The notes under the pieces were generated by a model that worked only from the letters and a program-made list of their open reading frames with translations, was not told where the DNA came from and made no database searches. The translations under genes were made by a program, and so were the position numbers. A stretch of 64,000 nucleotides of DNA from Natrarchaeobius oligotrophus (GTDB lineage: Archaea > Halobacteriota > Halobacteria > Halobacteriales > Natrialbaceae). Below, in pieces: positions 1-64,000 of the stretch. Every line of letters begins with the position of its first letter. Within the stretch, counting starts at the first letter, position 1. Location: contig NZ_REFZ01000009.1 of NCBI RefSeq assembly GCF_003841465.1, forward strand, positions 62,001-126,000, given 5' to 3'.

Positions 1-1
1 C

Positions 2-385
2 ACGACGATCTTCTTTTCCTCGCACGTGTTGAGCGAAGTTCGACGCGTCTGCGATCGCGTCGGAATCCTTCGCGACGGGGAACTCGTCGGACTCGAGGAC
101 GTCGAAACCCTGCTCGATCAGGGCGGCAAGCGCGTCCGCGTTCAGACGATCGACGAGGCCAGCGAGGCGCTCGCGACGCTCGACGGCGTCGTCGACGTCG
201 ATGCGTTCGCCGACGGCCTCCAGTTCGTCTACACCGGCGACTACAACGCGTTGCTCGAAGCGCTCGCGTCGTACGACGTTCGCGAGATCGAGATCAGCGA
301 GCCGCCGCTCGAGGACGTCTTCATGCACTACTACGGACCGGACGGGTCGGCCACCGACGATCCGGAGGGCGAGTCCAGTGTTTGA
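2..385 (+). CDS. ABC transporter ATP-binding protein, C-terminal part (cut by window edge)
   Basis: The reading frame is open from the first bases of the window, so this is the tail of a longer gene. It begins at the switch (H-loop) region, FFSSHVLSEV, the histidine that senses ATP gamma-phosphate in ABC ATPases. It continues with DRVGILRDGELV, the usual end of the nucleotide-binding domain, and then an acidic C-terminal domain of about 90 residues ending in EPPLEDVFMHYYG, typical of ABC-2 exporter ATPases. Walker A, Walker B and signature motifs lie outside the window. The stop overlaps the next gene by 8 bases, so the pair should form one exporter. Substrate unknown. Confidence 0.9.
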   Translation, partial: TTIFFSSHVLSEVRRVCDRVGILRDGELVGLEDVETLLDQGGKRVRVQTIDEASEALATLDGVVDVDAFADGLQFVYTGDYNALLEALASYDVREIEISEPPLEDVFMHYYGPDGSATDDPEGESSV

Positions 386-1163
386 GACGACCCGGTACGA
401 AATGGGCCGTCGCGTTCGCGGGACGGCGATACTGACCGTCGCGATCGGCCTGTACGCGGCGTTCATCGTCTGGTACTTCACCGTTCTGGAGGGGGTCGAC
501 TACGATCAGATGCTCGAGTCGATGCCGCCCGCGATGATGGACGCGTTCGGGATCGAGACCCTGGCGACGATCGAGGGCTTTCTGGGATCGCAGATCTACA
601 GTTTCGTCTGGCTGCTCGGACTGGGACTGTACTTCGCCTACGCCGCCGGCGGGCTCGTCGCGAACGACGCCGAGCACGACCGGCTGGATCTGTTGCTTTC
701 GTTTCCCGTTTCCAGATCGCGTCTCCTCCTCGAGAAAGTCGCTTCACTTTTCCTCCCGTTGATCGCGCTCAACGTCGGCGTCGGCGCGACCGTTTACGTC
801 CTCGCCGCGGTGATCGGCGAACCGATCGACGTCGCCAATCTCGCGCTCGCCCACGCGCTGTCGGTCCCGTACCTGCTGGTCTGTGCGGGGATCGGGCTGG
901 TGCTGTCCGTGCTGGTCGACCGGGCCGCCGTCGCGGAACGAGCCGCGATCGGCGTCGTGTTCGTGCTCTTTCTGCTCGAGTCGGTCGTCGGCGGGGCGGA
1001 CGAACTCGAGTGGATCCAGTATCTCAGTCCAACGTACTACTACGAGCCGACGCCGGTTCTCATCGACGGCTCGTACGAACCGATCGACGCCGCGATCCTG
1101 CTGACCGCGTTCGTCGGACTGGTGATCGTCGCAACGGTGTTGTTTGACCGACGCGACGTGTAG
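378..1163 (+). CDS. ABC-2 type transporter permease
   Basis: This is the membrane partner of the preceding ATPase, about 261 residues with roughly six hydrophobic segments. The first lies just after the N-terminus (TILTVAIGLYAAF) and the last at the C-terminus. Between segments 2 and 3 is NDAEHDRLDLLLSFPVSR, the cytoplasmic coupling motif seen in ABC-2 permeases of the NosY/ABC-2 type. The chosen start is a GTG inside the last codons of the ATPase gene, giving VFETTRYEMG. An ATG eight codons later is the alternative, and the open frame further upstream is only antisense-like arginine/serine-rich sequence. Likely an exporter or stress-related transporter; cargo not deducible. Confidence 0.88.
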   Translation: MFETTRYEMGRRVRGTAILTVAIGLYAAFIVWYFTVLEGVDYDQMLESMPPAMMDAFGIETLATIEGFLGSQIYSFVWLLGLGLYFAYAAGGLVANDAEHDRLDLLLSFPVSRSRLLLEKVASLFLPLIALNVGVGATVYVLAAVIGEPIDVANLALAHALSVPYLLVCAGIGLVLSVLVDRAAVAERAAIGVVFVLFLLESVVGGADELEWIQYLSPTYYYEPTPVLIDGSYEPIDAAILLTAFVGLVIVATVLFDRRDV

Positions 1164-1250
1164 TTCCGCAATCTGACGTTCGTCGACCCCGAAACGACGA
1201 TCGACGGCCCAACCCCACACCGCTTTCACCGATCGCACGCATTCTCGGGT

Positions 1251-2462
1251 ATGAACCGACGGGCGATCGAGTCACGACGCGCGGCTGCGCTCGCGACGTT
1301 GCGACTCCAGTACCCGGATACGCTGTCGGCCGTTGGCGTGCGTCCGCTCCACCCGCGAACCGGCGATCCGTACCCCGACGACGAGCGCCACCTCGTGGCG
1401 ACCTGCCGTTCGGTATCGAACTTCGCGATCGGAGCACTCCTCGACGGACCGGACTGGTGTCAGGACGCCGCCAACCGCGCGCTCGAGTGCTTGCATCCGT
1501 TTCGGGCGACCGATGGCTCGGGCTACCACCGTCTGGTCGCGTCGACCGGCGAGCCGACCGATCGAACGAGGTCGGCCTACGGTCACGCGTTCGTCCTCCT
1601 CGCGTATGCGCGGGCGACCGACGCCGGGATCGACGGCGCTCGGGACCGGCTCGAGCACGCGGCCGATCTGATCGACGACGAGTTTCGCGACGCCGGCGGG
1701 CTGATTCGCAGCGACTGCGATCCGGACTGGACCGAACGCGAACCCTACCGCGGACAGAACGCGAACATGCACGCTTGCGAGGCGTTCCTCGCGGCACACG
1801 AGGCGACCGACGACATCCGCCACCTCGAGCGGGCGGGGCAGATTGCCGAGCGGATCGCCGTCGAGCTGGCGACCGAAACCGACGGACTGCTCTGGGAACA
1901 CTACACCGACGAGTGGGAACACGACTTCGCGTACAACCGCGATCGGCCACACCACCAGTTTCGACCGCCGGGCTACCAGCCCGGCCATCACGTCGAGTGG
2001 GCGAAACTCCTCGCGCTCCTCGACCGATACGACGACGCGAACGCGCCGCCCGACGGCTGGTACGAACGCGCCACCGAGCTGTTCGACGCGGCCGTCGACC
2101 TCGGCTGGACCGGCGACGGCTTCGCCTACACCGTCGACGCCGACGGTGCGACCATCGTTTCGGACCGCTACGGCTGGGCGCTCGCTGAAGGCATCGGTGC
2201 GGCTGCGGCGCTCGCCGAGCGAGCGTCAGCACACGGTGACGTCGAGGCTCGCGACCGGTTTCTCTCTTGGGAGTCTCGGTTCCTCGAGTGCGCAGACGAG
2301 TATCGGGGTCCCGCGGGACTCTGGTACGAAAAGCGCCTGGCTGACGCGCAAGGCGGCGACCTTCTCGCACCGGAGCCGCCCGTCGTCGAGCCGGATTACC
2401 ACCCGGTTACCGCGTTCTTCGAATCCTGGCGATCCCGACGAGCGATCGCGGACTCGAGGTGA
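1251..2462 (+). CDS. AGE family epimerase/isomerase (N-acylglucosamine 2-epimerase-like)
   Basis: A 403-residue protein with the layout of the (alpha/alpha)6-barrel AGE superfamily (N-acylglucosamine 2-epimerase, mannose isomerase, YihS). Visible family motifs are YRGQNANMHACEAFLAA (about residue 165), LLWEHY (about 212) and PGHHVEWAKLL (about 243), which supply the catalytic histidines and substrate-binding residues in this family. Expected chemistry is aldose-ketose isomerisation or C2 epimerisation of a sugar in the cytosol. It lies 87 bases after the ABC-2 permease on the same strand. The exact sugar cannot be named. The start is the ATG after a short GC-rich leader; no strong TATA is visible. 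Confidence 0.85.
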   Translation: MNRRAIESRRAAALATLRLQYPDTLSAVGVRPLHPRTGDPYPDDERHLVATCRSVSNFAIGALLDGPDWCQDAANRALECLHPFRATDGSGYHRLVASTGEPTDRTRSAYGHAFVLLAYARATDAGIDGARDRLEHAADLIDDEFRDAGGLIRSDCDPDWTEREPYRGQNANMHACEAFLAAHEATDDIRHLERAGQIAERIAVELATETDGLLWEHYTDEWEHDFAYNRDRPHHQFRPPGYQPGHHVEWAKLLALLDRYDDANAPPDGWYERATELFDAAVDLGWTGDGFAYTVDADGATIVSDRYGWALAEGIGAAAALAERASAHGDVEARDRFLSWESRFLECADEYRGPAGLWYEKRLADAQGGDLLAPEPPVVEPDYHPVTAFFESWRSRRAIADSR

Positions 2463-3006
2463 TCGGTTCGATCTCGCACGCGTTTCTACCAGCAGCGTTC
2501 TTCGACGGGGTTGGGGTGGATTCCTTCGATAGTCGGCAGGGCGGTGTATCACGCAAAATTCGACATCGGCATAAAAACCAATTCACAAATCTATTAGTGA
2601 TACTATCATATTATAATCAAAATCAGCGATATGGGGGACTTTCGAGGCTGGAAATAAATCTGAGATATATTGACGAAATATACTTCTTTCGATCTATATG
2701 TGAATGTATATATCTCAACATTAGTGTTTCTCACAACAGCAGCCGACTGACACCTCTGTCGCCCACGTTCGATCTCATCATCACAAAATGATATACTAGT
2801 CTAGTTCCTGTTGGAATGGGGAGAACACTCATTTCGTTCGTCTCGACAGCCGACACATGTGCGCTCGATGCGAACCGTTCTCTCGGACACGCCAGTTGCG
2901 CGTACCACTACCGTTCAGACTCACCAGCGTTCCCGCGTCGAGACGCTCGCGATGATCGACGTGTTCCGTCCAAACTTATATATCCTCTAAACGGATACGT
3001 TAAAAT
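2463..3006. other. Gene-free gap with AT-rich core
   Basis: No convincing gene. Roughly positions 2560-2810 are strikingly AT-rich compared with the surrounding DNA, with many TATA-like words in both directions. The open frames that cross it encode no recognisable protein. The right end carries the uspA promoter (TATA-like cttatatatc at 2975-2984). It marks the boundary between the exporter/sugar genes and the catabolic region and could be a remnant of inserted DNA, but no inverted-repeat ends or target duplication were recognised. Confidence 0.5.
2975..2984 (+). promoter_or_regulatory. TATA box of the UspA gene
   Basis: Sequence cttatatatc centred about 27 bases before the ATG at 3007. At this spacing transcription would begin at or next to the start codon, giving a leaderless mRNA as is usual in haloarchaea. 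Confidence 0.65.
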
Positions 3007-3408
3007 ATGAGTACCATACTACTGCCGATCGACGACGACGAACAGCACGCGAAGGACCAGATCGCAACCATCACCGGTCTGCCGTTCGAAACCCACGAGC
3101 TAACCGTCACGGTGTTACACGTCTTCACGGACAATCCGAACAGCGCATCGATAACCCAGCTCAAGTCCGCGCGTCTCATCGAGGAGGCGCTTCAGGACGA
3201 AGGCATCGACGTCGAACTGGACGAACGGAGTAACGATCCGGCGGACGAGATCTTATCGTACGCCGAAGAACACGACGTGGACGCGATCTGTCTCGCCGGA
3301 CGCAAGCGATCGAGGACCGGAAAGTTACTCTTCGGAAGCGTCACGCAGGACGTCATTTTGAACTCGAACCTGCCGATACTCGTCGCTGGAACCGATCCCG
3401 TAGAGTAG
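3007..3408 (+). CDS. Universal stress protein (UspA family)
   Basis: A 133-residue single-domain Usp protein. The N-terminus STILLPIDDDEQ is the first strand with the conserved aspartate. The C-terminal GRKRSRTGKLLFGSVTQDVI (about residues 98-117) contains the G-2x-G-9x-G(S/T)-like ATP-binding loop, followed by the last strand LPILVAGT. These proteins bind nucleotides and are induced under stress. It is a single-gene unit with its own TATA box. Nothing ties it directly to the catabolic genes. Confidence 0.9.
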   Translation: MSTILLPIDDDEQHAKDQIATITGLPFETHELTVTVLHVFTDNPNSASITQLKSARLIEEALQDEGIDVELDERSNDPADEILSYAEEHDVDAICLAGRKRSRTGKLLFGSVTQDVILNSNLPILVAGTDPVE

Positions 3409-3660
3409 CGCCCGTCTCCCTCGCTGGAGTGTCGGCCGTCCCTCGGCGGAAACCGTTCGTTCCCGTTATCAGTACACCTCGAGCCGCCGTTCTCTCGACT
3501 GTTCGTCCGTTCCTGTCCCGTCCACCGACCGATGCGGCCACTCGGTAGGTCCTCTTGCCTGGTCGATCGTCCCTTCGAATCTACAGCAGGTGGGGTATGG
3601 GTTGATACACTCCGAACTGACCGATCGACGCGCGTCCCATCGCGGCTCTACGGGCGTTGC

Positions 3661-4452
3661 CTACACGAACGCAACTGGCCGGGCCCATCCGGCACTGGCG
3701 TTTTCGATCTTGATCGGATAGGTTACCAGGTGGACCCCCGTTCGCCGGGGAAGCTCGTCGAAGTTCGCCATCTTTTCGATCTGACAGTATTCGGCCTCGC
3801 GTCCGGCCAGGTGTGCGGGCCACAGTTCGGAGTTGTCCTGCGTTTCCTTGTATCGCTCTCCCATCGTTTCGAACGGTTTGTCGAAGCCGTACGCGTCGAT
3901 ACCGATCACTTTCACTCCCTGGTTCACGAGGTGTTTGGTCGCTTCCGCGCCCATCCCAGGAAAGTCGGTGAGATACTCGGGCGAACCCCAGAGTTCGTCC
4001 GCGCCGGTTTCGATGAGAACGATCTCCCCGGCTGAGAGCGTGTGATCGATCGTCTCGAGCTGTTCGTCGATCTCGTGCGGTTGAATCTCCGTCCCGTTGT
4101 CTTTCCAGGTGAAATCCAGCACGACGGCTTCACCGCAGAACCAGTCCGTGGGTAGTTCGTCGATCGTTTTCGACGTCTCTCCTTCCGACTCCGGTCCGTA
4201 GTGCCAGGGTGCATCGACGTGCGTTCCCGTGTGCGGAATCGCGGTCACTTCTTCCCAGGCGAGGCCGCTCCCGCCCGGAAAATCGTCCGCCGTGATATCT
4301 CCGTACCCCGACTCACGAAGGTTCTGTGCGAGCCGTTCTGCTCCACCCTCGTGATCCCAGTAGTCCACGTGGGGTTTCCACGGTTCGCTGTCCGAATCCG
4401 GAACGATGCCAAGACTGAGGTCTATTTGCTCCAGCGAGTCGAATGCTTTCAT
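3661..4452 (-). CDS. Cyclase family protein (metal-dependent hydrolase)
   Basis: 263 residues, matching the length of the cyclase / kynurenine formamidase-like family. The metal-binding signature HxGTHxDxPxH is intact as HTGTHVDAPWHYG (about residues 73-85). Further family features are IVLIETGADELWG and VIGIDAYGFDKP. Members hydrolyse amides, lactams or lactones (N-formylkynurenine, isatin, cyclic imides) with Mn or Zn. It is read away from the alcohol dehydrogenase, with a perfect 17-base palindrome between its TATA box (around 4484-4491) and its ATG, so it is probably repressor-controlled. The N-formyl-amide chemistry of the family would fit N-heterocycle breakdown, but that is inference. 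Confidence 0.88.
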   Translation of the reverse strand: MKAFDSLEQIDLSLGIVPDSDSEPWKPHVDYWDHEGGAERLAQNLRESGYGDITADDFPGGSGLAWEEVTAIPHTGTHVDAPWHYGPESEGETSKTIDELPTDWFCGEAVVLDFTWKDNGTEIQPHEIDEQLETIDHTLSAGEIVLIETGADELWGSPEYLTDFPGMGAEATKHLVNQGVKVIGIDAYGFDKPFETMGERYKETQDNSELWPAHLAGREAEYCQIEKMANFDELPRRTGVHLVTYPIKIENASAGWARPVAFV

Positions 4453-4464
4453 GCAGTGCTGCGA

Positions 4465-4481
4465 ATCTATTCCGAATAGAT
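4465..4481. promoter_or_regulatory. Perfect 17-base palindrome, probable operator
   Basis: ATCTATTC-C-GAATAGAT, eight-base arms around one central base. It lies between the TATA-like cttaag of the minus-strand cyclase gene and its ATG at 4452, covering the expected transcription start, which is where an archaeal repressor would block initiation. The core TATTCCGAATA recurs at 8182-8192. Confidence 0.6.
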
Positions 4482-4607
4482 CCTCTTAAGTGATTTGGTT
4501 ACGGTATCCCTTTCTTCCTCTCCCGAGGGGATAGACGCTCGTGAACGAGCCGCTTTCGACGCTGGATCATCCAAAGATTAATGTGCCGCAGTGAATTCTA
4601 TCGTGGC

Positions 4608-5690
4608 ATGTCAACCCACGGCCAGACAGCACTGCCCAGTGAAATGGACGCGCTCGTCGTCGAGGAGGCGGGAGAGTGGTCGATAGAGACGGTAGATACG
4701 CCGGAGATCGATCAAACCGACAACGTCCTGTGTAAGGTCGAGACGGTATCGATCTGTGGAACCGACCCCAAGATATTCCACGGCGACGTCGACGGCTGGC
4801 CGCCTTCGTTCCCGTTCACGCCGGGACACGAGTGGGCCGGGACCGTCGTCGAAACCGGCGACGACGTCTCGAGACTGTCGCCGGGCGACCGAGTCTTCGC
4901 GGAGACCCACCACGGCTGTGGCTACTGCGAAAACTGTCGGAACGGCAAGTACAACCTCTGTGAAAATTACGGCGATTTCGATAGCGGACACCGCCAGATC
5001 GGACACACCTCGAGCGGCGCCTACGCGGAGTACATCGCGGCACCCGCGGACACGCTGTATCACCTGCCCGAATCGATCTCCTTTACGGAAGGCGCGTTGC
5101 TCGACGTGAACGCGATCGCGCTGTACCTCGCGGAGCGGGGCAACATCGGGCCCGCCGCGAACGTCGCCGTGATCGGGACGGGAACCGTCGGCTTGCTGGC
5201 GATACAGAACGCGAAGGCACTGGGTGCCGGCAACGTAATCGCGATCGGAAGCGAGGATCGAAACGCGGTTGGAGCGGATCTCGGCGCGGATCACACGATT
5301 CCGTACACCGACGACGACGTCGTCGAACAGGTGCTGTCGCTCACCGACGGCGTCGGCGTGGACGTCACCCTCGAGGCGGCGGGAACGTCCTCGTCGTTCT
5401 CGCAGGCGGTGACGATCACTCGAAAGGGCGGCACCGTCAGTCTCGACGGCATTCCGAAGAACAATCACCAGGAGATTCCGATGGCCGATCTGGTGACGGA
5501 GGAGATCGAATTCCGCGGCTGCAGGGCCCACGCGAACCGGGCTGAGGCGAGCGCGCGGTTAGTGGAGAACGAAACCGTCGACGTTTCGGCGCTCGTCACC
5601 CACGAGTTTTCGTTCGACGAGTTCGAGACAGCCTACGAAACGTTCGTCGAACGCCGTGACGGCGCGATCAAGGTCGCTTTGCACGTCTGA
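4608..5690 (+). CDS. Zinc-dependent alcohol dehydrogenase (MDR family)
   Basis: About 360 residues, a medium-chain dehydrogenase. The catalytic zinc site is SICGTDPK and PGHEW near residues 48-75. The structural zinc cysteines are in GCGYCENCRNGKYNLC near 103-118. The NAD(P) Rossmann motif is GTGTVGLLAIQNA near 190. It resembles threonine/sorbitol-type dehydrogenases and should oxidise a secondary or polyol-type alcohol. The ATG at 4608 is preferred because an AT-rich aaagatta lies about 30 bases before it; an in-frame ATG at 4581 and one at 4644 are alternatives. It is divergent from the cyclase gene and followed after 69 bases by an MFS carrier, likely in the same transcript. Confidence 0.9.
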   Translation: MSTHGQTALPSEMDALVVEEAGEWSIETVDTPEIDQTDNVLCKVETVSICGTDPKIFHGDVDGWPPSFPFTPGHEWAGTVVETGDDVSRLSPGDRVFAETHHGCGYCENCRNGKYNLCENYGDFDSGHRQIGHTSSGAYAEYIAAPADTLYHLPESISFTEGALLDVNAIALYLAERGNIGPAANVAVIGTGTVGLLAIQNAKALGAGNVIAIGSEDRNAVGADLGADHTIPYTDDDVVEQVLSLTDGVGVDVTLEAAGTSSSFSQAVTITRKGGTVSLDGIPKNNHQEIPMADLVTEEIEFRGCRAHANRAEASARLVENETVDVSALVTHEFSFDEFETAYETFVERRDGAIKVALHV

Positions 5691-5759
5691 TCGTCGGACG
5701 AACCCGTCGCCACATCACCCGAAACGCGATCGAACGATACGGTCGGTAACTCGTCGGAA

Positions 5760-6989
5760 ATGAAGTCACCCGTCGCCCACGTGATGTTAGTGCTCGGTAC
5801 GATCGGGTACGTCTGGCTCATGTTCGTTTGGCTGCTCGTTCCGGCGTTTCTCGGTCCGATCAGCGACGAACTCTCGCTCTCGAACACGCAGGCGGGGCTC
5901 CTTACGGGTGCGATCTCCTTCGTCTACATTCCATTTGCGCTGTGGAGCGGAATCATCACCGACCGAATCGGTGCCCCCCGAGCGATCGGATACGGACTGG
6001 CCCTGTTCGGTTGCGCACAGCTTCTCAGGAGCTTCGCACACGAGTTCTGGTCGATTCTGTTGCTGACCGTGCTGATCGGGGTCGGCGGGACTGCGATTAC
6101 GTTCGGCCTCCCGAAACTCGTCTCGACGCTGTACCCTCCCGAGCGCTCGGGGACGATGTCGTCGCTGTACCTCGTCGGGATGTACGCCGGGACCGCCGCA
6201 GCGTTCGCGATCGGTCGATCGATAGCAGGACCGTTGCTCGGCGGATGGCGACCGGTATTTTTTTACAGCGGTCTCGCCGTTCTGGGCTTCTGTGCCGTCT
6301 GGTTTCTGGCGTTCGTCTGGGCGAGACGGCATGTGTCCGCGTGGCGAACCGCTGACGGTCGAACCGACGGACGCTCCGCCGGAGGATCTTCGGACGTCTC
6401 TTCCGATCTCCGACGTCTCCTCCGGCATCGGGGCGTACTTCTGCTCGCGGTCGTCGGGTTCTCGTATCTCCTGCTCGTCCACGGGTTGCAAAACTGGCTG
6501 ACCGTTATCCTCCAAGAACGCGGCGTGACGACGGAGATCGCCGTGTGGACGACCAGTCTGTTCGTCGCGGCGCAACTCGTCGGAACGCTTGTTCTGCCGC
6601 CGATATCGGATTTCAAGACGAGCCGTCGATCTGCCGTTTTCTCGTGTGGCGTATTTGCGTCGGCGGGAACGTTTGCCTTGCTGGTGGTCGACGACGCCGT
6701 CGTTCCGATCGCGTTCGCCGTTTTCGTTGCCGGTTTCGGCCTCGGCGGCCTGGCGACGTTCGTTCGCTCGCTTCCCGTCGAGATGGAAGGCGTCGAGAGT
6801 ACGCTGGTGGCGACCGCGGTGGGCCTGGTGTTCATGATCGGGGAGGTCGGCGGATTCGTCGGTCCTCTACTCGTCGGCGCTCTCGCGGACCGAACGGGCT
6901 CGTTTACGCTCAGCATTTTTTCCCTCCTGATCGGTAGTCTGGTAATACTCGCCGCGAGCGCCTTCCTCACGCACGCCGATCACGGATAG
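5760..6989 (+). CDS. MFS transporter
   Basis: 409 residues with about 12 hydrophobic helices and the signature loop between helices 2 and 3, SGIITDRIGAPRAIG (about residues 62-76). The central cytoplasmic loop (about 190-225) is hydrophilic and serine/arginine-rich. It is nearest in style to the CynX/NimT or anion:cation symporter-like carriers, so an organic-anion substrate is plausible. No clear TATA box lies directly before it, and it follows the alcohol dehydrogenase by 69 bases, suggesting co-transcription. Confidence 0.87.
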   Translation: MKSPVAHVMLVLGTIGYVWLMFVWLLVPAFLGPISDELSLSNTQAGLLTGAISFVYIPFALWSGIITDRIGAPRAIGYGLALFGCAQLLRSFAHEFWSILLLTVLIGVGGTAITFGLPKLVSTLYPPERSGTMSSLYLVGMYAGTAAAFAIGRSIAGPLLGGWRPVFFYSGLAVLGFCAVWFLAFVWARRHVSAWRTADGRTDGRSAGGSSDVSSDLRRLLRHRGVLLLAVVGFSYLLLVHGLQNWLTVILQERGVTTEIAVWTTSLFVAAQLVGTLVLPPISDFKTSRRSAVFSCGVFASAGTFALLVVDDAVVPIAFAVFVAGFGLGGLATFVRSLPVEMEGVESTLVATAVGLVFMIGEVGGFVGPLLVGALADRTGSFTLSIFSLLIGSLVILAASAFLTHADHG

Positions 6990-7083
6990 CGCGGATGCGC
7001 TCCCCTCGGCAACGGCGTATTCGCCGAGAACCGATCCGCAGGCCAAGCCAAAATTTAATGTATCGACCGTACGATGATCTGTC

Positions 7084-7791
7084 ATGGCCGAATTCGTCGA
7101 TCTGAGCCAGGAGATTTACAGCCAACACCCCGTCTACTTCGCGCACCCGGATACGGTGGTCTGGACCGACACGACGTTCGAGGATTCCGAGTACATCTTT
7201 CGGACGCAGGCCGGAATCGACGAGCCGACGTTCACGTACGAGTCGCGTACGTTTCAGATATCGGAACACGGTCCGAGCCACGTCGATTCGATCCGACACT
7301 TCAAACCCGACGGGGAGCCGATCGACGAAATGCCCCTCGAAAACTTTCACACGCCGGGCAAGGCGATCGACGTTTCCCACTGCGATCCGAACGGGTACGT
7401 TACGGTCGACGACGTACGCACGGCTCTCTCCGAGACCGGCCAGACGCTCGAGGAAGGCGATACCTTGTTACTCCACACCGGTCACTACGACCGAACCTAT
7501 CCCGAGCGCTCGTACAACGAACAGCACACCGGCTTGACGGAAGCGGCGACTCGATGGATTATCGAAGCGGGCGTCGCGAACTTCGGCGTGGATCAACCCA
7601 GCCCGGACAATCCGAGCGGAACGTATCCGTGTCACACCCTCTGCACCGAGTACGAAGTACCCCACATGGAAAACCTCTGTAATATCGACCGCGTAGTGGG
7701 TGACGATTTCACGTTTATCGGGTTTCCGCTGCCGTTACGTGGTGGAACCGGCTCTCCGATTCGGGCGGTAGCCAAGCTCGAAGACGAGTGA
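7084..7791 (+). CDS. Cyclase family protein, second paralogue with altered motif
   Basis: 235 residues, the same hydrolase family as the gene at 3661-4452 but clearly divergent. The metal signature reads HGPSHVDSIRHF (about residues 62-73). The H-x3-H-x-D-x3-H ligand pattern is kept, but the usual Gly, Thr and Pro of HxGTHxDxP are replaced by Pro, Ser and Ile. Other family blocks are LLLHTGHYDRTYP and FGVDQPSPDNP. A TATA-like aaatttaatg at 7051-7060 is about 28 bases before the ATG, so the gene is probably leaderless and separately transcribed. Expected role: opening of a cyclic amide or lactone, or formamide hydrolysis; substrate unknown. Confidence 0.82.
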   Translation: MAEFVDLSQEIYSQHPVYFAHPDTVVWTDTTFEDSEYIFRTQAGIDEPTFTYESRTFQISEHGPSHVDSIRHFKPDGEPIDEMPLENFHTPGKAIDVSHCDPNGYVTVDDVRTALSETGQTLEEGDTLLLHTGHYDRTYPERSYNEQHTGLTEAATRWIIEAGVANFGVDQPSPDNPSGTYPCHTLCTEYEVPHMENLCNIDRVVGDDFTFIGFPLPLRGGTGSPIRAVAKLEDE

Positions 7792-8162
7792 CCGTCTGCT
7801 CGATCCAGGAGGAGGTTCCGTTTGGAGCCGCCTAGATATTCAGAACTCTTGCTATTCCGTCGTGGCTGTGCGTTGGCTCGAATCCCGAACCATGGGGTGT
7901 GTTAAGTGATCCCACAATTTGGGACGTTCCACCTGCGCGGTTTCCTCGCCGGAACGCGCCGCTGGATCGCCGTCGAGAGTCTACTGGCGATCGCGAGTCC
8001 GTTCCACTATTTCCCCGCTGATCGTAGTACGGCAAGTAGCTCGCCCGCTAGCTCATTGCTCGGTACGTTTTGATACCGGAGCGCTCGTATCGCCTTCACG
8101 CGTGGTATCACGACTCGTCGAGTCTCGTCGAGTCGGCTCGCCTTTCGTAGAGAGCCCCGCCG

Positions 8163-8192
8163 TGGAATCTGTGCGTTCCATTATTCGGAATA
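8163..8192. promoter_or_regulatory. Two adjoining operator-like palindromes
   Basis: TGGAA-N8-TTCCA at 8163-8180, followed after one base by TATTCGGAATA at 8182-8192. The second is the reverse complement of the core of the palindrome in front of the cyclase gene at 4465-4481. A TATA-like tactatatcc adjoins it at 8191-8200. Confidence 0.45.
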
Positions 8193-8447
8193 CTATATCC
8201 CACGGCCAGTGTCGTGTCCCCGTCGGCTCGGGGAGCTCCGGAAACTTTTGACAGTCGTACGAGAGTAAATATCTGGGATTTATCTCGCCGCTATCCTGTA
8301 CTCTGGCCCGAGTGTATTTATTTACGACCGTACTCGTGTAATGCTACGTCGGATCGGCCGCCTCTCACTATATATAGTTCTCCTATGCGGAATCCTCTCG
8401 AAACGTTCGCCGGGAATAACCGTCTCTGACCGTATCCTAACATAATG

Positions 8448-8462
8448 TTCCACTCTGTGGAA
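8448..8462. promoter_or_regulatory. Inverted repeat TTCCAC-TCT-GTGGAA
   Basis: Perfect six-base arms with a three-base spacer, 154 bases before the VOC gene start. The TTCCA/TGGAA half-sites resemble binding sites of IclR-type regulators, two of which are encoded in this window. Binding is inferred only. Confidence 0.4.
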
Positions 8463-8616
8463 TCAGCGGCGAACACTATGATATATGTTGTCCATTCACT
8501 TGCCACTCGTCCGGTCGCCGATTCGAACAGCCAGCGACGGATCGAGACGCGGCGTTCGCCGACGGAAGCAACGCGCTCACCACAATTTTTTATCGAAGCC
8601 GGGTGAAGGTTCGTGC

Positions 8617-9120
8617 ATGGTACTGAGCGAATTCACTCACACCAGCGTCCTGGCCACCGACCTCGAGGAATCCGTCGCATTCTACGAAGAACTGTTCGGG
8701 ATGGAGCGAGTCCCGTCCCCGCGATTTTCGGTGCCGGTCGAGTGGCTCCGCTGTGGCGACCGTACGTTGCACCTGTTCAAACGGGAGATGGAGGCGGCCG
8801 ACTTCTACCACGTCGGCATTCACGTAGACGATTTCGAATCAGTCTACCGCAAGTCGGTAGAGCGCGGTCTCGAATCGGATTTCGATTCGGCGGGTGACGA
8901 ACCGGTCGTCTACGAGCTGCCCGACGGTGCGGTGCAGTTCTACATCGACGATCCGGCTGGAAATCTCGTGGAAGTGAACTATCCGAACGTCGACGAACTC
9001 GATACGTCGATCGTCAGCAACGTGATCAAACGCGCCGATCAGCTCGAGCAGACCGGCGATGCAGCGGACGCAAAACTGTACTTCGAAAACACGACGTCGG
9101 CGATCGAACCTAGGGAGTGA
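8617..9120 (+). CDS. VOC family protein (glyoxalase/extradiol dioxygenase-like)
   Basis: 167 residues. The two beta-alpha-beta-beta-beta modules carry the expected metal ligands: His in FTHTSVLATDLEESVAFYE (about residue 6), His in YHVGIHVDDFESVY (about 68-72) and Glu in DPAGNLVEVNYP (about 116). A further 35-40 residues after the VOC fold (DELDTSIVSNVIKR onward) are not part of the minimal fold. The start is the ATG at 8617, with T-rich TATA about 28 bases before it; longer upstream frames are unsupported. Could be a lyase, isomerase or ring-cleaving dioxygenase. Its 3' end overlaps the convergent reductase gene by 11 bases. Confidence 0.82.
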   Translation: MVLSEFTHTSVLATDLEESVAFYEELFGMERVPSPRFSVPVEWLRCGDRTLHLFKREMEAADFYHVGIHVDDFESVYRKSVERGLESDFDSAGDEPVVYELPDGAVQFYIDDPAGNLVEVNYPNVDELDTSIVSNVIKRADQLEQTGDAADAKLYFENTTSAIEPRE

Positions 9121-10066
9121 CGACGAGTTTCCCGAGGAAACTCTCCTCGACGACGTCCTCGTGGGCCTGTGCCACTTCGTCGAGGCCGTACGTGCGTTCG
9201 ATCACCGGCGAAACCTGACCGTTCCCCGCAAGCGTTGCGACGCGTTCGAGCGCGGGGGCGAACGTCGCCATCTGGGGCATCGCGAAGTGATGGAGCGTTT
9301 GCATCTTCCCGCGTGCCATCCCGCTGTTCGAATACGTCAGCTCGATATCCGTACCGGAAATCGCCACGATACGCCCGCCCTGTGCGGCAACTTGCGTGTT
9401 CAGATCGATGTTCTCGTTGATCCGGTGGTCCATGATCACGTCGGGCGCTCCGGCGTTCGCGATCGCGTCGGCGAGATCGTCGCGGGAGTAATCGAGAACC
9501 GTGTCCGCGCCGAGCTTCTCCACCTGGTCGTGGTACTGCGGCGAGGCCGTCGCCGTAACGGACGCGCCCGCCGCCTTCGCGACCTGGACCGCGACGTGAC
9601 CCACGCCGCCGCTCCCGCCGTGGACGAGACACCGGTCGCCGGCTTTGAGTCCCGCTTTCTCGACTAATCCTTCCCAGGACGTTACGCCGACCAGAGCGAG
9701 AGCGGCTCCCTCTTCGAACGAGACGTTGTCCGGCAACTGCGCGACGTGTTCGAGTGACGCGCAGACGTACTCCGCGCAGGACCCTTGTCTTCCGATTCCG
9801 AGGCCCGTCCCGAACACGCGGTCGTCTTCCGCGAAGTCGGTAACGCCGGGACCGACCGCGGTTACGACGCCTGCGAAATCAGCACCGGGCGTCATCGGCG
9901 GGGTCGCCCACTCGTACGCTCCGGAACGCAGCTTGGTGTCGAGCGGATTCACCCCCGCTGCCTCGACCGCGACGACGACTTCGCCCCGATCGGGCTCCGG
10001 CTGCTCGACGTCTTCGACCTGTAGTACGTTCGGCTCACCGTATTCTCGATAGCGATTAGCTCGCAT
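9110..10066 (-). CDS. Zinc-free MDR NADPH:quinone oxidoreductase-like protein
   Basis: 318 residues of the quinone oxidoreductase branch of the medium-chain dehydrogenases. It has GVNPLDTKLRSG near residue 39, PGADFAGVVTAVG near 60 and the nucleotide-binding HGGSGGVGHVAVQVAKA near 150. It lacks the catalytic-zinc cysteine and the structural four-cysteine lobe seen in the dehydrogenase at 4608-5690. Probable role: NAD(P)H-dependent reduction of quinones or enones arising from aromatic compounds. The promoter on the minus strand is a cttttatccc-like box about 28 bases before the ATG at 10066. Confidence 0.85.
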   Translation of the reverse strand: MRANRYREYGEPNVLQVEDVEQPEPDRGEVVVAVEAAGVNPLDTKLRSGAYEWATPPMTPGADFAGVVTAVGPGVTDFAEDDRVFGTGLGIGRQGSCAEYVCASLEHVAQLPDNVSFEEGAALALVGVTSWEGLVEKAGLKAGDRCLVHGGSGGVGHVAVQVAKAAGASVTATASPQYHDQVEKLGADTVLDYSRDDLADAIANAGAPDVIMDHRINENIDLNTQVAAQGGRIVAISGTDIELTYSNSGMARGKMQTLHHFAMPQMATFAPALERVATLAGNGQVSPVIERTYGLDEVAQAHEDVVEESFLGKLVVTP

Positions 10067-10164
10067 GAGTAAGTCGTCCCTTGCAATCGGGATAAAAGTT
10101 CTGAAACCGGTTAACCACCCGTCGCCGCCGCTCGTCTACAAGCTCAGCCCCTCACACGAAACCC

Positions 10165-10240
10165 GTCGGAGTGCGCGCGTTCGCTCGGCCGCGATACCGG
10201 TATACCCTGTCGGAGTGCGTGCGACCGGTGTTGCACGCAC
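10165..10240. promoter_or_regulatory. Repeat-rich control region before the Liv operon
   Basis: The 15-mer GTCGGAGTGCGYGCG occurs twice in direct orientation (10165-10179 and 10209-10223). The second copy overlaps a perfect inverted repeat with eight-base arms, GTGCGTGC-N10-GCACGCAC (10215-10240). A TACCGGTA palindrome sits between them (10195-10202). This lies 60-130 bases upstream of the TATA box of the substrate-binding protein gene. Confidence 0.5.
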
Positions 10241-10300
10241 GGCTTGATGGTCGACAGACGCGCTCACACACCCGCGTCCCCGGCGATCAATCGTGGAAAA

Positions 10301-10309
10301 TTTTAAATA
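10301..10309 (+). promoter_or_regulatory. TATA box of the Liv-type operon
   Basis: ttttaaata, about 26 bases before the ATG at 10331, preceded by a purine-rich BRE-like ggaaaa. It predicts a leaderless transcript for the binding-protein gene. Confidence 0.65.
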
Positions 10310-10330
10310 CATGGCTTGTGACTTGCGACT

Positions 10331-11722
10331 ATGGGTAACGAGAGTCACACCCAGGAAAATGGTGCAGGTACAGCTTCGAACTCCCGGCGTCACGTCCTCA
10401 AAGCGATCGGTGCTTCGGGTGCCGTGGCACTGGCTGGTTGTGCGGGTGAAGGAAACGGAAACGGGAACGGCACTGGGAACGGAAACGGGAACGGGGCCGA
10501 TGACCACGCTCCCATCGGGAACTACCCGATCGAAGGCGATACCGCGATGTACGGCTGGCACGGTCCACTGAGCGGTATCCTCGCGCCCGACGGGGAAGAG
10601 CAGGAACGCGGTTTCGAACTCGCGATCGATCACCTGAACAACGGCGGTGGGTTGGTCGATCACTACGATCCCCTCTCCGGAGATGGCGTTCTCGATTACG
10701 AGATCGATTACGTGACCGGCGATTCCGCCGGTGACGAGGAGACCTCGATCGACAACGTAGAGCGCATGATCGACCGAGATAACATTCAGTTCTGGACCGG
10801 TGGCGTTTCCAGTGGCGTCTGTCAGGCGCTTCAGCCCATCGCCCAACGCGAGCGGGTGATTCAGCTGACTTCGATTTCGCACGCGGGTCCGATAACCGGC
10901 GAGAACTGCGAGCGCTACTCCTTCCGTCCGTCGATGAGCGCGCGAACGTCCGCCGAAGCGCTGGCTGCGACGTTGCCCGACCTTCTCGGAGATGACGTGG
11001 ACTTCTTCCAGATCTACCTCGACTACTCCTACGGAATTTCGAACCGCGATTCGATGACCGAACTCATGGAGGGGCAGGGGTGGAACGAGATCGGACAGAG
11101 CGCCATCGCGTTTGGAGAGTCCGATCACTCCTCGCAGATCGCCGACCTCGACGAAGCCGATCCCGACGTCCTCGTGTTTACGACCTTCGGAACGGCGATG
11201 GCCGACGGCATCAGTCAGATGCAAGAAGCGGGGGTCGCAGAGGACATCGACATCGTCGTGCCGTTGCTCAGTGCGTTCTCGATGGAGCCGGCCGGCGGCG
11301 ACGCGGAAGGCGTCATCGGGACCGCGAACTGGCACCCGCTGCGCGGCGACGAGCTGTCCGAAACGTTCGTCGACGCGTACATGGACGAGTACGACGAGCT
11401 GCCCGGCCAGGCGGCGTACGAGGTGTACGATAACGTCCTGCACTACTCCGCAGCCGTCGAGAACGCGGGAACTTTCCACCCGCCGACGGTCGTCAGAGAA
11501 CTCGAGGAGTTCGAGTGGAACCTCGCGATGGGCGAGATGGCCTACAGGGAGTGCGACCACCAGGCCTCGCGTCCCGTTTACGTCTGTCGAGGCGTGTCGG
11601 AGTCGGAACAGCAGGAAACGGGGACCTACCTCGAACTGGTCGAGGAGGTCTCGCCGGAGGACAGCTCGTACGACTGTGATATCGAACCGGCAGCCAGCTG
11701 CGAGATGTCGGAGTACGAGTAG
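10331..11722 (+). CDS. ABC transporter substrate-binding lipoprotein (branched-chain amino acid/amide type)
   Basis: 463 residues. The N-terminus carries a twin-arginine signal, SRRHVLKAIG (about residues 18-27), with lipobox LAGC, so the protein is exported folded and lipid-anchored outside the membrane. A low-complexity Gly-Asn linker follows (about 40-56). The mature part starts with the periplasmic-binding type I pattern TAMYGWHGPLSG ... ERGFELAIDHLNNGGG and contains FWTGGVSSGVCQAL and FRPSMSARTSAEAL. This is the LivJ/AmiC/urea-binding fold that binds amino acids, amides or aromatic acids. It heads the five-gene Liv operon. Given the catabolic surroundings an aromatic or heterocyclic acid is more likely than leucine, but this is inference. 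Confidence 0.92.
   Translation: MGNESHTQENGAGTASNSRRHVLKAIGASGAVALAGCAGEGNGNGNGTGNGNGNGADDHAPIGNYPIEGDTAMYGWHGPLSGILAPDGEEQERGFELAIDHLNNGGGLVDHYDPLSGDGVLDYEIDYVTGDSAGDEETSIDNVERMIDRDNIQFWTGGVSSGVCQALQPIAQRERVIQLTSISHAGPITGENCERYSFRPSMSARTSAEALAATLPDLLGDDVDFFQIYLDYSYGISNRDSMTELMEGQGWNEIGQSAIAFGESDHSSQIADLDEADPDVLVFTTFGTAMADGISQMQEAGVAEDIDIVVPLLSAFSMEPAGGDAEGVIGTANWHPLRGDELSETFVDAYMDEYDELPGQAAYEVYDNVLHYSAAVENAGTFHPPTVVRELEEFEWNLAMGEMAYRECDHQASRPVYVCRGVSESEQQETGTYLELVEEVSPEDSSYDCDIEPAASCEMSEYE
10451..10496 (+). repeat. Short GGAAAC/GGGAAC tandem repeat coding a Gly-Asn linker
   Basis: Imperfect six-base units (ggaaac, gggaac, with one interruption) encode alternating Gly-Asn after the lipobox cysteine of the binding protein. 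Similar linkers tether haloarchaeal binding lipoproteins to the membrane. Repeat number is prone to slippage. Confidence 0.8.
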
Positions 11723-11792
11723 TGAAGCCGGAAGCATCATAAGCTGATCACCATCCTTTCAGAGAGACAATGATTATGGGGACACCAAAAAA

Positions 11793-12719
11793 ATGAGTTT
11801 ACTAGAATCGGCGGTGAGATTCACCTATCTGAGCCTGAGCATCGCATCAGTGTACATCCTCGTCGCGGTCGGATTCTCCATCGCGTTCGGAACCTTGAAG
11901 TTCGTCAATATGGCCCACGGTGCGCTCTACCTCTTCGGAGCGTACATCGGCCTGTTCGTCGCCTTCGAGTACAACGTCGGCGGATCGCTCGGTGCGTACT
12001 CTCCGGTCGGTCTCGATCTCGGGTTCGCAGCCGCGTTGATCCTCGTTCCGGTGGTCGTGTTCGCGATCGGTCTCGTCATGGAACGGCTGATCGCAAATCC
12101 GTTCTACGAACGGAGTCTGCTCGATCAACTGCTCGTTACGTTCGGAATCCTGCTCATCCTGCAGGAATTCGTCGCCATACTCGTGGGACGGGGTGGATTC
12201 AGTTACGATCGAACCGGGTGGGCGACTGGAACGATACCGCTCCCCGGGATCGGTACCGCCTCGCGGTGGCGGATCTACGTAATCGCCTTTACCATCGTGC
12301 TCCTGGCGGTCCTGTACGCGTTCTACAAGTACACGGACTACGGACTCGCGGTCCGGGCGGGAACGGAAGACGCCGAGATGGTTCAGATGCTCGGAATTAA
12401 GATCTCCCGACCGTTCGCGCTGATATTCGCTATCGGTGCCGCGTACGCCGGACTGGGGGGTATCCTCGGCGGCTCCCTGTTCACGGTCCATCCGGAGATC
12501 GGCATCGAAATCTTGATTCCGGCGCTGCTCGTCGTCGTCGTGGGCGGCGTCGGTAGCCTTACCGGGACGATCGTCGCCGGTCTTCTGCTCGGGGTCACGT
12601 TCACCGCGACGACTCGCGTCTATCCCGAAATGGCGACGGCGAGCCTCTTCCTGTTAGCCATCATCATCCTGAGTATCAAACCGACCGGTCTCTTCGGAAA
12701 GGAGGAGGTGACTGCATGA
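11793..12719 (+). CDS. Branched-chain amino acid-type ABC permease, LivH family
   Basis: 308 residues, very hydrophobic, about eight helices. The family landmark KFVNMAHGALYLFGAYIG lies near residues 36-53 and GTEDAEMVQMLGI, the cytoplasmic EAA-like coupling loop, near 190-202. It forms the first half of the transmembrane heterodimer with the next gene. It begins 70 bases after the binding-protein stop and ends in a four-base ATGA overlap with the LivM-type gene. Confidence 0.93.
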   Translation: MSLLESAVRFTYLSLSIASVYILVAVGFSIAFGTLKFVNMAHGALYLFGAYIGLFVAFEYNVGGSLGAYSPVGLDLGFAAALILVPVVVFAIGLVMERLIANPFYERSLLDQLLVTFGILLILQEFVAILVGRGGFSYDRTGWATGTIPLPGIGTASRWRIYVIAFTIVLLAVLYAFYKYTDYGLAVRAGTEDAEMVQMLGIKISRPFALIFAIGAAYAGLGGILGGSLFTVHPEIGIEILIPALLVVVVGGVGSLTGTIVAGLLLGVTFTATTRVYPEMATASLFLLAIIILSIKPTGLFGKEEVTA

Positions 12720-13810
12720 GCGAAGAGACTGCCCAGCAGCTAACGGATACGGACGCGGCCATCCTTAGCTGGGAAACCTGGGACCGAGTAAAGCACACGG
12801 AGCGGTTCGCCATCGTCGCGGCCGTCGTTTTCGTCGCGCTCTGGTCGTGGCTGTTCGCCAGAGCTCCGATCACCAGCGAACTGGGCGGTTACCACTCGCT
12901 CGCAACGACGATCCTCATCTGGAGCGTCTTTGCGATCGGATTCAATCTGCTGTTGGGACAGACCGGGCTGCTCTCGTTCGGACACGCGATGTTCTGGGGT
13001 GGCGGCGGATACGCGGCAGCACTCGTCAGCTTACACGTCTACGGCGATCCGGTCCTGATGCTCGTCGTCGGAACGACGTTCACGTTACTGCTCGCCGCTC
13101 TCACCGGTGTCATCGCACTGCGTTTACACGCGGTGTACTTCGCGATCATTACGCTTGCGATGGGTCAACTGCTCTACTACCTCGCTACGTCACCGCTTCG
13201 GCCCATTACCGGCGGTCGCAACGGGTTGACCGGAATCCAACTGGAACCGATATTCGGACTGGTGTACCTCGGGATGCCCCTCCCGGGCATCTTTGGAACG
13301 CTCTGGGTCAATTACGAGTATCTCCTCGTTGCAACCGTCTTCGTCCTGGTCATCGCGTTCGTCAATCGGATTCGAAAGTCTCCGTACGGGCTGATCTTTC
13401 GCGCAATCCGGGAAAACGAACAGCGCGTCTCGTTCGTCGGATTGAACGTGTGGCGATACAAGTTCGCCGCGTTTCTCATGTCCGGCGGTATCGTCGGACT
13501 CGGCGGGAGCCTCATGACGATCGAATCGCAGTTCGCCGGGCTCGGATCGCTGTACTGGATCACCAGCGGCGAGGTCGTCATCATGACGGTCCTTGGCGGA
13601 GTCGGAACGTTGTTCGGACCGGTTCTCGGTGCGGTCATCTTCCTGTACTTCGAAGGCGTCGTCGACGGCTTCCCGATCGTCGGACGGTACTGGCTCTTGA
13701 TGCTCGCGACCGTCTTTACCGCGATCGTCTGGAAGTATCCGGACGGTCTGTGGGGAATGCTCAAACTGATCGCCTCGCGGATTCGATCGAGCGTGGAGGA
13801 TAACCCATGA
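12716..13810 (+). CDS. Branched-chain amino acid-type ABC permease, LivM family
   Basis: 364 residues. An N-terminal soluble stretch of about 35 residues precedes the membrane helices. LivM landmarks are GFNLLLGQTGLLSFGHAMF (about 80-98), RAIRENEQRVSFVGLN (about 230-245) and MTVLGGVGTLFGPVLGAV (about 290). It pairs with the preceding LivH-type subunit and overlaps both neighbours by ATGA, indicating translational coupling. Confidence 0.93.
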   Translation: MSEETAQQLTDTDAAILSWETWDRVKHTERFAIVAAVVFVALWSWLFARAPITSELGGYHSLATTILIWSVFAIGFNLLLGQTGLLSFGHAMFWGGGGYAAALVSLHVYGDPVLMLVVGTTFTLLLAALTGVIALRLHAVYFAIITLAMGQLLYYLATSPLRPITGGRNGLTGIQLEPIFGLVYLGMPLPGIFGTLWVNYEYLLVATVFVLVIAFVNRIRKSPYGLIFRAIRENEQRVSFVGLNVWRYKFAAFLMSGGIVGLGGSLMTIESQFAGLGSLYWITSGEVVIMTVLGGVGTLFGPVLGAVIFLYFEGVVDGFPIVGRYWLLMLATVFTAIVWKYPDGLWGMLKLIASRIRSSVEDNP

Positions 13811-14565
13811 CGCTACTCCAAACGCGAAACCTGACGAAGAGTTTCGGGGGACTGGTCGCCGTGGATACGGTCGAAATCGAAGTCGAAGAAAACGAACTGG
13901 TCTCGGTGATCGGTCCGAACGGGGCTGGAAAGTCGACGTTGATCAATCTCATTACTGGGATGTTGACCCCGACGGACGGCGACGTCCTCTACAGGGATAC
14001 GAACCTCGCCGGGAAGGACCCCTACGAGATCACCCAGCTGGGCATCGGCCGCTCGTTCCAGACGGCGTCGATCTTCCCGGAGTTGACCGTACAGGATAAC
14101 GTCGACGTCGCCTCGTTCGCGGCCGAACAGGGCTCGTTCACCGTGAACTTCCTCCGGCGGCGCGATCGTTACGACAGCGTTCGTCAGCGAACCGCAGATG
14201 CACTCGAACTCGTCGACCTGGAGGACGAAGCCGACGTCCCCGCCGCGTCGCTGCCGTACGGTGACAAGCGTCGCCTCGAGGTCGCGATCGGACTGGCGAC
14301 CGACCCCGATCTGCTGTTCATGGACGAACCGACAGCCGGCATGTCGCCGGCCGAAACCGAGATGACGACGAACCTGATCGAACGGATGCAAACGGAGCGA
14401 GGAATGACGATCGTTCTCGTCGAGCACGACATGGACATCGTCTTCGACGTTTCCGACAAGATTCTCGTCCTTCACAGGGGCGAAATCATCGCTGACGGAA
14501 CGCCGGACGAGATCCGGAACGACGAGACGGTTCGATCCGCGTACCTCGGAGGTGAGGAAATATGA
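13807..14565 (+). CDS. ABC transporter ATP-binding protein, LivG family
   Basis: 252 residues. Walker A is GPNGAGKST (about 38-46), the Q-loop region GIGRSFQTASIFPELTVQDN, the signature variant LPYGDKRRLEVA, Walker B LLFMDEPTAGM and the switch histidine VLVEHDMD. The YGDKRRLEVA-type signature and the Ala-Gly-Met after Walker B are typical of LivG rather than LivF. It hydrolyses ATP to drive import through the two permeases. ATGA overlaps on both sides. Confidence 0.94.
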   Translation: MTLLQTRNLTKSFGGLVAVDTVEIEVEENELVSVIGPNGAGKSTLINLITGMLTPTDGDVLYRDTNLAGKDPYEITQLGIGRSFQTASIFPELTVQDNVDVASFAAEQGSFTVNFLRRRDRYDSVRQRTADALELVDLEDEADVPAASLPYGDKRRLEVAIGLATDPDLLFMDEPTAGMSPAETEMTTNLIERMQTERGMTIVLVEHDMDIVFDVSDKILVLHRGEIIADGTPDEIRNDETVRSAYLGGEEI

Positions 14566-15308
14566 GCCTGCTCGAGCTCGAAGACGTCCACTCCTACTAC
14601 GGTCACAGTCACATCCTCCGCGGGGTCTCGATGGAGGTCGAGGAAGGTGAGATCGTCTCCCTCCTCGGCCGAAACGGTGCGGGGAAGACGACGACGCTTC
14701 GGAGCATCGCCGGTGCGGAACCGCCGGAGGTTCGGTCTGGGCACATCCAGTTCAACGGGACCGACATAACCGACCTGGAGACCGAGGACGTCATCATGAG
14801 CGGTATCGCAATCGTTCCGGAAGAGCGTCGATTGTTCTCGAACTTGACAGTCGAAGAGAACCTGGAGCTCTCGAGAATCAGTCAGAACACGTGGAACACG
14901 ATTCGGCGCAAGATCGGCCTTTCCGATCCGTCCGGAAAAAGCCTCGACGAGTTGTACGAGCTGTTCCCCGTGTTAGAAGAGCGAAAGGAACAGCAAGCGG
15001 GAACCCTGTCGGGCGGCGAACAACAGATGCTCTCGATCGCGCGGACGCTTCGTCTGCCGAACGTCGAGCTACTGATGCTCGACGAGCCGTCCGAGGGACT
15101 CGCCCCGCAGATCGTCGAGACGGTGATGAACGCGATCGAGACGATCGCCGCCGAGGGTACGACCGTCCTGCTCATCGAACAGAACGTGCAGGCCGCACTC
15201 GAGCTCGCCGACCGGGGCTACGTTCTCGATATGGGGAGCATCGTCTACGAGGGGACCGCAGAAGAGCTCCGGAACGAAGACGATCTCGATCAGTACCTCA
15301 CCGTCTAA
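14562..15308 (+). CDS. ABC transporter ATP-binding protein, LivF family
   Basis: 248 residues. Walker A is GRNGAGKTT (about 37-45), the Q-loop region IVPEERRLFSNLTVEENL, the signature LSGGEQQM, Walker B LLMLDEPSEGL and the switch histidine is replaced by Gln in LLIEQNVQAAL, as is normal for LivF. It forms the asymmetric ATPase pair with the LivG-type subunit. It is the last gene of the importer operon. Confidence 0.94.
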   Translation: MSLLELEDVHSYYGHSHILRGVSMEVEEGEIVSLLGRNGAGKTTTLRSIAGAEPPEVRSGHIQFNGTDITDLETEDVIMSGIAIVPEERRLFSNLTVEENLELSRISQNTWNTIRRKIGLSDPSGKSLDELYELFPVLEERKEQQAGTLSGGEQQMLSIARTLRLPNVELLMLDEPSEGLAPQIVETVMNAIETIAAEGTTVLLIEQNVQAALELADRGYVLDMGSIVYEGTAEELRNEDDLDQYLTV

Positions 15309-15340
15309 CGGCCTGTCGATCGGAAACCTCGTTTCTGTCC

Positions 15341-15347
15341 TATTTTT
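15341..15347 (+). terminator. T-tract, probable terminator of the Liv operon
   Basis: tatttttg about 35 bases after the LivF-type stop, between two convergent genes. Archaeal termination typically uses such U-tracts without requiring a hairpin. Short, so only moderate support. Confidence 0.4.
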
Positions 15348-15383
15348 GTCACGTTTCGAACACTGCCCGTCCCGCCTCTCTGT

Positions 15384-16658
15384 TCACTCCAGTGCGTACA
15401 CCCGGTTGTCGACGCCGCCGAAGTAGAGGACGCCGTCGACCAGCGCCGGACTCGAGCCCACGCCTCGATCGCCGACTTCGAACAGCCACCGTTCGTCGCC
15501 GTCCGTCGTGAGGGCGTGGACGCCCGTCGGCTCGGTTTCGACCGGACTGTGCGAGCCGATGTAGACGCGATCGTCGGTGACGACCGGGCTACTCCCGATC
15601 TCTAACACGTCGGTCTCGAACGACCACCGCTCGTCACCGCTTCGACGGTCGATCGCGATCACCTCCGCGTCGTTTCGTTCGCCGCCCTGCGGATAGTTGG
15701 CCGGAACGACCCCGATGTAGACGGCGTCGTCGTCGACGGCCGGCGAACTCGAGAGATACGCCCCGAACGTGTTGTGCGTCCACTGTTCTTCCCCCGTCGA
15801 CTCGTCGACCGCGACGACGTTTCCGTCGAAGTCGCCGAGGTAGACGGTCCCGAACGCGACCGCCGGACTGGACCAGATCCAGTCGGCGGCCTCGTACGTC
15901 CATCTCTCCTCGCCGGTCGCCGCATCGATCGCGTACAGATGGTCGTCCGAGCTTCCGACGTAGACCGTTCCGTCGTTGACCGCGGGCGTGCTGACGGCTT
16001 CGCTTCCGACCTCGTATTGCCAGTTCGTCTCGCCCGTCTCCGGATCCAGCGAGTAAATCCATCCGAGCTCCGGTGGTTGGTCTTCTGCCGATTCTTCGGA
16101 TTCCGCACCCTCCGTGGCGTACCACTCGCACGCGAGGTTGAAACAGCCCACGCCGATGTAGACCGCCTGGTCCGTAACGGTCGGGCTCCCACGGATGAGC
16201 CCGTTTGCCTCGTACTCCCACCGTTTTTCGCCGGTGTCCGCCTCGAGCGCGTAGACGGCCCGATCGTACGAGCCGACGTAGACGGTCCCGTCGCCAACCG
16301 CCGGCGATCCCTCGATCCGGTGGCCGGTTCGAAACCGCCAGCTTTCTTCTCCGGTGGTCGCGTCCAGCGCGTACAGATAGTTGTCCGTACTCCCGATGTA
16401 GACGGTTCCGTCGGCGACCACCGGACTTCCCCAGACGTCGTCGCCGGTTTCGAACGTCCACGCGACGGACGGTTCGTCGCGAACTTCCCGGGCTCCCCTC
16501 GCGTAGCCCGTATTTCGCTGATCCAGGCGAAACGACGGCCAGTCGGTGGGCGTCTCGGATATTGGGTGACTCTCGTCGCTTCGTGCGACACACCCTGACA
16601 GACCGGCGACGGAAATCGGAACCGATCGAAGGAGCGTTCTTCGCGTAATTCCAGTCAT
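15384..16658 (-). CDS. PQQ-like beta-propeller lipoprotein
   Basis: 424 residues. A twin-arginine signal TRRTLLRS (residues 5-12) and lipobox LSGC place it outside the membrane as a lipoprotein. The rest is about eight repeats of the type (V/A)xDGTVYxGS...LYALDxxTGEExW, the PQQ/quinoprotein-like propeller. The third blade carries an acidic insertion (about residues 165-180). Haloarchaea have many such proteins and most are not proven PQQ enzymes. No enzyme partner is encoded beside it, so a structural or sensing role is as likely as dehydrogenase activity. It is convergent with the Liv operon. Confidence 0.85.
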   Translation of the reverse strand: MTGITRRTLLRSVPISVAGLSGCVARSDESHPISETPTDWPSFRLDQRNTGYARGAREVRDEPSVAWTFETGDDVWGSPVVADGTVYIGSTDNYLYALDATTGEESWRFRTGHRIEGSPAVGDGTVYVGSYDRAVYALEADTGEKRWEYEANGLIRGSPTVTDQAVYIGVGCFNLACEWYATEGAESEESAEDQPPELGWIYSLDPETGETNWQYEVGSEAVSTPAVNDGTVYVGSSDDHLYAIDAATGEERWTYEAADWIWSSPAVAFGTVYLGDFDGNVVAVDESTGEEQWTHNTFGAYLSSSPAVDDDAVYIGVVPANYPQGGERNDAEVIAIDRRSGDERWSFETDVLEIGSSPVVTDDRVYIGSHSPVETEPTGVHALTTDGDERWLFEVGDRGVGSSPALVDGVLYFGGVDNRVYALE

Positions 16659-16843
16659 TCCTCACATGTATGCCGCTATCTATTGTTAACGTTTTCGCCA
16701 CCGAGACGGAACGGCGTCTCCGTCCCAATCGTAGCACAGAACAACGCTACCCCTTTTTTGGCGCTAATCGAGGGATAGTCCCTAATTTTGATAGTCTACC
16801 ACTTGATCCGCTCAGAAAGAACTGCCGCTCTCGGTCGACCGTA

Positions 16844-17254
16844 TCAGGATCGACTCGGTATCTCACCGGGCGGAACGATCTCGCAGTCCGGCAGATCCGC
16901 CAACACCTCCTCGGGACCGGCCGGCGCGTACACCGCGAGCAGTTGCAGCGTTTCCCACCCAGTATTCATCGTTCCGTGCTCGACGTTTTCGGGAACGTAC
17001 ACCAGCTCTCCCGGACCGATCTCGCGCGTTTCGTCGCCGACGATTTGCTCGCCAGTTCCGCTGATGACGAAGAGGAGTTCGTCGCTATCGGGGTGGGTGT
17101 GAAGTTCGTGCCCGCGTCCGGGATCCAAATTGACGATTCCCGCACTGAACCGCTCGGAGCCGGTTACATCCGGCCGGCTCATCCACTTTATCGTCCCCCA
17201 GTCGAACACTTGCGTCGATACGTCTTCACTCCTAACGAACGTTTTCTCGGACAT
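16844..17254 (-). CDS. Cupin domain protein
   Basis: 136 residues from the ATG at 17254. The cupin metal motif 1 is GHELHTHPDSDELLFVISG (about 53-71) and motif 2 is GELVYVPENVEHGTMNTG (about 84-101), giving His, His, Glu and His ligands. The start at 17254 is chosen because an AT-rich aaatttattaa box lies about 30 bases before it; the longer open frame upstream is not supported. It is divergent from the PEP-hydrolase-like gene. Small cupins near ring-cleavage genes may be dioxygenases, isomerases or sensors; the function here is open. Confidence 0.82.
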   Translation of the reverse strand: MSEKTFVRSEDVSTQVFDWGTIKWMSRPDVTGSERFSAGIVNLDPGRGHELHTHPDSDELLFVISGTGEQIVGDETREIGPGELVYVPENVEHGTMNTGWETLQLLAVYAPAGPEEVLADLPDCEIVPPGEIPSRS

Positions 17255-17423
17255 CCTTTGGAAGGTACGCTCGAACCTTAATAAATTTTTGCGCGGAATG
17301 TGGCCCCTCCCACGAATCGAACGAAACGGTTCTCCCCGGACACGGGGACTGCTCACGGAGTCGGGTGAGAGTCACGAGCGCCGCCGGTCGGATCGCTCGC
17401 TCCTGAAACTCTCACCTGAGGAA

Positions 17424-17434
17424 AATATTTAATA
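17424..17434 (+). promoter_or_regulatory. TATA box of the PEP-hydrolase-like/Tm-1-like pair
   Basis: aatatttaata, about 29 bases before the ATG at 17463, preceded by gaggaaa (BRE-like). Leaderless expression of the pair is predicted. Confidence 0.65.
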
Positions 17435-17462
17435 GGACTCCACCTGTCTACGCGAACAGATT

Positions 17463-18296
17463 ATGCAGTTCACACGGGAGCAATCCCTCGAACGACTGCG
17501 ATCGGTGGTAGAGAGCGGTGAACCGATAATCGGCGCGGGTGCGGGAACGGGAATTTCGGCGAAGTTCGCCGAGCAGGGCGGGGTCGACCTCCTGATCATC
17601 TACAACTCCGGGCGGTATCGGATGAACGGCCGGGGATCGCTGGCCGGATTGCTCCCGTACGGCGACGCGAACGAGATCGTCGTCGAGATGGGCCACGAAG
17701 TGTTGCCGGTCGTCGAGGACACGCCCGTCCTGGCCGGGGTCAACGGGACCGATCCGTTCCGGCAGATGGACGTCTTCGTCGAGGACCTGAAACGGCGCGG
17801 GTTCTCCGGCGTTCAGAACTTCCCGACCGTCGGCCTCTTCGAGGAGGAAACGCAGTTCCGTCGGAACATCGAGGAGACCGGGATGGGATACGACAAGGAG
17901 GTCGACATGATCCAGGAGGCCGCCGAACAGGACATGCTGACGTGCCCGTACGTGTTCACCGAAGAGCAAGCCCGAGAGATGACCGAGGCGGGTGCCGACG
18001 TCGTCGTCTCGCACATGGGGTTGACGACGTCCGGCGACATCGGCGCCGAAACCGCGCTCGGGCTGGAGGAGGCCGCCGAGCGCGTCCAGGCGCACCACGA
18101 CGCCGCAAAAGCGGTCGACGACGACGTCATCGTCATCTGTCACGGCGGACCGATCGCCTGGCCGGACGACGCCGAATACGTCCTGAACAACACCGACGGC
18201 GTCGTCGGCTTCTTCGGTGCGTCAAGCCTCGAGCGGCTGCCGACGGAGGAGGCGATTCGAAACCAGGCCCGCGAGTTCAAGGAGATCGAGTTCTGA
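17463..18296 (+). CDS. Phosphoenolpyruvate hydrolase-like TIM-barrel protein
   Basis: 277 residues, the TIM-barrel domain known as PEP_hydrolase-like (the C-terminal part of plant Tm-1). Family blocks are IGAGAGTGISAKFAEQGG (about 22-39), IYNSGRYRMNGRGSLAGLL (about 45-63) and NFPTVGLFEEETQFRRN (about 119-135). MGLTTSGDIGAE and CHGGPIAWPDDAEYVL follow near 180 and 222. The real reaction of the family is unsettled despite its name. It is separated by a single base from the Tm-1-like ATP-binding gene, and the two are fused in plants and many fungi, so they surely act together. Confidence 0.88.
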   Translation: MQFTREQSLERLRSVVESGEPIIGAGAGTGISAKFAEQGGVDLLIIYNSGRYRMNGRGSLAGLLPYGDANEIVVEMGHEVLPVVEDTPVLAGVNGTDPFRQMDVFVEDLKRRGFSGVQNFPTVGLFEEETQFRRNIEETGMGYDKEVDMIQEAAEQDMLTCPYVFTEEQAREMTEAGADVVVSHMGLTTSGDIGAETALGLEEAAERVQAHHDAAKAVDDDVIVICHGGPIAWPDDAEYVLNNTDGVVGFFGASSLERLPTEEAIRNQAREFKEIEF

Positions 18297-18297
18297 T

Positions 18298-19515
18298 ATG
18301 ACGGTCGTCATCGTCGGAACGGTCGATACGAAAGGCGAGGAGATCGGTTTCGCCCGGGACGTCCTCGAGGCCGAAGGAGTCGACGTTCACGTGGTCGACA
18401 CGGGGGTTATCGACGAGCCGTCGTTCGAGCCGGACACGTCCGCCGACGAGGTTGCTCGAGCCGCGGACACCACGCTCGAGTCCCTTCGCGAAGACGCCGA
18501 TCGCGGTCGGGCGATGGAAGCCATGGGTGAGGGGGCGGCCGCCGTCGTCAATCGCATTCACGATGCTGGCGAACTTGACGGCGTGCTCGGGCTGGGCGGC
18601 TCGGGGAACACGTCCATCGCGACGACGGCGATGCGCGCGCTTCCCGTCGGTGTGCCGAAGCTGATGGTGTCGACGATGGCGTCGGGCGACGTCGAGCCGT
18701 ACGTCGGCGCGAAGGACGTGATGATGATGTATTCCGTCGCGGATATCGAAGGGCTCAACCGGCTCTCCCAGCGGGTGATCGCCAACGCGGCGCTCGCAAT
18801 GGTCGGCATGGTCACCAACGAACCGGACGTCGAGATTTCGGACGCGCCGACGATCGGCATCACGATGTTCGGCGTCACCACGCCGTGCGTCCAGACGGCG
18901 AGGGAGTACCTCGAGGAACAGGGCTACGAGACGATCGTCTTCCACGCGACCGGAACCGGCGGTACCGCGATGGAAAATCTCGTCCGCCAGGGCATCATCG
19001 ACGGCGTTCTGGACGTCACGACCACAGAGTGGGCGGACGAGCTCGTCGGCGGCGTTCTGAACGCCGGCCCCGATCGCCTCGACGCCGCCGCGGAGACGGG
19101 GACGCCGCAGGTGGTCTCGACCGGCGCGCTCGATATGGTAAACTTCGGACCGAGAGAGTCGGTACCGGACGAGTTCGAGGACAGGCAGTTCCACATTCAC
19201 AATCCGCAGGTGACGTTGATGCGGACGACGCCGGAGGAAAACGCCGAATTAGGCGAAATCGTCGCCGAGAAGCTCTCGGCCGCGACCGGTCCGACGGCCC
19301 TGTTCCTGCCGCTCGAGGGCGTCTCCATGATCGACGTCGAAGGCGAGGATTTCCACGATCCCGAAGCGGACGCGGCGCTGTTCGATGCGCTGCGGGCGGA
19401 ACTCGCCGAGAACGTCGAACGGCTCGAACTCGAGACCGACGTCAACGACGACGAGTTCGCGCTGGCGATGGCGAAGAAACTCGACGAGTACATGCGCGAG
19501 ACCGGTCGAGCGTAG
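18298..19515 (+). CDS. Tm-1-like ATP-binding domain protein (UPF0261)
   Basis: 405 residues. The start VVIVGTVDTKGEEIGFAR, the glycine-rich LGLGGSGNTSIATTAM (about 93-108), MVSTMASGDVEPYVG (about 120) and HATGTGGTAMENLVRQG (about 215) are the conserved blocks of the UPF0261 family. Plant Tm-1 of this family binds ATP and blocks tomato mosaic virus replication; the bacterial and archaeal role is not established. The ATG at 18298 follows the upstream stop by one base (TGATATG). The genomic setting here supports a metabolic role in acid or aromatic catabolism. Confidence 0.87.
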   Translation: MTVVIVGTVDTKGEEIGFARDVLEAEGVDVHVVDTGVIDEPSFEPDTSADEVARAADTTLESLREDADRGRAMEAMGEGAAAVVNRIHDAGELDGVLGLGGSGNTSIATTAMRALPVGVPKLMVSTMASGDVEPYVGAKDVMMMYSVADIEGLNRLSQRVIANAALAMVGMVTNEPDVEISDAPTIGITMFGVTTPCVQTAREYLEEQGYETIVFHATGTGGTAMENLVRQGIIDGVLDVTTTEWADELVGGVLNAGPDRLDAAAETGTPQVVSTGALDMVNFGPRESVPDEFEDRQFHIHNPQVTLMRTTPEENAELGEIVAEKLSAATGPTALFLPLEGVSMIDVEGEDFHDPEADAALFDALRAELAENVERLELETDVNDDEFALAMAKKLDEYMRETGRA

Positions 19516-19763
19516 CTCGACTCGGCCCCGTCGTTTCCGGTTCGACTCGAGGGCGGCTTCGACCGAAACTCCGCCTTTCGATTACGGTTCCAGAACGACG
19601 CGGAACCTGGCGTCACCGCTTTTCGTGCGTTCGTCGGCTGCGTCGGCCTCCTCGACGGATACCGCCCGCTTTCGGTTCGCTCGTCATCACGTCGTCGGTT
19701 TTCCTCGCTACCACAGTGGAAACACTTAAGTCTGCGAGAGAGCCAGTTAGTGTCACATCACAA

Positions 19764-19769
19764 GAGGTG
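19764..19769 (+). promoter_or_regulatory. Shine-Dalgarno-like GAGGTG that sets the FAH gene start
   Basis: GAGGTG, complementary to the 16S rRNA 3' end, sits seven bases before the ATG at 19777. A TATA-like acacttaagt (19722-19731) would start transcription near 19755, giving a short leader that contains this site. This favours the ATG at 19777 over the GTG at 19750. Confidence 0.5.
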
Positions 19770-19776
19770 TTCAGAG

Positions 19777-20754
19777 ATGAAACTCGCAACTTTCGAACCC
19801 CCGGAAGAGACCTGTCTCGATCAGCGCGTCGGATGCTACGACGACGACGCGGAGACGCTAGTCGACGTCACTGCCGCCTACGCGACATTACTCGCGGAGC
19901 GGGGGGAGCCGTGCCCGAACGAGATCGCACGGGTGCACGCGCCGTCCGACATGATCGCGTTCCTAAAGCGCGGCGAGCGGGCGACGGACGCGGCCGAGGA
20001 GGCGATCGAGTTCGTCCGCGAAACCGACGGCGGTACCGGAATCGACGGCCGTCGACTCAGCTACGACGTCGACGAGGTGTCCCTCCTCAGTCCCGTTCCC
20101 AACCCGACGTCCGTTCGCGACTACATGGTCGTAGAAGAGCACGTTCGGAACGCACTCGGCGACGACATCCCGGACGAGTGGTTCGAGTTGCCGGTGTATT
20201 ACAAGGCGGACAGCAACTGCATCGGCCACCCCAACCAGGATATCGAGTGGCCGAGCTACACCGAGGAGATGGATTACGAGCTGGAACTCGCCGCGGTTAT
20301 CGGGAAAGAGGGTCGCGATATCGCCGCGGAAGACGCCGACGAGTACATCGCCGGCTACACCATCTACAACGATCTCAGCGCTCGAGATATGCAATTTCGA
20401 GAGATGGAGGTGAATCTCGGTCCTTCCAAGGGAAAGGATTTCAACGGATCGAACGTGCTGGGTCCGTACCTCGTCACTCCGGATTCGATCCGGATAGACG
20501 ACGTGCAGATGACGGCTCGCGTAAACGGTGAGGTCTGGTCCGAGGGGACGCTCGGAGCGATGCAGCACTCGTTCGGGGAGATGATCGAACACACCTCTCA
20601 GAGCCAGTATCTCTATCCGGGAGACGTACTCGGCAGCGGAACGATCGGAATGGGCTGTGGACTCGAGATGGATCGGTATCTCAGCCGAGGCGACACCGTC
20701 GAACTCGAGGTCGAAGGCATCGGCACGTTGCGCAACCGAATCGTCGAACTGTGA
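19777..20754 (+). CDS. Fumarylacetoacetate hydrolase family protein
   Basis: 325 residues. The C-terminal FAH fold shows the metal-binding EMDYELELAAVIGKEGRDI (about 165-183) and GYTIYNDLSARDMQ (about 193-206), with FNGSNVLGPYLVTPD and YPGDVLGSGTIGMGCG later. Members hydrolyse or decarboxylate acylpyruvates and ring-cleavage products such as 2-hydroxyhepta-2,4-diene-dioates, or dehydrate 2-keto-3-deoxy acids. An N-terminal domain of about 95 residues precedes the catalytic fold, as in the longer FAH-family members. Its place among dioxygenase genes fits processing of a meta-cleavage product. Confidence 0.9.
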   Translation: MKLATFEPPEETCLDQRVGCYDDDAETLVDVTAAYATLLAERGEPCPNEIARVHAPSDMIAFLKRGERATDAAEEAIEFVRETDGGTGIDGRRLSYDVDEVSLLSPVPNPTSVRDYMVVEEHVRNALGDDIPDEWFELPVYYKADSNCIGHPNQDIEWPSYTEEMDYELELAAVIGKEGRDIAAEDADEYIAGYTIYNDLSARDMQFREMEVNLGPSKGKDFNGSNVLGPYLVTPDSIRIDDVQMTARVNGEVWSEGTLGAMQHSFGEMIEHTSQSQYLYPGDVLGSGTIGMGCGLEMDRYLSRGDTVELEVEGIGTLRNRIVEL

Positions 20755-20845
20755 CCTGCTGAGAGCGTGACCGCGCCGGCGGCTACGCGATTGACAGCCT
20801 ATCCGAAGTGCGAAGCAGAAAAGGTCGTTGCGGCGGCGTCGATCG

Positions 20846-22210
20846 CTACTTCTGTACCCACACCGTCTTCTCGTTTACGAACTCGCGTATTCCCTGCTGA
20901 CTCAGCTCGCGGCCGTATCCGGAGTCCTTGATACCGCCGAACGGAACTCTGGGATCCGATTTGACGATCTCGTTTACGAACACGCAGCCGGCCTCGATTC
21001 GGCCAGCCAGTCGTTCTCCGCGTTCGAGATCCTCCGTCCATACCGATCCACCGAGTCCGTACCGTGTCCGATTCGCGATTTCGATCGCGTCCTCGGCGTC
21101 GTCGGCGCGAATCACCGCAGCGACGGGGCCGAACGTTTCTTCACTCGCCGCCGGACAGTCCCGCGGAACGTCCGTCAGGATCGTCGGCGGATAGAAGTGG
21201 CCGTCTCCCTCGAGGGGTTCTCCGCCGGTTAGGACCGTCGCGCCCGCTTCTCTGCTCCGCTCGACCTGATCGTGAAGCTCTTCCATCAGTCCCGCTCTCG
21301 CCTGCGGTCCGATGTCGGTCGATTCGTCGAGGGGGTCCCCAACGTCCAGTTCGCGAACCGCCTCGACGAATCGATCGGTGAACTCGTCGTAAATCTCGTC
21401 CACGACGACGAACCGTTTGGCGGCGATACACGACTGACCTGAGTTCTGATTTCTCGCCGTCACTGCGGTTTCGACGGCCGACTCGAGCGGGGCATCCTCC
21501 AGTACGACGAACGGATCGCTCCCACCCAGTTCGAGTACGGTCTTTTTCAACTCACGCCCGGCCGTTTCGGCCACTGCCTTGCCGGCGAACTCGCTTCCGG
21601 TTACCGTCACCGCCTGCACCCTCGAGTCCGTTATCACGTCGTCTACCTTTCCCGAACCGATCAACAGCGAGGAGAACGCGTGCTCCGGGAATCCGGCCTC
21701 TTCGAACACCTCCTCGATCGCGAGCGCACAGCCGGGCACGTTCGACGCGTGTTTGAGGACGCCGACGTTGCCGGCGGCCAGCGTCGGAGCCGCGAACCGA
21801 AACGCTTGCCAGAACGGATAGTTCCAGGGCATCACCGCGAGAACGACTCCCAGCGGCTCGTACCGGACGTACGCTTTCGCCTCGGGAACCGTGCCGATCA
21901 CTTCGTCCTGCAGGAACTCGATCGCACGCTCGGCGTAGAACTCGCACCCCCAGGCGCACTTTTCCACCTCGGAAACCGCCTGTGAGATGGGCTTTCCCAT
22001 CTCCCGGGTGATGAGTTCGGCGTACTCCGTTTTGTTCTCCCGGAGAACGTCAGCCGCGTTCGACAGTAACTGCTGGCGCTCTCGGATCTCCGTCTGGCTC
22101 CAGTCGGCGAACGCTCGATCCGCCTCCTCCAGGGCAGTCTCGACCTCGCCGTCGGTGTACTCGGCGTAGCTATCGATAGTCTCCTCAGTAGCTGGATTGA
22201 CGCTGTCCAT
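20846..22210 (-). CDS. NAD(P)-dependent aldehyde dehydrogenase, succinate-semialdehyde-type
   Basis: 454 residues starting at MDSVNPATEET (ATG at 22210). Visible are the cofactor-site VLAVMPWNYPFWQ (about 123-135), VTGSEFAGKAV (about 204), catalytic base Glu227 in ELGGSDPF and the nucleophile Cys261 in NSGQSCIAAKRF. The short length and sequence style match succinate-semialdehyde dehydrogenases of the GabD/Sad group. It probably oxidises a semialdehyde from the degradation pathway to an acid entering the TCA cycle. It is convergent with the FAH gene. Confidence 0.92.
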   Translation of the reverse strand: MDSVNPATEETIDSYAEYTDGEVETALEEADRAFADWSQTEIRERQQLLSNAADVLRENKTEYAELITREMGKPISQAVSEVEKCAWGCEFYAERAIEFLQDEVIGTVPEAKAYVRYEPLGVVLAVMPWNYPFWQAFRFAAPTLAAGNVGVLKHASNVPGCALAIEEVFEEAGFPEHAFSSLLIGSGKVDDVITDSRVQAVTVTGSEFAGKAVAETAGRELKKTVLELGGSDPFVVLEDAPLESAVETAVTARNQNSGQSCIAAKRFVVVDEIYDEFTDRFVEAVRELDVGDPLDESTDIGPQARAGLMEELHDQVERSREAGATVLTGGEPLEGDGHFYPPTILTDVPRDCPAASEETFGPVAAVIRADDAEDAIEIANRTRYGLGGSVWTEDLERGERLAGRIEAGCVFVNEIVKSDPRVPFGGIKDSGYGRELSQQGIREFVNEKTVWVQK

Positions 22211-22450
22211 ACTTCGTCGGATGCTACGGAGGCGAAACACCTAATCCTTCCGCAACGATCCGGTGGAGCCGTCGTCTTCCGGTCTCCCTGCTGCCGACTC
22301 GAACCCTCGTGCCGGCCGCTCAGCTCGCCTCGGACGGTCGACTTCGTCGAAAGTCCGACGTTGTACGCGACGGGGTCGTCGTCTCGGACGTGTACGGTCG
22401 CCGGCGCGACTCCAGGGGGACGCTCGACTCCGGATGGGGGTGGACACCGG

Positions 22451-22460
22451 AAATTATATA
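22451..22460 (+). promoter_or_regulatory. TATA box upstream of the VOC gene at 22506
   Basis: aaattatata; the predicted start of transcription is near 22485, giving a leader of about 20 bases that contains GGTGGACAGTGG. Confidence 0.55.
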
Positions 22461-22505
22461 CATTTGTTACTGAAACACAATGGTGGACAGTGGCGTCCCA
22501 CAGCA

Positions 22506-22955
22506 ATGATTGGAACTGCACACCACTACGGCGTTACAGTATCGAATCTCGACGACGTGTTGCCGTTTTACCGCGATACCCTCGGTCTCGAGGTCGTCTC
22601 GGAGGGTCACGTAGAACGCGACACCGAGGATAGCGAAAAGTTCGAACACTTCGTCGGCGTCGACGGCGCGGTCGACGTCGAGGTCGTCTTCCTCGATGCG
22701 GGCGGTTGTCAGATCGAGTTGCTTCAGTACAACCATCCCCCGGGCGACGACGCTCACGGCGCGGACAACAACGACGCCGGCGCGTCGCACTTTTGCCTCG
22801 AGGTCGACGACATCGACGCGGTCTACGAGGAACTCACCGACGAGGGGATCGAATTCATCTACGAACCGATCACGCTCTCGAAAGGCGTTCGCGTGGCGTA
22901 CATGTACGATCCGGAGGGCAACATCGTGGAGCTCTCCGATCGGTCGCGAATGTGA
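22506..22955 (+). CDS. VOC family protein (methylmalonyl-CoA epimerase/glyoxalase-like)
   Basis: 149 residues. The fold is HHYGVTVSNLDDVLPFYRD (metal His near residue 7), VFLDAGGCQIELLQY (about 60-74), ASHFCLEVDDIDAVYEEL (second His near 93) and DPEGNIVELSDR (Glu near 142). The single-domain length and CQIELLQY pattern resemble glyoxalase I / epimerase-like VOC proteins rather than two-domain extradiol dioxygenases. It is followed after 51 bases by the CoxG-like gene. The function is probably lyase or isomerase in the pathway; not provable from sequence. Confidence 0.82.
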   Translation: MIGTAHHYGVTVSNLDDVLPFYRDTLGLEVVSEGHVERDTEDSEKFEHFVGVDGAVDVEVVFLDAGGCQIELLQYNHPPGDDAHGADNNDAGASHFCLEVDDIDAVYEELTDEGIEFIYEPITLSKGVRVAYMYDPEGNIVELSDRSRM

Positions 22956-23006
22956 TCGAACCCACAAAAGATTCAAGTAGAATACGGATAATGATCACGT
23001 ATACCA

Positions 23007-23513
23007 ATGAGTATGATATTCGACGGTGAGTTCGAGACTCACCGCGCTCCCGATGAACTGTGGACCTACTTCGTCGATCCCGATATCGTCGCGGACTGTG
23101 CACCCGGAATGGAAGAGATGAATCGCATCTCGGATTCGGAGTACGAGGCGACGATCACCGTCGGAGTCGGCAGCGTCAAACCAACGTTTTCGGTCGATGC
23201 AACCGTCCTGGAGATGGAAGAGCCGGAAATGCTGGTGATGAAAGCCGAGGGTAGCGGCGGGCGGAAAGGCGCGTTCGAGGCCGTCTCGAGGATGGAAATG
23301 AGCGAGAGCGAGGACGGGGGAACGATTCTGCAGTGGGAGGCCGAAGCGAACGTTTCCGGTATCATCGCCAGTCTCGGCCAGCGTGCCCTGGGGAGCGTGG
23401 CGGAACGACTCATCGGCCAGTTCTTCGACTGCATGGAGGGGAAGGTGGAACAGGGGGTGGACGCGACGCCACGAATGGCACCGAAATCGGACGCCGAGGC
23501 CGATCTCGACTGA
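23007..23513 (+). CDS. CoxG-like SRPBCC protein (carbon monoxide dehydrogenase accessory type)
   Basis: 168 residues. The CoxG/SRPBCC pattern is clear: FDGEFETHRAPDELWTYF (about 5-22), IVADCAPGMEE (about 27), VGVGSVKPTFSVDATV (about 52-67) and a C-terminal amphipathic helix, SVAERLIGQFFDCMEGKVE. CoxG proteins accompany molybdenum hydroxylase operons and are thought to help membrane attachment or maturation of the CoxSML complex. It precedes the first CoxMSL-type genes, separated by the small gene at 23637. The longer acidic insert seen in the second copy (54378-54986) is absent. Confidence 0.87.
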   Translation: MSMIFDGEFETHRAPDELWTYFVDPDIVADCAPGMEEMNRISDSEYEATITVGVGSVKPTFSVDATVLEMEEPEMLVMKAEGSGGRKGAFEAVSRMEMSESEDGGTILQWEAEANVSGIIASLGQRALGSVAERLIGQFFDCMEGKVEQGVDATPRMAPKSDAEADLD

Positions 23514-23636
23514 GCGGATTCGACGTATTCGTCTTCGGTGATCTCTTCGGGGGTCGATCGCCGACGTCCTTCGGCTGGCGATTTCGACTGCTTTAATCGG
23601 ACTACTTTTGACCCCTGGTAACAGAGTACAACTCAC

Positions 23637-23882
23637 ATGGCACAACACTGTCCGGTCTGTGGAGGCGTCTTCGAACACGTGCGACGGGAACGGCCCGAGG
23701 ATCCGTCGTCTCATCCGGACGCGATTCCGGGGCCCAACGCGTCGATCGAAGTCGAGGACCTCTGTCGAACCGACGACGAAGATCAGTGGGACCGCATCTG
23801 TCACAGAGCAGCGATCGAGCGAGCCCACGGATCGATTATTCCCGTGCTCGAGGTCTTCTATCACTACTACGGCGACGACTGA
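23637..23882 (+). CDS. Small cysteine-containing protein of unknown function
   Basis: 81 residues. It starts with QHCPVCGGVFEHVRR, one CxxC pair that could be half of a zinc finger, and has further Cys at about 43 and 55 and His at 56 and 64 that might complete a metal site. A T-rich cttttga box is about 28 bases before the ATG. It lies between the CoxG and CoxM-like genes on the same strand, suggesting a role tied to the molybdenum enzyme, but I do not recognise a family. Coding status is supported by amino acid composition and promoter only. Confidence 0.55.
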   Translation: MAQHCPVCGGVFEHVRRERPEDPSSHPDAIPGPNASIEVEDLCRTDDEDQWDRICHRAAIERAHGSIIPVLEVFYHYYGDD

Positions 23883-23958
23883 CTGCATTTTTCGCCTTAT
23901 GTCACCCGTAATATGCGGAGGCCGTGGAGAGTCGGATAGTTCACTTCGTCGTCCGAAA

Positions 23959-23984
23959 CTCCCGCTGACGTTCGAGCGGGAGTG
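23959..23984. promoter_or_regulatory. Perfect 9-base inverted repeat upstream of the first coxM-like gene
   Basis: ACTCCCGCT-N8-AGCGGGAGT, ending about 18 bases before the TATA box (aagatttatg, 24003-24012) of the coxM-like gene. The position just upstream of TATA suits an activator site. As a hairpin it could also end the preceding small gene, but no T-tract follows. The word GCGGGAGT recurs before the coxS-like gene. Confidence 0.55.
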
Positions 23985-24043
23985 AGAGTGTTATCCACAG
24001 GCAAAGATTTATGTTCCGGGTGATACCAATTCTACCCTGTACC

Positions 24044-24934
24044 ATGAAATCAGAACCGTTCGTGTATCATTCACCGTCGTCGGTGGAGGAAGTCGTATCG
24101 TTGATGAACGAGCACGATCACGCGGAACTCGTCGCCGGGAACCAGTCGCTCGCGATCCAGATGAACAACCGGTTGGCGACGCCGGATCACCTGATCGACC
24201 TCAACGGCGTCGACGAGCTCGCGTACGTCGACGAGCGCGACGGCGAGATCGAAATCGGCGCGATGACGACCCACAAAACGATCGCCAATTCGGACGCTAT
24301 CGATCGCACGGTGCCGATCCTCGCGGAGGCTGCACAGCAGATCGCCGGGCCGTCAGTCAGGAACGTGGGGACGCTGGGCGGCGGTATCGGCGAGGCCGAT
24401 CCGGCGGGGAACTATCCGACCGTGCTGACCGCACTGGACGCGACGATCACGATCACGTCGGAGTCCGGCGACCGCGACGTCGGCGTCGACGAGTTCTTCA
24501 TCGCGTACATGATGACCGAGGTCGGTGAGAACGAGATGATCACCGGTGCCACGGTTCCGACCGACCCGTTCCCGATCGGCCGGACCGGAATGTCGTTCCT
24601 CGAGCTCAAACGCGTTCCACACACCTGGCCGAAACTGAGCGCGGCGGGGATCGTGCGAGTCGACGATCCGACTCGGGACGATCCCACCGTCGAGGAGGCG
24701 CGTTTGACGTTCGCCAACGCGTCGGACACGCCGCTCCGCGTGGAGGCGGCCGAGAGTGCGGTCGAAGGAACGTCGCTCACCGACGACGCGCTCGAGGAAG
24801 CTGCAGAAATCGCGATGGACAGCGCCGATCCGGCGGACGAGATGCAGGCCGAAGCCGAGTACAAAGAAGAACAGGTCGGCATCTTCACCAAACGTGCGCT
24901 CCGAGAGGCGTACGATCGCGCTCTTGACCAGTAG
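24044..24934 (+). CDS. Molybdenum hydroxylase FAD-binding subunit (CoxM/XdhB-like)
   Basis: 296 residues from the ATG at 24044, about 32 bases after a TATA box. The FAD-binding type 5 fold shows LVAGNQSLAIQMNNRLATPD (about 31-50) and NVGTLGGGIGEADPAGNYPT (about 107-126), both variants of the usual AGGHSL and TIGGNIAHADPASD. The C-terminal CO-dehydrogenase flavoprotein domain follows. It carries electrons from the 2Fe-2S subunit to a quinone or other acceptor. It forms a three-subunit hydroxylase with the two following genes. The departures from the FAD consensus suggest a distinct subfamily. Confidence 0.9.
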   Translation: MKSEPFVYHSPSSVEEVVSLMNEHDHAELVAGNQSLAIQMNNRLATPDHLIDLNGVDELAYVDERDGEIEIGAMTTHKTIANSDAIDRTVPILAEAAQQIAGPSVRNVGTLGGGIGEADPAGNYPTVLTALDATITITSESGDRDVGVDEFFIAYMMTEVGENEMITGATVPTDPFPIGRTGMSFLELKRVPHTWPKLSAAGIVRVDDPTRDDPTVEEARLTFANASDTPLRVEAAESAVEGTSLTDDALEEAAEIAMDSADPADEMQAEAEYKEEQVGIFTKRALREAYDRALDQ

Positions 24935-25025
24935 CACGTACCAACCACCGCAGTCGAACCACGTAACCGCTCGGTCACCATCGATTCGGACAGGGCAAAA
25001 AACGAGGTTGAACTGGTCGCACGCG

Positions 25026-25040
25026 GGAGTCACGTACTCC
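25026..25040. promoter_or_regulatory. Inverted repeat GGAGT-CACGT-ACTCC before the coxS-like gene
   Basis: Perfect five-base arms, 55 bases before the coxS-like start, in the 160-base gap after coxM. It contains GCGGGAGT (25023-25030), the same eight-mer as the right arm of the repeat at 23959-23984, suggesting one regulator for both. Confidence 0.4.
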
Positions 25041-25094
25041 TCAGCGAAAAAACTAAGACGCCTGGAAAGAAAGACAGAATCTGTGCGTTAAACC

Positions 25095-25613
25095 ATGATA
25101 GACAATACCAGTGATCGGCCTACGCAGGAGATTACTCTCACCGTCAACGGAAACGAAATCACCGAGGAGGTAGAGCCTCGCCACAAGTTATCGGACTTCT
25201 TGCGATATCGGGCCGACGAAACGGACGTCAGGGTGGGTTGTGAACACGGTGCCTGCGGGGCGTGTACCGTGGAGGTAGATGGGAAGAACGTGAAATCGTG
25301 TATGCTCTTTGCCGTTCAGGCGGACGGTTCTGAGGTTCTAACGTCGAAGGCCCTCAACGACGACGACGAGCTAGGTCCGATTCAGGAAGCCTTCCACGAA
25401 AACCACGCACTCCAGTGCGGATTTTGTACGAGTGGATTTATTATGGCGACGAAGGAGTTGCTGGAAGAGAACCCCGATCCCGACCGCGAGGAGATCGTCG
25501 AGGGTCTCTCGGACAACATCTGTCGGTGTACAGGATACGTGAACATCATCAAAGCGGTGGAAGACGCCGCCGATCGAATAGATACGGTAAGCCAGGCTAC
25601 GGGTGACGACTAA
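25095..25613 (+). CDS. Molybdenum hydroxylase 2Fe-2S subunit (CoxS/XdhC-type small subunit)
   Basis: 172 residues with two iron-sulphur domains. The N-terminal plant-type cluster is GCEHGACGACTVEVDG (about 49-64) with a fourth Cys in VKSC. The C-terminal cluster is CGFCTSGF (about 111-118) plus NICRCTGY (about 143-150). It passes electrons from the molybdopterin subunit to FAD. It ends two bases before the large subunit gene. An N-terminal extension of about 10 residues precedes the ferredoxin fold. Confidence 0.95.
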   Translation: MIDNTSDRPTQEITLTVNGNEITEEVEPRHKLSDFLRYRADETDVRVGCEHGACGACTVEVDGKNVKSCMLFAVQADGSEVLTSKALNDDDELGPIQEAFHENHALQCGFCTSGFIMATKELLEENPDPDREEIVEGLSDNICRCTGYVNIIKAVEDAADRIDTVSQATGDD

Positions 25614-25615
25614 CC

Positions 25616-28243
25616 ATGAGCCAAGCAGAGGAATCCAAAGCGGAACGGGTGAAAGAGGTAGAAGATCACATCTCGAACCAGCCGACGCCGCAGAACTACG
25701 TCGGTTCGGAGGTTCGACGAAAGGAAGACGAAAAAATACTGAAAGACCATCGGGAGTACGTTCAGGATCGAAATCCGCCGGACGCGCTGCACGCGGCGTA
25801 CGTTCGCAGCCCGCATGCCCACGCTGAAATCACGGACATCGATACGAGCGCGGCGGAGGAACACGACGAGTGCAAACTCGTGATGACCGTCGACGACTAC
25901 AGGGACGCCGGCTACGCGCCGATGCTCTGTGGCATTCAGGAGTGGGCAGAGTGGCCGCTGGCTGACGGAAAAGTGACGTACGTCGGCCAGTGCGTCGCGA
26001 TGGTCGTCGCGACCGATCGGTACGTCGCCGAGGACATCGCCGACCTCGTCGAGGTCGAATACGAGCGGCTGGATCCGCTCGTCGACGTCATGGAGGCCAG
26101 AGACTCCGACAACGTCCTCTACCCGGAGATGGGGCCAAACGCCCCCTCCAACGTCGCGTTCGACGAGACGTTCGAACTCGGCGATCCCGACGGGGTGTTC
26201 GAGGAGGCGGACCACGTCATCGAAAAGGAGTTCGACTGGGAGAGTCGCGCGTCCGGCGTTCCGCTCGAGACGCCGTCAGCCCTCGGAACGTGCAACATGA
26301 ATCCCGAGGACGGGGAGGAGAAATTCCACGTCTGGTCGAATCAGCAACTCCACACCTGGGCCGACGTCGCGATCTACGCCGCCCTTGACCAGCCGCGAGA
26401 AGAGGTTCGCGTCGAAGTGCCGTTGACCGCCGGTGGAAGTTACGGGACGAAACACGCGACGGTCTACCGTCACGCCGTGCTCACCGCCGTCGCCTCCGAG
26501 ATGGTCGGCGGAAACCCGGTCAAGTACGTCGAAGATCGCATCGAGGATCTACAGGGCGGTGACAGCGCCTCGACCGATCGCCACTACAAGGCGAAGATCG
26601 CGTTCAACGACGACGGCGAGATTCTCGCCAACGACTTCTGGCTCGCTGATAATTTCGGGGCGTTTCCGCGGTTCATTTGCACGAATCAGGTCCTGAAACC
26701 CCTGGCCATCGTCAACGGTCCGTACGACGTCGAACACGCACGCTACGAGTACGAGATCGTCTGTACGAACAAGATGCCACAGACCTCCTACCGCGGCTTC
26801 GGAACGCCCGCCCACAGTTGGGTGTGGGAGATGCTGATGGACGAAGCGGCGGACGTCCTCGATATGGATCCGACGGAGATCCGACTGAAGAACTACATCG
26901 ACGAGGAGGACATGCCGTACAAGACGCCCTCGGCCAACGTCTACGGCGAAGGGGACTACGCGAAGACGGTCCGGAAAGTGTGGGACCTCGTCGAAGACGA
27001 GAAGGACGGCGGGCTTCTGGATCCGGACCGGGTAGAGGAGCTTCGTGAGGAGGGCATTTACCGCGGCTCCGGATCCGCACTGGTGCTCGAGCCCGGTCTC
27101 GGCTGTTACGATTACCACACGCGCCAGTTCATTCCGCGCGACGAACTCGCGACGTACTACACCCCCGAGAATCGGGACTTCAGCGACGTCGTGACGATGG
27201 CGGAGCCCCTCGAGGCCTACATTCGGACGGACGGAAAGGTCGTCGTGAAGATTTCCTCCGACGACCAGGGTCAGGGCCACCAGACCATCGCGTCGCAGAT
27301 GTTGGCCGACGAGCTCGGGATCACGCCGGACGACGTCGTCGTGCCACAACAGGACAACCTCGACGTCGCCAGCGACGTCGGGAGCGCGTCCTCGCGCATG
27401 GCCACGGTCATGTCGAGCGCCGCGATCGGCCTCGGGGAAAAACTGCGCGGCCAGCTCGAGGAACTGGCCGCCGATCACTGGGGCATCGACACGGAGCAGG
27501 TCGAGTTCGACGAAGGCGGCGTGAAACAGCTCTCGACCGAGGGCGTCGAGCCGGTCGACAAGCGCCACGCCGAGCGTCTCGAACAGGAGTTCCTGACGCT
27601 TACGGAGCTCGTTCACATCGACAAGATGATGGAGACCGGCGACTCTCACTTCAAGCCCCAGGCCGAACTCAAAACGTACGCGTACTACGAGTACCCGGAC
27701 GTCGCCTACGAGAACAGGGAGTACTTCGAAGAGGCCATGATTCGAAAGCGGCCCACGTACCCCAGCATCTCCTTCGCCGCGAACGTCCCGATCGTCGACG
27801 TCGACGTCGAGACGGGCGAGATCGAGATCCAGAAGATCTACTCGGTCCGCGACTCCGGACGCATCATCAATCCGATGATCGTCGAAGGTCAGCACCACGG
27901 CGGTATCATGCAGGGTATCGGCGCGGCCCTCCAGGAGGAGTTCGGATACTCCGAGGACGGACAGCCGCAATCGACGACGTTCTTCGACATGATGTTGCCG
28001 AGCATCGAGAACCTCCCCGAACTCGAAATCGAAAAGCAGGAGACGTGGTCCGTGTTCTCGAAATCCGGCGCGAAGGGCGTCGGCGAAACCGGCATCATGG
28101 ACATCCCGGCGAGCCTCGCACACAGCGTCAACGACGCGTTGAAGCCCCTCGACGTCACCGTCGAAGAGATGCCGATGACGCCGAACCGGGTTCGCAGTTG
28201 GATCAGAGACGCGGGAGACGCTCCCGCACCGGCAGACGACTAG
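25616..28243 (+). CDS. Molybdenum hydroxylase large subunit (xanthine dehydrogenase family)
   Basis: 875 residues, the Mo-cofactor subunit. The substrate-channel loop reads TSYRGFGTPA (about residues 389-398), the cofactor-binding Gln is Gln553 in GQGHQT and the catalytic Glu is Glu824 in GVGETG. It lacks the AYxCSFR active-site loop of true CO dehydrogenase, so it should hydroxylate an aromatic heterocycle, purine or aldehyde using water. About 55 residues precede the standard domain start (SNQPTPQNYVGSEVRRKEDE). The nearby XdhC-like factor (31476-32630) should insert the sulphurated cofactor. Substrate unknown. Confidence 0.93.
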   Translation: MSQAEESKAERVKEVEDHISNQPTPQNYVGSEVRRKEDEKILKDHREYVQDRNPPDALHAAYVRSPHAHAEITDIDTSAAEEHDECKLVMTVDDYRDAGYAPMLCGIQEWAEWPLADGKVTYVGQCVAMVVATDRYVAEDIADLVEVEYERLDPLVDVMEARDSDNVLYPEMGPNAPSNVAFDETFELGDPDGVFEEADHVIEKEFDWESRASGVPLETPSALGTCNMNPEDGEEKFHVWSNQQLHTWADVAIYAALDQPREEVRVEVPLTAGGSYGTKHATVYRHAVLTAVASEMVGGNPVKYVEDRIEDLQGGDSASTDRHYKAKIAFNDDGEILANDFWLADNFGAFPRFICTNQVLKPLAIVNGPYDVEHARYEYEIVCTNKMPQTSYRGFGTPAHSWVWEMLMDEAADVLDMDPTEIRLKNYIDEEDMPYKTPSANVYGEGDYAKTVRKVWDLVEDEKDGGLLDPDRVEELREEGIYRGSGSALVLEPGLGCYDYHTRQFIPRDELATYYTPENRDFSDVVTMAEPLEAYIRTDGKVVVKISSDDQGQGHQTIASQMLADELGITPDDVVVPQQDNLDVASDVGSASSRMATVMSSAAIGLGEKLRGQLEELAADHWGIDTEQVEFDEGGVKQLSTEGVEPVDKRHAERLEQEFLTLTELVHIDKMMETGDSHFKPQAELKTYAYYEYPDVAYENREYFEEAMIRKRPTYPSISFAANVPIVDVDVETGEIEIQKIYSVRDSGRIINPMIVEGQHHGGIMQGIGAALQEEFGYSEDGQPQSTTFFDMMLPSIENLPELEIEKQETWSVFSKSGAKGVGETGIMDIPASLAHSVNDALKPLDVTVEEMPMTPNRVRSWIRDAGDAPAPADD

Positions 28244-28614
28244 GTCGGATTCCCGCTTTCGCGTCGCCGATACACGTCCCTTTTCGATCGAACCTGTCGG
28301 GAACTTTCGAGTCCGTAACGAACTCACGTTCGCGATAGCTCGCGTGCGGTTGAATCGTGGCGTACGATAGTCGTTGAGACGGACTCCCGTACCGATTCAC
28401 CGACGCAGCCCCGGCGCGTCTCGCGGTTGTGCTGGTCATCACCTACAGCGAACCGCCCGAATCGCCGCGTGATTTACGTCCATCGTCACGGCGTTCGTCT
28501 TCCCGTTACGACGATCGTCTCGATCCGACGCACTTCTTGTTTTCACGCAGCTACTCCAAGACGAATTACCATTCGTCCCATAACATTTAGTGTGATTACG
28601 ACCAACTGGAGAGT
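28244..28614. other. 371-base gap after the first Mo hydroxylase
   Basis: No supportable gene. A small inverted repeat, CGCGA-TAGC-TCGCG (28331-28344), lies about 90 bases after the coxL-like stop and may form part of the 3' end. The right end carries the TATA-like acatttagtg (about 28583-28592) of the small winged-helix gene. Confidence 0.45.
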
Positions 28615-28824
28615 ATGGGAGATGATAGCATCAACCCCGCGATTATTAAAGCACGAATTGTTGACAATATGGCCGTCGCTCGGGAGTACAGCACCGAACT
28701 CATCGCGCGAGAAACGGACCTCTCGACCGAAACGGCTCACGAGTATCTCGAGGAACTCGCCCGGGAGAACCGGATCCGAAAACGTGAGGACGAGGCGGGC
28801 GAAAAGTGGGTTCTCCTTCAGTAG
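28615..28824 (+). CDS. Small winged-helix-like protein
   Basis: 69 residues. Predicted helices IIKARIVDNMAVAREYSTELIA... are followed by the helix-turn-helix-like LSTETAHEYLEELARENRI and a beta-wing end KREDEAGEKWVLLQ, a compact winged-helix layout. TATA about 28 bases before the ATG supports a real leaderless gene. It sits between the Mo hydroxylase and the transducer and could be a local DNA-binding regulator. I do not recognise a named family. Confidence 0.65.
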   Translation: MGDDSINPAIIKARIVDNMAVAREYSTELIARETDLSTETAHEYLEELARENRIRKREDEAGEKWVLLQ

Positions 28825-28976
28825 CGTCCCCGCAAACGAATAGCGAGCACTACCGACGATGATCATAGCGCACGCGACGGTGTCCGCTGACCGAACGCAT
28901 CGACCGGCGGCGTCCCGTCTTCGGGAGATGATTGCCCAGCATCTTCGTCCACAGACTGCTCAGAAAGAGAAAACGC

Positions 28977-30596
28977 ATGTTACCAGTTGACTACGTCCGA
29001 CTGCTCGAACGCCAGTACTCGAACGACCTCGCCGGAACCGCGGAGAAACGATCCGATTCCGAGCGGAAACCGCCCGCTGTGGTCCGCGCGGATGGTGGAC
29101 GGATCGAGACCGATATCCCGGACTCGTCTCGCGACGACGGATTGGGGGGAACGACTGCTCCCCTCAGTATTCACGACGTGCTAGACGTCTTCCCGATGCC
29201 CGCCTTCGTTCTCGATGCGACTCACACGGTCGTCGCCTGGAACGCGGCCATCGAAGCGTTGTACGGCCGACCGAGAGAACAGGTGCTCGGAACCGACGAG
29301 TACGTCGGGCGCGACGAGGACGGCAATCCGGTTCCGACGCTCGCGGACAAAATCCTCGAGTCGCCGCGAACGGTTCCGGATTTTGACGGTGCCGAGACGT
29401 ACGACAGCCCCTACACTGACGGACACATCTACACGGGCAACGCTACGATCCAGACCGCAAGCGGCGACGCGCGTCACTTCCGGCTGATCGGGGTACCGGT
29501 TTTTCGCGACGACGAGGTGATCGGCGTCGTACAGCAGTTCGAAGACCGAACCGACGTCGTCCGCCGACAGACGATCACGGAGAACGCCGTCGAGGAGGCG
29601 ATGGCGACGCTGAGACGTATCGGCGAGGGCGACCTCTCGGCGCGGGCCGAGCTCTCGGAGGAACAACGACGACACACGGACGACTACTTGCTCGACGTCG
29701 TCCGAGGGATCAACGACAACGCACACGCGCTCGAGTCGCTGGTCGAGGAGGTCCAACGCTCGACGGAAACGTTGACCGGCCGGACTCACGAGATTGCAGA
29801 CCGAACGGAGGCGATCTCGAAGTTAGTTGCGCATCAAAACGAGACGCTCGAACGGACGGCCGACGAGGTGAGCAATTTCAGCGCCTCGATGGAGGAAGTT
29901 GCCGCGACGGCCGACTCCGTCGCGGAGGCGACGGAAAGCGCACAGCGGGCCGCCTCTCGCGGTCAGCGATCCGGCGAACAGGCGAGAGACGCGATCGACG
30001 CTATGACAGACCAGGTGGACCAGCTACTCGCCGTCGCCGAGCAACTCGAGTCGAGGGTGAACGAGGTCGACCGGATCGTCGAGGTGATCGACGAAATCGC
30101 CGATCAGACGAACATTCTCGCGCTCAACGCGACCATTCAGGCCGCCAGAACCGGCGGCGAATCGGACGGGTTCGCGGTCGTCGCGAACGAGGTCAAACAA
30201 CTGGCCGAGGAGACGAAATCGAAGACCGACGATATCGCCGGCCATATCGCCGAGGTGCAGTCGTACACTCAACAGACGTCTGAGGCGGTCGAGGATACCG
30301 GTCGCCACATCGAACGGGGTACCGAGACGATCGACGAAGCGCTCGCCGCGCTCGACCAGAACGCAACCGACATCGGTGACATCGCCGACAGTATCCAGGA
30401 GGTCGCGGAGGCCAACGACCACCAGGCGTCGACCGCGGAAACCGTGGCGTCGTCCATCGAGGCGGCCCGGGACAGAGCCAGCGAGATCGAGTCCGCGAGC
30501 GAGGAGATCACCGATCTGGTCGGCCGACAGCGGGATACGAGCGAGTCGCTTTCGACCCAGGTTCGGGAGATCAGTACCGGCAGTTCACGACGATAG
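28977..30596 (+). CDS. Soluble methyl-accepting chemotaxis transducer with PAS domain
   Basis: 539 residues, no transmembrane segment. Domains: an N-terminal linker (1-70), a PAS domain (about 72-190; [22 protein letters not shown]), a HAMP-like/coiled-coil segment (about 195-260) and a long coiled coil with the conserved signalling tip [17 protein letters not shown] and [15 protein letters not shown] (about 375-415). Gln/Glu pairs around the tip are likely methylation sites. A cytosolic PAS transducer would report redox or a bound metabolite to CheA. The ATG at 28977 is preferred to an upstream TTG. Its location suggests taxis linked to the degraded compound. Confidence 0.9.
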
Positions 30597-30853
30597 CGTC
30601 CCCAGTGACGCGACGAGGGAGACCCCGCTCTCGACAACCAATCGAGCGATGAGCGTCCGCCCAGTCGCCATCTGCGCGTGCGGAATCGCCTGCGTGCGGA
30701 TGAGACGTCGTCGTAGCGGGTTGCTCGCGAGCGGCCCGCGGTCCACGCCGACGGATCGCGCAGGCGCTCGCGGTTGTGGCGTCCGCTCGCGTTCGCCGAT
30801 CGCCACTTCGCCCCGGACGAACACTTATGTAGGTTCCCGATAGAGTACGATCC

Positions 30854-31195
30854 ATGGGTAATGTCGTCAACGACAGTGATTTGAGCGAGCAAACCATCTC
30901 GGACGGGTTTCACGTCACTCGAATCGGGCAGAACGATCTGATGAGCATCCAGCGCTGGGTGTGCGATCCCGGCGGGTCGTTCCCCGAACACTCGCACCCG
31001 CACCAGCAGATCGGCTACGTGTACAAGGGCGAGATGCACGTCTCCATCGAGGGGGAGCAGTACGTCCTCGGTCCGGGAGATACCTACCTCGTCGATGGGA
31101 ACGAAGTCCACGCCGGAACCAACGAGGGCGACGAGCCGGCCGAAGGCGTCGACATTTTCAGTCCGCCGCTGAAAGATTCCGACTGGATCGGCTGA
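30854..31195 (+). CDS. Cupin domain protein
   Basis: 113 residues. Cupin motif 1 is GGSFPEHSHPHQQIGYVYKG (about 40-59), with Gln in place of the usual Glu. Motif 2 is GPGDTYLVDGNEVHAGTN (about 73-90). Metal ligands visible are His46, His48 and His86. TATA-like cttatgta is about 28 bases before the ATG. The resemblance is to small pectin-degradation/KdgF-like cupins, which convert ring-opened sugars or keto acids, but the role here is not defined. Confidence 0.82.
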   Translation: MGNVVNDSDLSEQTISDGFHVTRIGQNDLMSIQRWVCDPGGSFPEHSHPHQQIGYVYKGEMHVSIEGEQYVLGPGDTYLVDGNEVHAGTNEGDEPAEGVDIFSPPLKDSDWIG

Positions 31196-31475
31196 TCGAT
31201 CGACCCGGACGGTGTCGGGTCTCCGGCCCCTTCGATCCGCGAGTGCGATCGTCGGAACAGCGGGCAGTACAGTCCGAATCTGAACGACGGATCCGGTCTC
31301 TGCGAGGCCGAACGACGCAGTCTCACGAGGCCTGCGTTCGGTCGCGGTGTTGCGACGGACGACGGTATCGCGCCAACACCGTCCGGGTTCGTCCGCGTCG
31401 TACCGGTTGCGTCCGGGGGCAGAATCCCGGCGGTCAACCGGTACGATTTAACCCGCGCGGCCACTATCGACCGAT

Positions 31476-32630
31476 ATGGACACCGACGTTCCCGATCCGT
31501 GGAGCACGACGACTGCGGAGCTGTATCGCACGCTTCGCGCGCGATTGGACGACGACGATCCCGCGGCGCTGGCCACGATCGTCGACGTCGAAGGCTCGGC
31601 GTATCGGCGCCAGGGTGCGAAAATGATCGTCGTTCCCGGCGACGACAGCTACGGCTCGATCACGGCCGGTTGTCTGGAGGGTCCCGTCGTCGATCTGGCG
31701 AACGCCGTGTTGGACGAGGGACGTGCTCGCGTCGAAACGTTCGACCTCATGGACGGCGACGAGTGGGGCCTCGGCCTCGGCTGTAACGGCGTGATCGATA
31801 TCCTGCTCGAGCCCCTCGACGACAGCTTCGGCGTCGCCCTCGAGGCGCTCGCGAACCACGAACCTGCGACGGTCCTCACGGCGGTCGAGTCGTCCGATCC
31901 GGACGTGGCGGTCGGCGACCGAACGGTTCTCGGCCCCGATCGCTCGCCGCTCGGCGACTCCGACCGGAATCGGCTTCCGACCGAACTCCTCTCGAACGCG
32001 TCGGACGTGACCGCGTCCCTCCGGGAGTCCGCGAGCGCCAAGACGGTACGGCTCGAGACGTCGGCCGGGAGCGCGTCGGTGTTCGTCGATCACCTGGAGC
32101 CGGTTCCAGAACTGTTGCTCTTCGGGAACCAGAACGACGTTCATCCGGTCGCGCGGCTCGGTCGAGACGTCGGTTTCCGCGTCGCCGTCGCATCGTCACG
32201 CGGCTCGCGGTCGGACGAGTCCGACTTCCCGGACGCTCACCGGGTGGTCTCGACGCACCCGACGGAGATCGACGATGCGGTTCGAACGCCGGAGAATACG
32301 TACGCCGTCTTGATGTCGCACAACTTTCTCGACGATCGCCTGGCGCTCGAAACCCTCCTCGAGGAGACGTCGGTTCCGTACGTCGGCCTCATGGGACCAC
32401 GAAAACGCTTCGAGGAGATGCGGACGGAGTTCGAACAGGAGGACGTGCAGTTTTCGAACTCCCAGCTAGAGCGCGTGAGCACCCCCGTCGGTCTCGATCT
32501 TGGCTCGGACGAGCCGATCCAGATCGCACTCAGTATCGTGAGCGAAGCGCTCGCCGTCCGCAACGATCGAAGCGGTGGCCGATTGAAAGCGCGAGAGGGC
32601 CCGATCCACGAACGCGTGAAGACGCCGTAG
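31476..32630 (+). CDS. XdhC/CoxI family protein (molybdenum hydroxylase maturation)
   Basis: 384 residues. The N-terminal XdhC/CoxI domain shows GSAYRRQGAKMIV (about 39-51), GSITAGCLEGPV (about 60-71) and LGLGCNGVIDILLEPL (about 95-110). The C-terminal Rossmann domain has VPELLLFG near 210, MSHNFLDDRLALETLL near 285 and GLMGPRKRFEEM near 307. XdhC-type proteins bind the Mo cofactor, aid its sulphuration and hand it to the large subunit. One copy would serve both Mo hydroxylases in this window. A TATA-like acgatttaac lies about 30 bases before the ATG. Confidence 0.92.
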   Translation: MDTDVPDPWSTTTAELYRTLRARLDDDDPAALATIVDVEGSAYRRQGAKMIVVPGDDSYGSITAGCLEGPVVDLANAVLDEGRARVETFDLMDGDEWGLGLGCNGVIDILLEPLDDSFGVALEALANHEPATVLTAVESSDPDVAVGDRTVLGPDRSPLGDSDRNRLPTELLSNASDVTASLRESASAKTVRLETSAGSASVFVDHLEPVPELLLFGNQNDVHPVARLGRDVGFRVAVASSRGSRSDESDFPDAHRVVSTHPTEIDDAVRTPENTYAVLMSHNFLDDRLALETLLEETSVPYVGLMGPRKRFEEMRTEFEQEDVQFSNSQLERVSTPVGLDLGSDEPIQIALSIVSEALAVRNDRSGGRLKAREGPIHERVKTP

Positions 32631-32681
32631 CGAGTCGACCGACGCGATCGTGACGCGACCGGATCGACTCTCATACAGGTA

Positions 32682-33665
32682 TCACTCCCGGAGCCCCGGC
32701 GGCGGACCACCAGGAAGCCGATCGCGGTCGTGGCCGGATTCGAAGTCGAGTCGCGGACCGACCGGAACGAATCCCGTCGGATTGAGGTCCTCGTGACCGC
32801 GGTAGTAGTGGTCTTTCACGTGCCGCATCCGACAGACGTCTCCTACCCCGGGCAGCTGGTACAGCTCTTTCGTGTAGTTCCAGAGGTTCGGATAGTCGAC
32901 GATCCGCTTTACGGTACACTTGAAGTGCGTGTGGTAGACCGCGTCGAACCGAAAGAGCGTCGTGAACAGACAGACGTCGGCCTCGGTGAGGACCTCGCCA
33001 CAGGCGTACCTGCGGTCGTCGAGCGCGCGCTCCCAGCGATCCAGTGCGTCGAACAGGTCGGTGACGGCCGACTCGTACTCCTCCTGCGTGTCGGCGAACC
33101 CCGCCCGATAGACGCCGTCGTTTATCGGGCCGTACAGTTCGTCGATCGCGCGATCGATCTCGTCGCGGTAGCCGTCGGGGTACAGCGTCACCCCGTTCCC
33201 GTAGCCGTCGAACGCGGTGTCGAGCATTCGCACGATCTCCCGCGACTCGTTGTTGACGATGGTGTCGGTCTTGGCGTCCCAGAGGACTGGAACCGTCACC
33301 GCGCCCGTGTACGACGGGTGCGCCGCCGCGTAGACGTCTCTGAGGAATCGACGACCGTTCACCGTATCCGCGGTACAGCCCCGCTTCTCCGGGGAGAACT
33401 CCCATCCGTCGTTCTCGCGAACCGGGTCGACGACGTCCATCGAGACGACGTCCTCGAGACCGCGTAGCCGCCGGAGCAAGATCGTCCGATGCGCCCACGG
33501 ACAGGACCACGAGACGTAGAGGTGGTACCGGTTCGGCTCCGCCGGAAAGCGACCGTCTTTCCCTTCGATCCACCCTCTGAACGACGTCTCCTCGCGTTCG
33601 TACCCTTCGTCGTCGGGGTGCTTGTCGACGTCGGCGTGCCACTCGCCGTCGATCATCCGTCCCAT
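32682..33665 (-). CDS. Glutathionyl-hydroquinone reductase-like protein (ECM4/YqjG family)
   Basis: 327 residues from the ATG at 33665. The thioredoxin-like N-domain carries the catalytic Cys55 in SWSCPWAHRT, the signature of xi-class glutathione transferases. It is followed by FSPEKRGCTADTVNGRRFLRD-type segments, VPVLWDAKTDTIVNNES (about 125-141) and the helical C-domain with EADVCLFTTLFRFDAVYHTHFKC. These enzymes reduce glutathionyl-hydroquinones formed in chlorinated or plain aromatic breakdown. Haloarchaea are known for gamma-glutamylcysteine rather than glutathione, so the thiol partner may differ. It is convergent with the XdhC gene. Confidence 0.9.
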   Translation of the reverse strand: MGRMIDGEWHADVDKHPDDEGYEREETSFRGWIEGKDGRFPAEPNRYHLYVSWSCPWAHRTILLRRLRGLEDVVSMDVVDPVRENDGWEFSPEKRGCTADTVNGRRFLRDVYAAAHPSYTGAVTVPVLWDAKTDTIVNNESREIVRMLDTAFDGYGNGVTLYPDGYRDEIDRAIDELYGPINDGVYRAGFADTQEEYESAVTDLFDALDRWERALDDRRYACGEVLTEADVCLFTTLFRFDAVYHTHFKCTVKRIVDYPNLWNYTKELYQLPGVGDVCRMRHVKDHYYRGHEDLNPTGFVPVGPRLDFESGHDRDRLPGGPPPGLRE

Positions 33666-33882
33666 GCTATCCGGTCTCCGGCGGGCCCGAGGTGCACCGT
33701 CGTCGATTCCACGGACGTCGCGACTGGTCACCCCGACGGTCCTCTGCACGTTGCATCGGTTATACGTCGACGTCGCTGTCCTATAAAACCAGCAGTCGTT
33801 TCGATCTGCTGGGCCGCTCCGCACGCACATCGTCCCACGGCAGGACGACAGAATTATCCCTCAGTCGGTCGACTCTCTCCGT

Positions 33883-34299
33883 ATGTCGAACGAGAGCTAT
33901 CACCTCGTCACCGTCGACGACGTCGAAACGGAACCCGACCGTCCCGATATCGACCCCGAACCGGATCCGATCGCCGACTCGTTCTCGATCAGTGCGGAAA
34001 CGGGCCTCGAGATCCTCGGCCTCCGAACCTACGCGGCCGAACCGGGCGAACAGCTCCCCCTCGCCTACCACTACCACGAAACGCAGGAAGAGGCCTTCTA
34101 CGTGCTCGATGGGACGTTGCACGTCGAAACGCCGGAGAAGGAGTACGTCGTTCGACCGGGCCAGCTCTTCGCCGCCGAAGGGGGGAGCCCGCACCGCGCG
34201 CACGTACCCGAAGGGGCGGGGGAACCGGTCCGCGTGCTCGCGATCGGTGCCCCTTCCGACGATACTGGCCGAGTCTACGATCCGGACGACGACTCGTGA
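33883..34299 (+). CDS. Cupin domain protein
   Basis: 138 residues. Motif 1 is LPLAYHYHETQEEAFYVLDG (about 60-79) and motif 2 is RPGQLFAAEGGSPHRAHVP (about 92-110), giving His, His, Glu and His ligands. A TATA-like gaattatcc lies about 30 bases before the ATG. It is divergent from the hydroquinone reductase-like gene and 71 bases ahead of the first BKACE gene, so it may be part of that unit, though the BKACE gene has its own TATA. The function is unassigned. Confidence 0.82.
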   Translation: MSNESYHLVTVDDVETEPDRPDIDPEPDPIADSFSISAETGLEILGLRTYAAEPGEQLPLAYHYHETQEEAFYVLDGTLHVETPEKEYVVRPGQLFAAEGGSPHRAHVPEGAGEPVRVLAIGAPSDDTGRVYDPDDDS

Positions 34300-34370
34300 G
34301 GCGGATCGGTCGCGCATTTCCCGACGAACTGACAGAACACTTTTAGCGCTACCGAGTCTTGGTCGAGAGC

Positions 34371-35315
34371 ATGCGGGAGCTTCCCAGTCGAAACGTCGTA
34401 GTGACCTGCGCCGTCACGGGCGCGCTACACACGCCCACGATGTCTCCGCACCTGCCGATTACTCCCGACGAAATCGTCGAGGAGTGCGTGGCGGCGAGCG
34501 AAGCCGGCGCGTCGATCGTTCACGTGCACGTTCGCGATCCCGAAACCGGCGAACCGGTTTCTGATCTCGAGCTGTTTTCCGAGGTGGCGAGGCGGGTGAA
34601 CGACCGCACTGACGTCATCGTGCAGCCGTCGACCGGGGGGTCCCCGACGATGGAACCGGAAGAACGGGTCGCGGTCGTTCCCGAGCTCGACCCCGAGATG
34701 TGTTCCTGTAATATGGGATCGATAAATTACGCGCTCTACCCGCTCGCGGAGCGATACGACGACTGGAAACACGAGTGGGAAGCGGACTACCTGGCGGAGA
34801 CGAAGGACTCGATCTTCAAAAATACGTTCGAAGATCTTGACGTCTTCCTGAACACCATGCGCGGACACGACACCGTACCGTGTCTCGGCTGCTACGACGT
34901 CGGCCACCTCTACAACGTTCGTCGCTGTCTCGATCACGGGTGGCTCGATCCGCCGATCTACCTCGAGTTCGTGTTCGGGATCGACGGCGGTATCGGGGTC
35001 GATCCGTCGAACCTCGCGTACATGAAAGCCGTCGCGGAGGAGCTGTTCGACGACGCGTACTCGTTTTCGGTGATCCCCATGGGGACGATTCCGTTCCCCC
35101 TCGCGCTCCAATCCGTCTCGATGGGGGGCCACGTGCGGGTCGGGCTCGAGGACAACCTGTACGTCGAGGAGGGGGTTCTCGCCACGAGCAACGCCGAACT
35201 CGTCTCGAAAACGGTCGAACAGATTACCGCGTTCACCGACCGGGAGCCGGCGACTCCCGACGAAGTTCGAGAGTTCCTCGATCTGAAAGGTCGATCGCGG
35301 ACCGCGTTCTCGTAG
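34371..35315 (+). CDS. BKACE family enzyme (beta-keto acid cleavage), copy 1
   Basis: 314 residues. The metal site H-x-H is His51/His53 in IVHVHVRDPETGEP. The family signature runs VVVTCAVTGALHTPTMSPHL at the start, PSTGGSPTMEPEERV near 91 and VRVGLEDNLYVEEG near 250, with the catalytic/metal Glu. BKACE enzymes react a beta-keto acid with acetyl-CoA to give acetoacetate and a new CoA ester (Kce of lysine fermentation is the model). The ATG at 34371 follows a TATA-like acactttta by about 28 bases. No other lysine-fermentation gene is nearby, so another beta-keto acid is likely. Confidence 0.92.
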   Translation: MRELPSRNVVVTCAVTGALHTPTMSPHLPITPDEIVEECVAASEAGASIVHVHVRDPETGEPVSDLELFSEVARRVNDRTDVIVQPSTGGSPTMEPEERVAVVPELDPEMCSCNMGSINYALYPLAERYDDWKHEWEADYLAETKDSIFKNTFEDLDVFLNTMRGHDTVPCLGCYDVGHLYNVRRCLDHGWLDPPIYLEFVFGIDGGIGVDPSNLAYMKAVAEELFDDAYSFSVIPMGTIPFPLALQSVSMGGHVRVGLEDNLYVEEGVLATSNAELVSKTVEQITAFTDREPATPDEVREFLDLKGRSRTAFS

Positions 35316-35367
35316 GACGACCGCGACGGACCGACGCGCCGTTGGGGCGGCGGCCTCCGGTAGCGGC

Positions 35368-36231
35368 TCAGCGTCGGATCGCCCGCGGTTGGACGCGACC
35401 GGGGGAGTCGACGTCGAATCGATCGCCGAGGGAAACGGGTTCGATCACCCGTGGAAACTCGAACGAAGCCGCGTGCTCGGAGAGCACGGCCGGGTTCGCG
35501 CCGACGCCGCGCCACAGGCCGTGATGCACCGGCAAGAGCCGCTCGAGCTCCAGCTGATTCGCGGCTTCGATGAGCTGATTTTCGTCCATGTACCACCGTG
35601 TTCGCTCAATTCCGTCCCCGTCTGGAGCCGAGACGTTCCCGACGGACCCGAGCGCGAGCGCGCCCACGTCGAGGTCGAACTCGTCGGCGATCGCGGAAAA
35701 CTCCTCGGGATCAGGACGGCTATCGCCGCCGTTGAAGAACGTTCCCGACTCGTGATCGACGACGTACGAGACTTCGTCGATGGCGGCCGGATCGTTCGCG
35801 CCGCGAACGTGGACGTCGAGGTCGCCGATTCGGACGGTGTCTCCTGGCGCGACCACGTGCGCTTTTTCGTCGGGAACGCTGACCTCTCCGTCGTACTGCG
35901 GGGCGTCGTAACACGCCGACGGCGCGTACACGTCGGCTCCGAGACCGTCGACGAGCGGCAGGAACGACGGCGGGTGCATGTGATCGAGGTGCTCGTGCGT
36001 GACCAGCACCGCGTCGCACTCGGTCGCGTCCGCCGGATCGAGCGGAACCGGCAGCATCCGGACGACGTTCGGTGGATCGCCGTCACCGAAGTACGGATCG
36101 ACGTACACGGTCGCCTCGGGGCTGCGCACCACGAATCCGGTACCACCGAGATACCACATCGTTACACCGAGCGGTTCCACTGCTTCTATCTCGTCGCTGA
36201 CGAACCAGGTTCCCCAGTTCGAGTGAACCAT
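35368..36231 (-). CDS. MBL-fold metallo-hydrolase (UlaG-like)
   Basis: 287 residues from the ATG at 36231. The metallo-beta-lactamase core shows MWYLGGTGFVVRS (about 25-37), the metal motif THEHLDHMHP (about 76-85), FFNGGDSRPDPEE (about 166) and LPVHHGLW (about 235). The layout resembles L-ascorbate-6-phosphate lactonase (UlaG), so lactone or ester hydrolysis is plausible. A TATA-like ccttatcg lies about 28 bases before the start on the minus strand. It is convergent with the BKACE gene and on the same strand as the IclR gene upstream. Confidence 0.85.
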   Translation of the reverse strand: MVHSNWGTWFVSDEIEAVEPLGVTMWYLGGTGFVVRSPEATVYVDPYFGDGDPPNVVRMLPVPLDPADATECDAVLVTHEHLDHMHPPSFLPLVDGLGADVYAPSACYDAPQYDGEVSVPDEKAHVVAPGDTVRIGDLDVHVRGANDPAAIDEVSYVVDHESGTFFNGGDSRPDPEEFSAIADEFDLDVGALALGSVGNVSAPDGDGIERTRWYMDENQLIEAANQLELERLLPVHHGLWRGVGANPAVLSEHAASFEFPRVIEPVSLGDRFDVDSPGRVQPRAIRR

Positions 36232-36405
36232 GTCGCGTACACGTCCACCACGACGATAAGGATTCACCCGACGGCCGATCGTCTTCCTCCCGCGACGCGG
36301 CACGCACCGAAATTCCGGCCGAACCTGCCTCTCGCGCCATCGGGGAGCGACTGGACGAGATTTCCACACCGAGAGCACCTCACAGCCGCGAGACGGGTGG
36401 CCGAG

Positions 36406-37176
36406 TTAGGGGTACGCGATATTGATCTCCAGTTCGTTCGCCGCACCGACCAACAGATTTTGAATCTCCCGCTTGAAGTTGTCCCCGGACATGCGACCCG
36501 ACGGACCGGAGATGCCGAGCGCTCCCTGGATCGCCCCACTCGGACCTTTCACCGGCACGCTGACGGTACTCAGTCCCTGTATATACTCCTCTTCCGCGAA
36601 GCCGACGCCCTTCTCGCGAATCTCCTCTAGCTCCTCGTAGAGCTCTTGTCTGGTGGTGATGGTCTCGGACGTCAGCTCCGGTAATCCTCGTGATTCGATG
36701 ATCTCTTCGATCTTCCGATCGGGCGAGTGGGCCAGAATAACTTTTCCGGCGGAGGTCGCGTGCATGGGGATGCGTTTCCCCTGGTGGGAGTTGGCCCGAA
36801 CGGCGGTTTCGCCGATCGCCCTGTGAACGAAGACCGCGTATCCGTGCTCTTCGACGATGAACTCCGCGCGCTCGCCGGTTTCCTGCGCTAACTGTTCGAC
36901 TTTCGGCTTCGCCAGTTTGTAAACCTCGTTTCGGTTTTGTGCACAATCTGCAAGCTCGAGAAACCGCAATCCCACGTAATACAGGTCACCTTCCTGCGTA
37001 ATAAACTCGTTTTTCTTCAGCGAAGAGAGATATCTGTGAGCCGTACTGTTCGCGAGATCGAGTTCGTCGGCAACTTCAGAAACCCGAGCCCCGTCCAGCT
37101 CTTTCAGCGTTTCGAGTATCCGAGCCGTGCGGTCGATCGTTTTCACGTTGCTTTGCTCGGTGGTTCTGATCGCCAT
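36406..37176 (-). CDS. IclR family transcriptional regulator, copy 1
   Basis: 256 residues from the ATG at 37176. The N-terminal winged helix is VKTIDRTARILETLKELDG ... VSEVADELDLANSTAHRYLSSL (about 11-53). The C-terminal effector domain contains HRAIGETAVRANSHQGKRIP, MHATSAGKVILA and VPVKGPSGAIQGALGISGP. An upstream in-frame ATG at 37200 exists, but a cttttagta TATA box at about 37203-37213 points to 37176. The near-palindrome TTCTCAC-A-GTGGGAA next to this promoter could be its own operator. IclR proteins usually control nearby catabolic genes with a small aromatic or keto acid as ligand. Confidence 0.92.
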   Translation of the reverse strand: MAIRTTEQSNVKTIDRTARILETLKELDGARVSEVADELDLANSTAHRYLSSLKKNEFITQEGDLYYVGLRFLELADCAQNRNEVYKLAKPKVEQLAQETGERAEFIVEEHGYAVFVHRAIGETAVRANSHQGKRIPMHATSAGKVILAHSPDRKIEEIIESRGLPELTSETITTRQELYEELEEIREKGVGFAEEEYIQGLSTVSVPVKGPSGAIQGALGISGPSGRMSGDNFKREIQNLLVGAANELEINIAYP

Positions 37177-38313
37177 ATGATCCGTATTAACACGCACCAT
37201 ACTAAAAGTTTCTCACAGTGGGAACGCCGAGCGCCCCCTCCCTGGATCCAATCTCTGATCCGTCGAACCGTCGATCGCGCGTCCGTTGCGATCGTGTCGA
37301 GCGAGAACGGCTTCAACCGTACCGACGTCCTTTCCCGAGGTGGTGCAACGGTTCCTGGGCTCACAACGGCGTCCGCCCACCGTATGCGACCGTCGCAACG
37401 TCCCCAACCGCGTTGGTAGATCTGGTACCGCTGCGAGTTCGATATTCGACGCGGTACGCAATACCTGGGTCGCCGATCCCACCTGCCGTCGGTCGGGGAC
37501 GGTCGCCTCAAGGTACCAGCGGTTGCGCGAATCTGTCGAAACCGCGAACCGGTATCGCGGCGTCAACAACTGTGTGGTGTGTATACTAATACCACTATTT
37601 AACGTTCCGCGTCGTGGAGTGCAGTAGTGGCGGTCATGCAAACTGCCAGCACGCGGTGACGCCTCTACCGACGTCTTCGCTCCGAACCTGCGGTTACGTA
37701 GCGTGAGATACCGTTGTGCAAATCGCGTCTCGCTCGCTCGTTCCCGCGATGTAGAATGATAGACTGATCGTCCGCTCGTGCGTGTGCCTTCGCGAAGAGC
37801 GATCCTGGACCCGCCGGGAACGTCCAGTGTGGGCGGTTTGGACGGACCGAAGAGCGCTCCGCCGCTAACGATTTACGCAGCCGCACCGAGTCCGAACGCG
37901 TACTGACTGCGCCTCCGAACTCTCACCGTCAGATCGTCCGATAACACCTCGAGGGTGTGTGGGATTTTTTATTCAACTTACCCTCTGGGAAAAGTAGGCT
38001 TCCAACGAGTTACACGTGTACTTTTGTAATCGAGAGTTTCAAAATTCAACATGCGGAATCTTATACTGGTTATTGGCTCCCCTCTCTCATATTGTGAGTA
38101 ATTCTCATTCACTAACGGTTTATTTTACGAACAAGAACGAGAGATAACTCCTCCGTGGCCGGTAGTCGCACGGTCGAGCGAGTCGTTTCCGGGATGTGAA
38201 ATTGGGACGAGGGGTCGTTCGATTACCGACGCAGGACGACCTCACCGACAGCGAAACCGTCTCGTGACGGATAACGCCGTCTGCGGATTCTCTCTGCGAC
38301 CGAGGAGACGATC
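37177..38313. other. 1.1 kb gap between IclR gene and BKACE copy 2
   Basis: No supportable gene on either strand. The left end holds the IclR promoter. A TATA-like ctatttaacg at about 37596-37605 faces rightward with no gene behind it. Positions 37960-38140 are AT-rich and include the inverted repeat TGAG-TAATT-CTCA (38095-38107) and TATA-like cttatactgg. Could hold a small RNA, distant operators or decayed genes; nothing more can be said. Confidence 0.45.
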
Positions 38314-39255
38314 CTAGCCACGGATCCGCGTCCGTTCTTTCCCCTTCAACCCGAGGAACTCACGCGTTTCCGACGCGGTCGCGATCTCGCGTCCGGTCAA
38401 ATTTTCCGTCAACCGTACAACCTTCTCGACGAGATCCGCGTTGCTCTTCGCCAGTTTTCCCGATTCGAGATAGAGGTTGTCTTCCAGGCCAACTCGAGCG
38501 TGACCGCCCATCTCGGCCGCCTGAATCGCTCGTGGAAACTCGTGGCGACCGGCTCCGAGGACGGAAAACGAGTACTCGTCTCCGAACAGTTTGTCCGCGA
38601 TGTGGACCATGTGCGTCAGGTTTTCCACGTCCGGGCCGATGCCGCCGTGTATTCCCATGACGAACTGGAAGTGAAGCGGCGTCTCTAGTAGCCCCCGATC
38701 GACGTAGTGTTTCGCGTTGTACAGGTGGCCGACGTCGTAACACTCGAGTTCGGGCTTCGTTCCGTGCTCGTCGAAGATCGGGAGGATGGTATCGAGATCT
38801 TCGAACGTGTTGTGAAAAATCAGGTCCCGGCTCCCCTCCAGGTACTCCCGTTCCCAGTCGTGCTCGAACTCGTCGTATTTCTCGAGTATGGGGTACAACC
38901 CGAAGTTGATCGAGCCCATGTTGCAGGAAGCCATCTCGGGTTCGAGTTCGGGGACGACTTTGATCCGCTCTTCGGGTTCCATCGTCGGTGCACCTCCCGT
39001 AGTCGGCTGAACGATGACGTCACAGGCATCGTGTATTCGACTCGCGACGTCCTGGAAGAGCTCCAGATCCGTCACCGGCTCTCCCGTTTCGGGATCGCGA
39101 ACGTGCAAGTGGATGATACTCGCCCCGGCCTCTGCTGCTGCGATCGCTTCTTCGGCAATTTCCTCCGGTTCGATCGGCAAGTACGGTGACATCGTCGGTA
39201 CGTGTATCGCCCCGGTCACCGCACACGTGACGATCACCTTGTCAAACGAGCGCAT
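38314..39255 (-). CDS. BKACE family enzyme (beta-keto acid cleavage), copy 2
   Basis: 313 residues, a paralogue of the enzyme at 34371-35315. The metal site is His49/His51 in IIHLHVRDPETGEP. The conserved TCAVTGAIHVPTMSP, PTTGGAPTMEPEERI and ARVGLEDNLYLESG are present. The middle part, which forms the substrate pocket (residues about 120-200), differs from copy 1, e.g. ELECYDVGHLYNAKHYV against CLGCYDVGHLYNVRRCL, so a different keto acid is expected. It has a TATA-like gatctatctg about 30 bases before the ATG and is divergent from the acyl-CoA synthetase. Confidence 0.92.
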   Translation of the reverse strand: MRSFDKVIVTCAVTGAIHVPTMSPYLPIEPEEIAEEAIAAAEAGASIIHLHVRDPETGEPVTDLELFQDVASRIHDACDVIVQPTTGGAPTMEPEERIKVVPELEPEMASCNMGSINFGLYPILEKYDEFEHDWEREYLEGSRDLIFHNTFEDLDTILPIFDEHGTKPELECYDVGHLYNAKHYVDRGLLETPLHFQFVMGIHGGIGPDVENLTHMVHIADKLFGDEYSFSVLGAGRHEFPRAIQAAEMGGHARVGLEDNLYLESGKLAKSNADLVEKVVRLTENLTGREIATASETREFLGLKGKERTRIRG

Positions 39256-39439
39256 GAACCTTCGTACTGTACGGATTCAGATAGATCTTCCGGTGGGCAC
39301 GACCCCGAACCGGCGAAAAACGTCGGTGCGACCGCCGCCGACCGTCCCCGAACGGGAGCGAAAGGGGACTCGTCACGCCGTTTCGGTACCACAACAGTTA
39401 ACTTATTCAGCCGCGACGTTCCGTCGAAAGACGTCTACC

Positions 39440-39457
39440 GCACGTACGCAAACGTGC
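39440..39457. promoter_or_regulatory. Inverted repeat in the leader of the acyl-CoA synthetase gene
   Basis: GCACGT-ACGCAA-ACGTGC, six-base arms. It lies downstream of the TATA-like ttaacttattc (39399-39409) and 40 bases before the ATG, so it would be inside the 5' leader of about 65 bases. Could be an operator or an mRNA hairpin. Confidence 0.35.
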
Positions 39458-39497
39458 CCGCTCGTTCCGACAGACGTCACGTTCGGTGGAACAACCA

Positions 39498-41522
39498 ATG
39501 GAATCCGATACCAATACAGAGACGATCGATGAGTTCGACGTCGTCCACGAACCCTCGAGCGAGTTCGTCGAATCGACGAACGTCCGAGCGTTCATGGACG
39601 CACACGACATCGGGGACTACGAGGAGTTGATCGCTCGAACGACCGGCGACGTCGACGGCGTCGACGCCTCGGGGATCGACTGGTTCTGGGACGAGGTGAT
39701 CGACTACCTCGACATCGAGTTTTTCGAGCCCTATAGAACCGCCCGGGACGATTCGGACGGCCCGCAGTTTACCGACTGGTACCCCGGCGGGACGATCAAC
39801 GCCGCGCACAACGTCCTCGACAGACACGCAGCGACGGACAGCGCGACCCGAAACCGCGTCGCCTGCATCTGGGAGGGCGAACCCGGCGACGTTCGCGAGC
39901 TCACGTACCACGAACTCGCCCGACAGACGAACAGGGTCGCAAACGAACTCGAGGCCCGCGGCGTCGGCGTCGGCGATACGGTCGGCCTGTACATGCCGAT
40001 GGTTCCCGAGGTGATCTCGATTCTCTACGGCTGCTTTTCGGTCGGAGCGATCGCGGTGCCCATCTTCTCCGGATTCGGAGTAGACGCGACCGCAACCCGC
40101 ATCGAGGACAGCGAGTGCTCGATCCTGTTCACCGGCGACGGGTTCTACCGGCGTGGTCGAGAGGTCACCCTCAAAGCGACGGCCGACGACGCGATCGAAC
40201 AGGCCGGGCACGTGACGGACGTGATCGTCTTCGATCGACTCGGTTCGAGCGATCCCGAGAACGACCTCGAGATTCCCTGGAACGAGTCGACCGACCACTG
40301 GTGGCACGACACCGTCTCCCGTCGTTCGTCGGATCACCGGACGGTCGAACTCCCGTCCGATCACGAGTCGATGATACTGTACTCGTCGGGGACGACCGGA
40401 ACGCCGAAGGGCATCGTCCACACCCACGCGGGTGCGCTCGTCCAGGCGGCCAAGGAAGTCTACTTCGGATTCGACCACAAGCCCGGGGACCGCTTCTTCT
40501 GGGTGAGCGACATCGGCTGGATGATGGGGCCGTGGACGTTACTCGGCAACCACGCGTTCGGCGGAACCGTCTTCGTGTACGAGGGCGCGCCTGACCATCC
40601 CGAACCCGATCGGTACTGGGAGATGATCGACCGCCACGGCATCACCACGTTCGGCATCTCGCCGACGGCGATTCGATCGCTGCGCAAGCACGGGAATCAG
40701 TGGCTCGAGGGACACGACCTCTCCTCGCTGCGAATTCTCGGCTCGACGGGCGAGCCGTGGGATCCCGAATCGTGGCGGTGGTTCTACGAGCACATCGGTC
40801 GCGGGGAGTGCCCGATCATGAACATCTCCGGCGGCACCGAGATCATGGGCTGTTTTCTCATGCCGATGCCGATCCAGTCGCTCAAACCCTGCACGCTCGG
40901 GGGCCCGGGCCTGGGGATGGACGTCGACGTCGTCGATTCCTCCGGCGAGTCGGTCGCCGACGATCACGAGCGCGGATTCCTCGTCGCCCGCGATTCGTGT
41001 CCCAGCATGACGAAATCGCTTCTCGACGGCGACGACCGCTACTTAGAGGAATACTGGTCGACGTGGGACGACTGCTGGGATCACGGCGACTGGGCCCGGA
41101 AGGACCCCGACGGCTTCTGGTTCCTCCACGGGCGCGCGGACGACGCGCTCAACGTCGCCGGTCGAAAGGTCGGGCCGGCCGAAGTCGAGGGCGCGGCGAT
41201 GGAACACGACGACGTCAACCAGGCCGCGGCGATCGGCGTTCCCGACGAGACGATCGGAACCGCCGTGGTTCTCTACGTCGTACTCGAACCGGGCGCTGAC
41301 GAGTCCGATCGGCTCAGAGACGAGATCCGCGCCGTCGTCGGCGACGAACAGGGGAAGCCGTTTCGCCCGCGAGAGGTGCTGTTCGTCGACCAGTTCCCGA
41401 AGACCCAGTCCGGAAAGATCGTGCGGCGCGCGATCCAGACCGCGTACACCGGCGACGATCCGGGCGATATCTCGAGCATCGAGAATCCGGACGCGCTCGA
41501 CGCGATCGAGGAGGCGCGATGA
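39498..41522 (+). CDS. Acyl-CoA/acetyl-CoA synthetase-like AMP-forming ligase
   Basis: About 674 residues, ANL superfamily. An N-terminal region of about 100 residues contains DGPQFTDWYPGGTINAAHN, the acetyl-CoA-synthetase cap. The P-loop is ILYSSGTTGTPKGIVHTHAG (about 295-314), the A5 motif NISGGTEIMG and the C-terminal hinge DDALNVAGRKVGPAEVE, with catalytic Lys640 in FPKTQSGKIVRR. It should activate a small carboxylic acid from the pathway to its CoA ester. The ATG at 39498 has GGTGGA eight bases before it; a GTG at 39486 is possible. It begins a probable operon with thiolase and OB-fold protein. Confidence 0.92.
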   Translation: MESDTNTETIDEFDVVHEPSSEFVESTNVRAFMDAHDIGDYEELIARTTGDVDGVDASGIDWFWDEVIDYLDIEFFEPYRTARDDSDGPQFTDWYPGGTINAAHNVLDRHAATDSATRNRVACIWEGEPGDVRELTYHELARQTNRVANELEARGVGVGDTVGLYMPMVPEVISILYGCFSVGAIAVPIFSGFGVDATATRIEDSECSILFTGDGFYRRGREVTLKATADDAIEQAGHVTDVIVFDRLGSSDPENDLEIPWNESTDHWWHDTVSRRSSDHRTVELPSDHESMILYSSGTTGTPKGIVHTHAGALVQAAKEVYFGFDHKPGDRFFWVSDIGWMMGPWTLLGNHAFGGTVFVYEGAPDHPEPDRYWEMIDRHGITTFGISPTAIRSLRKHGNQWLEGHDLSSLRILGSTGEPWDPESWRWFYEHIGRGECPIMNISGGTEIMGCFLMPMPIQSLKPCTLGGPGLGMDVDVVDSSGESVADDHERGFLVARDSCPSMTKSLLDGDDRYLEEYWSTWDDCWDHGDWARKDPDGFWFLHGRADDALNVAGRKVGPAEVEGAAMEHDDVNQAAAIGVPDETIGTAVVLYVVLEPGADESDRLRDEIRAVVGDEQGKPFRPREVLFVDQFPKTQSGKIVRRAIQTAYTGDDPGDISSIENPDALDAIEEAR

Positions 41523-41594
41523 CGGTGTCGACGAAAACGATTCGAACGACCGTCGGCGCGCGGGACGTTCTCGCGTCGGGGGCTCTGTAAACGG

Positions 41595-42761
41595 ATGACC
41601 GACGTTCGAATCGTCGGCGCTGGTATGACTCCCTTCGGCGATCACGCCGGTCGGACGGGACGGGAGCTGTTCGGCGATGCCGCGCGACGCGCGCTCGAAG
41701 ACGCGTCGCTCCCCGCGGACGCCGTCGACGAGTTGTTTTTCTCCGCGTTCGCGGGCGAACTGTCCGAGTCACAGAGCCACCAGGGCCCGCTGATGGCCTC
41801 GGCGGCCGGCGTCTCTGCCCCGGCGACGCGCGTCGAGGCCGCCTGCGCCTCCGGTGGCGCGGCCGTTCGTCAGGCGGTGACGGCCATCCGGGCCGGCGTC
41901 GCCGACGTCGTGCTCGTCGGCGGTGGCGAAAAGCTGACTCACCTCTCGACGCCCGACGCGACCGAAGCCCTGTCGCTGGCGGCCGACGAGCGGTGGGAAA
42001 CCCGGATCGGAACGACGTTCCCCGGGGCCTACGCGCTGATGACCAGAGCGTACTTCGACCGATTTGGTGCCGACCGAACGGATCTCGCGCACGTGGCCGT
42101 CAAAAATCACGCGAACGCCGTCGACAACGAACTCGCCCAGTATCGCAACGAAATCACCGTCGAAGACGTTCTCGAGGCGCCGATCGTCTCGGAGCCGCTC
42201 GGACTGTTCGACTCATGTCCGCTGACCGACGGCGCGGCAGCCCTCGTTCTGGCCAGCGACGACGTCGTGCGGTCGCGGAACCTCCCCGCGTCGGTAGCGG
42301 TCGCTGGTGTCGGTCAGGCGAGCGATCGGCTCTCGCTGCAGGAACGCGACTCGCTGTGTGAAACGCCGGCGACGGAAACCGCAGCGGAACGCGCGTACGC
42401 CGCGTCGGGTATCGGACCGTCCGACGTGGATCTCGCGGAGGTACACGACTGCTTCACTATCGCGGAAGTCCTGGCGATCGAAGGCCTCGGGTTCGCGGAA
42501 AACGGCGAGGGATACGGCGCGGCCCGAGACGGAACGACCACCGCGACGGGTTCGATCCCGGTCAATCTCTCGGGTGGTCTGAAGGCGAAGGGTCACCCGG
42601 TCGGCGCGACCGGGGTTGCACAGATCGCCGAACTGGTGAAACTCCTGACCGGGGGGCACGCGAACGCGGACGCAGTCCCCGACGCGACCGTGGGGCTCGC
42701 CCACAACGCGGGCGGAACGGTCGCCTCCGCGGTCGTCACCGTCCTGGAGGTAGTCGAATGA
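41595..42761 (+). CDS. Thiolase (SCP-x/acetyl-CoA acyltransferase-like)
   Basis: 388 residues. The nucleophile is Cys84 in VEAACASGGAAV. The second-half motifs are HDCFTIAEVLAIEGLG (about 275-290) and NLSGGLKAKGHPVGATGVAQ (about 328-347). HDCF in place of the bacterial NEAF box and the missing second Cys box at the C-terminus (HNAGGTVAS) mark the SCP2-thiolase branch common in archaea. It works with the zinc-ribbon/OB-fold protein encoded by the overlapping next gene. The reaction is thiolytic cleavage or condensation of an acyl-CoA. Confidence 0.92.
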   Translation: MTDVRIVGAGMTPFGDHAGRTGRELFGDAARRALEDASLPADAVDELFFSAFAGELSESQSHQGPLMASAAGVSAPATRVEAACASGGAAVRQAVTAIRAGVADVVLVGGGEKLTHLSTPDATEALSLAADERWETRIGTTFPGAYALMTRAYFDRFGADRTDLAHVAVKNHANAVDNELAQYRNEITVEDVLEAPIVSEPLGLFDSCPLTDGAAALVLASDDVVRSRNLPASVAVAGVGQASDRLSLQERDSLCETPATETAAERAYAASGIGPSDVDLAEVHDCFTIAEVLAIEGLGFAENGEGYGAARDGTTTATGSIPVNLSGGLKAKGHPVGATGVAQIAELVKLLTGGHANADAVPDATVGLAHNAGGTVASAVVTVLEVVE

Positions 42762-43135
42762 TCGGCGAAGTCGGTCTCGAGGAGTGGCTGGACGCGGTGG
42801 CTCTCGGAGACGGATACTACTACCGCTGCCCGAAGGGCCACGCGACGCTCCCTCCACGCGACTGTTGTCCGGAGTGTGGTGGGGGACTCGAACGACGGCC
42901 GCTGCCATCTCGCGGTGAACTGCGTTCGTACACCGTCTCGAACGTCTCGACGCCCGAGTACGACGATCACACGCCGCTGGGGATCGGTATCGCGACGTTC
43001 GGGCCGGTCGACGTAACCGGTCGGTTGCCGGCGGCCGAATCCGGAACGCTCGAGACGGGAACGACCGTCCGTCTGGCCGTCGAGGAACGGCCGTCGGACG
43101 GCTCTCGCGTTCCGGTCTTCCGGATCGATCGGTAG
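42758..43135 (+). CDS. Zn-ribbon OB-fold protein (DUF35), thiolase partner
   Basis: 125 residues, overlapping the thiolase by ATGA. The rubredoxin-like zinc knuckle has C-x3-H at Cys24/His28 and C-x2-C at Cys37/Cys40 (CCPECGG). An OB-fold follows with LRSYTVSNVSTPEYDDHTP and GIATFGPVDVTGRL. In archaea such DUF35 proteins form complexes with thiolases and HMG-CoA synthase and channel the CoA intermediate. Replacement of one zinc Cys by a His-like position is a mild oddity. Confidence 0.9.
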   Translation: MIGEVGLEEWLDAVALGDGYYYRCPKGHATLPPRDCCPECGGGLERRPLPSRGELRSYTVSNVSTPEYDDHTPLGIGIATFGPVDVTGRLPAAESGTLETGTTVRLAVEERPSDGSRVPVFRIDR

Positions 43136-43227
43136 CGAACGAACGATTCGGACGCGATGTCCCAAGATTCCACGCGAGGGGTGCCGAAGCGGAGGCTTCA
43201 TAGCGGTCGATCGTCGATAGGTATTGC

Positions 43228-44580
43228 ATGGCCGACATCGAGAACCGATCGGCGCTTTCACGAACGACGGGACACGAGACGGCGCTCGCCTGTCTCGAGG
43301 CCGGCATCGAAGCCACACGTCCGGACGGCCTCGTCGCCGAACGACTCTCGCTCGAGGGCGACGAGCTCGCGATCGACGGCCTCGGTACCGGGCGAACGAC
43401 GTTCGACCTCGCTCGGTACGACGACGTCGTTCTCGTCGGCGGCGGGAACGCAGCCAGCCAGCTCGCCCGCGCGCTCGAGGCGCTGCTCGGCGAGCGAATC
43501 AGCGGGGGCGCTATCGTCACGGACGATCCGGTCGAGACGGATCGAATCGACGTCTTCGCCGGCGATCATCCGGTTCCGAGCCGTCGCGGCGTCCGCAACG
43601 CCGAGCGCGTTCTCGAACTCACACGGCGCGCGACCGAAGACGATCTCGTAATCGCCTGCCTGACCGGGGGTGGGAGCGCGTTACTCCCGGCCCCGGTCGA
43701 TGCGATCTCGCTTTCGGAGTTGCAAACGACGACCGATCGGCTGCTCGCGTCCGGCGCGGCGATCGACGAGATCAACGCGGTGCGAAAGCACTGTTCGCTG
43801 ATCAAAGGCGGCCAGCTCGCACGCAGCGCGTCTCCCGCGACCGTCGTCGGCCTGGTGGTGAGCGACGTGGTAGGCGACGATCCCAGCGTCGTCGCGAGCG
43901 GACCGACCGTCCCGGATCCGACGACGTACGAGGACGCGATCGGCGTGCTCGAGCGGTACGATCTCGACGTCCCCGACGCCGTCCGCACCCACCTTCGAAA
44001 CGGCGTCGACGGCTCAGTTCCGGAGACGCCCGGACCCGACGATCCGCTGTTCGATCGCGTTTCGACGCACGTTATCGGGAACAACCGAACCGCTCTCGAC
44101 GCGGCGGCCGAGACGGCTGCCGCCCGCGGCTACGAGCCGGTCGTTCTCTCCGCTCGAGTGCGGGGTGAAGCGCGCGAGGCCGCGCTCACGCACGTCGCGA
44201 TCGCGGAGGAGTGCCGGACGACGGGGGATCCGATCGCGCCGCCCGCGGTCTTCCTCTCGGGGGGTGAAACGACGGTGACGCTCGGAGAGGAGTACGGGTC
44301 GGGCGGTCCCAACCAGGAGTTCGTCTTGAGCGCCGCCGTCGAACTCGAGGATGACGGCGTCGTCGTCGCCGCGGTGGACACCGACGGAATCGACGGTGCG
44401 ACCGACGCGGCCGGCGCGATCGCGGACGCGTCGTCCGTGGATACCGACGCGGGGAGAGCCGCGCTGGCGTCGAACGATTCGACGACCGCGCTGTCCGACG
44501 CGGATTCGATCGTTCGAACGGGACCGACGGGGACCAACGTCAACGACCTGCGCGTTTTCGTCGTCGACTCGAACCGGTGA
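43228..44580 (+). CDS. Glycerate 2-kinase (MOFRL/DUF4147 family)
   Basis: 450 residues. Domain 1 (DUF4147) holds VLVGGGNAASQLARALEALLG (about 70-90) and ITGG-like VIACLTGGGSALLPAP (about 139-154). EINAVRKHCSLIKGGQLAR follows near 178 and VVSDVVGDDPSVVASGPTVP near 210. The C-terminal MOFRL domain shows FLSGGETTVTLGEEYGSGGP and VDTDGIDGATDAAGA. The enzyme phosphorylates D-glycerate to 2-phosphoglycerate in haloarchaeal sugar and C3-acid use. It is 92 bases after the OB-fold gene with a weak TATA near 43195. It could connect a C3 product of the pathway to glycolysis. Confidence 0.93.
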   Translation: MADIENRSALSRTTGHETALACLEAGIEATRPDGLVAERLSLEGDELAIDGLGTGRTTFDLARYDDVVLVGGGNAASQLARALEALLGERISGGAIVTDDPVETDRIDVFAGDHPVPSRRGVRNAERVLELTRRATEDDLVIACLTGGGSALLPAPVDAISLSELQTTTDRLLASGAAIDEINAVRKHCSLIKGGQLARSASPATVVGLVVSDVVGDDPSVVASGPTVPDPTTYEDAIGVLERYDLDVPDAVRTHLRNGVDGSVPETPGPDDPLFDRVSTHVIGNNRTALDAAAETAAARGYEPVVLSARVRGEAREAALTHVAIAEECRTTGDPIAPPAVFLSGGETTVTLGEEYGSGGPNQEFVLSAAVELEDDGVVVAAVDTDGIDGATDAAGAIADASSVDTDAGRAALASNDSTTALSDADSIVRTGPTGTNVNDLRVFVVDSNR

Positions 44581-44645
44581 GCGCTCCGTCGTCGGCTCGA
44601 TACTAGCGTTCGTCTGCGCCGACACACGGCGTCCGATACGCCGCG

Positions 44646-45929
44646 TCAGTCGTTGCGATCCACCACGTCGGCCACCCGCGGGGAGGCCGACGAGCCTCTC
44701 GCGAGTATCACCACGGAGAGGACGGAGCCGGCCGCCGCGATCACCGCGAGGGACAGGAAAAACGCCTCCATCGAGAACTGGTTGAGGAGTAACCCACCGA
44801 CCGAAATGCTCGCAGCACCCAGACCGAACATGCCGAGGTACGTGTACCCGTAGGAAAGCCCGCGGGTTTCCGCGGGAGTGTAGACGGCGACCGACTCCTG
44901 GTAGAACGGTTCGATCGCAAAGAGCGTGAATCCAAGAACGCCACAGAAGAGGAGTATCGGGAGGAGCCCCATCGACGCGACGGGGACGAACGCGACCGCG
45001 AGGAGGCCGAGCGCCACGAAAATCGCGGCGAGCCCGCGCGCGACGGGGACGCGACTCGTTAGCTTCCCCGCGACGTACTGGCCCGCCATTCCCGCGACGA
45101 GCAACCAGACGTAAAAGTAGTCCCCGAGCGAGAACTCCATCAGGTCGCCCGGCGGCGCTATCCCGTCCATCGCGGGTACCCCGTTCAGTATCTCGGGGAG
45201 GTAGGTGAGAACGCCCCTGTAGTAGAGCCCGACGACCGTCACGATCGCGAACACGAGGAGGAACGTACTCGCAAACAGCGTCCGAGAGTTCGAGACGAGT
45301 TCGGAGAGAGACAGCGTTCCGCCGGAGTCGTCGCCCCCATCGCGCTCGAGCGCGGCGGTCGGATCGAACCGAGCCCGGAATCCGTAGACGGTCGCGAGGA
45401 TCCCCGGAACGGCGAGGACGAGCGCGACGTGTTGCCACTCGAGAACGAGGAGCATCGTCGCGGTGGCGAACGGCCCGAGCGCGATTCCGACGTTACCGGC
45501 GATTCCGTGCCAGGCGAACACCGTCCCTCGTTGTTCGACACCGGTACTGATCAGCGCGAGCCCTGCTGGGTGATACACGCTCGCGGTGACGCCCCAGAGC
45601 GTCAGGCTGACCGCGATCGCGTACACCGAATCGGAGAATCCGAGGAGGACGAACGAGGCGCTCATTCCGCCGAGACACGCGAGGATGAGCCGCCTGGGAC
45701 CGTACCGATCGACGAGCAATCCGGCCGGTAGCGCCCCGAGCCCGAACGGGGCGTATCCCAGCGCGACGATTAGCCCGAGCAGCGCCACGGACACGTCGAA
45801 TTGACCGATCCACACGACGAGAAAGATCGGGATCGCCAACTCGAACCAGTGAACGATGCCGTGGGCGATCATCGTGAACGCGGCGATGGCTCTATCGTTC
45901 TGATTCAACCCGTCCCGTGATGCGTTCAT
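44646..45929 (-). CDS. MFS transporter, copy 2
   Basis: 427 residues, 12 predicted helices, with the loop GLLVDRYGPRRLILACLGG (about 68-86) between helices 2 and 3. The central loop near 210-230 is acidic (ERDGGDDSGG). N-terminal TMIAHGIVHWFELAIPIFL resembles the FsR/tartrate-like carriers. It differs from the carrier at 5760-6989 in length and loop structure. A TATA-like gctaagtagg lies about 30 bases before the ATG. Substrate unknown. Confidence 0.87.
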   Translation of the reverse strand: MNASRDGLNQNDRAIAAFTMIAHGIVHWFELAIPIFLVVWIGQFDVSVALLGLIVALGYAPFGLGALPAGLLVDRYGPRRLILACLGGMSASFVLLGFSDSVYAIAVSLTLWGVTASVYHPAGLALISTGVEQRGTVFAWHGIAGNVGIALGPFATATMLLVLEWQHVALVLAVPGILATVYGFRARFDPTAALERDGGDDSGGTLSLSELVSNSRTLFASTFLLVFAIVTVVGLYYRGVLTYLPEILNGVPAMDGIAPPGDLMEFSLGDYFYVWLLVAGMAGQYVAGKLTSRVPVARGLAAIFVALGLLAVAFVPVASMGLLPILLFCGVLGFTLFAIEPFYQESVAVYTPAETRGLSYGYTYLGMFGLGAASISVGGLLLNQFSMEAFFLSLAVIAAAGSVLSVVILARGSSASPRVADVVDRND

Positions 45930-47207
45930 CGATAGCCGATACCTGTTGCTCTACCTACTTAGCAACTCTGATGCGTTGAAACGAGGATTCGATACGGTAC
46001 GTCCGGCCGAACGATCGTGCGTGGGAAACGAGCGCTACAACACTCGTTTTCCCGGCAGGCTCGGGACGAGTCCACAGATCGGACGGGCTGGCTCTCTGTT
46101 CGCACGTCGCCGGAACCGCTCGCTTTGTATCATCCGACTGTATCCACTCTCTACCCCAAACCAATCGAATTGGCATATATGATAATAACACTATATTTAG
46201 TGTCGGGCGAAACTACCGCAGATCAAACACGGCTCGGATCGACTCGGTTCACGTTCCCGAAGAGCTGTGATCGCTTTCACGGTAGAAGAGAGAAATTTCC
46301 TGCGATGGCCGCATATAGAGCCGATTTTCCCGTGCGACGAAACCAACGTCGCGATCGTGTCCAAAAGCGACCCTTTCAATACGTCTGCGACTAACTCGGG
46401 AAAACAAGCGTAGTGTGGGAGGACAGATCGATACAATATTACAATTTCGGTCTTATTATTGTACGAACGTGTCTTTCACAACCGTGTCCTCCGCTGTTCT
46501 GGACTCGTTGTGAATAGTTCGACACTCCGTGACGCGTTATAATATGCCTAAGTTATATGATGGCCTAATCATATGGCATATGATAAATAATGGGATTTAT
46601 GATGCGGCGTGTGCCCCGTCCATCTCAGAAACGTCGACAGGGAACGTACGTCGATGCGTCAGTCCCACTGGTCGATCAATGATTTCCCGCTCACCAACCA
46701 CGAGTCGCCGCGGGGCGGCGTCCTCGATCCCTGTGTCCGGCGTCCTGGCTATTGCTCGCGCGATCGTCGTTCTCGAACCTGGTTGAGTCTCCGACGACAC
46801 GAGTCGTCGTGATTTCGCGTCCCCCCTCATCCCGTGGCTCCTCTGCCAACAAAATTACAGCAGTACTCTCGTAAACGACGGAAACCGTCGATTGCGAACG
46901 ACCGCGGATTGCGTGGCGTTCCGGCCGGCGACGCTGTCTCCATCAGCGACGACGGCATTCCACTGACAACCGTACTGCTGTAATCTTTCCTTTCGGTCGA
47001 GTACAGCGACCCCCCGACGCACCGTGTGGTACGTTCCCGGCGGATTCGCCGCGGCTGTCGGATCTACTCGGACTCGAGCGTGCTGTAACCGGCGCTGGGT
47101 GTGTTTCGCCGCGCGTGATCCGACAGAGACAAATTCGAGGACGAGCGAACCCGAAAACTCGAGGTCCGTTGGACGACGACGGCGACTTCGAACGGGGTCA
47201 GTCGCAG
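45930..47207. other. 1.28 kb gap between MFS carrier and IclR copy 2
   Basis: No convincing gene. About 46150-46210 and 46430-46610 are AT-rich. It holds CACTA-TATT-TAGTG (46189-46202), a palindrome that contains a TATA-like word, and three copies of ATATGAT/ATCATAT in alternating orientation (46555-46561, 46568-46574, 46578-46584). Short open frames here look random. Possibly a decayed mobile or coding segment, but no transposase motif was recognised. Confidence 0.45.
46555..46584. repeat. Alternating ATATGAT/ATCATAT repeats
   Basis: ATATGAT, GGCCTA spacer, ATCATAT, then after three bases ATATGAT again. The first two form a perfect inverted repeat with six-base spacer. It lies in an AT-rich block without a nearby gene; could be a regulator site or chance in AT-rich DNA. 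Confidence 0.4.
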
Positions 47208-47954
47208 CTACTTGTAGGTGAGGTTCACTCCGATTTCGTTCGTCGTGCCGAGCAAGAGATCCGAAAGTTCGTTTTCGACGAAATCGCCTTTGAGGCGGTG
47301 CGTCGGTCCGGCGATGCTGAGCGCTCCGTAGACGCGTCCCGTGTTGTCGATGATGGGTGCGCCGATGGCGTTGACGCCTTTGACGTAGTGTTCCGTGTTG
47401 AGTGCGATCCCGTCGCTTCTGATCGTATCGAGCGTTTCGATGAGGGTTTCACGGTCACTGAACGCTGACTCCGGGCCGAATTCGTAGCCGTCGATGATCT
47501 CGCTGCGACGCGGTTCGGGGAGGTTTGCGAGGATCGCTCGTCCGCCGGCAAGATCGATCAGTTCCGCCTGCTTTCCGACGTAGGTGTCGGTCTGGATCGC
47601 GTGTTCACCGCTGCCCCCACAGAGGTAGATCGCCTTTCCGTTTTCTTCGGTAATGCACCAGACCTGTTCGTCCGTCTTCTCGGAGAGCTCGTCCACTTTG
47701 ACCTTCGCGATGTCGTACAGCTCGCGCCCGTTTCGCGCGATCATCCCGTAATCGAGGAATCTGAGACCCAGGCTGTACCGTCCGTTCTCTTTGACGACGA
47801 AATCGTGCTTTTCCAGCGTCGACAGGTGGACGTGAACGCTGCTTTTTGGAAGATCCACGGCCTTGGCCAGCTCCGTTACCCCGGCCTCCTCCCGCTGCTT
47901 TAGGGCCTCCATGATCGTAAAGAGGCGTTCGTCCGATTTCACCGTCTTGCTCAT
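47208..47954 (-). CDS. IclR family transcriptional regulator, copy 2
   Basis: 248 residues. The winged helix is SDERLFTIMEALKQREEAGVTELAKAVDLPKSSVHVHLSTLEK (given here in parts: start at residue 7, recognition helix near 34-48). The effector domain contains GGSGEHAIQTDTYVGKQAEL, LAGGRAILANLP and APIIDNTGRVYGALSIAGP. A TATA-like aattttatga is about 25 bases before the ATG. It faces the NicX-like gene across an 823-base gap and is the best candidate to control it and the minus-strand dioxygenase genes beyond. It is clearly divergent from copy 1. Confidence 0.88.
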   Translation of the reverse strand: MSKTVKSDERLFTIMEALKQREEAGVTELAKAVDLPKSSVHVHLSTLEKHDFVVKENGRYSLGLRFLDYGMIARNGRELYDIAKVKVDELSEKTDEQVWCITEENGKAIYLCGGSGEHAIQTDTYVGKQAELIDLAGGRAILANLPEPRRSEIIDGYEFGPESAFSDRETLIETLDTIRSDGIALNTEHYVKGVNAIGAPIIDNTGRVYGALSIAGPTHRLKGDFVENELSDLLLGTTNEIGVNLTYK

Positions 47955-48777
47955 ACGCTAGTCATGGAACACCACCCTCATAAAATTGTTCACTCACATC
48001 GAACGATTTACCGATATCGTCTCTCTTCGAGGTCGATCACTGTGAACCGTTATGGCGACTTTCAGCATTTGTTCCGGAGAAATTCACCGGAGTGCTCGCC
48101 CCTATCGGAACTGCACCCCTCGTCCGATATTTGCTACACGGTAACGAACATCATTCAATGACGGAGCGTAAACGGCGATTCGTTCAACGAGAGTGAACGC
48201 CCGCTAGTACCGGTCGACCGCAGCCGAGACCACCTATCGTATCTACTACGCGAAATAGTGGAACATCGGCCGAATTTCGTCGCCCGCTCGAAATACCGAG
48301 GAACAGGTATTCTATCCGGTTTCTGCACGGGGCGGACCGGATTACAATTTCGAATTTTCCGCCGATATCAGCAATCGACATCGGACCGGCAAGTCTTGCT
48401 GTCGTCCTCGTACAGAGGTATCGATCGTTGCACTGTCGGCTCGACCCGAGGTCTGTTACGGCCAGTGTACGTATCCGATCGAGCACTCGTACTGTCTTTG
48501 GCCACGGAAATACGCGGAAAACTTCGGATAGAAGCCCTGAAGGTTGCCGTTAGCTATGGAAATTATTTATCTCAATCCACGTCGACAATCGGTTAGTTCT
48601 CTCTTCTTTCGGCACCTACTCTGTGTACCAAAGATCGACGCGTTGGGGACCGTCCGTTCACTCTCATTGAACGCAGTGGGTGCGTCAGATCGGCGATTCC
48701 ATTCCAAATACCCCCGGTAGATACCGTCTTACGACAGGTTCCGAAGGGAATATATGGGGCGAAGCGAATGCCGTAGT
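47955..48777. other. 823-base divergent intergenic region (IclR / NicX-like)
   Basis: No supportable gene. The left end carries the IclR copy 2 promoter and the right end the NicX-like promoter. Another TATA-like aattatttatc (48561-48571) points right about 200 bases before the NicX-like gene and could give a long leader or a separate RNA. GTTC/GAAC-type inverted half-sites occur near 47965-48005. The length is unusual for a simple divergent promoter pair. Confidence 0.45.
48739..48757 (+). promoter_or_regulatory. Promoter of the NicX-like gene with TTCC-N4-GGAA
   Basis: The inverted repeat TTCC-GAAG-GGAA (48739-48750) runs directly into the TATA box tatatgg (48751-48757), about 25 bases before the ATG at 48778. 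The repeat overlaps the BRE position, so a protein bound there would compete with TFB. TTCC/GGAA half-sites fit IclR-type operators. Confidence 0.5.
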
Positions 48778-49854
48778 ATGGCGAAAACGATACCACAGCT
48801 AACGGAGCTTTTTAAGCGAGAGCTCGAGATGTGTGACGTCACGCCCGACGAGACCGTCCTGGTCGTCAGTCAGGCAGAATCCCGCGAACCGTACATCGAG
48901 GCGTTCAAAAACGCCGCCGAGGTTATCGGTTCGACGGTCTCTCACCTCGAGCTTCCCGGACTCAAACACCCCATGTTTCCCTACGGCGGAAGTCCCGACT
49001 CGATGCCGCTCAGCGACGTCGACGAGCACATCCAGAACGATCCCGCCGCACGCGGAGCCCTGGAGAACTCCGACTTCGTCGTCGACCTCACCGCGGAGGG
49101 GTTAATCCACACGAAAGCGCGTACGCTCACGCTCGAAAACGGCGCTCGAATGATCTCCTGTTGGGAACCTGCGTCCATCCTCGAGCAGATGTTCCCGCGC
49201 GAAGATCTCCGAGAGCGAGTCGAAACCGCCGAACAGATGGTTATCGACGCCGACGAGATGCGCGTCACCTCGAAGGCCGGCACGGACGTCACCGTCGAAG
49301 TCGGTCAGGATCCGCCGACGGTTCCACAGTACGGGTACACCGACGAACCCGGCCGCTGGGACCACTTCGTCAGCGGCTTCATCGCGTTCTACCCGGTCGA
49401 CGGCTCGCAGAACGGGAAAATCGTTCTCGACGCCGGCGACGTGATCCTCCCGCTGCGACGGTACGTCGACAACCCGATCGAGTTCACGCTCGAAGACGGT
49501 TTCATCACCGATATCGACGGCGACGGTGCCGACTGTGCGCTGATCGAAAGTTACCTCGAGATGTGGGACGACGAGGATGCCTACGCCGCCTCGCACTTCG
49601 GGTGGGGAATGGACGAAACCGCTTCCTGGGAGAACATCGCCGCGTACGCGACGACCGGCGTCGACGCACGCGGAACGAACAATCGTTCGCAGATCGGGAA
49701 CTTCATGTGGTCGACCGGTCCGAATCGGTTCGTCGGTCGGGACACGAGAGCTCATCTTGACTTCCCAATGCGTAACTGTACCGTCTCCCTCGACGGCGAG
49801 GTCGTCGTCGAAGACGGCGACGTCGTCGATTCGCGACTGACGCCGAATCGGTAA
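48778..49854 (+). CDS. NicX-like 2,5-dihydroxypyridine 5,6-dioxygenase homologue (M29 aminopeptidase fold)
   Basis: 358 residues. The fold is that of M29 aminopeptidases, which includes the iron dioxygenase NicX that opens the ring of 2,5-dihydroxypyridine. In this protein His273 (ASHFGWG), His326 and Asp328 (RAHLDFPM) have a spacing of 53 and 2 residues. From memory this equals the NicX iron ligands His265, His318 and Asp320. The N-terminal domain (VLVVSQAESREPYIEAF and DFVVDLTAEGLIHTKART) is present. The start ATG follows TATA by about 25 bases. The alternative is a true peptidase of family M29. The neighbouring amidase and Mo hydroxylases favour ring cleavage. Confidence 0.78.
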   Translation: MAKTIPQLTELFKRELEMCDVTPDETVLVVSQAESREPYIEAFKNAAEVIGSTVSHLELPGLKHPMFPYGGSPDSMPLSDVDEHIQNDPAARGALENSDFVVDLTAEGLIHTKARTLTLENGARMISCWEPASILEQMFPREDLRERVETAEQMVIDADEMRVTSKAGTDVTVEVGQDPPTVPQYGYTDEPGRWDHFVSGFIAFYPVDGSQNGKIVLDAGDVILPLRRYVDNPIEFTLEDGFITDIDGDGADCALIESYLEMWDDEDAYAASHFGWGMDETASWENIAAYATTGVDARGTNNRSQIGNFMWSTGPNRFVGRDTRAHLDFPMRNCTVSLDGEVVVEDGDVVDSRLTPNR

Positions 49855-50014
49855 CGCCGGTTCCCGCCCACGAGGGCGACGCTCATCTCACCTTTTGCGT
49901 CGCGGCCGATCGGCGCCGGTTCGCAGTTCTCGAGCAGCGGCTACCGCGAGTGGTGGAACTGCCGTCGAGACGAATCGACGCCGGAGAACGTGCCGGCGCG
50001 ATCGATGCGATTGG

Positions 50015-50851
50015 TTACGAATCCGGCCAGTCGTAGGCGTCGGGCCGACGCTGGGGCAGCGTCGGCACCTTCTCACGCACCTCTTCGATCCGGCTCAGAT
50101 CGAGGTCGGCGGTAATCACGCGCTCGCCGTCCGACGCCTTGTTCGTCACCGTTCCCCACGGATCTGCGACGAGACTTCGGCCGTACGTCCACGCTCCGCC
50201 GGGCTTTTGCTTGCACGTCCCCGGCGCGACGACGAAGTACTGGTTTTCGATCGCCCGGCTACACAGGAGGTGGTCCCAGTGGTCCTTCCCGGTGTGGAGG
50301 GTGAACATCGCCGGGACAAGTACCACGTCGGCACCCTCGAGGCCGAGGATCCGGAACAGCTCGGGGTATCGCACGTCGAAACAGATCGTCATCCCGACGT
50401 CGACGCCGTTGACGTCCGCGATGACGATGTCGTCGCCCCCGCGCTCGACGTTGTCGCCGGTGTAGGCGTTGCCCCCGACGTTGGCGTTGAAGATGTGCAT
50501 CTTCTCGTACGTTTCCTGCACCTCGCCGTCCGGATCGATCAAGACGCTCACGTTCCGGAGGAGGTCGTCGTCGTCGACTTCCATCTTGATCGAACCCGCG
50601 ACGACGTGGACGCCGAGATCGGACGCCGCATCCTGGAGTTTCGGAAGCGTCGGACCGTCCATCGTCTCTGCGTGGGCTTTCTTTTCCTCGTCCGTTCCGG
50701 TGAAGTTGAAATTTTCCGGAAGGACGATCAGCTCGGGGTCGTCCTCGGCCGCTTCGTAGATATACTCCAGCGCCTTTTCGACGTTGTGCTCCCGGTCGCC
50801 GGTCACCTGCATCTGGACCAGCGACACCCGAAAGTCGGTATCCCGTACCAT
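50015..50851 (-). CDS. Carbon-nitrogen hydrolase (nitrilase superfamily amidase)
   Basis: 278 residues from the ATG at 50851. The catalytic triad is Glu46 (IVLPENF), Lys117 (YEKMHIF) and Cys157 (MTICFDVRYPE), all in standard context. It should hydrolyse a C-N bond of an amide, N-carbamoyl or omega-amide compound. Convergent with the NicX-like gene, it could carry out a deamidation such as maleamate or N-formyl hydrolysis after ring opening (inference). A TATA-like gtttatgg lies about 28 bases before the start. The general YbeM/Nit2-like amidase role is the alternative. Confidence 0.92.
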   Translation of the reverse strand: MVRDTDFRVSLVQMQVTGDREHNVEKALEYIYEAAEDDPELIVLPENFNFTGTDEEKKAHAETMDGPTLPKLQDAASDLGVHVVAGSIKMEVDDDDLLRNVSVLIDPDGEVQETYEKMHIFNANVGGNAYTGDNVERGGDDIVIADVNGVDVGMTICFDVRYPELFRILGLEGADVVLVPAMFTLHTGKDHWDHLLCSRAIENQYFVVAPGTCKQKPGGAWTYGRSLVADPWGTVTNKASDGERVITADLDLSRIEEVREKVPTLPQRRPDAYDWPDS

Positions 50852-50927
50852 ACTACTGTGGTACGAGGGCGACACCATAAACGCTGTGTTGGAAGGTCGG
50901 TCTCCGAACCGAGACCGTACCCGCCGA

Positions 50928-51719
50928 TTACAAGTTCGACTTGCTCGAGCCGCCGTCGACGGGAATCGCCGCGCCGTTGATGTAACTCGCGTGATCAGAA
51001 CAGAGGAACGCGATCGTCTCGCCGAGTTCGCGAGGCTCGCCCATCCTGTTCAGGGGAACGCTCTCGGACCGGGCTCCGATCCCCTCCTCGTAGCTGTCGT
51101 ACCTGCCTTTCTCGACTTCGTGTTCGATCTGCTCTTCGATGCGTGCTGTTTCGTACGGGCCGGGCATGACCGCATTCGCGCGCACTTCGGGGGCGAGTTC
51201 CTGCGAAAGGGTCTTTTCGAGACCGATGACGCTCATTCGAACCGAGTTCGAGAGCAGCAGCATCGGAATCGCCTCTTTGACGGTTTTCGACGTGATCGAG
51301 ACGATCGATCCGCCGTCCCCTTCTTTCAGGTGGGGAGCGGCTTCGCGGACGAGGCGAACGACGCTCATCACGAGCAGATCGTAGGCCTGATACCAGTCCT
51401 CGTCGCTCGTCTCGAGGAACGACCCCGGTGCGGGGCCGCCCGCGTTCGTCACGAGGTGGTCCAGCCCGCCGAACTCCTCGACTGCCGTCTCGACCATCGC
51501 CTCGATGTCGTCGTACTCGGTCAAATCACCCTGGCAGCCGACGACCTCCGCGTCGGTCGCCGCGTTCAGCTCCGACACCGCTTCGTCTAGCTTGTCTTCG
51601 TCGCGCCCGTTGATGACCACGTTGACGCCGTTCTCCGCGAGCGCTTTGGCCGCTGCTTTGCCGAGCCCGCTGCTCGAAGCCGAAACCAGTGCACTGTTGC
51701 CGCTGATATCCATCTGCAT
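50928..51719 (-). CDS. Atypical short-chain dehydrogenase/reductase-like protein
   Basis: 263 residues from the ATG at 51719 (ATG at 51713 is also possible). The overall fold is SDR, with NNAG-like LVTNAGGPAPGSFLE and C-terminal YINGAAIPVDGG. The coenzyme loop reads SASSSGLG instead of TGxxxGIG. At the catalytic Y-x3-K the sequence is Ser-x3-Arg (LLLSNSVRMSV). This matches the described SDR subgroup that lacks the normal catalytic residues (the BKR-like group). It may use another mechanism or be a non-catalytic partner. It sits between the amidase and the dioxygenase genes on the same strand. Confidence 0.85.
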   Translation of the reverse strand: MQMDISGNSALVSASSSGLGKAAAKALAENGVNVVINGRDEDKLDEAVSELNAATDAEVVGCQGDLTEYDDIEAMVETAVEEFGGLDHLVTNAGGPAPGSFLETSDEDWYQAYDLLVMSVVRLVREAAPHLKEGDGGSIVSITSKTVKEAIPMLLLSNSVRMSVIGLEKTLSQELAPEVRANAVMPGPYETARIEEQIEHEVEKGRYDSYEEGIGARSESVPLNRMGEPRELGETIAFLCSDHASYINGAAIPVDGGSSKSNL

Positions 51720-51817
51720 CGTCCTCACGTTCGCATCCAGTACCAAAAAGGATGGTGTCTCGGTCCGACGTTCGGGTCGAACGGTCACGGATCGCTCGAT
51801 AGCGGATCCCGGGCCGA

Positions 51818-52282
51818 TCAGTGTTCGTCTTCCGGCCCGTACGGATCCTCGAGCAGCGAGGAGAATTCGTCGACGTCCTGACGAGCGATGCTCTCGAGGT
51901 GTGCGACGCTCAGACGGATCGAAAAGCCGAGCTTCGGACTCTCGAGGGCGAGCGCGTCGCCGTTTTCCGTAACGACTCTGGTGAACGTGACCTGTGCGAA
52001 CTCGTTTGCGATCTGAACCGGTTTGTCGCTCTCTACGACGTCGGCGTCAGAAACGGACTCCCGGCCGACGGGGAGTTCGAACGGAAAGTCGGCCGGATCC
52101 TGCCAGGCGATCGACTCGAGCGCCAGCGGATCGAGGCGGATTCGGTCGCCGTCTTCGTCGTCGATCTCGAGTCGGGACCCCTTCGGGGTGTGAATCCGAC
52201 AGACCGTGACCGTCCGCGAGCCGTCGGTGATCTCTAGGGGATCGTCGCGTTCGATGTGTCTCTCTCGATCGCTGTCACTCAT
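51818..52282 (-). CDS. Unknown two-repeat acidic protein, linked to Rieske dioxygenase
   Basis: 154 residues, strongly acidic, one cysteine, no signal or membrane segment. It consists of two related halves: residues 16-70 (TVTVCRIHTPKGSRLEI ... IRLDPLALESIAWQDPADF) and 89-144 (QVTFTRVVTENGDALALE ... SIRLSVAHLESIARQDVDEF). Each looks like a small mainly-beta unit ended by a helix (LESIA-x-QD-x3-F). Its ATG is two bases beyond the stop of the dioxygenase beta gene, so the two are almost certainly translated together. No known family is recognised. It may be an assembly or electron-transfer helper of the oxygenase, but this is a guess from position. Confidence 0.8.
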   Translation of the reverse strand: MSDSDRERHIERDDPLEITDGSRTVTVCRIHTPKGSRLEIDDEDGDRIRLDPLALESIAWQDPADFPFELPVGRESVSDADVVESDKPVQIANEFAQVTFTRVVTENGDALALESPKLGFSIRLSVAHLESIARQDVDEFSSLLEDPYGPEDEH

Positions 52283-52284
52283 GA

Positions 52285-52809
52285 TCAGAGGAACTCCGAG
52301 AGGTTCTGGGTTCCCATTACGGTCTGGTCGAGGAGGACGCGCCGGTCCGCCAGTTTGAGGTAGCCGTCCTCTCGGCGGAGAGTATCGACGCGTTCGCCGG
52401 AGATGAACGTCGGCTCCGCCTCCTCGCCCCGGAGGCGAAGCAACAACATGTTGTTACGCTCGCGAACCTCGTCGCCGTCGACCGACTCGATGCGCACGTT
52501 CGTCACGAACCGACGCGTCCGGGACGGCGGGTTCTCCGCCCAGGCGTAGTCCTTCTCGTATCGCGCGATCCGCGCTTCGAACGAGTCGATGTCCTCCTGA
52601 AGGTGGAAACTCTTCTCGCTGAACACCGGGACGTCGTCGCCCGCTTCCCGGGTGATCCGTCGCGGAACCTCGTAGCTGATGTCGTCCGTGAGGAGGTCGA
52701 GCCACTCGTCGAGGTCGCGATTGTCGAGGAGATCGGCCTCGTACGCGAGAAACGTCCGAACCTCTTCGAGGAGTTCACGGCGTTCCTGGGTTGGCTTGAC
52801 GTAGCTCAT
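52285..52809 (-). CDS. Aromatic-ring-hydroxylating dioxygenase beta subunit
   Basis: 174 residues, NTF2-like fold of the BenB/BphE small subunit. The conserved start LLEEVRTFLAYEADLLDNRDLDEWLDLL is present, broken here between residues 12 and 40, and followed by DISYEVPRR. Also seen are RTRRFVTNVRIESVDGDEV (about 98-116) and the C-terminal RREDGYLKLADRRVLLDQ. The beta subunit has a structural role in the alpha3beta3 oxygenase. Its ATG overlaps the alpha stop by four bases (ATGA). Confidence 0.93.
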   Translation of the reverse strand: MSYVKPTQERRELLEEVRTFLAYEADLLDNRDLDEWLDLLTDDISYEVPRRITREAGDDVPVFSEKSFHLQEDIDSFEARIARYEKDYAWAENPPSRTRRFVTNVRIESVDGDEVRERNNMLLLRLRGEEAEPTFISGERVDTLRREDGYLKLADRRVLLDQTVMGTQNLSEFL

Positions 52810-54191
52810 TCTGCTCCCTCCGGAAGCGGTTCCTTCGTGATTTCTTCCTGCCAGCGGCGGTGGAACCAGCGACCGTACCCTTCCTGGTAGTGGTTGTTGT
52901 AACAGACGCCCGGACCCGGCCACTCGTCGTGGATCTCGGTGTTGCTCATGTTGCCGAGCCCCATCTCGTAGCTCGTCTCGACGCCCTGTCTCTTGGCGAC
53001 GGTCGATCCCGCAGCCTCGGTGATCCCGTCCCAGACCGCGAGATCGTCTTGCTCCCAGTTGCCCGCCGGCGTGAACGAACTGAGCGCGACGTTGTTGATC
53101 TTCCGTTTTTGCTCTTCGGGTGCGTCTTTCGGAACGAGCACCCACGACCAGAGTTCGGTTTCGCCAGGCGCTCGAGGCTGCCACTGGCGGAGACAGAGGA
53201 AGCCGCTGTCGTTGCTTCCGGTTCCCTTGCCGACCTGGATGAACGAGAGGTTCGGGAAGATCGTTCCGATGTTGACGACGGACCGGCGAGCGAGGTCGTA
53301 CTGCTCCTGGCTGATGTTCTCCGCCGAGAAGCAGTCGTGGATCTCCTCGTCGTAGCCGTAAAACGGCGAGTAGTCCTCGCCGATCATCCCCGCCGCAAAG
53401 GAGTGGCCCATCTCGGGTAACTCCTCGAAGTGCGTGTGAACGCGCTCTGCGAGCCCGCCGTAGGGACCCTCGTCCCAGTGCCAGATCTCGGAGATCAGCC
53501 CGCCTTCGATCGCCGACTGGTGGGTCGTCGAGATGTGGTAGTCGTCTCCACCGAAGTTCTCACAGGGCTGCTTCCAGTCGACCGGCAGCACGTAGCGGTA
53601 CGGTTCCCCGTAGACCTCCATGCCGTTGGTGGGGAATTTGAAGTTCATGTCGATGTACCACTTCATATCCCCGAGATGCTCCTCGAGCGAGGGGGAGTCG
53701 GGGTTCATCGTCGCGAAGACGAGTCCAGCGTAGCTGTCGACTTTCGCCGGCTTCGGCAGCTTCCACTCGTCGGGATCGATCTCCTTGTACGCCTCGTGTT
53801 TGAACGTGACCCCGACTAGCTCTCCCTTGTTGTTGTACGTCCACCCGTGGTAGGGACACCGGAAGTGGGAGGTGTTACCCTGCTCGGCGCGACAGAGCTT
53901 GGTGCCGCGGTGTCCGCAGCTGTCGAACAGCACCTGAACGTTCCCGTCCTCGTCTCGCGTGAAGATGAACGGATCGGAGCCGCCGATGTACCGCCGCGCG
54001 TAATCACCAGGCTCGGGAATCTCGGATTCGTGTCCGATGAAGACCCAGTTGTCGTTGAACACTCGGTCCTGTTCGAGTTCGAACACTGCCTCGTCGTTGC
54101 GCAACCGGATCGGGTATCTCCCGTCCATGAGGGACTGATCGAGCTGTTCGATCATTTCCTTGGTTTCGGTCGAGAGGTTTGTTGCTGCCAT
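52806..54191 (-). CDS. Rieske aromatic-ring-hydroxylating dioxygenase alpha subunit
   Basis: 461 residues. The Rieske 2Fe-2S ligands are Cys92/His94 (SCGHRG) and Cys112/His115 (CPYHGW). The mononuclear iron site shows Asp216, His219 and His224 in ENFGGDDYHISTTH, the bridging Asp and two His ligands. It adds O2 to an aromatic ring to give a cis-dihydrodiol, or hydroxylates with loss of a substituent. The length fits benzoate/anthranilate/biphenyl-type oxygenases. A strong T-rich TATA (attttttatt) about 28 bases before the ATG heads the operon alpha-beta-unknown protein. No ferredoxin or reductase gene is adjacent. Confidence 0.94.
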   Translation of the reverse strand: MAATNLSTETKEMIEQLDQSLMDGRYPIRLRNDEAVFELEQDRVFNDNWVFIGHESEIPEPGDYARRYIGGSDPFIFTRDEDGNVQVLFDSCGHRGTKLCRAEQGNTSHFRCPYHGWTYNNKGELVGVTFKHEAYKEIDPDEWKLPKPAKVDSYAGLVFATMNPDSPSLEEHLGDMKWYIDMNFKFPTNGMEVYGEPYRYVLPVDWKQPCENFGGDDYHISTTHQSAIEGGLISEIWHWDEGPYGGLAERVHTHFEELPEMGHSFAAGMIGEDYSPFYGYDEEIHDCFSAENISQEQYDLARRSVVNIGTIFPNLSFIQVGKGTGSNDSGFLCLRQWQPRAPGETELWSWVLVPKDAPEEQKRKINNVALSSFTPAGNWEQDDLAVWDGITEAAGSTVAKRQGVETSYEMGLGNMSNTEIHDEWPGPGVCYNNHYQEGYGRWFHRRWQEEITKEPLPEGAE

Positions 54192-54377
54192 CTCAACTGA
54201 TCCTAGCAGGCAGTAATAAAAAATCCTTATGCTCTTGTCGGCTCCGGGGAATTCCTCTCTCTGTTCAGCGCCATCCCAGCGGCCGTAACCGTCGTCGAAT
54301 CGTTCGGAGCCGTCCGAGTTACAAGGAGTCGACGGTCACCCGCCGAAAAAACTGCTGGCGATCGAGCGCGCCGTGAG

Positions 54378-54986
54378 TTACTTGAAGAGACTTCGGACGC
54401 GATTCCGGTATCCATCCGACTGCGATTCGTCCGATTCCGGCTGGAGTCGCGACTCGAGGTCGCTGAAGAAGCGGTTGACGACCCTGTTCGCGACGGGCGT
54501 GATCAGCCGCTGTCCCATCCGCGCCAGCCTGCCGAAGACGTCCGTTTCGGTCCACCAGTCGATACGAACGCCGGTTTCGGTTTCGTGGAGTTCCATTCCC
54601 GACTCCATCTCGAACGAACTGTCGCTGGCCGATCCCTCGCCGGCCGCGTTCATGACCGGGAACTCCCGGTCGGTGATCGTGACGATCGTCTCGAAGGAGG
54701 GTTTGACGCTTCCGACGCCGAGTTCGATCAGAGCCGCGTACTGGCCTCCGTCCTCGAACGCTCGCTCGGCGACGACTTCGGGATCGGCGTTCGGTAACAA
54801 GTCCTCTTCGTCCGGGCCGTCGTCCGCCTGGGCGGCGAGCTCGTCGAAATCGGGGTCATCGCCGTCGACCTGAACGAGAAACTGACAGCCCGGCAACGCT
54901 GCCTCGATCATCCTCGGATCCGAGAGTGCGAGCCAGGCTTCTTCGATGCTGACGTCCTCCAGTTCGAACGAACCATTGAACTCCAT
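54378..54986 (-). CDS. CoxG-like SRPBCC protein, copy 2, with acidic insert
   Basis: 202 residues. The CoxG pattern is visible as FNGSFELEDVSIEEAWLALS (start), ALPGCQFL, LGVGSVKPSFETIVTI (about 88-103) and a C-terminal segment GQRLITPVANRVVNRFFSDL. Compared with copy 1 it has an inserted stretch (about residues 41-70) made almost only of Asp, Glu and Ala. It lies between the Rieske operon and the LLM oxidoreductase. It probably serves the second Mo hydroxylase further along the minus strand. Confidence 0.85.
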   Translation of the reverse strand: MEFNGSFELEDVSIEEAWLALSDPRMIEAALPGCQFLVQVDGDDPDFDELAAQADDGPDEEDLLPNADPEVVAERAFEDGGQYAALIELGVGSVKPSFETIVTITDREFPVMNAAGEGSASDSSFEMESGMELHETETGVRIDWWTETDVFGRLARMGQRLITPVANRVVNRFFSDLESRLQPESDESQSDGYRNRVRSLFK

Positions 54987-55077
54987 CTGACGAATCGAAC
55001 TGGGGTTGCGCCCGGTAAAAATATTGCTATACCGCGGTTCTTCACCCCTGAATCACGACGGCGATCCGCTCTCCCGA

Positions 55078-56085
55078 TCAGAAACTCGGCATAACCTCGT
55101 CGCGAACGGTCTCGATGAACCGTTCCTGGTCGGGACTCGCGCTGTGGAAGACGACCCGGTCGAAGCCGGCATCGTTCCACTCGTCGACGATGTCGATCAG
55201 ATCGGCGGGATCAGTGGTGATCGTGAACGAGTCCGCGAGCTGCTCTTCGCCGACGAGATCGCCGTGTTTCTGGAGGTAGCGGGGATCGGAAACCGCGTGT
55301 TCGAACATCATCGGGAGCAATAGGACGCGCCAGGGCTTGATCGAGCGCATCGCTTCGTTTTCGGTTTCGCCGTACGAGACGAGGACGTTGACCGATCGTT
55401 CGATTTCGTCCGGATCCTCGTTGTGTGCGGACTTCTCGACGCCCCGTTCGATGCCCGGGAACAGGTCCCCGGCGAGCGACTCCGGATCGGCCTCCGGAAC
55501 GGTGAACAGCCCGTCCCCGAGATCCCCGGCCATCCGCGCCGACATCGGGCCGTTCGCCGCGACGTGGATCGGCGGCGCTTCGTTCGGCCCGTTGTACAGG
55601 TGTGCGGAGTTAAGCTGCCAGAAGTTTCCGTCGAAGTCGACGTAGTCCTCCTCGAAAAGTTTCCGTACGATGCGAATCGCCTCCGCGGTGCGCCGAGCCC
55701 GCTCACCGTACTCCGGCCATGGAAATCCGAGCGGATCCTCGTTCAACGGCGCGCCGGTTCCGATACCGAAGACGAGCCGATCGGGGTACAGCTCCGCGAT
55801 CGTCGCCATGTGGTGTGCGAGGTTCGCGGGGTGATGGCGGTTCAGTACCGCGGTTACCCCCGGCCCGATCGTGATATCATCCGTCCGCTCCAGCGCGACC
55901 GGCATCCACGTCCAGCAGTCGCCCCCGTTCGCCTCGGATCCGTCCCCGACGCGGTCGAACCAGGGGTGGAAGTGGTCGTTCACCCAGACGCTCTCGAAGC
56001 CAGCCTCCTCTGCCAGCACGGTCTGTTCGAGACACTCCGCCGGAGAGAACTGCTCCAGCGACGCGTACAGGCCAATATCTACCAT
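55078..56085 (-). CDS. LLM class flavin/F420-dependent oxidoreductase
   Basis: 335 residues, luciferase-like TIM-barrel. Typical blocks are VLAEEAGFESVWVNDHFHPW (about 25-44), ITIGPGVTAVLNRHHPANLAHH (in parts, about 70-92), LVFGIGTGAPLNE (about 103) and PPIHVAANGPMSARMAGDLGDG. It resembles F420-dependent methylene-H4MPT reductase/Fgd-like enzymes, and haloarchaea make F420. It may carry out a hydride transfer or oxygenation step on a pathway intermediate. On the same strand as the dioxygenase and Mo-hydroxylase genes. Confidence 0.9.
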   Translation of the reverse strand: MVDIGLYASLEQFSPAECLEQTVLAEEAGFESVWVNDHFHPWFDRVGDGSEANGGDCWTWMPVALERTDDITIGPGVTAVLNRHHPANLAHHMATIAELYPDRLVFGIGTGAPLNEDPLGFPWPEYGERARRTAEAIRIVRKLFEEDYVDFDGNFWQLNSAHLYNGPNEAPPIHVAANGPMSARMAGDLGDGLFTVPEADPESLAGDLFPGIERGVEKSAHNEDPDEIERSVNVLVSYGETENEAMRSIKPWRVLLLPMMFEHAVSDPRYLQKHGDLVGEEQLADSFTITTDPADLIDIVDEWNDAGFDRVVFHSASPDQERFIETVRDEVMPSF

Positions 56086-56169
56086 CGTCCTCGATTTGGG
56101 ACGCCCCCTAGTTATAGTTTGGCGACCCGACGATGTCGCGTGGTATCGTCCGTTCCCCGTCCGACCGTC

Positions 56170-57174
56170 TCACGGGGAATCGTACGTTCCACGACCGACG
56201 GTGAATCCCTCTTCGTGTTTGATCACCTCCGGATTGACGACGTGTCGGAGCCGCTTGCCACACAGCGCGCGGCTGATCTCGTCGCGTCCCATCTCGATCG
56301 CGCGTTCGGTGGTCTCGACCGTGTCGCCGCCGTGGTGGGGCGAACAGACGATCCCCTCACACGAGAGCACCGCCCCCTCCGGCGGCTCCGTCTCGAAGAC
56401 GTCCAACCCCGCTCCTGCGAGTCTGTCCTCCGTGACTGCCGCGACGAGCGCGTCCTCGTCGACGACCGGCCCGCGGGCCGTGTTGATCAGGATTGCATCG
56501 TCGTCGAGTCGCTCGAGCGCCTGCTCGTCGAACAGGTGGTGCGTTTCCGCGGTTAGCTGGCAGTGGATACTCACCGCGTCGGCTCGCGACAGGAGTTCGT
56601 CGAACCCGACGCGCTCGACGCCCAGTCGATCGAAGAGGTCGCTCGGAACGTACGGATCGAAGGCGATCACTTCGAGGCCGAGCGCCGCCGCCTTCTCCGC
56701 GAACGTCCGCCCGACCTGACCGAAGCCGACGATCCCGACCGTTTCGCCCGCGACCGACCTGACGTACGTCCGGTCTCCCCATCCCGGTTCGGAGCGCATC
56801 TGGCGATCGCAGTAGGCGACGTCACGGGCGACCGCGAGCAACAGCGCGATCGCGTGTTCGGCCAGCTCGTCGTTCATGTATCCCCTGAGCGCGGAGACGG
56901 CCACCCCGAGTCGGTTCGCGGCCGCGACGTCGATCGTGTCGTACCCTGCGCCGTTTCGAAACGCCAGTCGGAGGTCGGTCGCCGACTCGAGCATCGGCGC
57001 CGTCACCGGCGTCGTCGTCGTCACTACGACGGTCGCGTCGCGACACTCTTCGATTCGGTCGGCCTCGGTCTCGGCGTCGCTCTCGCGGACCGTACCGCCC
57101 GCGTCGCGAATCGCTTCGGCGTACGGTTTGCGCGTTCCGAACCGTCTGTCCAGGAAGAGTACAGTTTCGGCCAT
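56170..57174 (-). CDS. D-2-hydroxyacid dehydrogenase (NAD-binding)
   Basis: 334 residues from the ATG at 57174. The Rossmann motif GIVGFGQVGRTFAEKA (about 144-159), catalytic Arg in ILINTARGPVVDE (about 230), Glu in LDVFETEPPEG (about 259) and His in CSPHHGGDT (about 279) are all in order. It reduces 2-keto acids or oxidises D-2-hydroxyacids, for example hydroxypyruvate or phosphoglycerate-type substrates. It is positioned after the second CoxM on the same strand, separated by 156 bases. Confidence 0.92.
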   Translation of the reverse strand: MAETVLFLDRRFGTRKPYAEAIRDAGGTVRESDAETEADRIEECRDATVVVTTTTPVTAPMLESATDLRLAFRNGAGYDTIDVAAANRLGVAVSALRGYMNDELAEHAIALLLAVARDVAYCDRQMRSEPGWGDRTYVRSVAGETVGIVGFGQVGRTFAEKAAALGLEVIAFDPYVPSDLFDRLGVERVGFDELLSRADAVSIHCQLTAETHHLFDEQALERLDDDAILINTARGPVVDEDALVAAVTEDRLAGAGLDVFETEPPEGAVLSCEGIVCSPHHGGDTVETTERAIEMGRDEISRALCGKRLRHVVNPEVIKHEEGFTVGRGTYDSP

Positions 57175-57330
57175 ACACGCTCGTCTCACTGCGAGACGTT
57201 AACGCCACCGGCTCGGCGGTCCGTTCCGACGGTCGACTGCGGCCATCGTCGTCGGCCACTCGAGAAAACGCCGGCGCTGGTCGATCGGACGGCGTCGAAA
57301 AAACGATCGACCGGGCGGTCGGCTTTCGGT

Positions 57331-58203
57331 CTACAGCTGCGAGACGGCTCGCGTCAGCGCGCGCTTCGAGTACACCTTCAACTTCTGTTCGCGGAACTCG
57401 GGCGACGCGTCCTGATCGCTCATCATCATCGCCGTGTTTAGCGATTCACCGGCGCGTTCGGCGGCAGCCTCTACCGCCGCCTCGGTTGCTTCGCTTCCTT
57501 CGAGGGCCTCCTCGACGGCCGACAGTCGGGACGGCCGGTCCATCGCGCCGTTTGCCGTAACGGCGGCGTCGACGATCGTTCCGTCGTCGGCTTCGAGGAC
57601 GACCGCGACGCCGACGATCGCGTACCCCGACGCCGGGCTGCGATCCTTCTCGTAGGTGCTCACGGCGTTCGGACCGTGTGCCGGTACCGTAATCGAGGTG
57701 ACGAGCTCCGCCGGACCGACGTCGGTTTCGTACATTCCGTAGAAGAACTCGTCCGCGTCGACCGTTCGATCCCCGTCGGAGCCGGTGATCGTGACCGATC
57801 CGCCGTGTGCGAGCAGCGCCGCGGGCAGGTCCGAGGCGGGGTCGGCGTGGGCGATGTTCCCGCCGACGGTTCCGCGGTTTCTGACCTGCCTGTCGCCGAT
57901 GTTCTCCGCGGCTTCCGCGAAGGCCGTCGCCTCGTCGTGGAGTTCGTCGGATTTCGCGACCGGTGCGTAGTTGGTCGTCGCACCGATCTCGAAGCCGTCG
58001 TCGGTTCGCTCGATTCCCGACAGTTCCGAGAGTCGGCTGATATCGATCAACAGATCTGGGGTAGCGAGCCCGGTCTTCATCATCGGGATCAGGCTGTGGC
58101 CGCCTGCGAGCACCTTGACGTCGCGGTCGTCGTTCGTTTCGAGCAACTCGACCGCGTGTTCCGCGCTCTCGGCCGTCTCGTGGTCGAACTGTGGCGGGTA
58201 CAT
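57331..58203 (-). CDS. Molybdenum hydroxylase FAD-binding subunit, copy 2 (CoxM-like)
   Basis: 290 residues with standard FAD motifs: VLAGGHSLIPMMKTGLATPD (about 35-54) and RGTVGGNIAHADPASDLPA (about 113-131). The C-terminal flavoprotein domain ends in YSKRALTRAVSQL. Unlike copy 1 it matches the consensus of CODH-type medium subunits. Its start overlaps the large subunit stop by one base, and it is the third gene of a coxS-coxL-coxM operon. Confidence 0.93.
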   Translation of the reverse strand: MYPPQFDHETAESAEHAVELLETNDDRDVKVLAGGHSLIPMMKTGLATPDLLIDISRLSELSGIERTDDGFEIGATTNYAPVAKSDELHDEATAFAEAAENIGDRQVRNRGTVGGNIAHADPASDLPAALLAHGGSVTITGSDGDRTVDADEFFYGMYETDVGPAELVTSITVPAHGPNAVSTYEKDRSPASGYAIVGVAVVLEADDGTIVDAAVTANGAMDRPSRLSAVEEALEGSEATEAAVEAAAERAGESLNTAMMMSDQDASPEFREQKLKVYSKRALTRAVSQL

Positions 58204-60611
58204 TACTGCTCACCTCCTTTCTCGACCGCACGCCAGACTTTCTCCGGCGTCGCGGGTAGTTCGACGTGATCGACGCCGAACGGCTCGAGCGCGTCGACGA
58301 CGGCGTTGACGAGTGCCGTCGGCGCGGGGATCGTTCCCGCTTCACCGATTCCTTTCAATCCGAGCTCGTTCGTCGGCGACGGCGTCACCGTACACTCGAC
58401 GTCGTAGTCCGGTAGCTGGTTCGCCTTCGGAAGCGCGTAGTCCATGAGGGTTCCGGAGACCAGCGAGGCGTTGTCGTCGTACTTGCCCTCCTCGAACAGC
58501 GCCGGACCGAGGCCCTGTGCGATGCCGCCGTGGATCTGTCCCTTCACGATCTGGGGGTTGATCTGTTCGCCGCAGTCGTCGACGGCGACGTACTCGAGAA
58601 AGTCGATCTCGCCGCTTTCCGGATCGACCTCGACGATACAGACCTGCGAGCCGAACGGAATCGTCGGCGCGTCCGGATCGAAGAACGTCGTCGCGTCGAG
58701 GCCGGGTTCCATCCCGTCCGGGATGGCGTTCGCCTGGTGGGCCTCGTGGGCGATTTCGGCCATCGAGATCGAGCGCTCCGGAGCGCCCTTGATGGAGAAC
58801 TCCCCGTCCTCGAAGACGACGTCGTCCTCGTCGGCTTCGAACTGGTGGGCGGCGATTTTGGTCGCCTTCTCCACGATCTTCTCGGCGCTTTTCGCCATCG
58901 CGTTACCGCCGACGACCGCGCTTCGGCTTGCGAACGCGCCGGTTCCCTGCGGAACCTGATCGGTGTCGCCCTGGATCACTTCGACGTCCTCGTAGGGGAC
59001 GCCGAGTTCCTCCGCGACGACCTGTGCGAACGCGGTCTTGTGACCTTGTCCCTGATCCGCGGTGCCCGAGTACGCCGTCACCGTACCCGAGGGGTGGAAC
59101 CTGATCAACGAACTCTCGTGGAACGTCGGCAACGGTCCCGGAACTCCCGGCTTCGAGGGGCCGAGACCCGTGAGTTCGACGAACGAGGCGATGCCGATTC
59201 CGACGTAGCGGTCCTCGTCGCGCAGCTCTTTCTGTCGCTGTCGGTACTGATCGTAGTCTGCGATTTCGAGCGCTTTCTCGAGCGTTTTCTCGTAGTCGCC
59301 GCTGTCGTAGACCATGTTCCCCACCGTTTCGGCGTACGGGAACTCCTCCGGGGGGATGAAGTTCCGCCGGCGAATCTCGGCCGAATCGATGTCGAGGTCC
59401 CTGGCAGCCATCTCGAGCAGCCGCTGGATGACGAACGTCGCTTCCGGCTGTCCCGCGCCGCGGTATGCGTCGACCGGCGACGTGTTGGTGAACGTCCCGA
59501 TGACGTTCACTCGCATCGCCGGAACGTCGAACGGTCCGGGGAGCATCATCCCGTACGATCCGGTGGGGATCAGCGGCGCGTGCGTCGACACGTACGCGCC
59601 GAGAGCCGCGTGGGTGTCGGCCTGTAGCCCGAGAATGGTTCCGTCGTCGTCGAGGGCCATCGACGCTTCGGTGACGTGGCCGCGGGCGTGGGCGTCCGTC
59701 ATGTGTGCCTCGGATCGCTTCTGCACCCACTTCACCGGCCGCTCGAGTTCCATCGAACACCAGGACGTGAGCGCCTCCTCCGGGTAGTGGTGGATCTTGA
59801 CGCCGAACCCGCCGCCGACTTCGGGGGCGACGATCCGGATCTTGTGTTCCGGATAGTCGAGCGTGTTCGAGAGCCAGAGCCGATGGTGGTGTGGGTTCTG
59901 GCTCGTCATCTCGACGGTGAGCTTCTCGGTCAGCGGATCGAAGTCCGCGATGGTCGCCCGCGGCTCGATCGCGTCCGGGATCACCCGGGGATGCTCGAGT
60001 TCGATGTCGACCGTGTGGTCCGCGGACTCGAACGCCTCGTCGACGGCCTCCGGATCGCCGAGTTCCCAGTCGAAGATGACGTTGTCGGGTGCACCTTCGT
60101 AGAGGGCGGGAGCGTCGTCCTCGGTCGCTTCGGCCGGATTCGCGACGGCATCGAGTCGCTCGTACTCGACGTCGACCAGTTCGGTCGCGTCGTTGGCGAC
60201 GTAGCGGTCGGTCGCCACCACGACGGCGACCGGATGGCCCTGGTGGAGGGCCCGGTCGCCCGCGAGCAGCGGGTAATCGGGCAGGAACATCTCGGCCGGA
60301 CCGGCCTCCATCGGCCAGTTCTCTTTGGGCACCATCATTCCGATCGACTCGAGCGTCCCCGGCAGGTCGCTCTCGGCGAGATCTTCCGGCGTCAGGACGA
60401 GCTCGACGTCCTCGTGGGCCTCGGCCTCGCTCGCGTCCACGCGTTCGACCTTCGCGTGCCCGTACGGGCAACGGACGACGGACATGTGGAGCATGCCGTC
60501 GTGCGTGATGTCGTCCGTGTACTTCGCCTCGCCGGTCAACAGCGACGGATCTTCGCGGCGATCGAGTGCGGCTCCGAGAACCCCTCCGTCGGGTCCCTCG
60601 TCGTCGGTCAT
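58203..60611 (-). CDS. Molybdenum hydroxylase large subunit, copy 2 (CODH form II-like)
   Basis: 802 residues from the ATG at 60611. The active-site loop is [13 protein letters not shown] (about residue 380), the AYRGAGRPE type found in form II CO-dehydrogenase-like proteins of unknown substrate, not the AYxCSFR of real CO dehydrogenase. Cofactor-binding [17 protein letters not shown] and catalytic Glu in GLKGIGEAG (about 756) are present. It is about 70 residues shorter than copy 1 and lacks its N-terminal extension. Likely a hydroxylase of an N-heterocycle or a CoA-thioester; not identifiable. Confidence 0.93.
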
Positions 60612-61102
60612 CGTGCCTCCTCCGTCGCGAGCTTGTCGGCCGCCTCCTCGACGGCGTTGACGATGTTGTGGTAGCCGGTACACCGACAGATGTTCCCCTC
60701 GAGCGCCTCCCGGATCTCCTCGCGGGTCGGGTCCGGGTTTTCCTCGAGGAACGAGGCGGTCGAAAGCAACATGCCGGGCGTACAGTAGCCACACTGCAGT
60801 CCGTGTTCTTCCTGGAAGCTCCGCTGGATGGGGTGGAGCTCGTCGTCGTCACCCAGCCCTTCGACCGTCTGAATCTCCGCACCGTCGGCCTGGACCGCCA
60901 GAACGGTACACGATTTCACGACGTCTCCGTCCAGACGAACCGTACACGCCCCACAGAGCGTACTTTCGCAACCGACTTTCGGGCCGGTGTAACCGAGTTC
61001 TTCTCTGAGCGCGTGGACGAGCAACGTCCGGGGCTCGACCTCGAGTTCGTGTTCGGAACCGTTGACCGTTACGTCGACGGTAGTTGTGTTTTGCGCTGTC
61101 AC
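60608..61102 (-). CDS. Molybdenum hydroxylase 2Fe-2S subunit, copy 2 (CoxS-like)
   Basis: 164 residues. Cluster ligands are in [16 protein letters not shown] (about 44-59), [14 protein letters not shown] (about 103) and [10 protein letters not shown] (about 137). The chosen start is a GTG at 61102 because a TATA-like cattatca lies about 25 bases upstream and no in-frame ATG is close; the longer open frame upstream is not protein-like. It overlaps the large subunit gene by four bases and leads the operon. Confidence 0.93.
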
Positions 61103-61271
61103 ATGGAGCAATAGCGAGAATGCGGTGATAATGTTTGTGGTGAGCGCCTGATACGGATCGTTGTACCGATTTGCCGGTGCAAGCGCGGCCCCCCTTCGGT
61201 TGACCGGCACCGACGGACAACGGACCGTCTGTGCCCGCCACGACCGATCCCGTCACCGTCACGGGGCGGCG

Positions 61272-62582
61272 TTATCCGAACACCGCCTCGAGACCGATCT
61301 CGAGGGCTTCGATCACGCGATCGACGTCGTCCCGGTCGACACAGAACGGCGGCGCGAGGATGAGCTGGGTCGACGGCCGGCCAGGCAGCGTGAGGACGCC
61401 TTCGTCGGCCATCCGATCCGCGACGGCGTCGACCGGATTCTCCCCGGCGTCGACTCTCGGATCGACGAACGGCCTCCCGGTTTCCGGATCGACGATCGGC
61501 AGACCGAACAGCAGTCCCCGTCCCCGAACGTCGGCCACGACGTCGTGATCCGATTCGACCCCCCGTAGCCGCCGCTCGAGGTACGGACCGACGTCGTTGA
61601 CGGCGTCCAGCCCCCATTCATCGTACTCGTCGATGGCCGCGATCCCCGCCGAACAGGAGAGCGCGTGGCCCCCGAACGTCTGGCCGAGCTCGACTCCCTC
61701 GCGGCGAACCCACGAGCCGATTTCCTCGGAAACGGTGACGCCCGCGAGCGGAGCGTGTGCGCTCGTGACGCCTTTCGCGAAACTCATCAGGTCCGGCTCG
61801 ATCCCCTCGGTCTGGTGTGCGAACCACTCGCCGCACCGCCCGAACCCGGTGAGCACCTCGTCCGCGACGAGCAGGATGTCGTACTCGTCACAGAGCGATC
61901 TGACGCGCTCGAAGTAGCCGGGCGGTGGCGCGTACGCCCCGCTGCTGCCGCCGACGACCTCCGTGAGCAGCGCCGCGATCGAGTCGGGTCCCTCGTTGCG
62001 GATGACGAACTCGAGGTGAGCAATCGCCCGGTCAGCGAGCTCGTCCGGATCGTCGACGTCGAACGCTTCGGGGGAGAGGGGTGGCAGGAATTTTGCGGAA
62101 CCGGGCACGCCGACCGTCGACGAGAGGGCGGTTCGCGTCGCCGTGTCTCCACCCAGCGTTCCGGTTCCGAGCGTCGTTCCGTGATAGGACCGATACCGCG
62201 TGAGTACGGTCGGGGCGTCCGTCATCGCCCGTGCCAGGTGGACGGCGACCTCGTTCGCTTCGCTTCCCGACACCGAGAAGAACACGTCGCTGTGGCGTTC
62301 GGGACCGACGGCGAGTATCCGGTCGGCGAGTTCCGTTCTGACGTCGTTGTGCGACCCCGGCGAGACGAATTGCACCCGTTCTAGCTGCTCGCTCATCGCC
62401 GCCGCGATCCGGTCGTTGCTGTGCCCGAGATTGACACAACAGAGTTGCGACAGCGCGTCGAGATACGTCCGCCCGTCTGCGTCCGTGACGTACGCTCCGT
62501 CCCCGTCGACGATCGTCGGTACGTCGACGCCGGGGTGGTGCCAGTGCGATAGCACGTCCGATCGTTGGCTCGACTCAACCAT
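61272..62582 (-). CDS. Class III PLP-dependent aminotransferase
   Basis: 436 residues from the ATG at 62582. The PLP Lys is Lys270 in MSFAKGVTSAHAPL and the PLP-nitrogen-binding Asp is Asp241 in LLVADEVLTGFGR. The phosphate-binding SVSGSEANEVA is near 103-113 and HGTTLGTGTLGG near 134. It is closest in style to beta-alanine/omega-amino acid:pyruvate aminotransferases. It would move the amino group of an omega-amino acid or amine onto pyruvate or 2-oxoglutarate. A T-rich TATA (ctatcttttt) about 28 bases before the start indicates its own promoter. Confidence 0.92.
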   Translation of the reverse strand: MVESSQRSDVLSHWHHPGVDVPTIVDGDGAYVTDADGRTYLDALSQLCCVNLGHSNDRIAAAMSEQLERVQFVSPGSHNDVRTELADRILAVGPERHSDVFFSVSGSEANEVAVHLARAMTDAPTVLTRYRSYHGTTLGTGTLGGDTATRTALSSTVGVPGSAKFLPPLSPEAFDVDDPDELADRAIAHLEFVIRNEGPDSIAALLTEVVGGSSGAYAPPPGYFERVRSLCDEYDILLVADEVLTGFGRCGEWFAHQTEGIEPDLMSFAKGVTSAHAPLAGVTVSEEIGSWVRREGVELGQTFGGHALSCSAGIAAIDEYDEWGLDAVNDVGPYLERRLRGVESDHDVVADVRGRGLLFGLPIVDPETGRPFVDPRVDAGENPVDAVADRMADEGVLTLPGRPSTQLILAPPFCVDRDDVDRVIEALEIGLEAVFG

Positions 62583-62660
62583 GTTCCTGTGTTTCGCTCG
62601 GCTGTCAAAAAGATAGCGCCGGTTTTTCACCGACGTCTCCGCGGACGCAGGTTCCGTCCG

Positions 62661-63386
62661 TCAGTAGTTGACGAATCCACCGTCCACGTTCAGCGCCTGT
62701 CCGGTGACGATTCCGCTCTCTTCGGTTGCGAGGTAGCTAACCGCGCTGGCGATATCCGATGGAGTGACTCGTCGGTCGAGATCCTGTTGGTCGACGATCG
62801 CGTCCCAGAACTCCTCGCCGGCCTGTAGCGAGGCCGGTGACGTCGTCAACCCGGGCATGACCGCGTTCACCCGGATCCCGTCATCGCCGAGTTCGGTCGC
62901 CATCGAGCGCGTCAGTCCGAGCACCGCCGCCTTCGACGCCACGTAGTGGAGAAAGCCCGGCACGCCCGTTACCGCCACGTTCGAGGAGATGTTCACGATC
63001 GATCCTCCCTCCGACATCCGTGTGATCGCGGCCTTCGACGTGAGAAAGACGCCCGTGACGTTGACGTCGAACACCCGCTCCCACTCCTCGCGTTCGATCT
63101 CGTCGAAGCGCTTTTTGTCCGTAACGAGGGGCTCGAAGTAGCCCGCGTTGTTGACGAGGACGTCCACCGAGAGACCGTCGAACGCCTCCTCGAGGGACTC
63201 CTCGTTCGTAACGTCTGCTCGTCGGTACTCTGCGCTTCCACCCGCCTCGCGAATCGACTCGATCGTTTCCGCCGCGTCCTGAACGTCGAAGACGACGACG
63301 TGGAATCCATCTGCGGCGAGCGTTTCGCTGATTTCCCGTCCGATTCCAACTGCACCGCCGGTAACGACTGCCGCTCGATCCGACAT
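62661..63386 (-). CDS. Short-chain dehydrogenase/reductase (classical)
   Basis: 241 residues from the ATG at 63386. The coenzyme loop is VTGGAVGIGREI (about 8-19), NNAG near 84 and the catalytic Ser-Tyr-Lys in NISSNVAVTGVPGFLHYVAS followed by K (about 133-153). It is a typical 3-oxoacyl/alcohol dehydrogenase-type SDR, and in a dioxygenase cluster it could act as the dihydrodiol dehydrogenase, re-aromatising the cis-diol to a catechol. TATA-like gataatacg is about 26 bases before the ATG. Confidence 0.92.
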   Translation of the reverse strand: MSDRAAVVTGGAVGIGREISETLAADGFHVVVFDVQDAAETIESIREAGGSAEYRRADVTNEESLEEAFDGLSVDVLVNNAGYFEPLVTDKKRFDEIEREEWERVFDVNVTGVFLTSKAAITRMSEGGSIVNISSNVAVTGVPGFLHYVASKAAVLGLTRSMATELGDDGIRVNAVMPGLTTSPASLQAGEEFWDAIVDQQDLDRRVTPSDIASAVSYLATEESGIVTGQALNVDGGFVNY

Positions 63387-63491
63387 ACGGCTATAACTAG
63401 TGATGGGTGACGTATTATCCTGCCGAAAAGGGTGTTCGTCCGTCGGCGTTTCATCCCCCTCCACGATCCGAGGGACGCAGTTCGTGGTCGA

Positions 63492-64000
63492 TTAGGATCC
63501 TTCGGAGAAGGATTCCGGCGGCGTAATTCCGCCCCAGGAGGTGAACGTGAACGTCTCTTCCCGATGGACGGTGTCCGTCTCCGGCGGCAACGCCGTCATC
63601 TCGGTGCTGAGTTCGATACGGTTTCCGGTCGGCGTCCAGAAGTACGCGAAGATGTTGTTTCCGGCTCGGTGTCGACTCATCGCCGACTCCATTTCGACGT
63701 CGTTGCGGGCGAGTTCGTCGATCATCGTCTTCATGTGATCGACGCTCGGGAACGTAAAGGAGATGTGGTGGAGGTTGTAGTCCGGAGTATCCGTGATCGT
63801 AAACGCGACGTCGTGGTGGTAGTCGCCAAAGCGCGTGAAGACGAGTTCGTAGTGTCCCTCGTCGGGATCGCGCTGAATCTCCGAGACGTCGAAGTCGAGG
63901 ACGTCCTTCACGAACTCCACGTCCGACTCGACGTCGTTCGAACAGAGGTTGACGTGGTCGAAATCCGTGGGGGTGAACGCCGACCGCTCCGGAAGGCCGG
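63492..64000 (-). CDS. Extradiol dioxygenase-like VOC protein, C-terminal part (cut by window edge)
   Basis: The frame stays open to the end of the window, giving at least 169 residues. They read TPTDFDHVNLCSNDVESDVE (first metal His in FDHVNL), then YNLHHISFTFPSVDHMKTM (second His) and TPTGNRIELSTEM (Glu), the ligand order of the catalytic domain of type I extradiol (catechol 2,3-) dioxygenases. An N-terminal VOC domain should lie beyond the window. The enzyme would open a catechol made by the Rieske oxygenase and a dihydrodiol dehydrogenase, with product passed to the FAH-family hydrolase. It ends 105 bases beyond the SDR gene. Confidence 0.82.
   Translation of the reverse strand, partial: GLPERSAFTPTDFDHVNLCSNDVESDVEFVKDVLDFDVSEIQRDPDEGHYELVFTRFGDYHHDVAFTITDTPDYNLHHISFTFPSVDHMKTMIDELARNDVEMESAMSRHRAGNNIFAYFWTPTGNRIELSTEMTALPPETDTVHREETFTFTSWGGITPPESFSEGS

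Follow-up and report, generated by a model that had tools for sequence, protein, structure and literature searches.

The window, a 64,000-nucleotide stretch of Natrarchaeobius oligotrophus DNA (contig NZ_REFZ01000009.1, forward-strand positions 62,001 to 126,000), carries at 48778-49854 on the plus strand a gene for a predicted NicX-family non-haem Fe(II) ring-cleaving dioxygenase, an assignment drawn from phmmer, iron ligands, the AlphaFold2 (AF2) fold and a subclade tree. The reading frame is open over 48754-49854; translation from the ATG at 48778 gives 358 aa, with the NicX alignment beginning at residue 6, and an alternative upstream ATG is possible at 48754. This gene is convergent with the nitrilase end of a minus-strand run of 14 genes, extending from 63998 to 50015 with gaps of at most 186 bases. 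The run leads from an extradiol dioxygenase gene through those for an SDR, an aminotransferase-like protein, CoxS, CoxL, CoxM, a hydroxyacid dehydrogenase-like protein, a luciferase-like protein, CoxG, Rieske alpha, Rieske beta, a protein of 154 aa and a further SDR to the nitrilase.

Nitrilase, SDR and Rieske alpha/beta genes thus adjoin the NicX-like gene within 48778-54191. The nitrilase-superfamily amidase (50015-50878, minus strand; PF00795, E 1.8e-55) has mouse Nit2 as its best PDB match and is 58% identical to its N. longum (Natribaculum longum) neighbour. Its catalytic triad is E55-K126-C166, which bears out the convergent nitrilase-family neighbour with an intact Glu-Lys-Cys triad reported in the first-pass annotation of this DNA. 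Next on the same strand are an SDR oxidoreductase (50928-51788; PF13561, E 1e-52; 62% to N. longum) and the 154-aa protein (51818-52282), which belongs to no known family, as searches of Pfam, NCBIfam and PDB return no match. The beta subunit of a Rieske ring-hydroxylating dioxygenase follows (52285-52809, minus strand; PF00866, E 3e-34; 174 aa from MSYVKP) and then its alpha subunit (52806-54191, minus strand; PF00355 and PF00848; 64% to N. longum), whose best PDB match is the Rhodococcus naphthalene dioxygenase 2b1x (E 5e-89). Both Rieske genes, the 154-aa protein and the extradiol dioxygenase at the window edge lie on the same strand as the nitrilase and had gone unmentioned in the earlier annotation.

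Further along the minus strand are found a CoxG-like protein, an accessory of molybdenum hydroxylases (54378-54986; PF06240, E 3e-14), a luciferase-like (F420/FMN) oxidoreductase (55078-56085; PF00296, E 3e-51) and a D-2-hydroxyacid dehydrogenase-like protein (56170-57189), listed from its ORF and spacing with a family assigned by inspection only. A molybdenum hydroxylase comes next, with the FAD subunit CoxM (57331-58203; PF00941, PF03450), the large subunit CoxL (58203-60611; PF02738, PF20256) and the 2Fe-2S subunit CoxS (60608-61210), which has both [2Fe-2S] motifs and a true start probably further downstream. The run is completed, still on the minus strand, by a class III aminotransferase-like protein (61272-62630; 30% identical to an ORF of aminotransferase-like type in locus L114, the family being assigned by inspection), a second SDR that is a weak candidate for a cis-dihydrodiol dehydrogenase (62661-63464; 34% to the HcaB-like protein of L114) and an extradiol dioxygenase of the catechol 2,3-dioxygenase type (63492-64000), about 293 aa long, whose start lies beyond the window edge, in L122. 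This extradiol enzyme matches XylE (1mpy, E 6e-18), has H140, H202/203 and E254, and is 50% identical to the extradiol enzyme of the N. longum NicX operon. On the other side of the NicX-like gene, an IclR-type protein (47208-47954, minus strand), 51% identical to the IclR beside N. longum cluster 1, is the probable regulator of the set, and an MFS transporter (44646-45929, minus strand), 36-38% identical to the MFS gene beside the same cluster, is a possible uptake protein. No isochorismatase-family gene adjoins the window set, no side-chain aldolase or hydratase was identified for it, and a search of the host genome, run without a positive control, found no maleate isomerase of the NicE type.

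Sequence and model both indicate that the 48778-49854 protein is a true NicX relative. NicX is its sole PDB sequence match (phmmer; 7cn3/7cup, E 6e-65), and the homology is full-length, window residues 6-351 aligning with NicX 6-343 at 35-36% identity. In NicX, the iron ligands are H265, S302, H318 and D320, with support from R293, H105, E177 and H189 (PMC7910607). All four ligands are kept in the window protein, as H273, S312, H326 and D328, so that the triad H273/H326/D328 with its 53- and 2-residue spacing, on which the NicX likeness had been proposed, is exact and gains in S312 a fourth member that had not been named. The AF2 model (pLDDT 90.1) agrees with 7cn3 in a fold search at TM 0.88/0.91 (E 1.4e-41). 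Around the site, R303 corresponds to NicX R293, and two residues of the substrate network are also kept, H111 (NicX H105) and H196 (NicX H189). The pocket differs by three changes: L104 to I110, E177 to Q184 and, in the channel, E308 to F318. In view of the last two, the enzyme may act on a compound other than 2,5-dihydroxypyridine.

Membership in the M29 (aminopeptidase T/S/PepS) metallopeptidases, a kind present in nearly all haloarchaea, has been weighed because the window model shows a remote fold kinship to PepS, AmpS and AmpT (TM about 0.54-0.62) and weak M29-kind relatives occur in every haloarchaeon sampled (292/292). Those relatives are other genes than the NicX-like gene. Up to E 10, Pfam yields no match at all for the window protein, PF02073 included; the M29-like rows are missing equivalents of H265 and S302; and in the phylogeny with M29-like rows that had been called for, the NicX superfamily stands apart from them at 99/98 on a long branch. 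Pfam, tree and ligands rule out an M29 identity, whose probability is negligible, and NicX-family membership is upheld. NCBIfam, like Pfam, has no model matching the protein, so that an annotation pipeline would label the gene hypothetical.

In the tree, NicX relatives fall into four groups, each on one side of a well-supported branch: a canonical group including P. putida NicX (99/97), a haloarchaeal group termed NicXc (100/100), one made up of proteins from actinobacteria and sphingomonads (100/100), and a group formed by the window protein and two proteins from an N. longum plasmid (100/98). The last two are joined at 98/95. In a first tree without the N. longum rows, the window gene stood with bacteria carrying Rieske operons at 89/65 only, with a long-branch warning; the support rose to 98/95 in a second tree, in which both N. 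longum copies and Rhodococcus strain YF3 were added and near-duplicates thinned. Q and F replace NicX E177 and E308 in the window protein and in all examined bacterial members of its subclade, and NicXc has S, V and H at the positions of NicX E177, H189 and E308. Judged from the sequences, the iron site is constant across the NicX groups and the substrate pocket variable. Compared with NicX of Pseudomonas putida KT2440 (PDB 7cn3, 7cnt, 7cup), the window protein thus shares full-length homology, fold, the four iron ligands and the equivalents of R293 and H105, whereas it belongs to a separate subclade with a changed pocket, in a Rieske-extradiol-nitrilase setting instead of a nicotinate setting.

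This setting is conserved in bacteria. Among 19 bacterial loci of the window's subclade, LigB and an SDR are present in all (19/19 each), both Rieske subunits, the nitrilase, an isochorismatase-family amidase and a maleate isomerase in 18/19 each, and a NuoF-like reductase in 17/19; the single locus without Rieske genes (L018) is a short contig. By comparison, LigB, Rieske beta and nitrilase are each found in 0/62 canonical NicX loci, in which isochorismatase (37/62) and maleate isomerase (31/62) genes do occur; as the 19 and 62 loci are kin by descent, Fisher values for these counts are indicative only and overstate independence. The functional link between the NicX-like gene and the nitrilase, proposed from their adjacency, is strengthened by the recurrence of the same neighbours in 18/19 bacterial loci. 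In these operons, the SDR stands directly upstream of NicX, the maleate isomerase reaches 279 bits against the P. putida maleate cis-trans isomerase 4fq7, and the isochorismatase-family protein matches 3ot4/3uao as well as N-carbamoylsarcosine amidohydrolases. Since maleate isomerase and isochorismatase amidase are kept, the bacterial subclade should end, like canonical NicX routes, in maleamate, maleate and fumarate, and the constant partnership of Rieske dioxygenase, dihydrodiol dehydrogenase and extradiol dioxygenase argues for a carbocycle that is either fused with the pyridine ring or attached to it. On gene content, the bacterial operons would thus combine the canonical lower end with upper steps for the dihydroxylation and opening of a carbocycle.

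The same maleamate amidase and maleate isomerase, which are those of the 2,5-dihydroxypyridine route, also speak for a monocyclic substrate, in which case Rieske enzyme and SDR would turn a hydroxypyridine or pyridine carboxylate into 2,5-dihydroxypyridine for the NicX-like enzyme to open, the extradiol dioxygenase acting elsewhere. A Rieske-type 2-hydroxypyridine dioxygenase pathway (hpo), reportedly known in Rhodococcus PY11, counts on the same side. This route would need neither the LigB found in 19/19 bacterial subclade loci against 0/62 canonical ones nor the extradiol gene inside the N. longum operon, and the pocket residues of the window protein differ from those of canonical NicX; it is considered unlikely.

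A nicotinate- or nicotine-type pathway, in which molybdenum hydroxylases would lead over 6-hydroxynicotinate to 2,5-dihydroxypyridine, cleaved by NicX with the nitrilase as amidase, is quite improbable. It agrees with NicX-family membership and with the two molybdenum hydroxylases in the window, the second being encoded at 24011-28243 on the plus strand. The presence of both at 24011-28243 and 57331-61210 holds as first described, whereas for the one at 57331-61210 an assignment to the kind that starts nicotinate breakdown finds no support: its CoxL resembles CO dehydrogenases and quinoline 2-oxidoreductase and not nicotinate dehydrogenase. The PDB ranking of this CoxL is headed by CO dehydrogenases with quinoline 2-oxidoreductase 1t3q fifth, nicotinate dehydrogenase is not among its nearest solved relatives, and its signature, AYRGAGQ, is without the CO dehydrogenase cysteine. 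In addition, the window protein lies outside the clade of P. putida NicX, its subclade standing apart at 98/95, and the constant partners of that subclade are Rieske and extradiol dioxygenases. The suggestion made at the outset, that archaea have a route for compounds with a pyridine ring, is supported by a NicX-family enzyme with a conserved gene set, whereas the nicotinate-type, monocyclic setting given to it is probably wrong, in view of the Rieske, dihydrodiol dehydrogenase and extradiol partners and of a CoxL akin to CO dehydrogenase and quinoline 2-oxidoreductase.

An archaeal counterpart is found on plasmid unnamed2 of N. longum TRM20345, which carries two copies of the window's version of the gene set. 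In cluster 1, an isochorismatase gene (4526-5197, plus strand) precedes the nitrilase (5203-6039), NicX (6050-7114), small protein (7215-7481), Rieske beta (7482-8018), Rieske alpha (8023-9408), HcaB-like dihydrodiol dehydrogenase (9528-10322) and extradiol dioxygenase (10323-11240) genes, all on the minus strand, followed by an SDR gene (11382-12173, plus strand) and an old-yellow-enzyme type gene (12313-14295, minus strand). From nitrilase to extradiol dioxygenase, these form one uninterrupted minus-strand run of seven genes. The window version is less compact: its extradiol and second SDR genes lie on the same strand 8-9 kb from the Rieske genes, with the aminotransferase, luciferase-like and hydroxyacid dehydrogenase genes between, and may for this reason serve another pathway. 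The extradiol enzyme of N. longum is catechol-2,3-dioxygenase-like and takes the place of LigB. The archaeal sets share Rieske alpha/beta, SDR, NicX-like enzyme, nitrilase and small protein with the Rieske-NicX-LigB operon of actinobacteria and sphingomonads but use a type I extradiol dioxygenase where bacteria have LigB, an unrelated enzyme exchanged for it at what is probably the same step. The window set further differs from that operon by a duplicated small protein and by having neither NuoF-like reductase nor maleate isomerase nearby.

Family, iron site, fold, subclade and conserved gene set having been established by computation, the reading somewhat favoured is that of an Fe(II) dioxygenase from a distinct subclade of the NicX family, acting in an aerobic gene set that degrades an N-heteroaromatic with a fused or linked benzo ring, in all likelihood quinoline or a quinolone. 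For substrate, step order and products, we infer the following course. Entry through a molybdenum hydroxylase would be plausible in the window and likely in Rhodococcus YF3. The Rieske dioxygenase would form a cis-dihydrodiol on the carbocycle, an SDR would re-aromatise it, and the extradiol dioxygenase, which belongs to the LigB type in bacteria and to the catechol-2,3-dioxygenase type here, would open the carbocycle to leave a 5-hydroxy-2-pyridone with a side chain. The NicX-like enzyme would then cleave the C5-C6 bond of the pyridine ring to an N-formyl- or N-acyl-maleamate, whose amide(s) the nitrilase would hydrolyse, helped in N. longum and bacteria by the isochorismatase-family amidase. 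If the side chain were removed before the NicX step, N-formylmaleamate would result and the nitrilase would act as a deformylase; if it were kept, N-acylmaleamate would result, which would explain both the changed pocket and the constant nitrilase. The stronger version, in which the subclade opens a 6-substituted 5-hydroxy-2-pyridone directly and the nitrilase cuts N-acylmaleamate in place of a deformylase acting on N-formylmaleamate, is put forward tentatively and with considerable doubt. The replacement of E177 by Q and of E308 by F in the pocket, together with a second ring-cleavage enzyme in the operon, could also suggest an NicX-fold dioxygenase working on a ring other than pyridine, such as an aminophenol or other carbocyclic substrate; in bacteria, the gene is followed by those for amidases of the maleamate type and for maleate isomerase, which imply a ring nitrogen, and this reading has a low probability.

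The proposed quinoline-type substrate accords with the origin of the plasmid that best matches the bacterial subclade, unnamed2 (NZ_CP040721.1) of Rhodococcus pyridinivorans YF3, a strain from a quinoline-degrading bioreactor. On one strand, the YF3 locus carries XdhC, CoxG-like, CoxL, CoxS and CoxM; on the other, MoaA, MoaD, MoaE, Rieske beta, Rieske alpha, isochorismatase, NuoF-like, ferredoxin, SDR, NicX-like, LigB, nitrilase, small protein, GntR and maleate isomerase. In the database record, the product of the NicX-like gene, WP_138846137.1, is labelled a hypothetical protein and LigB a protocatechuate 3,4-dioxygenase. The best PDB match of the YF3 CoxL is quinoline 2-oxidoreductase; the window CoxL is only 35% identical to the YF3 protein and may have its role in a different step. 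Ring fission of 5,6-dihydroxy-2(1H)-quinolinone yields a 5-hydroxy-2-pyridone substituted at C6, i.e., a 6-substituted 2,5-dihydroxypyridine, with exactly the hydroxyl pattern that NicX needs. YF3 converts quinoline to 2-hydroxyquinoline, whose further breakdown in this strain depends on oxygen (PMC7193041). The link between its operon and quinoline, drawn from one strain, is circumstantial. The 5,6-dihydroxy-2(1H)-quinolinone pathway is a recognised quinoline route (PMC9029321). Its steps by molybdenum hydroxylase, ring dioxygenase and dihydrodiol dehydrogenase and its extradiol cleavage would find counterparts in the present gene set; the pathway itself is known from metabolites. In the literature searched, no gene-level description of this pathway was found, and searches on haloarchaeal pyridine degradation, dihydroxykynurenate genes and quinoline gene clusters with NicX returned nothing at gene level.

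How nitrogen heterocycles are degraded aerobically is established for bacteria; for archaea, the literature searched held no description of genes for such a process. If the proposed pathway is correct, one conserved gene set joins two ring-opening steps, supplies candidate genes for a quinoline route that reports describe only from metabolites, and has passed between haloarchaea and actinobacteria of the soil, an unrelated enzyme taking over one of the ring cleavages. Should the direct opening of a 6-substituted pyridone also prove true, genes would be at hand for a carbocycle-first quinolone route in bacteria and archaea, together with the first N-heteroarene route in haloarchaea and a new small third Rieske component. 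The substrate of the whole subclade becomes testable in YF3, a cultured quinoline degrader.

The host genome also contains, on contig 2, an NicXc cluster of the kind present in loci L115-L121. Its NicX-family enzyme has all four iron ligands and in most cases lies close to genes for Rieske alpha/beta and the 154-aa protein, but it represents a third subclade of NicX (100/100), with an identity of only about 36%, and its partners are an aspartate dehydrogenase, a TPP enzyme and an alpha/beta hydrolase instead of a nitrilase. A kynurenate route, considered for this cluster on account of the TPP enzyme and aspartate dehydrogenase, was set aside: NicXc has yet other residues in its pocket, and the hydroxylation pattern to be expected fits poorly.

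The gene set points, in addition, to an undescribed protein accompanying haloarchaeal Rieske dioxygenases. Of 20 haloarchaeal Rieske loci, 19 have the 154-aa protein directly after Rieske beta by profile search, and some of these loci are in genomes without a full-length NicX relative. The protein is a candidate for a third component of the dioxygenases concerned. Its model (pLDDT 82) consists of two similar strand-helix repeats, for which a fold search gives weak PUR-repeat matches only, at a TM of about 0.3 that is too low to name a fold. A single-domain form of the protein is present in 16/19 loci of the bacterial subclade.

A second haloarchaeal cluster of the NicX type, centred on a third NicX subclade (NicXc), is carried by contig 2 of the same genome (locus L114, 197000-216900) and by the compared loci L115-L121, and was detected in 8 of the 292 haloarchaea sampled. 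Besides NicXc, the cluster comprises Rieske alpha and beta genes, a TPP enzyme, an alpha/beta hydrolase, an aspartate dehydrogenase, two VOC proteins, and an IclR regulator, with Rieske genes absent in the vicinity of NicXc in L121. The pocket residues of NicXc are unlike those of NicX and also unlike those of the window type.

The window encodes, at 51818-52282 (minus strand), a 154-aa protein that matches no known family and has counterparts in loci L137 and L139-L156. Of 20 haloarchaeal Rieske loci, 19 have its gene immediately after the one for Rieske beta, and the protein also occurs in haloarchaeal genomes without a full-length NicX relative. The bacterial form is single-domain.

On the Rhodococcus pyridinivorans YF3 plasmid (L135, NZ_CP040721.1), the public record labels the LigB-family protein (21043-22176) protocatechuate 3,4-dioxygenase and gives the NicX relative (20001-21014) as a hypothetical protein; both labels look like mis- or under-annotation.

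A second complete molybdenum hydroxylase, with FAD, 2Fe-2S, and large subunits and an SYRGFG signature, lies at 24011-28243 of the window (plus strand), its large subunit sharing only 31% identity with that of the first. Just past the window's extradiol gene, in the adjoining DNA (L122, 445-1530, minus strand), stands an Amidohydrolase_2 (decarboxylase-type) protein, possibly a decarboxylase belonging to the same region as that gene. Within the window, a cyclase/arylformamidase-like protein (3661-4452, minus strand) weakly matches the NCBIfam tryptophan-pathway arylformamidase. Two BKACE-type proteins (3-keto-5-aminohexanoate cleavage enzyme family) are encoded at 34359-35315 (plus strand) and 38314-39255 (minus strand); an acyl-CoA synthetase lies close by, as does an IclR regulator. 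The first of the two BKACE-type proteins scores 396 bits against the 3,5-dioxohexanoate:acetyl-CoA model, whose cut-off is 430.
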